Part shown: positions 1-36,560 of the stretch, piece after piece
Layout: each line of letters begins with the position of its first letter
How positions within the stretch are numbered: the stretch's first letter is position 1
Assembly (NCBI GenBank): GCA_021324775.1
Contig: JAJPIM010000013.1
Location: 1-36,560 of the forward strand
Origin: Gemmatimonadota bacterium
GTDB taxonomy: Bacteria; Gemmatimonadota; Gemmatimonadetes; Gemmatimonadales; Gemmatimonadaceae
Direction: 5' to 3'
Length of the DNA stretch: 36,560 nucleotides
The notes under the pieces: model-generated
Told to the model about the DNA's origin: nothing
Database searches by the model: none
What the model saw: the letters and a program-made list of their open reading frames with translations, nothing else
Made by a program: the position numbers and the translations under genes

Positions 1-37
1 GCTGCACGCGATTCTGCGCGCCATCCGCGTCGCCTAG
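1..37 (+). CDS. C-terminal tail of an upstream gene (partial)
   Basis: An open frame entering from the left edge (codons in phase from base 2) ends at a TAG at 35-37 and would encode a tail ending LHAILRAIRVA. It lies 32 bases before the next start and on the same strand, as expected for the preceding operon member. The piece is too short to assign to a family, and it could be a chance open frame. Confidence 0.35.
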   Translation, partial: LHAILRAIRVA

Positions 38-57
38 CAGCCGCCGGCGAACGGCTC

Positions 58-64
58 AGGAGAG
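58..64 (+). promoter_or_regulatory. Ribosome binding site of the large TPR gene
   Basis: AGGAGAG lies 5 bases before the ATG at 70. It supports this start over the in-frame ATG at 85 and over extending the open frame towards the left edge. Confidence 0.6.
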
Positions 65-69
65 CGCGC

Positions 70-2931
70 ATGGGCGCGGCCAACATGATCTCGGAGCGGG
101 ACCGCGACGTCTTGCGATCTTTCGCGCGGCGGATCGATCCGGCGGACGCGGGCGCGCACAACAACCTCGGCGTACTCTATTTCCACAAGGGCCTGTTCGA
201 GGAGGCGGTCGCCGCCTTCACGCGCGCGCTCGAGCTCGACCAGAAGATGCTGGTCGCGCAGCGGAATCTCGAAGTCGCGTATTTCAGCTCCGGCTATTAT
301 GACCGCCGGGTGGGGGCCCTGCGCGAGCAGCTCCGCGCGGCGCCCGCCGATCGCGATGCGAGATGGGAGTTGGGCCGGGCGTTCGCGTTGCTGGGCCGTG
401 CGCCCGAAGCGGTGGCCGAGTTCACGGAGCTGCTGCGGTACCACCCGCAGGATCTGGGTGCGTTGGTGCAGCTGGGGCTCGCCGAGAAGGCGTCAGGCGA
501 TCTCGAGACGGCGCAGCGATGGTTCGAGCGGGCATTGGCGCTCGATCCCGACAGCCCGGTCATCCACTTCAACATCGCCGAGGTCCTGTACAACCGGGGA
601 TTGAACAGCGAGGCGCTCGCCGCGCTGCAGCGCGTAATCGCGCGGCGGCCGGACAATCCCGACGCCCACTACCTGATGGGCTTCGTGCTCGGCGACATGG
701 GGCGCCACGCCGAGGCCCAGGAAGCGGCGAAACGCGCGATTCAGCTCAACCCGACGCTCGGGCGCGCCCAGACCAATCTGTCGCTCGAAAAGCGATTGCT
801 GGCGAAGGCGGACGCCCCTCAATCCGTCTCCGATCGCCGTGCCATGGCCGCGATGGCGGTCTCCGACGGCGGCACCCTGGCGCACTTCAACCTGGGTCTC
901 GCGTTCCGGCAGAAGGCATACTACGCGGAGGCATTGCGGGAGTACCAGATCGCACTGGAACGTGGCGAGGAGCGCACGCTCGTGCAGCAGGCGATCGCAG
1001 AGCTGCAGCTCCTGCGCAAGGACGTCGCCGCGGGCGTCGCCGCCTACGATGGGCTGATTGCCGAGCGTCCGGACAGTCCGAAATTGTGGAACGAGCGCGG
1101 CGTCGCGCTTCACCAGGGGGGCCGTTACGAGCAGGCAGCCGAGAGCTACCGCCGGGCCATCCAGGCCGATCCGCGGTACGCGATCGCGCACAACAACCTC
1201 GGCGTCGCTCTCTTCCACGCCGGGGATTCAGCGGGCGCCGCGTCGGCATTCCGCACGGCCCTGGATCTGACGCCCGCGTTCTCGCACACACGCCTCAACC
1301 TCGCGCTGCTGCTCTTCAAGGCGAAGCGCCTGCAGCAGAGCGTCGAGGCGTACCGCCACGTGCTGCTCGATGAGCCGGAGCATGCGGTGGCGTGGAACGG
1401 GATCGGGCTCGTCCTGACGGAACTGCGGCGGTTTGCCGAGGCGCGCAATGCGTTTGCCCGCGCCGTGCAAAGCCGTCCCGACTGTGCGGAGGCCCACTAC
1501 AACCTGAGCTTCGCCCTCTCCAACCTCGGCGACTTCGACGCGGCACTCCGCGAGACCAAGCGCGCGCTGGAACTCGATCCGTACTACGTGCCGCAGAAGT
1601 TCGAGCTCGCGATCGACTTTCAGTACGAGCACCCGGATCTTTCGATCGGACCGGACCTGGGCGGGCCCGCGGACCAGCACCATCCGGTGGTCGCGGATTT
1701 CGCGTTCGACGGCAACGTACTGGACTCGCTGTTCGCTGAGCTCAGTCCCGCGGCGGTGCCGGATGCCGGCGGCGATGCGGCGGCAGATCCCTACGGGATG
1801 GCCCGCGACTACCTCTCGAAGGGTCTGTACGACCGCGCGGCGTCGGAAATCGGCCGGGCCTTGATGCGCGGGGCGCATCGGGCGGCCGGGATGGTCCTGA
1901 TGGGAGAGGTGTTCGCGCGGCAGGGTTACTACGGTGAAGCGCTCGAGCGGTTTCGCGATGCGCGGCGCGTCGACGGTGATGCGCGGGGTGCGGACGCCGG
2001 TGAGGTCCGCGCTCTCGTGGCGTTGCATCGGGCAGCGGAGGCGTGCCCGCTGGCCGAAACGCTGCTGGCAGCGACGCCTGACGATGTGGATGTCCTGCTC
2101 CTTGTCGCGGCGGCACGCGCCGGCGCCGGCCAGGTCGAGGGAGCGCTCGGCGCGCTGGAGCATGCGTGCGACGTCGCACCCCGCCGGGCGGACGTGCTCA
2201 AGATGATTGGAGACGTCACGCGGGACGCCGGACAACTGGAGCGGGCGCGGTCCGCGTACCGCGAAGCGCTCGACGTGGATCCGGATCGCGCCGTGGTGCG
2301 GTACGAGCTGGCGATGCTGCTCATCGGCGCGGGCGAACAGCGACTCGCGGAAGCCGAGCTCCGTGCGGCACTCGATCAGGTTCCGACGTACGCCGATGCC
2401 GCCCTGGCCCTTGCTGACCTCTGCCGCGCGATGGGCCGGGGCGCGGAGGCGCTGGGGTTGCTCGTGGATCTGCTCGAGCGGGATGCATCGCACACCACCG
2501 CCCTGCTCGCACTGGGCGAGTTGCTCTTCGAGAGCGGACGGCGCCGTGATGCCGCCCAAGCCTGGGCACGGCTGCTGGTGGTGGAGCCCGGGCATCCGGG
2601 AGCGCTCTACTATCAAGGCGCGATGCTCGCCGAGCGCAACCGGTATCGCGAGGCGATCGAGCGCTGGGATCAGGTGATTGCGACCGATCCGGACGGGGAG
2701 TTTGCCGCTCGCGCTCGGCGCGATCGCCGGACGGCAGCCGACCTCGCGCAGATCTTCGTTCGCCAGCCGGCCGGCGCCGCGCCGCGGGGGCGAACGTCCA
2801 TGCCGGTGACCGTCGCGCCGCCAGCGGCCGTGTCGGGCACCGGTGCGGGCGCGAGACCTGCGGGCCGGGTGTCGGGCGGTACGTCACGTACGAGCAAGCG
2901 AGTCGCCGCGGTTGCGGGCGGGGGGCGATAG
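70..2931 (+). CDS. Large tetratricopeptide-repeat (TPR) protein, 953 aa
   Basis: TPR proteins are alpha-helical scaffolds that hold other proteins together. Two long TPR blocks are visible, at about residues 25-510 and 575-885, with the typical spacing of Gly/Ala/Tyr and closing Pro (for example units with NNLGV, ALELDP, AHYNL). They are separated by a non-repeat Asp/Pro/Gly-rich linker at about 515-570. The last ~58 residues are Ala/Gly/Pro/Arg-rich, basic and probably disordered. No signal peptide or membrane helix is seen, so it should be cytoplasmic. The ATG at 70 is chosen because AGGAGAG at 58-64 sits 5 bases upstream; an alternative ATG is at 85. The stop directly abuts the next ATG, suggesting translational coupling. 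It opens the Roadblock/MglA/Che operon and is probably its scaffold; a specific partner cannot be named. Confidence 0.9.
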   Translation: MGAANMISERDRDVLRSFARRIDPADAGAHNNLGVLYFHKGLFEEAVAAFTRALELDQKMLVAQRNLEVAYFSSGYYDRRVGALREQLRAAPADRDARWELGRAFALLGRAPEAVAEFTELLRYHPQDLGALVQLGLAEKASGDLETAQRWFERALALDPDSPVIHFNIAEVLYNRGLNSEALAALQRVIARRPDNPDAHYLMGFVLGDMGRHAEAQEAAKRAIQLNPTLGRAQTNLSLEKRLLAKADAPQSVSDRRAMAAMAVSDGGTLAHFNLGLAFRQKAYYAEALREYQIALERGEERTLVQQAIAELQLLRKDVAAGVAAYDGLIAERPDSPKLWNERGVALHQGGRYEQAAESYRRAIQADPRYAIAHNNLGVALFHAGDSAGAASAFRTALDLTPAFSHTRLNLALLLFKAKRLQQSVEAYRHVLLDEPEHAVAWNGIGLVLTELRRFAEARNAFARAVQSRPDCAEAHYNLSFALSNLGDFDAALRETKRALELDPYYVPQKFELAIDFQYEHPDLSIGPDLGGPADQHHPVVADFAFDGNVLDSLFAELSPAAVPDAGGDAAADPYGMARDYLSKGLYDRAASEIGRALMRGAHRAAGMVLMGEVFARQGYYGEALERFRDARRVDGDARGADAGEVRALVALHRAAEACPLAETLLAATPDDVDVLLLVAAARAGAGQVEGALGALEHACDVAPRRADVLKMIGDVTRDAGQLERARSAYREALDVDPDRAVVRYELAMLLIGAGEQRLAEAELRAALDQVPTYADAALALADLCRAMGRGAEALGLLVDLLERDASHTTALLALGELLFESGRRRDAAQAWARLLVVEPGHPGALYYQGAMLAERNRYREAIERWDQVIATDPDGEFAARARRDRRTAADLAQIFVRQPAGAAPRGRTSMPVTVAPPAAVSGTGAGARPAGRVSGGTSRTSKRVAAVAGGGR

Positions 2932-4086
2932 ATGGCCATCGAAGGGTCGCTGCGCGAGCTGAGCATCCACGACGTCTTCCAGATGGTGGATCTGAGCCGG
3001 AAGACGGGGACACTGCGCATTACGTCCGAGTCGCGCGAGCACGAGGGAACCGTCGTATTCGAGCGCGGCCGCGTGCTGTCGGCGTCGATGCGGGGCAGTC
3101 CCGCTCCACTGGGGCAGCTCCTCGTGCGGGCCGGGCGCATCACGGAAGAGGATTTGGCCCGGGCTCGCGGCCTCCAGGCCGGCGGGGATACCCGTCGTCT
3201 TGGTGAGATCCTGCTAGCGCTCGGCGTGGTCGGGGCGCGTGAACTCGAACGGCAGGTCCGGCTCCAGGTCGAGACCGTCGTATTCGACCTCATGTCATGG
3301 CGCGATGGGTTCTTCTCATTTCAGGAGCGGGACATCGCCACGATGCCCATCGATGCGCCCGTCCACGTCTCGACCGAATCACTGCTCATGGAAGGGGCGC
3401 GGCGGTTCGATGAATGGTCACGGATCGTGGACAAGGTGCCGAGTCTTGCGGTCATCCCGGTGCTGGCGACGGTCACCGACGACCACGCGACCCGGCTCGA
3501 CCTGCTGCCGAGCGAATGGGAAGTCCTCGCGGCGATCGATGGTCTGACGGATCTTCGCGGGCTGGCAGCGACGCTGGGCCGGAGCGACTTCGAAGTCGCC
3601 AAAGTCATGTATGGTCTAGTGTCGACGGGAGTAGTGGAATTACGCGACCAGGGAACCGCGCGCGCCGGCGCGACGAGCGCAGGCGGAGCCGCCGATCCCA
3701 ACTGGGAGTTGGCGACTGCGCGCGAAGCGCTGGCCGCGGGCCGGCCCGACGAAGCGCTCGATGCGGCGCGGCGGGCAATCGGTGCGGCACCGGACGAGTC
3801 CGCGCCGCGGATCATGGCAGCGCAGGCGCTGCGCAGGTTGCGGCGGTACGGCGAAGCCGCAGACGAGTTGCGCCGCGCGGCGGAAGCCACACCTGGTCTG
3901 CCAGACGTCCATCTCGAGCTCGGATATGCGGCCGCGAGCCGCGGAGATTTCCGAGAGGCCGTCGCGAGCTGGCAGAAGTATCTGGAGCAATCTTCGGCGG
4001 GGGCACCTGGCGTCGCCGTCGTACGCGATGCGATCGCCTCGGCAACTGTATTGTGCACCGCGCTGGAGGCGCACTCGGGTGTCTGA
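2932..4086 (+). CDS. DUF4388 domain protein with C-terminal TPRs, 384 aa
   Basis: The N-terminus begins MAIEGSLRELSIHDVFQM and continues with KTGTLRI and VVFERGRVLSA. This pattern fits DUF4388 (PatA-like N-terminal domain), which is often found in multidomain signalling proteins of bacteria with elaborate chemosensory or motility systems. The DUF4388 and its helical extension span about residues 1-165. A middle domain with a probable winged-helix-like fold follows to about 235, and TPR repeats occupy about 245-375. There is no signal peptide or membrane segment. The ATG directly follows the preceding TAG. The protein is clearly related to the DUF4388-TPR protein at 7765-9396: both share the N-terminus, a GEILLALG/GDIIVSQ-type segment and an ESLLxEGAxRxDEWS motif. 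Its biochemical role is unknown; protein-protein interaction in the operon's signalling complex is an inference. Confidence 0.88.
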   Translation: MAIEGSLRELSIHDVFQMVDLSRKTGTLRITSESREHEGTVVFERGRVLSASMRGSPAPLGQLLVRAGRITEEDLARARGLQAGGDTRRLGEILLALGVVGARELERQVRLQVETVVFDLMSWRDGFFSFQERDIATMPIDAPVHVSTESLLMEGARRFDEWSRIVDKVPSLAVIPVLATVTDDHATRLDLLPSEWEVLAAIDGLTDLRGLAATLGRSDFEVAKVMYGLVSTGVVELRDQGTARAGATSAGGAADPNWELATAREALAAGRPDEALDAARRAIGAAPDESAPRIMAAQALRRLRRYGEAADELRRAAEATPGLPDVHLELGYAAASRGDFREAVASWQKYLEQSSAGAPGVAVVRDAIASATVLCTALEAHSGV

Positions 4087-5014
4087 TGAGATCAGGCGTT
4101 GGAGCGAAGAGTTGGCGCGAGATCCCGCGAGCATGGTGTTCGTGCCACTCGGTGACGCGTTGCGGCGTCGAGGGCAGCTCGAGCCGGCGCTCAAAGTCGC
4201 GACGCGCGGTCTGGAACGGCATCCGTACGACGCCGACGCGCACGACCTTCTGGCGCGCATCCACGCCGACCGGGGAGAATTGGAGCACGCGATGGACGAA
4301 TGGAGTGTCGCGCTGCGGGTCGCCCCGCACCATGCGGGCGCCCTCAAGGGCATGGGGTTCGCGTGCTTCCAGAGCGGCCGGGCGGCCGAAGCCGAGCGGT
4401 ATCTGGTCGCCGCCGTTGCCGCCGACCCCGGCGATCCAACGATCGACGCCGCATTGTCGCGACTGCGGGTCCCACAGGAAGACAACCGCTCCAGTCGCCC
4501 GGAACACGCCGCACCGATGATTGGACACGCCGGCGCCGTCGCACCTGCCGCGCAACCGGCCCTTGCGCCCGCACAGGATCCGGAGCTGGCGTTCGCGACT
4601 GCGACCAGCGCGTCGCTGGACGCGCGTGACCTCTTTGCGGACCTGCTGGGCGACGGCGAGCAGACGGCGCTCCTGCTCGACCCGCACGGCTACGTGCTGG
4701 CGGGCGCCTACGTGGTAGCCGATGGCCGCGATGTGGCGCAGGAGGTCGGTGGCGCGCTCAGTGGCGTCAGCGATGAGGCCCATCGGGCGATGCGGCACCT
4801 CGGGCTCGGCGAGTGGTCATCGATCGTGTTCGAGGCCGAAGTCGCGGCCATCGCGATGTCACCGGTCTCACAGGATGGTGAGATCGCGATCGCGCTAGTC
4901 GCAGCCGCGCGAACCGTGCCGCTGGGCCTGGTGCGCCGATTGCTGCGCCGGGTCAGCGAGCGCGGCGCCGCGTGGCTCGCGGGCAGTGCCGGCCAGACCG
5001 GGACGGGGCGCTGA
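4079..5014 (+). CDS. TPR-Roadblock/LC7 fusion protein, 311 aa
   Basis: The GTG at 4079 (protein begins VSDEIRRWSEEL) overlaps the previous gene by 8 bases. The frame is open further upstream, but that part lies over the DUF4388 gene. Residues 1-130 hold about three TPR units. A Pro/Ala-rich linker covers about 131-180, and a C-terminal Roadblock/LC7 domain about 185-305 (TALLLDPHGYVLAGAYV, then the long helix VAQEVGGALSGVSDEA). Roadblock domains dimerise and bind Ras-like GTPases; MglB, the activator of MglA, is the best-known bacterial example. With an MglA-type GTPase three genes downstream, this protein is a likely regulator or adaptor of it. A TPR fused to Roadblock could tether the GTPase to the TPR scaffold. 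The domain call is good; the specific role is inferred. Confidence 0.82.
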   Translation: MSDEIRRWSEELARDPASMVFVPLGDALRRRGQLEPALKVATRGLERHPYDADAHDLLARIHADRGELEHAMDEWSVALRVAPHHAGALKGMGFACFQSGRAAEAERYLVAAVAADPGDPTIDAALSRLRVPQEDNRSSRPEHAAPMIGHAGAVAPAAQPALAPAQDPELAFATATSASLDARDLFADLLGDGEQTALLLDPHGYVLAGAYVVADGRDVAQEVGGALSGVSDEAHRAMRHLGLGEWSSIVFEAEVAAIAMSPVSQDGEIAIALVAAARTVPLGLVRRLLRRVSERGAAWLAGSAGQTGTGR

Positions 5015-5358
5015 TGCCGGCGTTCGTGGAAATGCTCGACTCCTTCACGCGGCAACGGGGCGTGCAGGGCGGCCTTGTCGTGAGCGAACGGGACGGCATC
5101 GTCGTGGATACGCAGGTTCAGCTCGGCGTTCGCGCGAGCGTGGTCGCCGCATTGGCGGCATCGATCTACCGCAAGGCTCGTCTCTCGGCGGAGGCCGCGG
5201 GGTTGGGTCCGGTCGCGTACGTCGAGCTGGCCGCTGCAGAGGGGCGTCTCTGCATGGCGGGACGCGGCGATCTGGTCGTCGTGCTGATCACTGACGGCCG
5301 GTCGAGCGTAGGGCTGCTGCGGAGTGCGCTGCTGCAGGCGGCGGAGACGCTGGCATGA
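5014..5358 (+). CDS. Roadblock/LC7 domain protein, MglB-like, 114 aa
   Basis: The ATG at 5014 shares one base with the preceding stop (TGATG). The protein MPAFVEMLDSFTRQRGVQGGLVVSERDG is a single Roadblock/LC7 fold: N-terminal helix, GGLVVSERDGIVVDT hairpin, central helix VVAALAASIYRKARLSAEAAG and closing strands with VVVLITDG. Length and architecture match stand-alone MglB-type GTPase-activating subunits, which act as homodimers on MglA. It is the shortest and most canonical of the three consecutive Roadblock genes, so it is the best MglB candidate, but GAP activity is not demonstrated by sequence. The stop overlaps the next gene as ATGA. Confidence 0.85.
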   Translation: MPAFVEMLDSFTRQRGVQGGLVVSERDGIVVDTQVQLGVRASVVAALAASIYRKARLSAEAAGLGPVAYVELAAAEGRLCMAGRGDLVVVLITDGRSSVGLLRSALLQAAETLA

Positions 5359-5825
5359 CCGTCGCCGTCGTCGAACGGTGGGTGGAGACGCCGCTGCGAA
5401 GCTTCGTGCAGGATGCGCAGGTGACGCTCGCGCTCCTGCTGACCCCGAGCGGCCAAGTACTGGGCCAGCACGGATTCAATCGGGCGATGGACGTCATGGC
5501 GGCATGTGCATTGGCCGCGGCGATCCACGCGTCGTCCGCCGAGCTCGGCAAACTCCTCGAAGGCAAACCGTTCGCCGGCCTGCACCATGCGGGCGCCACA
5601 CGCCAGATCTTTCTCGCACCGGCGGAGACACGGCGCGGCACGCTGCTCTGTCTCACCGTGTTCGACGAGGCGACGTCGATCGGCATTGTCCAACTTTATT
5701 TCGACGAGCTGCGCGAGCGTCTCGCGGCCGGAGCGCCCGGAGCACGCACGCCACCCCAGGGCGTCCTGGCCGACACGTTCGAGCAGGACCTGAATCGCAA
5801 CCTCACGCTTCTCTTCCGCCGGTAG
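5355..5825 (+). CDS. Third Roadblock/LC7-like protein, 156 aa
   Basis: The ATG overlaps the previous stop by 4 bases (ATGA). The sequence LALLLTPSGQVLGQHGFNRAMD followed by a helix (CALAAAIHASSAELGKLL) and strands (TRQIFLAPAE, TLLCLTVFDEATSIGIVQLYF) fits a divergent Roadblock/LC7 fold with N- and C-terminal extensions. It lies 4 bases before the MglA-type GTPase start. A role in heterodimer formation with the other Roadblock proteins or in binding the GTPase is a reasonable inference. It is less typical than the 114-residue protein, so the family call is less certain. Confidence 0.78.
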   Translation: MTVAVVERWVETPLRSFVQDAQVTLALLLTPSGQVLGQHGFNRAMDVMAACALAAAIHASSAELGKLLEGKPFAGLHHAGATRQIFLAPAETRRGTLLCLTVFDEATSIGIVQLYFDELRERLAAGAPGARTPPQGVLADTFEQDLNRNLTLLFRR

Positions 5826-5829
5826 CCCC

Positions 5830-6528
5830 GTGTCGCTCGTCAACTACGCCACGCGCGAGATCACGTGCAAGATCGTCTACTACGGACCGGGCCGGTCCGG
5901 AAAGACGACGAATCTGCACTACATCTACGGCCAGGTTCCAAGCGACCGCAAAGGCCGCATGGTATCGCTCGCGACGCAGACCGACCGCACGCTGTTCTTC
6001 GATTTCCTGCCGCTGGATCTCGGTACGATCTCTGGCTTCACGACCAAGATGCAGCTCTACACGGTGCCGGGTCAGGTCTACTATCAGACGACTCGCAAAC
6101 TCGTACTTCAGGGCGCGGACGGCGTGGTATTCGTGGCCGACAGCCAAGCACGACAGCTCGAGGAGAACATCGAGAGTCTGCAGGACTTGCATGCCAACCT
6201 GGCCGAGCACGGAATCGACCCGCGGCTCGTGCCACTCGTGCTGCAATACAACAAGCAGAACCTGCCGCCGGAACTCATCCTCGATGTGCCGGCGATGGAT
6301 GAAGCGCTCAACTTCCGAGGCGTGCCCGCGTTCGCGGCCGACGCGCTTCGGGGGCCGGGAGTGTTCGAGACGCTACGCGGCATCTCGGAGCTGGTGCTCC
6401 GCCGGCTGAGCGGCTCCGCATCGGGCGCACCGCCATCCGGCCTGCGCGCAGGCGGCGCGGGTCCGGTCGCGCAGGCCCCGGTGCGGGCGCCGGCCAGCTC
6501 GGCAGGCACCACTTCCGGCCGCCGGTAA
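5830..6528 (+). CDS. mglA: MglA-type Ras-like small GTPase, 232 aa
   Basis: The GTG at 5830 gives VSLVNYATREITCKIVYYGP, which closely matches the start of Myxococcus MglA. The P-loop is G19-PGRSGK-T26. TDRTLFFDFLPL and the MglA-specific TVPGQVYY (G3 region) follow, then VVFVADSQ. MglA proteins are cytoplasmic switches controlling cell polarity, gliding and type IV pili, and are regulated by Roadblock MglB. The G4 motif here is N141-K-Q-N144, whereas the usual motif NKxD has Asp at the last position; that Asp contacts the guanine base. Residues ~195-232 form a Gly/Ala/Pro tail absent from the ~195-residue Myxococcus protein. It sits directly downstream of three Roadblock genes and 13 bases before the DnaA-like AAA+ gene, all in one operon. 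Confidence 0.93.
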   Translation: MSLVNYATREITCKIVYYGPGRSGKTTNLHYIYGQVPSDRKGRMVSLATQTDRTLFFDFLPLDLGTISGFTTKMQLYTVPGQVYYQTTRKLVLQGADGVVFVADSQARQLEENIESLQDLHANLAEHGIDPRLVPLVLQYNKQNLPPELILDVPAMDEALNFRGVPAFAADALRGPGVFETLRGISELVLRRLSGSASGAPPSGLRAGGAGPVAQAPVRAPASSAGTTSGRR

Positions 6529-6541
6529 GACGAGGCAGCAG

Positions 6542-7765
6542 GTGGAGCTCGACAGGCGACACCAATTCGGCGACATCGTCGTGGGACCGGCCAACCGTCT
6601 CGCGGTGGCCGCCGCATTGGCGGTCGCGGAAAATCCCGGCTCGACCTACAATCCGCTCTACATTTGGAGTGCCCCCGGGCTAGGCAAGTCGCAGCTGTTG
6701 GCCGCGATCGGACTTCGCGCGCTGGCGTTGCAACCGGCGCTGCGGGTCGCCGCACTCACCGTCGACGAGTTCGTACGCCAGCTCGAAGCGGCGGTATCGA
6801 TGGGGGACCAGGCCGCGTTTCACCGGCACTTTCAGGACGCCGACCTGCTGCTGATCGATGACGTGCAGTTCCTGGCCGGCCGCCACGAGGCGCAGGCCGA
6901 GCTGTTGCGCCTCTGCGAGGAGTTTCACGCGTCGGGCCGGCAGATCGCCTGCACGGGCGACCGGCCCCCGGGTGACATCGTGGATATCGATGCGCAGCTT
7001 GCGGACCAACTCTCGGGCGGGTTGGTGGTCGAAATCGGCCTCGGCCTCGGCGTCGGCCAGGGCGCCGGCCAGGCGCCCCGCGCGAGCGGTGCCGTGTCAT
7101 CCCCACCTGCGGCTGAGTTCCTGAATTTCATATCGGACGTCGCGACGGTCGTCGCCCGGCACGTCGAGCCGTGGCGCTCGAGCATCGGCGAGGCGGCCCA
7201 GCGGTGGGCGGCCGAGGGTTACGACACCGCGGTCCTCGAGCGAGCGATGCGTGCCGGCGCAGATCCCGGGAGCGGCGCCCTCATCGCGACGTATGAACGG
7301 TGCGTGGCCAGGCTCCGGACCCTTCAGTGCGAAGCCGCGGCCGCGGATCCCGATCTCGCGGCGATGGACATCTTCTTTGACCCGGCGCGCGTGGCCGAGG
7401 CTGAGGAGCTGGTGGCATCCGCGCAGGCGCCGGCCGATGCCGGCGGCGGGGCGGAGCCGGACGCCGCCATCTCGGATAGTCGCGACCATCATGCGGCCCA
7501 TTCGAACGGTGCGGGGGACGGGGGAGATTCGGCCGATGTCATCGACCTCGTGGACGTCGTGGACGAGGTGGATGCCGGCGGCGCCATCCCGACAGAGGCG
7601 GCTGAGCCGGAGGAGCCGCTTCCGGTCTCGGTGGTCGCGCGCCGGACATCGCGGGGCATGGTGGTTACCTCCATCGAGGCCGAAGATCCGTTTTTTCTCG
7701 ATGACGAGAAAGTGGTCTGGGACTGGCCCGATGCGCAGGGGCGGGTCATCGAGGAGTTCCGCTGA
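6542..7765 (+). CDS. DnaA-like AAA+ ATPase lacking the DNA-binding domain, 407 aa
   Basis: The GTG start gives an N-terminus that follows DnaA domain III: FGDIVVGPANRLAVAAA, then YNPLYIWSAPGLGKS (Walker A, residues 43-50), LLLIDDVQFLAGR (Walker B, 102-114) and a sensor-1-like TGDRPP at 138-143 (TSDRPP in DnaA). After that it departs from DnaA. The box VII arginine finger (SRF in DnaA) is not visible at LADQLSGGLVVEI, and there is no lid/sensor II or helix-turn-helix domain IV. A helical domain (about 190-290), an Asp-rich acidic stretch (about 300-350) and a conserved-looking tail ending DWPDAQGRVIEEFR follow. It is probably not a replication initiator. It may be an ATP-dependent partner or regulator of the MglA/Roadblock/DUF4388 proteins. 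Its stop overlaps the next gene by one base (TGATG). Confidence 0.85.
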   Translation: MELDRRHQFGDIVVGPANRLAVAAALAVAENPGSTYNPLYIWSAPGLGKSQLLAAIGLRALALQPALRVAALTVDEFVRQLEAAVSMGDQAAFHRHFQDADLLLIDDVQFLAGRHEAQAELLRLCEEFHASGRQIACTGDRPPGDIVDIDAQLADQLSGGLVVEIGLGLGVGQGAGQAPRASGAVSSPPAAEFLNFISDVATVVARHVEPWRSSIGEAAQRWAAEGYDTAVLERAMRAGADPGSGALIATYERCVARLRTLQCEAAAADPDLAAMDIFFDPARVAEAEELVASAQAPADAGGGAEPDAAISDSRDHHAAHSNGAGDGGDSADVIDLVDVVDEVDAGGAIPTEAAEPEEPLPVSVVARRTSRGMVVTSIEAEDPFFLDDEKVVWDWPDAQGRVIEEFR

Positions 7766-9396
7766 TGGCCATACGCGGGAGTCTCCGCGAGGCGAGCCTG
7801 CCCGACGTTCTGCAGCTACTGGCGATGGGCAAGAAGACCGGCTGCCTGAGCGTCACCCATCGCAACAACTTCGGCTACATCTATTTCGACCGCGGCCGGA
7901 TCGCCTATGCCTCCATCGTGAACCGGCGCGACCGGCTCGGCGACCTCCTCGTCAAGGCCGGGTTGCTCACGCGCCCGCAGCTCGACACGGCGATCAGCAT
8001 GCAAGCCGCCGACCCCAGCCGCCGCCTCGGCGACATCATTGTGAGCCAGCGGCTCGTGAGCCGCGAGGCCCTGCACGAGCAGGTGCGCACGCAAATCGAA
8101 GAGGCCGTCTACTACCTCTTCACGTGGTCACAGGGCACGTTCAATTTCGAGCCGGACATCCGCCCCGAGGAGCAAGACTATCTGGCCGCGATCAACCCCG
8201 AGTCCCTGCTGCTCGAGGGTGCGCATCGGGTCGACGAGTGGAGCCTGATCGAGCGCAAAGTGCCGAGCTTCGACGTCGTATTCGACGTCGATCGCGAGCA
8301 CGTGCAGCAGAGCGGCGTCACGTTCACGCCGATCCAGGACACCGTGCTGGCGCTTCTCGACGGCCGCCGGGATGTGCGGACCATCGTCGACGAGTCGGGG
8401 CTGGGTGAGTTCGAAGTCGGGAAAGCGCTGTACGGCCTGGCGTCGGCCAGCTTCGTGCACCGCGTGGGACGCACCAAGACGGCGGATCCCGCGGTGTCGG
8501 ATGCGCGCGTCGAGGAGCACCGCAACCTCGGAATCGCCTTCTACAAGACCGGCATGTTCGAGGAGGCGACCCGCGAGTTCCGGCGCGTGTCGGAGCTGCG
8601 GCCGGCGGATCACGGGGCGCCGTTCTATCTGGGACTGGTGCTGATCCGCCAGGGCAAGTGGCCGGCCGCCGTCGCCGCGTACGAAGAGGCGGCGGCGATG
8701 TCGGGCGCGCGGCCGGCCATCTTCCACAATCTCGCCTATGCGCTGGAGCGCCTCGGGCGCTACGACGAGGCGCAGGCCGCGCTGGAGCAGGCGACGACCC
8801 GCGGAGGGCGGGATGACGCGCGCGTGCGCATGTCGCTGGGTGTGCTGGCGCTCCGCCGTGGCGCGGTGGCCGATGCGGACGCCCTCCTCACCGCCGCACG
8901 GTCGCTCTGGGGCGTCCGGCCGCCAGCGCCGGCCTGGTTCCACTACGCCGGACTCGCCGCCGCGATGCGGGGAGAGCTCGATCGCGCGATCGCACTGCTC
9001 CGCGAAGGGGTCGGATATCATCCGCACGCCGCGCCGCTCTACAACAACCTCGCCACCATCCTGGAGCGCCGCGGCAGCTATGCCGACGCGGCGCTCGCGG
9101 CCGAGCGCGGCCTGCAGGAGGCGCCCGGCTTCGCGCAACTGCACAAGAACGCCGGTGACTACGCCTATCGCATCGCGCGGTACGACGATGCGTTCGACGC
9201 CTACCAGCGAGCCGCGCGCGCCAACCCGGAGCTGGGCGAAGATCTGTACTTCAAGATGGGCAACATCCAGTATCGGCGCGGCGACGCATCCGGCGCGATG
9301 CAAGCCTGGGAGCGGGCACTGGAACTCGACCCGGACAGTGCGATCATCCGGAGTAATCTCGAGACGGTGCGTCGCGCGACACGGGCTCGGGCGTGA
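7765..9396 (+). CDS. DUF4388 domain protein with long TPR tail, 543 aa
   Basis: The protein starts MAIRGSLREASLPDVLQL with KKTGCLSV and IYFDRGRIAYAS, a DUF4388 (PatA-like) N-terminus. The DUF4388 and helical extension cover about residues 1-165, including ESLLLEGAHRVDEWS. A possible small winged-helix-like region follows to ~240, then about eight TPR units from ~255 to 540. It is a paralogue of the 2932-4086 protein but has a longer TPR array. No secretion or membrane signals are seen. It lies between the DnaA-like ATPase and cheR, with 1-base and 4-base (GTGA) overlaps, so it physically links the GTPase half of the operon to the chemotaxis half. Its molecular function is unknown. Confidence 0.9.
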   Translation: MAIRGSLREASLPDVLQLLAMGKKTGCLSVTHRNNFGYIYFDRGRIAYASIVNRRDRLGDLLVKAGLLTRPQLDTAISMQAADPSRRLGDIIVSQRLVSREALHEQVRTQIEEAVYYLFTWSQGTFNFEPDIRPEEQDYLAAINPESLLLEGAHRVDEWSLIERKVPSFDVVFDVDREHVQQSGVTFTPIQDTVLALLDGRRDVRTIVDESGLGEFEVGKALYGLASASFVHRVGRTKTADPAVSDARVEEHRNLGIAFYKTGMFEEATREFRRVSELRPADHGAPFYLGLVLIRQGKWPAAVAAYEEAAAMSGARPAIFHNLAYALERLGRYDEAQAALEQATTRGGRDDARVRMSLGVLALRRGAVADADALLTAARSLWGVRPPAPAWFHYAGLAAAMRGELDRAIALLREGVGYHPHAAPLYNNLATILERRGSYADAALAAERGLQEAPGFAQLHKNAGDYAYRIARYDDAFDAYQRAARANPELGEDLYFKMGNIQYRRGDASGAMQAWERALELDPDSAIIRSNLETVRRATRARA

Positions 9397-10250
9397 GCGA
9401 TTCCGCGCAGGGCGCCACGCCCGGCCAGGCGGCCAAAGCGCCCGCCAGCGATGCGGCCGATTTCGCCGCGCTGCTGGCCAAGATCGCGCGCGAGCGGGAC
9501 TTCGTCTGCCACAGCTACAAGGAGAAATGCCTCCGCCGGCGGATTGCGGTCAGACTTCGGGCGAAGGGCATCGCGACGTACGCCGACTACGCGCGGCTGC
9601 TGGAGAGCGACCCTCGCGAGTACGACACGCTGCTCGACACGCTGACCATCAACGTCACGAAGTTCTTCCGGAACTGGGACGCGTTCTCGGCCCTGTCTCG
9701 CACCGTCGTGCCTTCGTTGTGGAAGCTTCCCACCGACGCGCTGCACATCTGGAGCGCCGGGTGCGCGTCCGGGGAAGAGCCGTACTCGCTCGCGGCACTG
9801 TTTCACGCTTACGCCGTGGAGCAGCACGACGTCGCTCGTGCCGACCGCATTCGGGTGCTCGGTACCGACATCGATCGCGAGAGTCTGTCAGCCGCGAATC
9901 GCGGCACGTATCCCGACGCCGCGTTCGCGGATACACCGAAGGGTCTTCGCGCGGAGTATTTCAGTAACGGCACGCCGTCCGAAGTCGACCGGCGGATCCG
10001 GGCACTCGTCCGGTTTGCCCGGCACGATCTGATTCGCGATCCGGCCCCCGGCGGCCAGCATTTGATCGCCTGCCGCAACGTCATCATCTACTTCGACCGC
10101 GCCGCGCAGGAAGCGTTGTTCGCCCGGTTCCACGCTGCGCTCGTGCCCGGCGGCTTTCTCGTGCTCGGGAAAGTCGAGACATTGCTCGGGCCGACCCGCA
10201 ACCTCTTCGCGCCGGTCGACGCGCGCGAGCGGATCTTCAGCCGTGTTTGA
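9393..10250 (+). CDS. cheR: CheR, chemoreceptor glutamate methyltransferase, 285 aa
   Basis: CheR transfers methyl groups from S-adenosylmethionine to receptor glutamates to set adaptation. The GTG start overlaps the previous stop (GTGA). An N-terminal helical domain (about 25-90, KEKCLRRRIAVRLRAKG and the NVTKFFRN motif) precedes the SAM-binding fold, with its glycine-rich loop at S121-AGCASGE-E129, LGTDIDRESL, and the family signature LIACRNVIIYFD followed by GFLVLGKVETLLGP. The length is normal for a stand-alone CheR. The CheD and CheB genes downstream complete the adaptation set, but no receptor gene is in the window, so its substrate must be encoded elsewhere. Confidence 0.96.
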   Translation: MSDSAQGATPGQAAKAPASDAADFAALLAKIARERDFVCHSYKEKCLRRRIAVRLRAKGIATYADYARLLESDPREYDTLLDTLTINVTKFFRNWDAFSALSRTVVPSLWKLPTDALHIWSAGCASGEEPYSLAALFHAYAVEQHDVARADRIRVLGTDIDRESLSAANRGTYPDAAFADTPKGLRAEYFSNGTPSEVDRRIRALVRFARHDLIRDPAPGGQHLIACRNVIIYFDRAAQEALFARFHAALVPGGFLVLGKVETLLGPTRNLFAPVDARERIFSRV

Positions 10251-10298
10251 TCCGGCCACGGCCACCCGGGGGCGCGGGGCGCGCGCCGGGATCGCGCG

Positions 10299-10781
10299 AT
10301 GATCGAGCAGATCCGCGTCAACGTCGCGGCGTACGCGGTCGCCCGCGGCGATGCCGTCATCTCGACCCTCGGGCTGGGATCCTGCGTGGCGATCGCGGTG
10401 CACGATCTGGCGACGGCGGTCGGGGGCCTCGCGCACGTGCTGTTGCCGAGTGAGAGCATGTCGCGCGACCGCGACAACCGCGCGAAGTTTCCGGGCACCG
10501 CGGTCCCGCTCCTGCTGGAGGAGATGCGGAAACTCGGCGCGACCGGGCCATTCACGGCCAAGCTGGCCGGCGGGGCGAGCATGTTCGGTGCGCTGCTACC
10601 GTCCGGCGGCGTCAACATGGGCGAGCGAAACGTCGAGGCGGTGCGGCGGGCCCTTGGCGTGGCCGGCATCGGGATCGCGGCGCAGGACACGGGCGGTGAC
10701 TACGGCCGCAGCGTCTTCCTGCACGTGCGCGATGGGCGCCTCGTGGTGCGATCGCTGAACCGGGGAGAGCATGTCCTCTAG
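10299..10781 (+). CDS. cheD: CheD, chemoreceptor glutamine deamidase, 160 aa
   Basis: CheD deamidates glutamines of chemoreceptors and in some bacteria partners CheC. Family motifs are present in order: STLGLGSCVAIA with the catalytic Cys, AHVLLP with the catalytic His, AKLAGGASMFG, NMGERN and DTGGDYGRS. The length is standard. The start lies 48 bases after cheR, the largest internal gap of the operon, and I see no promoter there. The end overlaps cheB by 11 bases. No cheC is in the window. Confidence 0.95.
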   Translation: MIEQIRVNVAAYAVARGDAVISTLGLGSCVAIAVHDLATAVGGLAHVLLPSESMSRDRDNRAKFPGTAVPLLLEEMRKLGATGPFTAKLAGGASMFGALLPSGGVNMGERNVEAVRRALGVAGIGIAAQDTGGDYGRSVFLHVRDGRLVVRSLNRGEHVL

Positions 10782-11910
10782 CCCGACGCCGGTCGCGCCG
10801 CTGCCGGCGGTGTCGCCGAGGCAGCGCGTGCGCACCGTCCTGGTCGTCGATGACAGCGCGTTCATGCGGCGCGTCATCAGCGACGTCGTGGCAACGGCAT
10901 CCCAGGAGTTCCGGGTCGTCGGTACCGCCCGAGACGGCCTCGACGCGCTCCGGCAGATCCACGCCCTCGAACCCGACATCGTGACGCTCGACATCGAGAT
11001 GCCGGAGCTCGATGGGCTGCAGACGCTGGGCTACATCATGGCGGAGACTCCCCGGCCGGTCGTGATGCTGAGCGCCGCGGGCGCGCCGGGCAGCGCCGAT
11101 CTGACGATCCGCGCGCTGGAGCTCGGGGCGGTGGACTTCGTGCGCAAGCCGATGGGGCCGCTCAGCCTCGATCTGTCGTCGGTTCGCGAACAGCTGGTCG
11201 GAGCACTGCGCGCGGCATCGTGCGTCAACCTGCAGGGCGTCAGCGTGCTTGCGCGGCCGCCGGTGGGGACGCTGACGGGCGAGCCGCTCGTCGCAGATAC
11301 GGCGGCGTGGGTGGTGGTCATCGCCGCATCGACGGGAGGGCCGCGGGCATTGTCCGAGATCGTACCGGCACTGCCCGCGGATCTCGGAGCCGCCGTCCTG
11401 ATTGTGCAGCACATGCCGGGCGGCTTCACCAAAAGCCTGGCGCAGCGGCTCGATGCCCTGAGCACGTTGCGGGTGTGCGAGGCCGAATCAGGGATGCCGA
11501 TCCAGCACAACCGCGTATACATCGCCCGCGGGGGGTTCCACATGCGGGTGGCGCGGGGCGCCGCCGGGCCGACCCTCGCGCTCGACGCGGGCCCGGCGAT
11601 CTGGGGGGTCCGGCCGGCCGCTGACCCGCTCTTTCGCTCTGCCGCGCAAGCCTTTGGGTCCCGCGTGGTCGGCGCGGTGCTGACGGGTATGGGGCGAGAC
11701 GGCGCCGAAGGGCTGCGTGCGGTGCGAGACGCCGGTGGGCAGGCCGTCGTCCAAGATCAGATGACCTCGATCATATACGGCATGCCGCAGGCTGCACTGG
11801 CCACGGCAGGGGCAGATCGGGTGGCCGCGTTACCGGACGTAGCAGTCGCGCTGCGTGAGCTGCTGGAATCCGGGCGCGCGTATCACGCGCTGCGGGGCGC
11901 GCGGACGTGA
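10771..11910 (+). CDS. cheB: CheB, receiver-linked protein-glutamate methylesterase, 379 aa
   Basis: CheB removes receptor methyl groups (and can deamidate) once phosphorylated by CheA. An N-terminal response-regulator domain shows the acidic pair D27-D28, phospho-acceptor D74 in TLDIEMPELDG, and a KP motif near residue 129. A linker of about 50 residues leads to the catalytic domain, with the triad S187 (IAASTGGP), H214 (VQHMPGGF) and D310 (GMGRDGAEG). The enzyme looks intact. It overlaps cheD upstream by 11 bases and cheW downstream as GTGA. A kinase to phosphorylate it is not encoded here. Confidence 0.96.
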   Translation: MSSSPTPVAPLPAVSPRQRVRTVLVVDDSAFMRRVISDVVATASQEFRVVGTARDGLDALRQIHALEPDIVTLDIEMPELDGLQTLGYIMAETPRPVVMLSAAGAPGSADLTIRALELGAVDFVRKPMGPLSLDLSSVREQLVGALRAASCVNLQGVSVLARPPVGTLTGEPLVADTAAWVVVIAASTGGPRALSEIVPALPADLGAAVLIVQHMPGGFTKSLAQRLDALSTLRVCEAESGMPIQHNRVYIARGGFHMRVARGAAGPTLALDAGPAIWGVRPAADPLFRSAAQAFGSRVVGAVLTGMGRDGAEGLRAVRDAGGQAVVQDQMTSIIYGMPQAALATAGADRVAALPDVAVALRELLESGRAYHALRGART

Positions 11911-12503
11911 CGGCCGCGGCGACGGGACGGCTCCCGCAGGGGTTCGTCCAGGACGCGCCCGCCGATGAGGGGCTCGGCCAGGCGAGGCCGGTCGATGAGG
12001 GTTTCATCGGTTGGGGTCCTGGAAAGGCCATCTCGGCCGACACGACCAATGAACTCCTCGTTTTTCGGGTGGGCACCGAGCGGTTCGCGATGAGCGTCGA
12101 AGCGGTCGAGGGAATCAGCGTCATGCCACCGATCACGCCCCTGCCAGCGATGGCGCGCGACCAACTCGGCGTCTGTGATCTGCGCGGATCCCTGATCCCC
12201 GTCTATTCGCCTGCCGCGGCACTCAACGTCCGGCTGGCCGAGCCGGCCGTCGCGATCATCGCGTGGGTCGGACGGACGCTGAAGGCGTCAGGCCGGCGCG
12301 TCGTGATCGCTGTCGACGAGGCGTCTGGCGTGACGGCGATCGACGAACGCGGTTGGGGCGATATCGGTGGCACTCCGTGCACGGAGGGATTTGTTCGCGG
12401 CGTATCGGCATCGGGCACCGAGCTGACGACGTTGCTGCACGCGGGCGAGTTCCTGGCGGCGTGCACCGCGAACGCCGACCCCCAGCGCGAGGAGACGCGA
12501 TGA
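11907..12503 (+). CDS. cheW: CheW-like adaptor protein 1, 198 aa
   Basis: CheW couples chemoreceptors to CheA through two SH3-like subdomains. The GTG start overlaps the cheB stop (GTGA). After a ~45-residue variable N-terminus, the CheW core begins LLVFRVGTERFAMSVEAVEGI and contains VCDLRGSLIPVYSP and VVIAVDEASGVTAI, ending in a typical TELTTLLHAGEFL strand. Its stop overlaps the second CheW gene by ATGA. The role in array assembly comes from family knowledge; the cognate kinase and receptor are outside the window. Confidence 0.9.
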   Translation: MTAAATGRLPQGFVQDAPADEGLGQARPVDEGFIGWGPGKAISADTTNELLVFRVGTERFAMSVEAVEGISVMPPITPLPAMARDQLGVCDLRGSLIPVYSPAAALNVRLAEPAVAIIAWVGRTLKASGRRVVIAVDEASGVTAIDERGWGDIGGTPCTEGFVRGVSASGTELTTLLHAGEFLAACTANADPQREETR

Positions 12504-13264
12504 CCCGGCGCGGTGGCGCAGGAGCGGTCACGCGACGCGGGGCCGCCGGAAAGGAGAAGACGCGCACTGGGCGTTCAGGCGCCGCGGCGGCGCCGGCAAC
12601 CGCCGGGGGAGTTCCGGCCGGCGGAGCGCCCGCCGGTGGAGTGCCAATTGGGGGAGTGCCGGTCGCCGCGACGCCAGTCGCCGCCACGCCGGCTATCGCC
12701 ACGCCGGCTATCGCCACGCCGGCTATCGCCGCGCCGGCTCGCGCCGATGTGCGAGGGACGGTTGCCCAGATCGTAACGTTCCGCATCGAGCAGGATCTCT
12801 TTGCCGCTGATGTCCGCGCGGTCGAGCGGGTGCTGCGGCCCACGGCCATCACGCCTGTGCGCAACATGCCGCCGTGGATCAGCGGCGTGCTCGAATACCA
12901 GAAGCGCGTCGTGCCGGTGATCGACTTCCGGGCCCGGTTCGAGCTGCCGGCGGCGGCACCGACCAACGAGACTCGCGTGCTGGTCTTCAACGTGGCCGGG
13001 AGCTGGGTCGCGGCGGTGGTCGACGCCGTACTCGATGTCAGCGTGCTCGAGCCCGGGCGTCTCGATCCGCCACCGCCGCTGCTTCGCGGGCTCGCAGCCG
13101 GCTACCTGAGGGGCATCGTGCGACGCGATGGCAAACTGGTCATGCTCCTCGATGCGGACCGGATTCTTTCGGCGACCGAGCGGCTGGCCCTCGGTGAATT
13201 GGCCGGGTCATCGGCGTCGATCGCGACGTCAGCGACGACGGCTCCCGTGACGGTCCATGGGTGA
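12500..13264 (+). CDS. CheW-like adaptor protein 2 with Ala/Pro/Gly-rich N-terminal linker, 254 aa
   Basis: The ATG at 12500 overlaps the preceding stop (ATGA). Residues 1-85 are low-complexity, rich in Ala, Gly, Pro, Thr and basic residues, including tandem ATPAI-type units encoded by a 15-bp DNA repeat. The CheW domain follows: IVTFRIEQDLFAADVRAVERVL, MPPWISGVLEYQKRVVPVIDF, VVDAVLDVSVLEP and DGKLVMLLDADRIL. Two different CheW proteins next to each other suggest paralogous adaptors for different receptors or kinases, or one working as a scaffold. The long flexible N-terminus is unusual for CheW. The stop overlaps the next start by 8 bases. Confidence 0.9.
   Translation: MTRRGGAGAVTRRGAAGKEKTRTGRSGAAAAPATAGGVPAGGAPAGGVPIGGVPVAATPVAATPAIATPAIATPAIAAPARADVRGTVAQIVTFRIEQDLFAADVRAVERVLRPTAITPVRNMPPWISGVLEYQKRVVPVIDFRARFELPAAAPTNETRVLVFNVAGSWVAAVVDAVLDVSVLEPGRLDPPPPLLRGLAAGYLRGIVRRDGKLVMLLDADRILSATERLALGELAGSSASIATSATTAPVTVHG
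12683..12742 (+). repeat. 15-bp in-frame tandem repeat in the second cheW
   Basis: Three identical 15-bp units (12683-12697, 12698-12712, 12713-12727) and a fourth degenerate copy (12728-12742) encode ATPAI-like pentapeptides in the N-terminal linker. Because 15 is a multiple of three, copy-number change would alter linker length without a frameshift. Confidence 0.85.
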
Positions 13265-14147
13265 GATGGCCGTGCTGAGTGCCAGCCGTGTGACCGATCT
13301 CCGTCGCCAGTGCGCCGACATCGCGGGCAGGCTCGACGGGCGCGAAGGGATCGGAGAAGGACCTCGGGCGCAGCTCAAGGCCGAGATCATCGCGTTATAC
13401 CGGTCGGTGGACCACGAGATTGGCGAGCTGGCCGCGCTCAAAGAGGAAGTCCGGCGGCTGGTCGACAAATGGAAGACGGCACAGCGCAGCGATGTCGCGA
13501 CGACTGCGCCCCAGTTCAGCGGAGAGCGGCCGCTCGTTCACGCCGATCATCTGGGCGCGTCGACATTCGTGGAAAAAGGGTGGAGCCGGATTTCGCTGGG
13601 CGACTACGAGGGTGCGGAAGCGGCGCTCACCAGGGCCCTCCAACTCGCGCCCAACGATCCGCAGTCCGAGTCGCTGCTGGGGTGGGCGCAGATGCTGCAG
13701 GAGAAGTACGACGACGCGCTGCTCAACTTCCAGCACGTGCTGATGCGGCAGCCGGCGAACGCGCTGGCGCGGATCAACGTCGGGTACATCTGCCTCAAGA
13801 AGCGCATCTTCGGGGAAGCCATCGAGCATCTCTCGAAGGCGATCCGCCTCGACAACGACAAGAAGGCGACGCTCTACGCGCACTTCTACCTCGGACTGGT
13901 CTATCTGGAGCGCGAGATGTACGAAGATGCGGAGACCTTCTTCCAGAAGACCCTGGTCCTGGGCCCCAACCTGATCGAGGCGTCCTACGAGCTCGGCCGG
14001 GCGCGGTGGTTCGGGGGCAACCGGGACGGCGCGATCGATGCGTGGCGCGCGGGACATGCCGCCAACAAGTTCAATCCATGGGGCAAGCGTTGCGCGGAGG
14101 TACTCGAGACGGTTGCCACTGGAGGAGAGCCGCCCCGGGCGGCCTGA
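13257..14147 (+). CDS. TPR protein with N-terminal helical/coiled-coil segment, 296 aa
   Basis: The ATG at 13257 overlaps the cheW stop; an alternative ATG at 13266 has GGGTGAG immediately before it, so the exact start is uncertain. Residues ~5-75 are charged and helical (for example ELAALKEEVRRLVDKW), consistent with a short coiled coil. TPR units fill about 100-285 (GWSRISLGDYEGAEAALTRAL, YLGLVYLEREMYEDAETFF, YELGRARWFGGNRDGAIDAW). No signal peptide is present. It probably serves as an interaction scaffold for the chemosensory proteins encoded just upstream; its partner is not identifiable. Confidence 0.88.
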   Translation: MGEMAVLSASRVTDLRRQCADIAGRLDGREGIGEGPRAQLKAEIIALYRSVDHEIGELAALKEEVRRLVDKWKTAQRSDVATTAPQFSGERPLVHADHLGASTFVEKGWSRISLGDYEGAEAALTRALQLAPNDPQSESLLGWAQMLQEKYDDALLNFQHVLMRQPANALARINVGYICLKKRIFGEAIEHLSKAIRLDNDKKATLYAHFYLGLVYLEREMYEDAETFFQKTLVLGPNLIEASYELGRARWFGGNRDGAIDAWRAGHAANKFNPWGKRCAEVLETVATGGEPPRAA

Positions 14148-15211
14148 CCCGGCCAGCGTGGTGGCATGCCCGGCGGCTCCGGGGGGTCTGCCTCGCCATC
14201 CTCGTCGCGATTGCGATACCAGGATCGGCCCCTGGCCAGGCGGCCGGGAATACCAGAGGGCATCCGGCGGGAGACTTCACGGACGATACCGCGATGCGTT
14301 TCGACGCAGGGCGATTCTCCGTCTTCGCGGGACGAGCCGACGAGCGGCTCGCGCGGTCTCTGCTGGATCTGGCGGTTCGCCACGACACGTTTCCCGGACT
14401 CCCCCGACCGCATTCGCACGTCGTCATCATCGTTGCGCCCGACGCGGCGCATTTCCGCACGTGGGTTGGCGGAACGGTGCCGGAGTGGGGTGCGGCAGTC
14501 GCGATCCCGCAGTCGCAACGCATCATCGTGCAGGGCAGGGCCGCAACATCGGCGGCGGGCGACCCCGAATCGACCCTGCGCCACGAACTCGCGCATCTCG
14601 CGCTCCACGAGTATCTCGACGAGCTCCCGCCGCGCTGGTTCGACGAGGGTTACGCGAGCTACGCCGCCGGAGAGAGCGGCCGCGACGAGGCACTGGCAAC
14701 CAACATCGCGCTGGCACTCCACGGCGCGCCGACGCTGGCGTCGCTGGACAGCGGGCTGGTGGGAGGCGAGGGAGAGGCGACGGCCAGCTATGCGCTGGCC
14801 CACCGGGCGGTCGCCGATCTCGCGGCCCTCGACAGCGTCCGCGGATTGTCGTTGCTGCTGCAATACTGGAGGGAGACGGGCTCGCTCGATCAGGCGGTTC
14901 GCCGGGCATATGGGGAACCGCTCGATGTTTTCGAGGCGCGATGGCGGTCACAGACCCGGCGCCGCTATGGGGCGCTCGCCATCGCGTCCGACCTCGCGTT
15001 CTCGATGCTGGTGTTTCTGACGCTCCTCGCACCACTCTACGTCGCGCGCCGGCGGCGTGATCGCGCCCGGCTGGCCGTGTTACGATCGGCCGAACGAGCG
15101 GCTGATGCCGCCGCCACCGCCGCGGTGGCGGCGGCGCTATCGGCGGGAGCGGAGCCGGCACGCTCGCACGCGACCGACGCCGCGCCTCCCGCCAGCGGCC
15201 CACTCGCTTGA
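14144..15211 (+). CDS. Membrane-anchored HExxH metallopeptidase (peptidase MA-like), about 355 aa
   Basis: The frame contains H147-ELA-H151 and FDEGYASY with E168, a gluzincin-type zinc site like that of the peptidase MA-like family. A hydrophobic N-terminal segment (LRGVCLAILVAIAIPGSAPGQA) looks like a signal peptide, and one transmembrane helix near residues 280-303 (SDLAFSMLVFLTLLAPLYVA) is followed by a basic stretch and an Ala-rich tail. The catalytic domain should therefore be outside the cytoplasmic membrane. No ATG, GTG or TTG lies in frame between the end of the TPR gene and the signal peptide. I placed the start at CTG 14144, which would overlap the TPR stop as CTGA, like the ATGA/GTGA junctions upstream. 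It is the last gene of the operon; its substrate is unknown. Confidence 0.75.
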   Translation: MTRPAWWHARRLRGVCLAILVAIAIPGSAPGQAAGNTRGHPAGDFTDDTAMRFDAGRFSVFAGRADERLARSLLDLAVRHDTFPGLPRPHSHVVIIVAPDAAHFRTWVGGTVPEWGAAVAIPQSQRIIVQGRAATSAAGDPESTLRHELAHLALHEYLDELPPRWFDEGYASYAAGESGRDEALATNIALALHGAPTLASLDSGLVGGEGEATASYALAHRAVADLAALDSVRGLSLLLQYWRETGSLDQAVRRAYGEPLDVFEARWRSQTRRRYGALAIASDLAFSMLVFLTLLAPLYVARRRRDRARLAVLRSAERAADAAATAAVAAALSAGAEPARSHATDAAPPASGPLA

Positions 15212-15236
15212 CACCGTTTTCGGGGCGGTCTACTCT
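15208..15236 (+). promoter_or_regulatory. Candidate sigma70-type promoter, TTGACA-N17-TACTCT
   Basis: A perfect -35 (TTGACA, 15208-15213) is followed by a 17-base spacer and a -10-like TACTCT (15231-15236, 3 of 6 matches including the key T-A and last T). The -35 overlaps the stop of the peptidase gene. Transcription would begin at about 15242-15244, on the GTG of the small membrane protein, suggesting a leaderless mRNA. Confidence 0.55.
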
Positions 15237-15241
15237 ACTGC

Positions 15242-15463
15242 GTGCCACAACGGGGCAGTGTGCCAGATCGTGACGCGGGAGTATCGCGGCGGGACGCCAC
15301 TAGTGGGTCGCGGCCGTGGCTGCGAGGTGCCATTTGGTGGGCCGTGGCATTTGCGGCCATCGTATTGGGCTATACGGATCTGGCGCGCGGCGGCGAGACG
15401 CTTGCCCCCATCCTGCTCATCGCGGGATATTGTATTTTCATACCCATCGCGATTCTGAGCTAG
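15242..15463 (+). CDS. Small two-helix membrane protein, 73 aa
   Basis: Reading from GTG 15242, the product has a polar basic N-terminus (1-28) and two hydrophobic segments, about 30-45 (AIWWAVAFAAIVLGY) and 54-72 (LAPILLIAGYCIFIPIAIL). It ends at TAG 15461-15463. The pattern of a short loop, AP and then a GYC/IP hydrophobic segment is reminiscent of small two-TM proteins such as DUF3098, but I cannot confirm that. The start is placed here because a promoter-like -10 ends 5 bases upstream, fitting leaderless translation; GTG 15260 is an alternative. It stands alone between the chemosensory operon and a tRNA gene. Function unknown. Confidence 0.65.
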   Translation: MPQRGSVPDRDAGVSRRDATSGSRPWLRGAIWWAVAFAAIVLGYTDLARGGETLAPILLIAGYCIFIPIAILS

Positions 15464-15466
15464 ACT
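15437..15466 (+). promoter_or_regulatory. Weak candidate promoter for tRNA-Val
   Basis: TTCATA (15437-15442) and TAGACT (15461-15466) are 18 bases apart, and the -10-like element overlaps the stop of the small membrane protein. A start from here would give a ~70-base leader before the tRNA. The match is modest. Confidence 0.3.
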
Positions 15467-15540
15467 TGTGTCGTGCGGCTCGTGCGCCAGGCACCGCTTC
15501 CCGGCGGAACGTTTCGCGTCCACGACCAGTCTGATCGCGA

Positions 15541-15614
15541 GGGCGAATAGCTCAGTTGGTTAGAGCGCCTGCCTTACACGCAGGAAGTCGGGGGTTCGAG
15601 TCCCTCTTCGCCCA
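15541..15614 (+). tRNA. tRNA-Val (anticodon TAC)
   Basis: All cloverleaf parts are visible in 74 bases. The acceptor stem GGGCGAA pairs perfectly with TTCGCCC. The D arm is GCTC...GAGC. The anticodon stem CCTGC/GCAGG encloses the loop CTTACAC with anticodon TAC (reads GTA and, with wobble modification, other Val codons). The T arm GGGGG-TTCGAGT-CCCTC contains the invariant TTCGA. The discriminator base is A, and the 3' CCA is not encoded (TGG follows). Confidence 0.97.
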
Positions 15615-15683
15615 TGGAGCGTGAGTTTGGGCGGTGGCTGGACCGATGCACGTGCGACCGCGGAGTTGGGTGTTCACTCATTG

Positions 15684-15689
15684 TGGAGG
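15684..15689 (+). promoter_or_regulatory. Ribosome binding site fixing the start of the secreted TPR gene
   Basis: TGGAGG lies 7 bases before GTG 15697. It supports that start over the in-frame ATGs at 15634 and 15646, which would put a polar stretch before the signal peptide. Confidence 0.6.
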
Positions 15690-15696
15690 TTTGCCA

Positions 15697-17418
15697 GTGA
15701 CCGGTAGTCCTCGCGCTGCGCGCGCGGCCGTGTGGTTTGCACGGGCGGGTGCCGCAGTTGCCGCCACCCTGTCGTTCGGGGTATTGGCCCTCCGGGCGCA
15801 GCCCCCGCAGCGCGTACCCGGCCCCGATGCTCTCCAGCTGCTGGTCGTTCCGGCCTTCGTCAGCACCGACAAGATCCTGGGCTGCGACGCGGCCAACGAA
15901 GTCCGGGACCGGCTCGACGACGACGCGGACACCAAGAAGCTCTGGATCCTGCCCAGGGACCACATCGATGCGACGCTGAAAGCGTCGGGCTTTACTCCCT
16001 GCTCGCCGATCGCGCCGACGGAAGCCAAGCAGCTCGCCCAGAATCTTCGTGGCGACGCCTATCTCGATGGCACGGCGACCAAGACAGCGACGGGCGTCCG
16101 TCTCGACCTCCGCCTCGTGCTGGCCCGCGACGTCTCCGCCGCGCAGCCGCTCCCGCCGGCAGAGGCACCCAAAGCCGGCGCCGCCGCCAAGCAGGTCTCG
16201 AAGGACGTCCAGGCGGCAATGAAGCAGTTGCCGGGTGAGACCAAGTGCTTCAACTCGGCCCGTGACGGCAAGTATGCGGACGCGCTCGTCGCAGGGCGCG
16301 CCGCCATCGCGCTGTATCCGCCGTCCACGCTCGCCCGGCTGTGCATCGCGAATACGTTCGTCGCGATGAAAGCGCCCCCCGATTCCGTGATCACGGTGGT
16401 CAAGGAAATCCTGGCGTCCGATCCGCACAACCATCGGGCCCTGGAGCTGGCCGGCCAGGCGTACTACGACCAGAAGAACATGGATGAAGCGGTCAAGGCC
16501 TGGAGCGAGCTGATCTCCGCCGACCCGTCGAACACGATCCTCGTCGAGGATGTCGTCACCAAGATCGTCCAGAGCGGGCACGCCGATGCGGCCCTGCCGA
16601 TCGTCGCCCAGGCGGTCAAGGACAATCCAGGCGATCCGAAACTCATCGGGCTGCAATACCGGCTGCTGATCGTGTCCAAGCACTATCACGACGCGATCCC
16701 GGTCGGCGAGGAGGCTATCAAGGCTGACACCGCGTTCGCCGATACGCTCTTCTTCGATCGCCAGACGACGGCCTATCTGTCGGACAGCCAGCCCCAGAAG
16801 GCGGCCGAGACGGCAGCCCGTGGTCTCGCGAAGTTCGCGAACAACTCGACGCTGCAGCAGTTCCAGATCCAGGCGCTGCTCGCGTCAGGGCAGACGCAGC
16901 AGGCCACCGATGCGCTCAAGAAGCTGCTCGCCGCGAATCCGAAATCGCCGTCGGGCTGGGAACAGCTCTTCACCGCGTACGTGAACACCGGCCACCCGGA
17001 CAGTGCGCTGTGGGCGCTCCATCAGGCGGTGGCCAACGGCGATTCGGCGTCGAACGTCACACGGTTTGCGCTGTCGCAGGGCAACTCGTGGTACCGGCGC
17101 GGATCCGCGAGCAAGAACTCCGACACGCTTGGTGTCGCGATCCGGTACCTGGCCTATGCCGATTCACTGGTGCCGAGCGATCCGGCCAAGTTCCTGCTCG
17201 GCACGTCGCGATTCACGATCGGCGCGGTCACCGATCAGGACGCGGTCAAGAACAAGAGTTGCGACCTCGCCAAGCTGGTGCAGGCGAACTGGACCCAGTC
17301 GCTGATCGACCTCCACGCGGGGGCCAGCGTGCAGCCGCAGGCAGCCGCGCAGATGATGACGACGGTCACGAAGTACATGCCGTCGGTCGACCAGCAGGTC
17401 AAGAAGTTCTGTAAATAG
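15697..17418 (+). CDS. Secreted TPR protein with TolB/FlgO-like N-terminal region, 573 aa
   Basis: From GTG 15697 the protein begins with basic residues, then the hydrophobic signal peptide AGAAVAATLSFGVLALRAQ, so it should be exported. Residues ~45-155 look like an alpha/beta domain (LQLLVVPAF, WILPRDHIDATLKASG, DAYLDGTATKTATG) resembling the N-terminal region of TolB-like or FlgO-like proteins; this is only a resemblance. From ~190 to 480 there are several degenerate TPR units (YYDQKNMDEAVKAWSELISADP, LLASGQTQQATDALKKLLAANP). Four or more Cys are spread along the chain. It ends 14 bases before rsmH, the position often held by mraZ in dcw clusters. The role is unknown; a periplasmic scaffold linked to envelope assembly is a guess from location. 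Confidence 0.85.
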   Translation: MTGSPRAARAAVWFARAGAAVAATLSFGVLALRAQPPQRVPGPDALQLLVVPAFVSTDKILGCDAANEVRDRLDDDADTKKLWILPRDHIDATLKASGFTPCSPIAPTEAKQLAQNLRGDAYLDGTATKTATGVRLDLRLVLARDVSAAQPLPPAEAPKAGAAAKQVSKDVQAAMKQLPGETKCFNSARDGKYADALVAGRAAIALYPPSTLARLCIANTFVAMKAPPDSVITVVKEILASDPHNHRALELAGQAYYDQKNMDEAVKAWSELISADPSNTILVEDVVTKIVQSGHADAALPIVAQAVKDNPGDPKLIGLQYRLLIVSKHYHDAIPVGEEAIKADTAFADTLFFDRQTTAYLSDSQPQKAAETAARGLAKFANNSTLQQFQIQALLASGQTQQATDALKKLLAANPKSPSGWEQLFTAYVNTGHPDSALWALHQAVANGDSASNVTRFALSQGNSWYRRGSASKNSDTLGVAIRYLAYADSLVPSDPAKFLLGTSRFTIGAVTDQDAVKNKSCDLAKLVQANWTQSLIDLHAGASVQPQAAAQMMTTVTKYMPSVDQQVKKFCK

Positions 17419-17432
17419 CGGCCACACCGACA

Positions 17433-18440
17433 ATGCCGGACGAGACCGGGGCGTGGGACAGTACGTACCACGCCCCGGTTCTCGTTTCGGAGATCGTCGC
17501 TGCGCTCGCTGGTGCCCCGCGGATTCTCGACGGGACGCTCGGCGGCGGCGGCCACGCGGCCGCTCTGCTCGATGCAGGCGCCACCGTCGACGCGCTCGAC
17601 CGCGATCCGGAGGCCGTTCGCGCATCGCGCGCCCGGTTGAACGGTGCGGAGGCGGCAGGACGGTTCCGGGCATTCACCGCGAACTTCGCCGCGCTGGATA
17701 CCGTATCCGAGTTGCGTGGCATCCACTATGATGGGATGCTTCTCGACCTTGGAGTCTCGTCGCATCAAGTCGACGACCTGACTCGCGGCTTTACCTTTCG
17801 CCCGGGTGCGCTTCTCGACATGCGCATGGCACGGCAGCAGGCCTCGGAGGAGACCCCGCCAGAGACAGTCGCACCGGCCAGTGCGGGCGCGTCCGGCGCT
17901 GGCCGCGAGCCCGATGCGGCCGGCTTGCTGAACACGGCATCCGAATTGGATCTGATTGCGATTTTCCGGACCTATGCGGATGAGCCCCGTGCCGGGCGGT
18001 TGGCGCGGGAGATCGTACGGCGGCGCGCAACGAGGCCATTTGCGACGAGCGATGACCTGGTGGGGGCGATCCGGGGCGCGTTCGGCCCGCGCACCGGGCC
18101 GCCGGACTTCGCGCGGCTCTTTCAGGCTGTCAGGATCGCGGTGAACGATGAAATCGCTGCGCTCACGGCAGCGCTGCCTCTCCTGCGCGACCGGCTCGCG
18201 CCGGGAGGGCGACTCGCAGTGATCGCCTATCATTCCGGGGAGGATCGCGTCGTGAAGCACGCCTTCCGCGAGTGGAGCCAGGCGTGCCGCTGTCCACCGC
18301 GCCAGATCCACTGCACCTGCGGGGGCATCGCCATGGGTGAGGTCATCACGCGGCGGGCCGTCGTCGCGACGCCGGCGGAAGTCGCGCGCAACCCCCGCGC
18401 CCGGAGCGCGAAGCTGCGCGTGTGGCGGCGCGCATCATGA
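17433..18440 (+). CDS. rsmH: RsmH (MraW), 16S rRNA C1402 N4-methyltransferase, 335 aa
   Basis: RsmH methylates 16S rRNA at C1402 and is the usual first or second gene of dcw clusters. The conserved start YHAPVLVSEIV is at residues 12-22, the SAM motif DGTLGGGGH at 33-41, then DGMLLDLGVSSHQVD, GFTFRPGALLDMRM and IAYHSGEDRVVKHAF near the C-terminus. An Ala/Pro/Glu-rich insertion of about 20 residues lies at roughly 135-160, between DMRM and LLNTASELDL. The ATG at 17433 has no clear ribosome binding site, and a perfect 12-bp inverted repeat starts 12 bases into the gene. The stop overlaps ftsL (ATGA). Confidence 0.96.
   Translation: MPDETGAWDSTYHAPVLVSEIVAALAGAPRILDGTLGGGGHAAALLDAGATVDALDRDPEAVRASRARLNGAEAAGRFRAFTANFAALDTVSELRGIHYDGMLLDLGVSSHQVDDLTRGFTFRPGALLDMRMARQQASEETPPETVAPASAGASGAGREPDAAGLLNTASELDLIAIFRTYADEPRAGRLAREIVRRRATRPFATSDDLVGAIRGAFGPRTGPPDFARLFQAVRIAVNDEIAALTAALPLLRDRLAPGGRLAVIAYHSGEDRVVKHAFREWSQACRCPPRQIHCTCGGIAMGEVITRRAVVATPAEVARNPRARSAKLRVWRRAS
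17445..17479 (+). repeat. Perfect 12-bp inverted repeat inside the start of rsmH
   Basis: Arms at 17445-17456 (ACCGGGGCGTGG) and 17468-17479 are perfect reverse complements with an 11-base loop. The 3' arm encodes the conserved HAPV of RsmH. There is no T-run afterwards, so it is not a standard terminator. In mRNA it would form a stable hairpin just downstream of the start codon. Confidence 0.7.
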
Positions 18441-18790
18441 AGAGGCGCACCGAGAAGAGGCACTCCGAGCCCGCCCGGCGGTGGCGGGGCCGCTCGATCG
18501 TCGCGGCTGGGCTCGTCGGGTTCGTGATGGTCGCCGCCGTCGTCATCTGGCGCCGCGGATACGGCGTGACGCAGGGCGTGGAGTTGCGCACCCTCGACCG
18601 CCAGCGGATGCAGCTCGAGGCGCAGAAGGCGGCGCTGGAGCGCGTCGTGCGCGATGAAGCCGGGCGTGGGCGTCTGGGGCCGGTCGCGGAGAGCCGGCTC
18701 GACATGCACGTGCCTCCCGACAGCGAAGTCATCGTCCTTCCCGCACCACCGGCGCCGGGCGGCGCCCCGCGCGATCGTGCTGCGCCGTAG
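18437..18790 (+). CDS. ftsL: FtsL-like divisome protein, 117 aa
   Basis: FtsL is a small bitopic protein that joins FtsB and FtsQ in activating FtsW/FtsI. From ATG 18437 (overlapping rsmH as ATGA) there is a strongly basic cytoplasmic N-terminus (1-19), one transmembrane helix at about 20-37 (IVAAGLVGFVMVAAVVIW), and a predicted coiled coil (VELRTLDRQRMQLEAQKAALERVV). The tail is Pro/Ala-rich. FtsL is poorly conserved, so the call rests on topology, size and position between rsmH and ftsI. GTG 18422 is an alternative start. Confidence 0.8.
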   Translation: MKRRTEKRHSEPARRWRGRSIVAAGLVGFVMVAAVVIWRRGYGVTQGVELRTLDRQRMQLEAQKAALERVVRDEAGRGRLGPVAESRLDMHVPPDSEVIVLPAPPAPGGAPRDRAAP

Positions 18791-20777
18791 CCGGACGGGG
18801 GTGATCCACCTGGCGCTGATCGCGTTCGCGATCGCGCTTGTGGCGCGGGCGGCCTACGTCGGACTGTGGGAGGGACGCACCTGGGCGGCGCACGCGGCCC
18901 GCGAGCACCAGACCGCGGTGGCGCCGGCTGCGGCGCGCGGTCCGATCCTCGATGCGGCTGGCCGGCCACTCGCCATCAGCCGGTCGCTGGTGCATTTGGC
19001 GGTCGCACCCGGCGAGATTCACGACCGCGCGGTGTTGTCGCGCGCCCTCACGCGGGCTGGCGTCGACGCACCGTGGGTTCGGCTCGCCACCGACCCGCAC
19101 CGCCGCTGGATCGACCTGCCTACCCGGGTGCTCCCTGGTGACGCGGCTGCCGCGGCGGCGATTCGCGGCGTCTACGTGACCCCGGTCGCCGAACGCATCG
19201 CGCTGGACCCCGGTGGCGTCGCGGCCATCACTGGTCACGTCGGCCCGGGTGGCAACGGGATCGATGGGCTCGAGGCCGGCCTCGACAGCGTCCTCCGGGG
19301 GGATCCGGGCAGCGGTGTGGTCTTGCATGATGCGCTGGGACGGCCGCTCGAATCGCCGTCCGCTCCAGCCAGCAACGGACGGGCCGGAGACGCCGTCGTC
19401 CTCACGATCAACGATGCGCTGCAGGAGATCTGTGAGCGGGCGCTCGCCGATGCCGTCCTGCGCATGGGGGCGAGTGGAGGCGACGTCGTCGTGCTCGACC
19501 CCCATGATGGAGCGATTCTCGCTCTCGCGAGCCGGCGCCGCACGTTCGGCGGCGACGCCGCTACGACGCTGACGGAGCCCTACGAGCCCGGTTCCACGAT
19601 GAAGCCCTTCATCGCCGCGGGGCTGCTGGGCCATGACCTTGTAGCGCCGGCGGATGTCGTCGATACGCACCTGGGAAAGCTGACCATCAACGGCCGGACG
19701 ATCACGGACGAGCACCGGCAAGCGTCGATGACGCTTCGCGACGTGATCCGCCTGTCGAGCAATGTCGGCATCGCGCAATTCTCCGAGCGGCTGTCGCCCC
19801 GGCAGGAATATGAAGCCCTGCGCGACGCCGGCTTCGGATCGCCCACCGGGGTGCCGTTCCCCGGGGAGGCCGCCGGGACACTCCCGGATCCGCCCCACTG
19901 GTCCAAGCAGACCCCGGTCTCGCTGGCGATCGGCTACGAGGTGGCGGTCACCCCGCTGCAGATGGCGCTGGCGTATGCCGCCATCGCCAACGGGGGCGAG
20001 CTCCTCGAGCCAGTCCTGGTGCGCGAGATTCGGCGCCCCGACGGCTCGGTGGTATATCGCCGCCAGCGCCGTGTCGTGCGCCGCCTCATGACGGTGGAGA
20101 TCGCGCGCCAGTTGCGAGAGATGCTGATCGCCACCGTCGCCAATGGCACGGCGTCGGAGGCCGATCTACCGTCGTATATCGTCGCGGGGAAGACCGGTAC
20201 GGCGCGGCGGACCGAGTACGGCGCCGGTTATGGGCGCAACGAATACAATGCGTCGTTCGTCGGTCTCTTCCCAGGGCGCGACCCCCAATACGTGATCCTC
20301 GTGAAGCTCGACGACCCGTCCGGCAGCTACTACGCCGCCAAGACCGCGGCTCCGCTCTTCAAAGTCATCCTCGAATCCGCGCTCGCGGCGAGGGATGCGT
20401 CGCTCGACCGGGCGGTACTGGCGGCAGACCGCCGTCCTTCGGCCACCGTTCCGGACGAGGGCACATCGCTGTCGGTGGCGCCAGCCGTCGCACCGGCCGA
20501 TACGGCCGGGGTCCTCGACAGCATCCGCACGGCGTCCGCCACCGGGCAGAGTACGGTGGTACCGGTCGACCGCCCGCTCGCCGTCGCGGTCCGTGCCGCC
20601 CAGACGACGGTGGTGGTGCCGGATCTCCGCGGGTGGACGCTGCGAGCGGCCGTGCACGCGCTGCATCGCGCCGGGCTGGAGGTTCAGTTGACGACCGCCC
20701 CGCGCGGCACGACAGATCCGGCGCCCGGCACGACCGTGCGCACGGGCACTGTCGTCCGTCTCGGGGACGGCGCGTGA
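18777..20777 (+). CDS. ftsI: FtsI/PBP3-type septal peptidoglycan transpeptidase with PASTA domain, 666 aa
   Basis: This is a class B penicillin-binding protein that cross-links septal peptidoglycan in complex with FtsW. After a short cytoplasmic N-terminus there is one membrane anchor (VIHLALIAFAIALVARAAYV). A dimerisation domain (RGPILDAAGRPLA) and the transpeptidase domain follow. The catalytic motifs are S273-TM-K276 (SxxK), S327-S-N329 (SxN) and K472-T-G (KTG). A low-complexity linker leads to one C-terminal PASTA domain (VVVPDLRGWTLRAAVHALHRAGLEV). The GTG at 18777 overlaps ftsL by 14 bases; GTG 18801 is possible. The stop overlaps murE as GTGA. The PASTA domain is better known from Gram-positive PBP2x and SpoVD. 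Confidence 0.94.
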   Translation: MLRRSRTGVIHLALIAFAIALVARAAYVGLWEGRTWAAHAAREHQTAVAPAAARGPILDAAGRPLAISRSLVHLAVAPGEIHDRAVLSRALTRAGVDAPWVRLATDPHRRWIDLPTRVLPGDAAAAAAIRGVYVTPVAERIALDPGGVAAITGHVGPGGNGIDGLEAGLDSVLRGDPGSGVVLHDALGRPLESPSAPASNGRAGDAVVLTINDALQEICERALADAVLRMGASGGDVVVLDPHDGAILALASRRRTFGGDAATTLTEPYEPGSTMKPFIAAGLLGHDLVAPADVVDTHLGKLTINGRTITDEHRQASMTLRDVIRLSSNVGIAQFSERLSPRQEYEALRDAGFGSPTGVPFPGEAAGTLPDPPHWSKQTPVSLAIGYEVAVTPLQMALAYAAIANGGELLEPVLVREIRRPDGSVVYRRQRRVVRRLMTVEIARQLREMLIATVANGTASEADLPSYIVAGKTGTARRTEYGAGYGRNEYNASFVGLFPGRDPQYVILVKLDDPSGSYYAAKTAAPLFKVILESALAARDASLDRAVLAADRRPSATVPDEGTSLSVAPAVAPADTAGVLDSIRTASATGQSTVVPVDRPLAVAVRAAQTTVVVPDLRGWTLRAAVHALHRAGLEVQLTTAPRGTTDPAPGTTVRTGTVVRLGDGA

Positions 20778-22339
20778 CCCGGGGCAACAACGCGGGCAAC
20801 AACACGGGCAACAACGCGGGCAGCAACGAGGGCAGCAACGCAGGCCGTGCCCGGCCGGGAGACCCCGACGCGCCGGGTGTGAGCGCCCGGGCAGTCGCCG
20901 GTGCACTCCGGGCCGCGGGGATTCTGACCGCCGAGCGGGGTCAGATGCCGGCCGGGTTCACATCCATCACGGACGACAGCAGGGCCGTGCGCCCCGGCAC
21001 GCTATTCGTCGCCGTGCGCGGCACCGCGCGCGACGGCCACGAGTACCTGGGCGAGGCCCGGCAGGCGGGCGCGGTGGCGGCGATCCTCGAGGACGCGAGC
21101 GCGACGGACTTGCCGGCCTTTGTGGTGCAGGACGCGCGGGTCGCGGCCTCCCTCGCGTCGGCGGTGGCGAACGGGCAGCCGGCGGCCGCCCTTCGCGCGA
21201 CAGTCGCGGTCACCGGGACGAACGGTAAGAGTACGACGGTCGGGATTCTCCGCCATCTCCTGGACGAGCCCGACGCACGCAGCGCATCGATCGGGACGAT
21301 TGGTGTTTTCATTGGATCGGCCGGCGAACCGCTGCCTGGAGGCGGCGGCCTGACGACGCCGGGTCCGGTCGAGCTACAGCGGGTGCTGCGGGCGCTCGTG
21401 GACCGGGGCGTCACATCGCTGGCGATGGAGGTATCGTCGCACAGTCTCGACCAGCGGCGCATCGCGGGCGTGTCGCTCGACGCGGCCGTGTTCACGAACC
21501 TGACGCGTGACCATCTCGACTACCATCGGACGATGGGCGCGTACTTCGCCGCGAAGGCCAAGCTGCTCTCGTATCTGCGTCCCACCGGCGCCTGTGTGGC
21601 GAACGCCGACGACAGTGCCTGGAGGCAGCTGCCTCGGACGGCGCGCACGATCTGGTATTCGGCGGGCGATTCCGCCGCCGACGTACGGGCGACGGGAATC
21701 CGCTTCGGGCCGCGGGGCAGCGAGTGGGATCTCGACATTGGCGGCCACTCCGCGTTGCCGGTGCATCTGCCGCTGATCGGCGACTTCAACGTCGCCAACG
21801 CGCTGGCCGCCGGCGCCGCGGCGTGGGCCCTTGGGGTCTCGCCCGCGACGATCGCGGCGCGCCTGTCCGTGGTGCCGCAGGTCCCGGGACGGCTGGAAGT
21901 GCTCCACGACGCACCGACCGTGCTCCGCGACTACGCGCACACGCCCGACGCCCTCGAGCGCGCGTTGCAGGCGGTGCGGCCGTTCGCGGCGGGGCGGCTG
22001 ATCGTAGTCTTCGGGGCGGGTGGGGACCGCGACCGTGGGAAACGCCCCCAAATGGGCGCGATCGTCGACCGGCTCGCGGACATCGCAATCGTCACGAGCG
22101 ACAACCCCCGCACCGAGGACCCGGAGCGGATCATCGACGACATCGAGCAGGGGATGACGAAGGCGCATGAGCGGGTGGAGGATCGCGAGCGCGCCGTCGC
22201 GCGCGCGATCGAGATGGCCGGACCCCAGGATCTGATCGTGCTCGCCGGCAAAGGCCACGAGACGTACCAGGTGCGCGGGACCACCGCATATCCCTTCGAC
22301 GAGCGCGAGATCGTGCGCGCCGCGTACGCCGGCAGGTGA
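20774..22339 (+). CDS. murE: MurE, UDP-MurNAc-tripeptide synthetase (meso-DAP adding), 521 aa
   Basis: MurE adds the third amino acid to UDP-MurNAc-L-Ala-D-Glu in the cytoplasm. The P-loop is G148-TNGKS-T154. Substrate motifs include TTPGPVELQRVL, SHSLDQRRIAG, DYAHTPDALERAL and GAGGDRDRGKRPQMG. D443-N-P-R446 is the signature for meso-diaminopimelate over lysine, and GKGHETYQ closes the active site. The GTG start overlaps ftsI (GTGA). Codons 4-23 are a 12-bp-period repeat encoding GNNA/GSNE units, an unusual Asn/Gly-rich N-terminal extension ahead of the MurE fold that starts near VSARAVAGALRAAG. The stop overlaps murF (GTGA). Confidence 0.96.
   Translation: MTRGNNAGNNTGNNAGSNEGSNAGRARPGDPDAPGVSARAVAGALRAAGILTAERGQMPAGFTSITDDSRAVRPGTLFVAVRGTARDGHEYLGEARQAGAVAAILEDASATDLPAFVVQDARVAASLASAVANGQPAAALRATVAVTGTNGKSTTVGILRHLLDEPDARSASIGTIGVFIGSAGEPLPGGGGLTTPGPVELQRVLRALVDRGVTSLAMEVSSHSLDQRRIAGVSLDAAVFTNLTRDHLDYHRTMGAYFAAKAKLLSYLRPTGACVANADDSAWRQLPRTARTIWYSAGDSAADVRATGIRFGPRGSEWDLDIGGHSALPVHLPLIGDFNVANALAAGAAAWALGVSPATIAARLSVVPQVPGRLEVLHDAPTVLRDYAHTPDALERALQAVRPFAAGRLIVVFGAGGDRDRGKRPQMGAIVDRLADIAIVTSDNPRTEDPERIIDDIEQGMTKAHERVEDRERAVARAIEMAGPQDLIVLAGKGHETYQVRGTTAYPFDEREIVRAAYAGR
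20783..20842 (+). repeat. 12-bp tandem repeat (5 units) at the 5' end of murE
   Basis: Five consecutive 12-bp units of the form GGCAACAACGCG or close variants (units 4 and 5 carry AGC for AAC) encode GNNA, GNNT, GNNA, GSNE and GSNA. The repeat begins 9 bases after the GTG start. Unit length is a multiple of three, so changes in copy number keep the frame. Confidence 0.9.
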
Positions 22340-23775
22340 GCGACGACCCGCTCGTGCCAGCCCGCTCGCCCGGTTTCTGGACGCTCGACCGGGTCGCAGC
22401 GGCTCTGGCCGGCGGGCCAGCGGGCGGACACTCGGCGCCGCCGTCGCGCCGGGGTGTGCTCGACGCCACGCGCCGTACTGGCGGGGCCGGCCTTCGCGGC
22501 GTTGCGACCGATAGCCGGACCGCCGGCGACGGGGATATCTTCGTCGCGCTGGACGGCGAGCGGTTCGACGGCCACGATTTCCTCGCGGCCGCCGTGCGGC
22601 AGGGGGCCAGCGCTGTCGTCGTTTCGAGACCTGAACGAGCGCAAGGGCTTGGCGTCCCGGTGTTTGCCGTGCCCGATACATTGGTCGCGCTCGGAGAACT
22701 GGCGCGGTATCGCCGCCGCGCCTGGGGGAAATCCGTCATCGCGATCGCTGGATCAAATGGCAAGACGACCACCAAAGAGTTGGTGCGTGGCGCGCTGGGT
22801 GCGGCGCTCACCGTACACGCGACCACGGCCAACTACAACAACCGCGTCGGTGTGCCCCTGACGTTGCTCGGCATCCCTGACGCGGCGGACGTGGCCGTGA
22901 TCGAAATGGGCACGAATGCGCACGGCGAGGTCGCGATCCTGCGGGCGATCGCGGAGCCCGACGTGGCGGTCGTCACGTCGATCGGCGAAGAACACCTGGA
23001 AGGTTTCGGCGATCTCGCGGGCGTGCTGGCCGAGGAGAGCGCGGTGTTCACACGCGACTCACTTGGGATCGTGCCGGCTTCCGAGACGGCGCTCGTCGCA
23101 GCGGCCCGCGCTCGCGCACAATCTGTCGTCGCGGCGGGGCTGGGCGAGGGTGACCTGCGCGCCTCGAGCTGGGAAGTGGGAACCGCCGGGGAGGGAGAAG
23201 GGCAGATGGTGGTCGAAGGGGTGCCCGTCGTAGTCCCGCTGCGCGGTGCCCACAATCTGCGGAACGCAATGTTGGCGCTGGCCGTCGCCCGGGCGTGTGG
23301 GGTGCCGATGGCGGTCGCCGCCGCGGGCATGCGCGGCGTCGCCGGCCCTCCGATGCGATCCACGTGGGCGCAACTTGGCCGCGCGACCCTGATCAATGAT
23401 GCGTACAACTCCAACCCGGCGTCCGCGCGGGCCGCCCTCGATCTCCTCGATGCGGTCGGAACGGGGCGGCAGCGTGTCGTCGTGCTCGGGACGATGCGGG
23501 AGCTGGGCGCCGCCGGACCGGCTTTGCATGCCGAGATCGCGCAACGCGCGCTTGCATCGCCCTTCGACGTGATCGCGGGTGTGGGCGAGTTCGCGTCCGC
23601 ACTGGAACGGGCCGGGGGCGCCGACCCTCGCCTCGTCACCGCGCCGGACATCGACGACCTGTGGCCCAGGCTCCGCGAACGCCTGGCGCCTGACGCGGTC
23701 ATTCTCCTCAAAGCTTCCCGGGGCGTGCGCCTCGAACGTCTGGTTCCACCGCTCACTGAATGGGCAACGACCTAG
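22336..23775 (+). CDS. murF: MurF, UDP-MurNAc-pentapeptide synthetase, 479 aa
   Basis: MurF adds D-Ala-D-Ala to UDP-MurNAc-tripeptide, the last cytoplasmic step before MraY. The N-terminal domain carries VATDSRTAGDGDIFVALDGERFDGHDF. The P-loop is G139-SNGK-T144 followed by TTKELV, then TTANYNNRVGVPLTLL, VIEMGTNAHGEVAIL, and the C-terminal NDAYNSNPASARAALDLL. Length and motif order are normal. The GTG start overlaps murE (GTGA) and the end overlaps the likely mraY start. Confidence 0.96.
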   Translation: MSDDPLVPARSPGFWTLDRVAAALAGGPAGGHSAPPSRRGVLDATRRTGGAGLRGVATDSRTAGDGDIFVALDGERFDGHDFLAAAVRQGASAVVVSRPERAQGLGVPVFAVPDTLVALGELARYRRRAWGKSVIAIAGSNGKTTTKELVRGALGAALTVHATTANYNNRVGVPLTLLGIPDAADVAVIEMGTNAHGEVAILRAIAEPDVAVVTSIGEEHLEGFGDLAGVLAEESAVFTRDSLGIVPASETALVAAARARAQSVVAAGLGEGDLRASSWEVGTAGEGEGQMVVEGVPVVVPLRGAHNLRNAMLALAVARACGVPMAVAAAGMRGVAGPPMRSTWAQLGRATLINDAYNSNPASARAALDLLDAVGTGRQRVVVLGTMRELGAAGPALHAEIAQRALASPFDVIAGVGEFASALERAGGADPRLVTAPDIDDLWPRLRERLAPDAVILLKASRGVRLERLVPPLTEWATT

Positions 23776-24914
23776 TGCTCTATCTTCTCGTCCCGCTGAC
23801 CAGATGGATCAAGGTCTTCAATCTCTTCAACTACATCACGTTCCGGGCGGCCGGCGCGTTCGTGACGTCGCTCCTCGTGGCGTTCATCGTCGGGCCGGCG
23901 ATTCTGCGCCGACTGCGCGCGATGGCCGTCCATCAAGTCATACGAGAGGGAACGCCCGACACGCACCTCCAGAAGGGCAATACGCCGACAATGGGCGGCC
24001 TCATCATCCTGGCAGCGACCGTCATTCCGACGGTGCTGTGGGCAAAACTCAACAACCGGTATGTCCTTCTGGCGCTGGCGGTGATGGTGTGGATGGGGGC
24101 GATCGGCTTTCTGGACGACTATCTGAAGCTCCAGCAGAAGCGCCGGGGCGAGAAGAATCGCGGTCTCGTGGAGCGGTACAAGCTGGCCGGACAGGTCACG
24201 ATCGGCGTCGCGCTCGGCTGCTACCTCTGGCTCTATCCGATCTCCAATCTGCCGGGCGCCTCGACCACGCTGCCGTTCTTCAAGTATGTGCTGGTCGTCC
24301 CGGCGGCTGCGTGGCTGGCATGGATCTACGTGCCGTTCGTCACGTTCGTGCTGACGGGTGTGAGCAACGCGGTGAACCTGACGGACGGACTCGACGGACT
24401 CGCGGCGGGGTTGACCGCGGTGGCGGCGCTGACATTCGCGCTGTTCGCGTATGTCATCGGGCGGGTCGACACCAGCACGTATCTCCAGATCTATTACCTG
24501 CGAGGCGCCGGCGAACTGGCGGTCTTCTGCTCCGCTATTTTCGGTGCGACACTCGGGTTTCTCTGGTTCAACGCGCATCCGGCACAGGTTTTCATGGGTG
24601 ACACCGGTTCGCTGGCGCTCGGCGGCGCGCTCGGCGCCATCGCCATTCTCCTCAAGTCGGAGTTCCTGCTGCTGCTGATCGGCGGCGTCTTCGTGGCCGA
24701 GACGCTATCCGTGATCGTGCAGCGCACGGCGTTCAAGTACCGGCGGCGGCGCTACGGCCTGGAGTACGCGCAGGCACACCGTGTCTTTCGCCGGGCGCCG
24801 CTACACCATCATTTCGAGCTGTTGGGGTGGCCAGAGACCATGGTGGTGGTCCGTTTCTGGATCCTGGGGATCCTCTTCGCCACGCTTGCCCTCAGCACCC
24901 TGAAACTGCGGTGA
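23760..24914 (+). CDS. mraY: MraY, phospho-MurNAc-pentapeptide translocase, up to 384 aa
   Basis: MraY transfers phospho-MurNAc-pentapeptide to undecaprenyl phosphate to form lipid I at the inner membrane. The polytopic sequence shows the hallmark FNYITFRAAGAF, GNTPTMGGLIIL, GFLDDYLK with the Asp pair, NAVNLTDGLDGLAAG, FMGDTGSLALGG and a final HRVFRRAPLHHHFELLGW. The open frame begins at ATG 23760 (16-base overlap with murF). GTG 23775, which shares one base with the murF stop, would give an LYLLVPL start much closer to other MraY proteins and is a serious alternative. The stop overlaps murD (GTGA). Confidence 0.96.
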   Translation: MGNDLVLYLLVPLTRWIKVFNLFNYITFRAAGAFVTSLLVAFIVGPAILRRLRAMAVHQVIREGTPDTHLQKGNTPTMGGLIILAATVIPTVLWAKLNNRYVLLALAVMVWMGAIGFLDDYLKLQQKRRGEKNRGLVERYKLAGQVTIGVALGCYLWLYPISNLPGASTTLPFFKYVLVVPAAAWLAWIYVPFVTFVLTGVSNAVNLTDGLDGLAAGLTAVAALTFALFAYVIGRVDTSTYLQIYYLRGAGELAVFCSAIFGATLGFLWFNAHPAQVFMGDTGSLALGGALGAIAILLKSEFLLLLIGGVFVAETLSVIVQRTAFKYRRRRYGLEYAQAHRVFRRAPLHHHFELLGWPETMVVVRFWILGILFATLALSTLKLR

Positions 24915-26293
24915 CCGGCGAGAGCGCCAGCGGTGAGATCGCCGTGATCGGCCTTGGATCGAGCGGCCGGGCGGTGTCGATGCTGCTCGCGCGCGAGGGG
25001 CGTGCGGTCTACGCGTCGGACGCCGGACCGGGTCCGGGTGTCGCGGCCTCCGCAAGAGCGCTGGCGGGCGCCGGCGTCGCCGTGGACGCGGGACACCACG
25101 ATCTGGCGCGCATCGCGCGAGCCAGCCTGGTCGTGGCCAGCCCCGGCGTGCCACCCGATGCGCCGCCGCTCGCCGCGGCGCGAGCAGCCGGCGTGCCGAT
25201 CGTCTCCGAAGTCGAGATCGCGCTCGCCCGCCTCCCGGGCGTGCGGTACATCGCCGTCACCGGAACGAACGGCAAGACGACGACCACTGCGCTCGTCGCG
25301 CACCTGCTCCGGGCGCTCGGCAAGCGGGCCGTCGCAGCGGGCAATATCGGGATGCCGCTCGCCGAGATCGCGCTCGCGGATCCGCCTCCCGAATGGGTCG
25401 CGCTCGAGTTGTCCTCGTTTCAACTGCACGATACGCCGAGCGTCCAACCGACCGTGGGCGTGCTCACGAACCTGAGCCCTGACCACCTCGACCGGTACCG
25501 GTCGGCCGAGGACTACTATGCGGACAAAGCGCTGCTCTTTGCCAACGCCAACGCCCGGTCGGCGTGGGTTCTCAACGCCGACGATCCGGCGGTCATGGCA
25601 ATGGGCACCAGCGCCGCCGGACGCCATCTCAGATTTTCATTGGCCGATCAGACTGCCGACGCCTGTCTGTCGGCCGATGGGCAGCAACTCATGCTGTTCG
25701 GATCGCCGCTACTCGGCCGCACCGATTTCCCGCTCATGGGTGATCACAACGTCGCGAATGCGCTCGCAGCGTCGCTCGCGGTGACGGTTGCCGATTCGGG
25801 GCACCAGGGTGCTGTCCAGCGCCAGCGGCTCGCGGACGGCCTCAGGTCGTTCCGGTCACTCGCGCACCGCCTGCAAGTCGTCGGGACATATCACGGGGTG
25901 CAGTGGATCGACGACTCCAAAGCCACCAACGTGAGCTCGACCCTGGTCGCGCTGCGAGGGATGACACGGCCGACGGTGCTGCTGCTCGGCGGCCGGCACA
26001 AGGGTGAGCCGTACACGGCATTGGCCGAGCCGATCAGGAAAACGGGGAAAGTCGTCCTCGCGTATGGCGAGGCGGCGCCGCGCATCGTCCACGATCTGTC
26101 GGGCCTCGTCCCGGTGGAGGAACTGGGATCCGATTTCGCGGCGGTGATCGACCGCGCGCGCGGGTGTGCGGCGCCGGGAGACGCGGTGCTGCTCTCCCCG
26201 GCCTGCTCGAGCTTCGACATGTTTCGGAACTACGAAGAACGCGGTGCGACGTTTGCGCGACTCGCGGGACAGGAGCCATCATCAAGTCCCTGA
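24911..26293 (+). CDS. murD: MurD, UDP-MurNAc-L-Ala:D-Glu ligase, 460 aa
   Basis: MurD adds D-glutamate to UDP-MurNAc-L-Ala. The GTG start overlaps mraY (GTGA). The N-terminal Rossmann-like domain has IGLGSSGRAVSMLLAREG. The P-loop is G118-TNGK-T123. ELSSFQLHD and LTNLSPDHLDRY follow, with DDSKATNVSSTLVAL and LLGGRHKGEPY in the C-terminal domain and SPACSSFDMFRNYEERG at the end. Length and motif order are normal. The next clear start, of ftsW, is 46 bases downstream. Confidence 0.96.
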   Translation: MTGESASGEIAVIGLGSSGRAVSMLLAREGRAVYASDAGPGPGVAASARALAGAGVAVDAGHHDLARIARASLVVASPGVPPDAPPLAAARAAGVPIVSEVEIALARLPGVRYIAVTGTNGKTTTTALVAHLLRALGKRAVAAGNIGMPLAEIALADPPPEWVALELSSFQLHDTPSVQPTVGVLTNLSPDHLDRYRSAEDYYADKALLFANANARSAWVLNADDPAVMAMGTSAAGRHLRFSLADQTADACLSADGQQLMLFGSPLLGRTDFPLMGDHNVANALAASLAVTVADSGHQGAVQRQRLADGLRSFRSLAHRLQVVGTYHGVQWIDDSKATNVSSTLVALRGMTRPTVLLLGGRHKGEPYTALAEPIRKTGKVVLAYGEAAPRIVHDLSGLVPVEELGSDFAAVIDRARGCAAPGDAVLLSPACSSFDMFRNYEERGATFARLAGQEPSSSP

Positions 26294-26339
26294 TGCAGCC
26301 GTCAACAAGCGGGTCACGAAACTGGATACGAAGCTGGTC

Positions 26340-27557
26340 ATGACGTCTCAGACGAAACCGTACACGAAGCCCCATACCAAGCAGCCGTCCGCCAGGCCGC
26401 CGCAGGTGCGCGAACGCTGGCGGATGAGTCCCGAGGCGCGGGGCCTGGTGCTGGTCACCGCCGTGCTGCTCGCATTCGGGCTCGCGGTGCTGTACAGCGC
26501 GAGCGCGATCGTGGCGGTCGACGAGGGCCACGGCAGCGCGTACTACCTCCAGCGCCAGCTCGCCGGCATCGGCGTCGGGATTCTTCTGTTCGCGATCGTG
26601 GCCAAGACGGACGCCGAGCTGTGGTCCAGGTGGGCGTGGCCGCTCATGGGCCTGACCTTGGTATTGATGCTGATCGTGATCCTGCCGTTCACGCAGTCGA
26701 TCGCGCCGCGCATCCACGGGTCGCGACGGTTCCTGTTCGGCGCGTCGGTGCAGCCGTCGGAACTCGCCAAGATCGCGGTCGTCGCGTGGACGGCGATGCT
26801 GGTGGTGCGCAAAGGCGATTCGCTACGGGGGCTGACCAAGGGCGTGCTGCCCTTCGTGCTGGTGATCGGCGTGCTCGACGTGCTGACGGCCGTCGAACCG
26901 GATCTGTCGACCGCGATGCTCTACACCCTCGTCATGGCCATCGTGCTGTTCGCTGGGGGCGTGCGGATCGGTCATTTCCTCGTACTCGCCATGCTCGCGA
27001 TTCCGGTACTCTGGCATGAGGCGGAGCGGCTGCACTACGTGCTGCTCCGGACGATCTCGTTCTTCGACCCCGGAGGGGCGCCGTCCAAAGTCGGCTACCA
27101 GCTCCGGCAGTCGCTGATTGCGGTCGGGTCGGGAGGGTTCCTCGGGGTTGGCTTCGGGCAGGGCAGGCAGCAATACGGGTTTCTCCCGTTTCCGTTCAAC
27201 GACTTCATCGGCAGCAACATCGGCGAGGAGTGGGGCTTCGTTGGACTGACGGCATTGATCGCGGGCTTCGCCGCATACGGATGGCTCGGGTTCCGGATCG
27301 CACGCGCAGCGCGGACTCCCTTCCAGCAGTTACTGGCGGTCGGCCTGACGGCAACGACGCTGGTCACCGCATACCTCCACATCGGAGTGGTGATCGGCCT
27401 GCTCCCGACGACCGGGTTGACGCTGCCGTTCATTTCCTACGGCCGCTCGAATCTGATCCTGTCGCTGGTGATGACCGGTATGCTGGCGAACATCGGCAGC
27501 GCGAGAGAGCGCATCTTCGGCGGACACGCGACCGACCCCCACGCCGTGGCGGGGTGA
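26340..27557 (+). CDS. ftsW: FtsW, SEDS-family septal glycosyltransferase, 405 aa
   Basis: FtsW polymerises lipid II into septal glycan strands together with FtsI. The N-terminal ~30 residues are polar and basic with TKPYTKPHTK-like repeats. About ten hydrophobic helices follow, beginning LVLVTAVLLAFGLAVLYSAS. SEDS hallmarks are GSRRFLFGASVQPSELAKI, LTAVEPDLSTAML, YQLRQSLIAVGSGGFLGVGF, FPFNDFIGSNIGEEWGF and LPFISYGRSNLI. The ATG at 26340 is the first in-frame start; ATG 26422 (MSPEARG) is possible if the basic tail is not translated. It lies between murD and murG, as is typical. Confidence 0.95.
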   Translation: MTSQTKPYTKPHTKQPSARPPQVRERWRMSPEARGLVLVTAVLLAFGLAVLYSASAIVAVDEGHGSAYYLQRQLAGIGVGILLFAIVAKTDAELWSRWAWPLMGLTLVLMLIVILPFTQSIAPRIHGSRRFLFGASVQPSELAKIAVVAWTAMLVVRKGDSLRGLTKGVLPFVLVIGVLDVLTAVEPDLSTAMLYTLVMAIVLFAGGVRIGHFLVLAMLAIPVLWHEAERLHYVLLRTISFFDPGGAPSKVGYQLRQSLIAVGSGGFLGVGFGQGRQQYGFLPFPFNDFIGSNIGEEWGFVGLTALIAGFAAYGWLGFRIARAARTPFQQLLAVGLTATTLVTAYLHIGVVIGLLPTTGLTLPFISYGRSNLILSLVMTGMLANIGSARERIFGGHATDPHAVAG

Positions 27558-27570
27558 GGCGCCGGCGGCC

Positions 27571-28689
27571 GTGACCGGCACGGAGTCATCGCGAGCCATC
27601 CTGTTCGCGGGTGGTGGGACCGGCGGACACCTCTATCCAGCACTCGCCATCGCGCAAACGCTCGTCCGGCTCGCGCCGGATGTTCGCCCCCTATTTGTCG
27701 GCGCCCGGCGGGGGATCGAACGGGATGTGCTGCCGCACCAGGGGTTCGCGTTCGAATTGCTGGACCTTCACCCGCTATACCGGCCGGCCGTCTGGCGGAA
27801 CTGGCGTACGGTCCGGGGTGCGGTGAGCGCGTGGCGTGGTCTCGGCGCCCTCGTTGCGCGCGAACGTCCCCGCCTCGTCGTCGGCACCGGGGGATACGCC
27901 TCCGGTGCCGCATTGGCCTACGCAGTGGCGCATGGCATACCGATCGTCCAGCAGATCGCCGACAGCACGCCCGGGCTGACCGCGCGGTGGTTTGCCAGGT
28001 ACAGCCGCGAGGTCTACGTCGGCTATCCGGAGTCGATCGCGCACCTGCCGTCAGGGCCGGGGACCGTGTACGTGGATACCGGCAATCCGATCGAGCCCCC
28101 TCCGGATCCTCGGCCTTCAAGGAGCGCGGCCCGCGCGATCTGGGATTTCGCGAATGACGGCGCCCAGGTCATTCTCATATTCGGCGGCAGCCAGGGCGCC
28201 CGCGCGATCAACGACGCCGTCGCCGGGTGGGTGGACCTCGGGCTTCCCGACGGTATCAAGCTGATCTGGGCGACCGGACGCGGCCACTACGCGGGATACG
28301 CCGGGCGAGAGAGTCCGGCCGTGCGCGTCCGGCCCTACCTCGCGCCGATCGCCGAAGCGTACGCGGCCGCGGATATCGCGGTGACGCGCGCCGGTGCGAT
28401 CACGACCGCCGAGTTGTGTGCGTGGGGCATTCCAATGGTATTGGTGCCGCTTCCGACTGCGGCCGCGGACCATCAGACCGCGAACGCGCGCGCACTGGAG
28501 GGGGCCGGGGCCGCGATCCGGCTGTCGCAGCAGGCGCTGTCAGCGGAGTCGCTCGCCGGAATAGCCGGGCAGCTCGCGACCGACCCGCAGCGGCGCGCGT
28601 CCCTCGCGGCCGGCGCGCTGCGCAGAGCGCGACCCGGTGCGGCGGAGGATATTGCTCGACGGATACTTAGGGCGGTCGATCTCAGGTGA
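27571..28689 (+). CDS. murG: MurG, lipid II-forming N-acetylglucosaminyltransferase, 372 aa
   Basis: MurG adds GlcNAc to lipid I on the inner face of the membrane. The GTG start is 13 bases after ftsW. The N-terminal glycine-rich loop is G14-GGTGG-H20. GARRGIERDVLPHQGF, VGTGGYASGAALAYA, IFGGSQGARAIN and TRAGAITTAELCAWGIPMVLVPLPTAAADHQTANA (UDP-GlcNAc site) follow, with LSQQALSAESLAG. After it the gene chain is interrupted by a 50-base gap with a promoter. Confidence 0.96.
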   Translation: MTGTESSRAILFAGGGTGGHLYPALAIAQTLVRLAPDVRPLFVGARRGIERDVLPHQGFAFELLDLHPLYRPAVWRNWRTVRGAVSAWRGLGALVARERPRLVVGTGGYASGAALAYAVAHGIPIVQQIADSTPGLTARWFARYSREVYVGYPESIAHLPSGPGTVYVDTGNPIEPPPDPRPSRSAARAIWDFANDGAQVILIFGGSQGARAINDAVAGWVDLGLPDGIKLIWATGRGHYAGYAGRESPAVRVRPYLAPIAEAYAAADIAVTRAGAITTAELCAWGIPMVLVPLPTAAADHQTANARALEGAGAAIRLSQQALSAESLAGIAGQLATDPQRRASLAAGALRRARPGAAEDIARRILRAVDLR

Positions 28690-28697
28690 TTTCACTC

Positions 28698-28726
28698 TTG
28701 AGAGGTGGGTGAGGCCGGTCTATATT
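28698..28726 (+). promoter_or_regulatory. Strong sigma70-like promoter for murC-ftsQ-ftsA
   Basis: TTGAGA (28698-28703, 5 of 6) and TATATT (28721-28726, 4 of 6 including TAT and the final T) are exactly 17 bases apart. Transcription would start near 28733, leaving only about 7 bases before ATG 28740, and no Shine-Dalgarno is visible. The mRNA would be nearly leaderless. Confidence 0.65.
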
Positions 28727-28739
28727 CTTCGCGCCGCAC

Positions 28740-30146
28740 ATGCCTCTCATCGATCCCGCAGACAGCCGACCCGTCCATTTCGTAGGGATTGCTGGCGCCG
28801 GGATGAGCGCGCTTGCCGAGCTCTTCGTTCGGCGCGGCGCCGTGGTGACGGGCTGCGACGCGAACGGCGACGCGACGGGTGATCTCGGCCGACTGGGGAT
28901 TCCGGTTGCCAAGGGCCACGACCCCGCCCACGTGACCGGCGTGTGCGCCGTGGTGGTCACATCGGCGCTCCCGCGTGACCATCCCGAGATCGAGAGCGCG
29001 CGCGCCCTGGGGCTTCCGGTCGTTCGCCGGGCCGAAGCGCTCGCCGGGGCGGTGAGTGGCGGCGAGCTGGTCGCGATTGCCGGCACCCATGGCAAGACGA
29101 CTACGACCGTCATGACCACTGAGGCCCTGGCGGCGGCTGGCCGCGACCCGACGGGGGTCGCGGGCGGCCGTGTGGGATCGTGGGGAGGGAACCTCAGGCC
29201 AGGCGGTACGGCGGTGCAGGTGGTCGAGGCGGACGAATACGACCGGTCCTTTCTTGCGCTCAAGCCGGCTGTGGCCGTCGTGACCAATATCGAGGCCGAC
29301 CATCTCGACATCTATTCGAATCTGGAGGATATCCGAAGCGCCTTTGTCCAATTCGTTGCGCCGGCCCGCACCATCATCGTCTGCGCGGACGACGAGGGCG
29401 CAAACTCGCTGCCGCTGCCGGGGACCGCGGAGATCCTTCGATATGGCACCTCATCGAGCGATGCGCGGATCGCGGGGCGCGACATCCGGGTGACGGCGGA
29501 GGGATCCGCGCTTGGGGTTTATTACGACGGCGAGTTGCTCGGACGGCTGGCGCTGCGGGTGCCCGGCCTGCACAATGTCCGTAACGCGCTGGCGGCGGTG
29601 GCCGCCGGGATCGCACTTGGCGCGACACTGGATGCCATGCGACCTGGACTGGAAGGGTTCACCGGCGTCGAGCGACGGTTCCAGCGCCTTGGGGAGGCGG
29701 CGGGGGTAACGGTCATCGACGACTACGCGCACCACCCGACCGAGATTCGCGCCACACTCGACGCGGCGCGCGCGGCATTCCCGCGACGCCGGGTCGTGGC
29801 GGCGTTTCAGCCGCACCTGTACTCGCGCACCCGGGATCTCGCGGCGGATTTCGGGTCGGCCCTCGCGACCGCCGACGCGGTGTTCCTGACCGACATTTAC
29901 CCGGCCCGCGAGCGGCCAATCGCGGGCGTTACGGCCGGGCTGATCGCGGACGCGGTGGCGCGGTCCGGCAAGCCGGTCGCGTGGCAGGGTGGACGCGCGG
30001 CACTGGCCGCCGCGCTGGCAGGCACGGTGCGGGCGGGCGACGTCGTGCTGACGCTGGGAGCGGGTGACATCACCCGCACAGGGCCAGAGCTCCTTCGTGT
30101 GCTCGGCACAACTGGAAGTGGCGGAGCGGATGGAGCGCGGCCATGA
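28740..30146 (+). CDS. murC: MurC, UDP-MurNAc:L-Ala ligase, 468 aa
   Basis: MurC adds L-alanine to UDP-MurNAc, the first peptide-stem step. The N-terminus PVHFVGIAGAGMSALAELF is the UDP-binding Rossmann fold. The P-loop is G115-THGK-T120 followed by TTTVMTTEAL. VVEADEYDRSFL, TNIEADHLDIY and HNVRNALAAVAAG follow, with DDYAHHPTEIRATLDAAR and FQPHLYSRTRD in the C-terminal domain. The ATG is preceded by a good promoter but no ribosome binding site. The stop overlaps ftsQ (ATGA). murB and ddl, often next to murC, are absent. Confidence 0.96.
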   Translation: MPLIDPADSRPVHFVGIAGAGMSALAELFVRRGAVVTGCDANGDATGDLGRLGIPVAKGHDPAHVTGVCAVVVTSALPRDHPEIESARALGLPVVRRAEALAGAVSGGELVAIAGTHGKTTTTVMTTEALAAAGRDPTGVAGGRVGSWGGNLRPGGTAVQVVEADEYDRSFLALKPAVAVVTNIEADHLDIYSNLEDIRSAFVQFVAPARTIIVCADDEGANSLPLPGTAEILRYGTSSSDARIAGRDIRVTAEGSALGVYYDGELLGRLALRVPGLHNVRNALAAVAAGIALGATLDAMRPGLEGFTGVERRFQRLGEAAGVTVIDDYAHHPTEIRATLDAARAAFPRRRVVAAFQPHLYSRTRDLAADFGSALATADAVFLTDIYPARERPIAGVTAGLIADAVARSGKPVAWQGGRAALAAALAGTVRAGDVVLTLGAGDITRTGPELLRVLGTTGSGGADGARP

Positions 30147-30856
30147 CGGTCCCGAGCGCGACGGCCAGCAAGCCGGTTCTTGGACTCCGTGGCATCATCG
30201 GGGTGGCTATCTGCGGGCTGGCCGTCGCGTCGTCCCCCGTCTGGGGCCCACGGATATTGTCCAATCTGGCGTTCTTTCGTGTCCGCGCAGTCGAGGTGGA
30301 GGGGGCGCATTATGTAGCGGCCGGCGATGTGGTGGCTGCCATGCGGGTGGACACGACCGTCTCCGTGTGGGATGACGTCCGGCCATTTGCCGCCCGGCTC
30401 CAGGCCCTGCACGAGATCGAGGACGTCACCGTCACCCGCAAGCTCCCCGGGACTCTCCTGGTTCGGGTCACCGAGAAGGCGCCGGTAGCCTTGATCCCCG
30501 CGACTGGCGATCTTCGTGTGTACGATGGGAGCGGGACCGCCCTTCCCATCGATCCGGCCCGAATCGACATGGACCTCCCCATTGTGAACCGCCCCGACCG
30601 TCGTGTGCTCAAGCTGCTCGACAACCTCCGCGCGCAGGTTCCCGGGTTGTATGCGCGGATCAGCGATGTCCGGCGACTGGCCTCGGGCGACCTTGTCGTG
30701 ACGATGCCGGACGTGGTGGTTCGCGCCCCGGGCAACGTGGACGCCGGGCGGCTGGCGGAAGTGTTACCGGTGACGGCGGATCTGGCGCGCCGCCACGTTC
30801 GCGCTGCCGAACTCGATCTCCGGTATCGCGATCAGGTAGTCGTGCGGCTGCAATGA
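30143..30856 (+). CDS. ftsQ: FtsQ/DivIB divisome protein, 237 aa
   Basis: FtsQ bridges early and late division proteins. A short cytoplasmic N-terminus and one transmembrane helix (GIIGVAICGLAVASSPVW) lead into a POTRA domain starting FFRVRAVEVEGAHYVAAGDVV and VTVTRKLPGTLLVRVTEKAPVAL, then the FtsQ beta domain (DLPIVNRPDRRVLKLLDNLR). Size and topology fit. The start overlaps murC (ATGA) and ftsA follows after 10 bases. Confidence 0.92.
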   Translation: MTVPSATASKPVLGLRGIIGVAICGLAVASSPVWGPRILSNLAFFRVRAVEVEGAHYVAAGDVVAAMRVDTTVSVWDDVRPFAARLQALHEIEDVTVTRKLPGTLLVRVTEKAPVALIPATGDLRVYDGSGTALPIDPARIDMDLPIVNRPDRRVLKLLDNLRAQVPGLYARISDVRRLASGDLVVTMPDVVVRAPGNVDAGRLAEVLPVTADLARRHVRAAELDLRYRDQVVVRLQ

Positions 30857-30861
30857 GAGGA
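30856..30861 (+). promoter_or_regulatory. Ribosome binding site of ftsA
   Basis: AGAGGA lies 5 bases before GTG 30867 and fixes that start. Confidence 0.6.
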
Positions 30862-30866
30862 CGCCT

Positions 30867-32144
30867 GTGACCGCGCGCGGCATCGTGCCCGACCGGCTGG
30901 TGGCGGGCCTGGACATCGGGTCCGCGAAGACGACGGCGGTCATCGCGGAAGTCGGCGGTGATCTGCCGCGCAATCCGCGGATCAAAGTCCTCGGTGTCGG
31001 CCAGGCGCGCACGACCGGCCTCCGGAAAGGCGTCGTGGCGGACATCGAGGAGACCACGCGGTCGATCCGCAAATCGCTCGAGGATGCCGAGCGAATGGCG
31101 GGCGCGCACGTCACCGAGGTGTACGCGGGGATCGCGGGTGCGCACGTCCAGGCGATGACCAGCAGCGGCGTGGTGGCCGTGAATGGCGATGAGATCACGC
31201 GGGCCGACGTGACCCGTGCCAACGATGTGGCGCGCGCGCAGGCGATCCCGACGGACCGGGAGCTGCTCCACGCGATCCCGCAGGAGTACACGGTCGATCG
31301 CAATCGCGGGATTCGCGACCCCGTCGGCATGATCGGCACGCGGCTCGAAACCGAGATGTATCTCGTGACCATTGGCGGGTCGCCCGCCGTGAATCTCCGC
31401 AAGTCGGTGGAGCGGGCCGGGTATCGCGTCCGCGAGCTGGTGCTCGAGCCGCTGGCGAGTGCGCTCAGCGTCCTGACGGACGATGAGCGGGAACTCGGGG
31501 TCGCGCTGGTAGAGCTGGGGGCGGGCACGACGGATCTGGCGATCTTTCATGAAGGGAAGATCCGGCACCTGGCATCGGTCAACTATGGCGGAAACAACGT
31601 CACCAACGACATCGTGCTGGGGCTGAAGGTCACGCCCGACGACGCGGAGCGGCTGAAGGAGCGATACGGGTGCGCGTACGAATCGCTGGCCAATCCGGAT
31701 CTCTCGATTCCGCTGCCGGGTACTGCCACGCAGGGTGACCGGGTGATCGACCATCCATCGCTCGCGCACATCATCCACCAGCGGATGGATGAAGTGTTCG
31801 AGCTGGTCCAGCGCGAGATCACGGAAGCGGGGTACGCCCGCCGGCTCAGCGCCGGCGTGGTGCTGACGGGCGGCGGCGCCGGGATGACGGGCATGCGGGA
31901 CCTGGCGACCGATGCATTCGGCATTGGCGTGCGGATCGGGTCCCCGGCCGACAACATCGGCGGTCTCAGTGACGCAGTGGAAGCTCCACGATTCGCGACC
32001 GTGGTGGGATTGGCACAATATGCGGCCCACCGGATGGCATTGGACGGCGACAAGTCGTCCGGCGGCAGCCATCTCCATTTGTCGGCGCCGGGCGTGGACA
32101 AATGGATCCAGCGTGTACGCGAGTGGCTGCAGGACTTCTTTTGA
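30867..32144 (+). CDS. ftsA: FtsA, actin-like membrane tether of FtsZ, 425 aa
   Basis: FtsA polymerises and anchors FtsZ filaments to the membrane. The phosphate-1 loop is at the start (VAGLDIGSAKTTAVIAEV). A SHS2/1C domain follows with EETTRSIRKSLEDAERMAG and VTEVYAGIAGAHVQAM. Phosphate-2 is VELGAGTTDLAIFHEG, and the adenosine motif is VLTGGGAGMTGMRDLA. The extreme C-terminus, WIQRVREWLQDFF, is a textbook amphipathic membrane-targeting helix. The stop is followed by a 291-base non-coding gap before ftsZ. Confidence 0.97.
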   Translation: MTARGIVPDRLVAGLDIGSAKTTAVIAEVGGDLPRNPRIKVLGVGQARTTGLRKGVVADIEETTRSIRKSLEDAERMAGAHVTEVYAGIAGAHVQAMTSSGVVAVNGDEITRADVTRANDVARAQAIPTDRELLHAIPQEYTVDRNRGIRDPVGMIGTRLETEMYLVTIGGSPAVNLRKSVERAGYRVRELVLEPLASALSVLTDDERELGVALVELGAGTTDLAIFHEGKIRHLASVNYGGNNVTNDIVLGLKVTPDDAERLKERYGCAYESLANPDLSIPLPGTATQGDRVIDHPSLAHIIHQRMDEVFELVQREITEAGYARRLSAGVVLTGGGAGMTGMRDLATDAFGIGVRIGSPADNIGGLSDAVEAPRFATVVGLAQYAAHRMALDGDKSSGGSHLHLSAPGVDKWIQRVREWLQDFF

Positions 32145-32170
32145 TTTGCGCGGCGGACGCGTCTAGGGCT

Positions 32171-32188
32171 GCGCCGTAGTTTCGGCGC
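32171..32188 (+). terminator. Weak terminator-like hairpin after ftsA
   Basis: GCGCCG (32171-32176), loop TAGTTT and CGGCGC (32183-32188) form a perfect 6-bp GC-rich stem. Only TTT follows soon after, so this is a poor intrinsic terminator and could be a partial attenuator. Confidence 0.3.
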
Positions 32189-32263
32189 GCTTTCGTACAC
32201 CGGCTCACAGAGCCGTTGCCCGCCCGTGGCATAGCGGCGTTCTCAAAAAACTGATCACGTAGC

Positions 32264-32295
32264 CACCACGTGTGGATAAGTCCGATGACGTGGTG
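32264..32295 (+). repeat. 8-bp inverted repeat bracketing the DnaA box
   Basis: CACCACGT (32264-32271) and ACGTGGTG (32288-32295) are perfect reverse complements with a 16-base spacer. The first arm shares one base with the DnaA box. It could be an operator for a dimeric regulator of ftsZ. Confidence 0.5.
32271..32279 (-). promoter_or_regulatory. Consensus DnaA box upstream of ftsZ
   Basis: TGTGGATAA on the + strand is the exact reverse complement of the consensus 9-mer TTATCCACA. At this G+C content I estimate about 0.05 chance occurrences in the whole window. It lies ~75 bases upstream of the TATATT element. Only one box was found here, so this is a possible regulatory site and not an origin. 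Confidence 0.55.
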
Positions 32296-32351
32296 CGTTC
32301 CGATTTCGCGCAAGCGGGAAATGTAGGTGTGGTCGGCAAGCCGAAAGCTGT

Positions 32352-32357
32352 TATATT
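32352..32357 (+). promoter_or_regulatory. Candidate -10 element of ftsZ
   Basis: TATATT is followed by CCCGCG, much like the murC promoter (TATATT then CTTCGCG). No good -35 is seen 16-18 bases upstream, so an activator or another sigma factor may be needed. The implied leader is about 70 bases. Confidence 0.4.
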
Positions 32358-32435
32358 CCCGCGTCCATTCGGGCCCAGTGAGAGCCCTATCCCGCCGACC
32401 GTAGTTGGTCACTCGAAAGTGGAGCTCCGCTCGCC

Positions 32436-33617
32436 ATGATCTTCGAATTCGAGGAGAACCCGTCTCAGAACGCCCGTATGAAGGTGGTGGGCGTCGGCGG
32501 GGGCGGGGGCAACGCGGTGAATCGGATGATCGAGGAGCATCTCGAGGGAGTCGAGTTCATCTCGGTCAACACCGACGCCCAGGCCCTTCTCAACTCGAAG
32601 TCAGACGTCAAGATCCAGATCGGCAAGAAGCTGACTCGTGGGCTCGGGGCGGGCGCACGGCCGGAGATCGGCCGCCAGGCCATCGAGGAGAATCGCGAAG
32701 AGGTGTCGCGCGCGCTGACCAGCGCGGACCTGGTGTTCATCACGTGCGGGATGGGCGGCGGCACGGGAACGGGGGCGGCCCCGATCGTCTGTGAACTGGC
32801 GCGCGAAGCCGGCGCGCTGACGGTCGGCATCGTCACCAAGCCCTTCCTGTTCGAGGGGCGGAAGCGCATGCGGCAGGCCGACGACGGCATCTCGCAGATG
32901 CGCAAGAACGTCGACACGATGATCGTCGTCCCCAACGAACGGCTGCTGGCGGTCGTGGGAAAGGGCATTCCGTTCCAGGACGCGCTCAAGAAAGCGGACG
33001 AAGTACTGCTGCACGCGACGCAGGGTATCTCATCGCTGATCAGTGTGACGGGCCTGGTCAACGTGGACTTCGCGGATGTCCGCACGGTGATGCAGGCTGG
33101 CGGCAGCGCGCTCATGGGCACGGGGATCGGACGCGGTGAGAACCGGGCCATGGAAGCGGCACAGCAGGCGATCTCGTCGCCGCTCCTCGACAACGTGTCG
33201 ATCTCCGGGGCGACGGGTGTGCTGGTGAACATCACGGGCGGGGCGGATCTCACACTGGGTGAAGTGCACCAGATCAACGAGATCATTCACGACGCGGTAG
33301 GGGACGACGCCGAGATCATCTTCGGCGCCGTCCACGAGCCGGCCATGCAGGGGGAGATCCGGGTGACGGTGATCGCGACGGGCTTCGACCGGCCGAGCGT
33401 GTCGAACATTCCTGCCGCGACCGACTCCAAGGGGGCTCCCGTGATTCCGTTCCCGTCGGCGCGCCAGCGCGCGGGTGGCATACGGCCCGCTGCGGCTGGC
33501 GCCGACGTGCGGCGCCTGCCCGGCGTCCTCCCCGGATTGGCGGACAAGGCCGGCAGCCCGGCACAGGATCTCAGCGACATGGAGATCCCGACGTTCATTC
33601 GGAGACAGATGGATTGA
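32436..33617 (+). CDS. ftsZ: FtsZ, tubulin-like cell division GTPase, 393 aa
   Basis: FtsZ forms the Z-ring. The N-terminal GTPase starts [18 protein letters not shown]. The tubulin signature is G107-GGTGT-G113 and the T7 catalytic loop is N209-VDFAD-V215. The conserved globular domain ends near residue 320. A Pro/Ala/Gly/Arg-rich linker of ~55 residues follows. The extreme C-terminus, [12 protein letters not shown], is the conserved peptide that binds FtsA and other partners. The protein looks complete. The stop overlaps the next gene's TTG start (TTGA), tying an envelope hydrolase-type gene to ftsZ translation. Confidence 0.98.
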
Positions 33618-34648
33618 CGTTGGTAGCGGCCCGCGCCATCGGGTACTCCCTCGTGGCGGGGCTCGCGCTGGCGACGCTCGCCGCTGTGCCATCGGCGCGC
33701 CCGGGCTCCGCTACTCCGGTTGCCTCGTCCGGCCTGAGCGGCGACGCTGCAGTTCGACTGCCGCCGGTGGTATCCGATGCGACTGCCAGGATTGATACCC
33801 TGGTCATCGCCGGGCGAATCGATTCCAACATCTACTCCACGCTGGACTCCTGTGCGGCGAGCGTCTTTCCGCTGCGCGGACGCATGAAACTCGCGTGGCT
33901 CGTGGCCGACATCTACGAGTACCGTGTGGACATGACCCGGGACCTCCGTGCGGGTGACGGTCTTCGGGTCCTGGTCGAGCGGTCGTTGACCCCATCCGGG
34001 GGAGTCTCCGTGGGCCAGGTGCTCGCCGCGACGCTGGTCGTCGCGGGCGACACGATGCCGGCGATCCGGTTCGCCCACGACGGCGCCACGGACATCGCCG
34101 GACAGTACTTCGATCCGCACGGCCGGTCGCTGCGTGCCGCTTTTCTCCGGGCGCCCCTCGAGTTCCGGCGCATCTCGAGCGTCTTCGGGATGCGGAAGCA
34201 CCCAATCCTCGGCATCTGGCGCCAGCACAAGGGGACCGACTACGTCGCCCCTCAAGGCACGCCGGTCAGGGCCATCGGCAACGGGGTCGTGGTGTTTGCC
34301 GGCCAGAAGGGGGGGTACGGCAACGTCGTCGACATCCGGCATCCCAACGGATACATCACCCGCTACGGGCACCTGTCGCGGTTCGCCACCGGAACGCGCG
34401 CCGGCGCCCGGGTCACGATCGGGAACACGATCGCGTACGTCGGCATGACCGGGCTGGCGACCGCGCCCCATCTGCATTTCGAAGTGCTCGTGAACGGTGC
34501 CCAGCGCGATCCCCGATTGGCCCTGCGCGACCGGGGAGCCGGCGAGCCGGTCCCGCCTGGCGACCGGTTGGCATTCGAGCGGGCGCGCGACGTGCTCATG
34601 GCCGCGCTTGCACGCGCGCCGGAGCACGCGACGCTGGCGATGCGATAG
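33614..34648 (+). CDS. Secreted M23 (LytM-type) peptidase, 344 aa
   Basis: M23 proteins are zinc endopeptidases that cut peptidoglycan cross-bridges, or degenerate regulators of amidases such as EnvC and NlpD. The TTG at 33614 overlaps the ftsZ stop (TTGA). An N-terminal hydrophobic segment ([21 protein letters not shown]) is a likely signal peptide or anchor. Residues ~55-175 form an N-terminal domain of LysM/OapA-like or unknown type. The M23 domain (~180-310) has the zinc ligands H205 and D209 (HKGTDY) and H288, plus the catalytic H286 (PHLHFEV), so it should be active. Coupling to ftsZ suggests a role in septal wall splitting. Confidence 0.92.
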
Positions 34649-34665
34649 CGCTCGCGACTGCGATC

Positions 34666-34725
34666 ACCCTCGCAAGTACACCCGCACCTGCCCTCGCAAG
34701 CGCCCTCGCAAGCGCCCTCGCAACT
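34666..34725 (+). repeat. 12-bp-period tandem repeat array, five units
   Basis: Units of the form GCCCTCGCAAGC occur at 34690-34701 and 34702-34713, with a close copy at 34714-34725. A related unit, ACCCTCGCAAGT (34666-34677), and a degenerate one (34678-34689) lie in the same register. The array is non-coding, between the M23 stop and the next start. Confidence 0.75.
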
Positions 34726-34749
34726 CCGGGCCACGGCGGGGCCACCCCG

Positions 34750-34755
34750 TAGATT
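34750..34755 (+). promoter_or_regulatory. Candidate -10 element for a leaderless transcript
   Basis: TAGATT ends 5 bases before ATG 34761, the same distance as TACTCT to GTG 15242. No -35 match is visible 17 bases upstream, and no Shine-Dalgarno is present. Confidence 0.35.
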
Positions 34756-34760
34756 GCATC

Positions 34761-36560
34761 ATGGTCTTTTGGCTCACGGCCGCGGCGGTGGGCGTCGTGG
34801 CGGCTGGCCTTCAGTACGGGCGCCCCGGCGGCGGTGGGTGGTTTGCCGCCGCGCTGCGCGTGTTCTCCGTGGCGGTGCTGGTCGCGCTCTGCCTGGACGC
34901 CCCGGCCGGCCGGGGCACGACGCCGCGGCCGATGACCGCGCTCGATGTGTCGTCGAGCTGGCTGCGTATGCACGACAGCGGTGCCTATCAGTCCGCGCTG
35001 TCCGAACTCGGACGAAGCGCCGGCGACTCCGTATTGCTGATCGGGGACTCGTTGCGCACGGGGCATCCGCCTGCGGTGCCGGGCGACGCCCGCTCCCGCG
35101 TACGTCCCGCCGTCGAACGCGCGCTCGCCGCCGGCCGGCCGCTCACACTCGTCACCGACGGCGAGATCGATGACCCCGACGCACTCGCGGACTTGCCGGC
35201 CGGCTCCCGAGTGGTCGTCATTGCGCATCCAAAGAGGCGTGACGCCGGACTGACCGCGCTCGATGCGCCCCGGGCGGCCGTCGCGGGCGACACCATCGAA
35301 CTCCACGCGACCCTGGCCGCGAGCCAGGGCGGCGCCGGAGCGGGGCACCTCGCATTTTCGGTCGGGGCGTCTTCCCCATCGGGCGCCTCCACGATCGCGG
35401 TCGACCCGCTGCCCCCGGGGGCCGTACGGTCCGTCACGGCGCGTATTCCCGTGCCGGCGGGCGATGGCCCCCGCGTTGCCCGTGCGGTGTGGACGGCGCC
35501 GGACGACAGCGAAGCCCGCGACGACACGCTCTCGGTCGCCATCGACGTATCGCCGGCGGCCGGTGCCGTTTTCGTGAGTACGTCGCCGGACGAGGATGCG
35601 CGCTACTCGCTGAGCGTGCTCCGCGATGCGTTGACGCTGCCGACCCGGGGATTCTTTCGCGTCGCCCCAGGCCAGTGGCGAGTCGATGGGACGCTCGATC
35701 ACGTGAGCGAATCCGACGTACGCCAGGCGGTCGCCTCCGCACCGGTCGTCGTGCTGGATGGCGACACCGCCGTATTCGGGGCCCCTCGGGCGGCGAGCCG
35801 CGGATCGCTTGCGCTGCTCGCACCGCCCGCACCATCACCCGACGAGGAATGGTACGTCACGGGCGCGCCGCCGTCTCCACTGGCCGCGACCCTGGGTGGC
35901 GTGAGCTGGGACAGTCTGCCACCGATCGATGTGGCGCCCACGAACGTCGCGGGCGAATGGCAGGGCCTCGAGGCCAAGCGAGGGCGACGCTACGATCGGC
36001 GCATCGTCGTCGCCGGCAGCACGACCGATGGTCGTCGCGTCGTGACGGTGGCAGCGGGCGGCTTGTGGCGCTGGCGATTCCGCGCGGGGGCGAGCGCCGA
36101 CGCGTACACCGCGCTGTGGGGCGGTATATTCGATTGGCTCGCAGCGGAACGACGGGATCAGCGGGCCGCTGTGCCGGCGGACCAACTGGTCCGTGAAGGG
36201 GATCCGATCCGGTGGCGGCATGGGACCGGCCAGGACACGGCGGTCACGTTGATACTTGCCCGGCGCGGTGGAGCGGGTGCGCCTGATTCACTCCGGCTTC
36301 ATTTCCCGCCTGGGGCGGCGACCACTGAGACGGGTCCGCTGGCAGCCGGAGTGTACGACGTGCGGGCTGCAGGGGGACCGGCGCTCCTGGTCGTGAACGC
36401 ATCGAGAGAGTGGTTGCCGCGCGCGCCGGTCGTGCAAACGGGACAGGTGGGTGGCGTGGTGTTGGCTGGTGCTGCGCCGCGCCTCCGCTCTCTCGGATGG
36501 ATTTACGTGCTGCTCGTCGCCGCGCTCTGTGCCGAATGGCTCTGGCGCCGCCGGGCCGGA
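34761..36560 (+). CDS. Large membrane protein with possible vWA-like domain, C-terminus cut by window edge
   Basis: From ATG 34761 the frame is open without a stop for 600 codons to the window end. Two hydrophobic segments lie at the N-terminus (VFWLTAAAVGVVAAGLQYG and AALRVFSVAVLVALCLDAP). A soluble region follows, starting LDVSSSW (a DxSxS pattern as in a MIDAS of vWA domains) with SVLLIGDSLR. Later segments include WRWRFR before YTALWGGIFDWLAAE. A final hydrophobic helix (GWIYVLLVAALCAEWLW) lies at about 582-598. The layout resembles large membrane proteins encoded near BatA-type or MoxR-linked genes, with a periplasmic body between membrane helices. The family is not certain and the function is unknown. 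Confidence 0.75.
   Translation, partial: MVFWLTAAAVGVVAAGLQYGRPGGGGWFAAALRVFSVAVLVALCLDAPAGRGTTPRPMTALDVSSSWLRMHDSGAYQSALSELGRSAGDSVLLIGDSLRTGHPPAVPGDARSRVRPAVERALAAGRPLTLVTDGEIDDPDALADLPAGSRVVVIAHPKRRDAGLTALDAPRAAVAGDTIELHATLAASQGGAGAGHLAFSVGASSPSGASTIAVDPLPPGAVRSVTARIPVPAGDGPRVARAVWTAPDDSEARDDTLSVAIDVSPAAGAVFVSTSPDEDARYSLSVLRDALTLPTRGFFRVAPGQWRVDGTLDHVSESDVRQAVASAPVVVLDGDTAVFGAPRAASRGSLALLAPPAPSPDEEWYVTGAPPSPLAATLGGVSWDSLPPIDVAPTNVAGEWQGLEAKRGRRYDRRIVVAGSTTDGRRVVTVAAGGLWRWRFRAGASADAYTALWGGIFDWLAAERRDQRAAVPADQLVREGDPIRWRHGTGQDTAVTLILARRGGAGAPDSLRLHFPPGAATTETGPLAAGVYDVRAAGGPALLVVNASREWLPRAPVVQTGQVGGVVLAGAAPRLRSLGWIYVLLVAALCAEWLWRRRAG

Follow-up and report, generated by a model that had tools for sequence, protein, structure and literature searches.

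A tandem-DnaA protein family in Gemmatimonadota and its reduced member in a signalling gene cluster

The locus and its DnaA-like gene

The stretch of Gemmatimonadota DNA analysed here (the window; 36,560 nucleotides of contig JAJPIM010000013.1) carries a signalling operon whose genes all lie on the + strand. A 953-aa TPR-rich protein (70..2931), recognised from its translation and syntenic homologues, is followed by a DUF4388-TPR protein, a (2932..4086; PF14332, 8.6e-31), DUF4388 being the PATAN domain. Next come a Roadblock/LC7 protein (4972..5358; PF03259, 1.9e-06), an MglB-like Roadblock/LC7 protein (5355..5825; PF03259, and NF052242 MglB at 5.4e-05, below its cut-off) and an MglA-type Ras-like GTPase (5830..6528; E 2e-71 to MglA of M. 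xanthus in the PDB). The DnaA-like protein (DnaAL), the subject of this study, is encoded at 6542..7765 by an open reading frame of 407 aa with a GTG start. Downstream lie DUF4388b (7765..9396; PF14332, 3.5e-38), which combines a PATAN domain with TPRs, and cheR, cheD, cheB, cheW and a second cheW (9393..13264; Pfam CheR 1.3e-46, CheD 1.8e-25, CheB 6.9e-62, CheW 2.4e-18 and 6.5e-33). In DUF4388b, a helical insert of the DUF4388 domain (7933-8094) scores better than the cut-off against the MshE-type c-di-GMP motif (NF053729, 44 bits, cut-off 38). The last conserved neighbour is a Peptidase_MA-like protein (14144..15211; PF13485), which is present in an mglA-less lineage too. A division and cell wall cluster (mraW, ftsI, murE ... 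ftsA) occupies 17433-36560, downstream of the signalling operon.

The preliminary description had reported DnaA-like Walker A, Walker B and sensor 1 motifs in the DnaAL gene, and all three were found. A Pfam profile search matched the full Bac_DnaA profile PF00308 to aa 3-164 (6548..7033; 146 bits, E 1.5e-42), far above chance level, with GLGKS (K49) as Walker A, LLLIDD (D106/D107) as Walker B and TGDRPP as sensor 1. This AAA+ core corresponds to module 1 of the family described below. Resemblance to DnaA ends at aa 165, the best stretch in the NCBIfam DnaA profile being 2-165, and both box VII arginines of DnaA (the R of ERL and the R of SRL/SRF) are replaced by Q152 and Q156. Behind the core, a Gly/Ala-rich linker (7037..7105; pLDDT <50), delimited by alignment with the sister genome G104 and locus L046, occupies the site of the AAA+ lid and sensor II of the tandem relatives and of G104. 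It leads into a family-specific helical middle domain (aa 190-296; 7109..7429), which was defined by family alignment and modelled with pLDDT mostly >90. The remainder consists of an acidic disordered linker (7430..7684; pLDDT about 25-50), which stands where the tandem relatives have module 2, and a C-terminal tail, DPFFLDDEKVVWDWPDAQGRVIEEFR (7685..7762), conserved in 66 tandem relatives.

The AlphaFold model of DnaAL contained a RecA-like core at 1-165, a confident helical domain at 190-296 and disorder from 300, with no lid. The core superposed on domain III of DnaA structures in the PDB with an rmsd of 0.9-1.1 over 164-166 columns. The gene had been read as a DnaA paralogue without a DNA-binding domain, and no hidden HTH appeared in the models of either the window protein or a tandem relative. 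A profile search of the genome with PF08299 (DnaA HTH) gave no match at the window locus; its sole match was the true DnaA, a 492-aa frame on another contig (C37). The middle domain had no Pfam match, and sequence comparison with the PDB returned only chance-level matches for it. Defence-system models did not match the window and gave only weak matches, mostly around the P-loop, for one tandem member. The tail sequence occurs once in the window genome, which ruled it out as a shared address tag.

A family built from two DnaA-type modules

Relatives of DnaAL were gathered from a search of 298 Gemmatimonadota genomes, together with named relatives, and translated; motifs were counted in 66 non-identical tandem proteins. 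The usual relative is about 640 aa long and carries two complete DnaA-type AAA+ modules with lids, a helical domain of about 105 aa between them and a shared C-terminal tail with the consensus EKxVWDWPD-x4-R-x-IEE. Walker A and Walker B were near-invariant in both modules, the Walker A Lys being present in 65/66 proteins for module 1 and 66/66 for module 2. Box VII Arg was found in 62/66 and 65/66 proteins, respectively, and sensor II Arg in 63/66 for either module, while sensor 1 was retained in module 1 and often gone from module 2. The tail residues were conserved as well (W 64/66, W 65/66, R 64/66 and E 65/66). In the AlphaFold model of a tandem protein (pLDDT 84.5), module 1 fitted domain III of B. 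subtilis DnaA with a TM of 0.89. The window copy shares with these relatives the module 1 core, the middle domain, the C-terminal tail and the position between mglA or rluD and DUF4388b, but it and two sister genomes have one AAA+ module each instead of two.

The family was found in most sampled Gemmatimonadota. A cross-phylum search with a four-sequence middle-domain subset yielded 76 loci, nearly all labelled Gemmatimonadota or unclassified, with one exception; it used two peptide patterns that distant forms would escape, so absence from other phyla is unproven. A 3-kb contig labelled Planctomycetota (L037) carries a typical Gemmatimonadota DnaAL and is probably misbinned. A literature search, mostly without subscription journals, found no description of such a tandem-DnaA protein, and the family is previously undescribed.

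Module 1 and module 2 formed separate clades in the tree (support 0.965 and 0.998), both apart from Gemmatimonadota DnaA, E. coli DnaA and Hda, and were joined to each other at 0.79; this is most simply explained by one ancient duplication behind the two modules. Taken together, sequence, tree and models showed that the family arose by fusion of the duplicated ATPase domain of an ancestral DnaA, with loss of its N-terminal domain and HTH. A normal HTH-bearing DnaA was also present in 33/33 tested genomes that carry DnaAL, which is thus not their sole DnaA, and its status as a DnaA paralogue and not the replication initiator is supported. The AAA+ core of DnaAL is about 37% identical to DnaA of its own genome and has the same Walker A and B, and tandem members also share box VII Arg, sensor II and the lid with DnaA domain III. 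Unlike DnaA, however, the usual form has two modules per chain, lacks domain I and the HTH domain IV, and has the extra middle domain and the conserved tail.

The window copy scored below the cut-offs of both the curated DnaA profile TIGR00362 (153.1 bits, cut-off 343.9) and the curated Hda profile TIGR03420 (44.5 bits, cut-off 194.8). Hda, too, is a DnaA-type AAA+ protein that lacks an HTH and acts through docking, but it is a single module with a lid, and it grouped apart from the DnaAL modules in the tree. DnaC/DnaI/IstB-type ATPases belong to the same wider AAA+ clade and are partner-loaded, yet matches to them were weaker (IstB 23.7 bits, below its cut-off of 24.1), and no helicase or transposase partner gene was found near the window DnaAL. 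Thus, what had been observed at 6542-7765 was confirmed and its reading as a non-replicative DnaA paralogue stands, whereas the comparison with Hda does not hold by descent. The missing box VII Arg, sensor II and domain IV are likewise real in the window copy (Q152/Q156, with lid and HTH absent), but a missing arginine finger is no family trait, as the tandem relatives keep box VII Arg and sensor II in both modules, and the window state reflects a late reduction.

Reduced forms, selection and the DUF4388b partner

All three genomes of the window genus have a single module, encoded in a protein of 407 aa in the window, a 398-aa frame in G107 and 494 aa in G104; the lid is absent in the window copy and G107 and present in G104. 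The reduced window copy is unlikely to be an assembly error, since its state recurs in related genomes. By comparison with the family, its missing arginine finger and lid are a derived state and not the family state, and synteny, the tail and the middle domain led us to regard the single module of the genus as a derived loss. Reduction in other lineages is independent of that in the window genus. One module with lid remains in G223; AAA, lid and tail without the middle domain in G056; AAA, lid, middle domain and tail, with module 2 lost, in G079; and middle domain and tail without an AAA core in G158 and G244. In family f5, module 2 has no P-loop. A version of the tail was retained in G056, G079, G158 and G244 despite these losses, and the tail is the most persistent part of DnaAL, though altered in some reduced lineages.

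Comparison of the window copy with G104 gave a dN/dS of about 0.06 for the tail, 0.22 for the core and 0.25 for the middle domain, against 0.72 for the acidic linker, so purifying selection acts on core, middle domain and tail and not on the acidic linker. The preliminary description had pointed to an acidic tail with a conserved-looking end. The end bears this out, its last ~20 residues being conserved (dN 0.05, dS 0.84 against the sister genome), but conservation is lowest in the acidic stretch. The losses of lid, box VII Arg and module 2, and the existence of several lineages that lost more of DnaAL or all of it, could be taken to mean that the window gene is a decaying remnant without function; given the selection data, and with the open frame kept in three genomes of the genus, we consider this highly improbable.

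Gene order in named relatives was cheY-cheA-cheC, the TPR protein, DUF4388a, Roadblock proteins, mglA, DnaAL, DUF4388b, cheR, cheD, cheB and cheW, with cheY, cheA and cheC identified by eye from sequence. The whole signalling cluster of the relatives is bounded by rluD and by mraW, a gene of the division cluster; as divIVA-ileS-rluD lies upstream of the operon, the chemosensory and polarity genes are inside a division gene neighbourhood. Where the locus left room to tell, mglA was directly upstream of DnaAL in 64/64 cases and DUF4388b directly downstream in 70/70. Family f5 has rluD, then DnaAL, DUF4388b and the peptidase gene, with no mglA or che genes there, which makes DnaAL and DUF4388b the constant pair; the link to the GTPase is probably secondary. 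A use outside replication had been proposed from the MglA and Roadblock context. The signalling and polarity cluster of the main lineages and the separate DnaA genes agree with such a use, but the constant partner is DUF4388b and not the GTPase.

The embedding of DnaAL between mglA and cheR-cheD-cheB-cheW, with cheY-cheA-cheC upstream, would also suit a protein that positions or assembles the chemosensory array or polarity proteins and does not act on pili, like the ParC/PpfA-type ATPases, which occur in other che operons. This seems unlikely to us, because the DnaAL-DUF4388b pair of f5 adjoins neither che genes nor mglA, and some operons keep mglA and cheB/cheR without DnaAL.

DUF4388b measured 537-543 aa wherever DnaAL or a DnaAL remnant existed and the contig was long enough. 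In nine DnaAL-less genomes of three genera it was 430-438 aa long and lacked exactly the last TPR; these genomes form one clade (support 0.999), so the joint disappearance of DnaAL and this TPR was one event. In families f5 and f7, the sampled genomes without DnaAL had no DUF4388b at the threshold used. An apparent exception, G294, with no DnaAL and the last TPR present, is explained by a deletion or misassembly that fuses the end of cheA to mid-DUF4388b and removes mglA and DnaAL (L182, on G294:C54). In G046 and G094 (L128 and L129), operons with mglA and a short DUF4388b differ upstream in encoding another, long protein of about 1090 aa, and they include a 401-aa protein of no recognised type. 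The DnaAL tail is predicted to bind the last TPR of DUF4388b (aa about 485-530; 9217..9354 in the window), because the two genes are constantly linked, the tail persists, the last TPR and DnaAL were lost jointly, and TPRs often bind C-terminal peptides. DUF4388b itself may, judging by its MshE-type motif, be a c-di-GMP sensor.

A probable role outside replication

We infer, with about even confidence, that DnaAL is an ATP-controlled regulator outside replication, docked through its tail on the PATAN-TPR protein and probably tuning type IV pilus motility. The usual two-module form, with an ATP site, arginine finger and sensor II in each module, would probably stack and switch with ATP like DnaA. 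Its tail would dock on the last TPR of the adjacent PATAN-MshEN-TPR protein, and through this partner, together with MglA, Roadblock and chemosensory proteins, DnaAL would regulate or scaffold pilus-based surface motility, or polarity, in an ATP-dependent manner. In the window genus, where one ATP-binding core is left with the middle domain and tail (and no lid in the window copy), the window protein would probably bind ATP as a switch or adaptor but not hydrolyse it cooperatively.

The suggested pilus output builds on the PATAN domain, as domains of this type contact the type IV pilus extension motor in other bacteria; an interaction of the PATAN regulator PixE with PilB1 has been reported from cyanobacteria (PMC7690835). 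MglA of Myxococcus acts on PilB by way of the TPR protein SgmX, together with SopA (PMC11580455). The MglA/MglB-SgmX-SopA polarity and type IV pilus module of M. xanthus likewise unites an MglA GTPase, Roadblock proteins, a TPR-rich protein and chemosensory genes in one system, and the MglA GTPase and Roadblock proteins are present in the window. PATAN-TPR proteins and DnaAL are added here, however, and no DnaA-type ATPase was found described in the M. xanthus system. Control of type IV pili or polarity would be the likeliest output of the cluster. Type IV pilus ATPases of the PilT family were found in 60/61 genomes, whether these carry DnaAL or not, so pili do not tell the two groups apart and were rejected as a correlate of DnaAL; the pilus or polarity output is thus one that we infer. 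PilT-family copy number was higher with DnaAL, but this is confounded by ancestry.

Besides the single event behind the joint loss of DnaAL and the last TPR, and the presence of pili regardless of DnaAL, points against a regulator of this kind are the cell division and wall genes nearby and the K-E-R-T loop of DnaA, which is retained in module 2 of 60-62 of the 66 tandem proteins and may point to ssDNA binding and a DNA-related role. The loop is as in the A. aeolicus DnaA chain solved with ssDNA, where it contacts the ssDNA. Together with the DnaA ancestry seen in the tree and the position of the locus beside dcw and divIVA-ileS-rluD genes, this could mean that DnaAL still acts on DNA or DnaA, binding ssDNA or joining DnaA filaments and so linking signalling to the start of replication or to the cell cycle, as Hda does by a different route. 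Module 1, however, has lost the pattern, with Glu at the Arg position in 63/66 proteins. Furthermore, DnaAL lacks an HTH and is linked to no replication gene, and the tail stays where module 2 (the window genus, G079, G056 and G223) or the AAA core (G158 and G244) is gone. An action on DNA or DnaA is therefore improbable in our judgement.

Carrying the regulator reading further, we tentatively propose that the duplicated head-to-tail DnaA ATPase may be an ATP-driven assembly factor, docked by a C-terminal peptide on a PATAN-TPR receptor and setting pilus or polarity activity, that is, a DnaA filament module working as a cell-polarity machine and not on DNA. DnaA is generally seen as a replication protein, and few of its offshoots are known from outside DNA metabolism; in the tandem-DnaA family this motor seems to have found a second use in signalling. 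The two fused and apparently active DnaA motors of such a phylum-wide family, placed among motility and polarity genes, would show that DnaA-type AAA+ assembly can be re-used in this way. The tail and the last TPR of DUF4388b make a predicted docking pair that is directly testable, and the stepwise reductions of DnaAL offer a natural series revealing which parts are needed.

Of note, a second HTH-bearing DnaA was found besides the normal one in G107, a sister genome of the window genus; it is a 379-aa frame (G107:C31:16556-17497; L118 / L115) adjoined by an apparent Ku gene.
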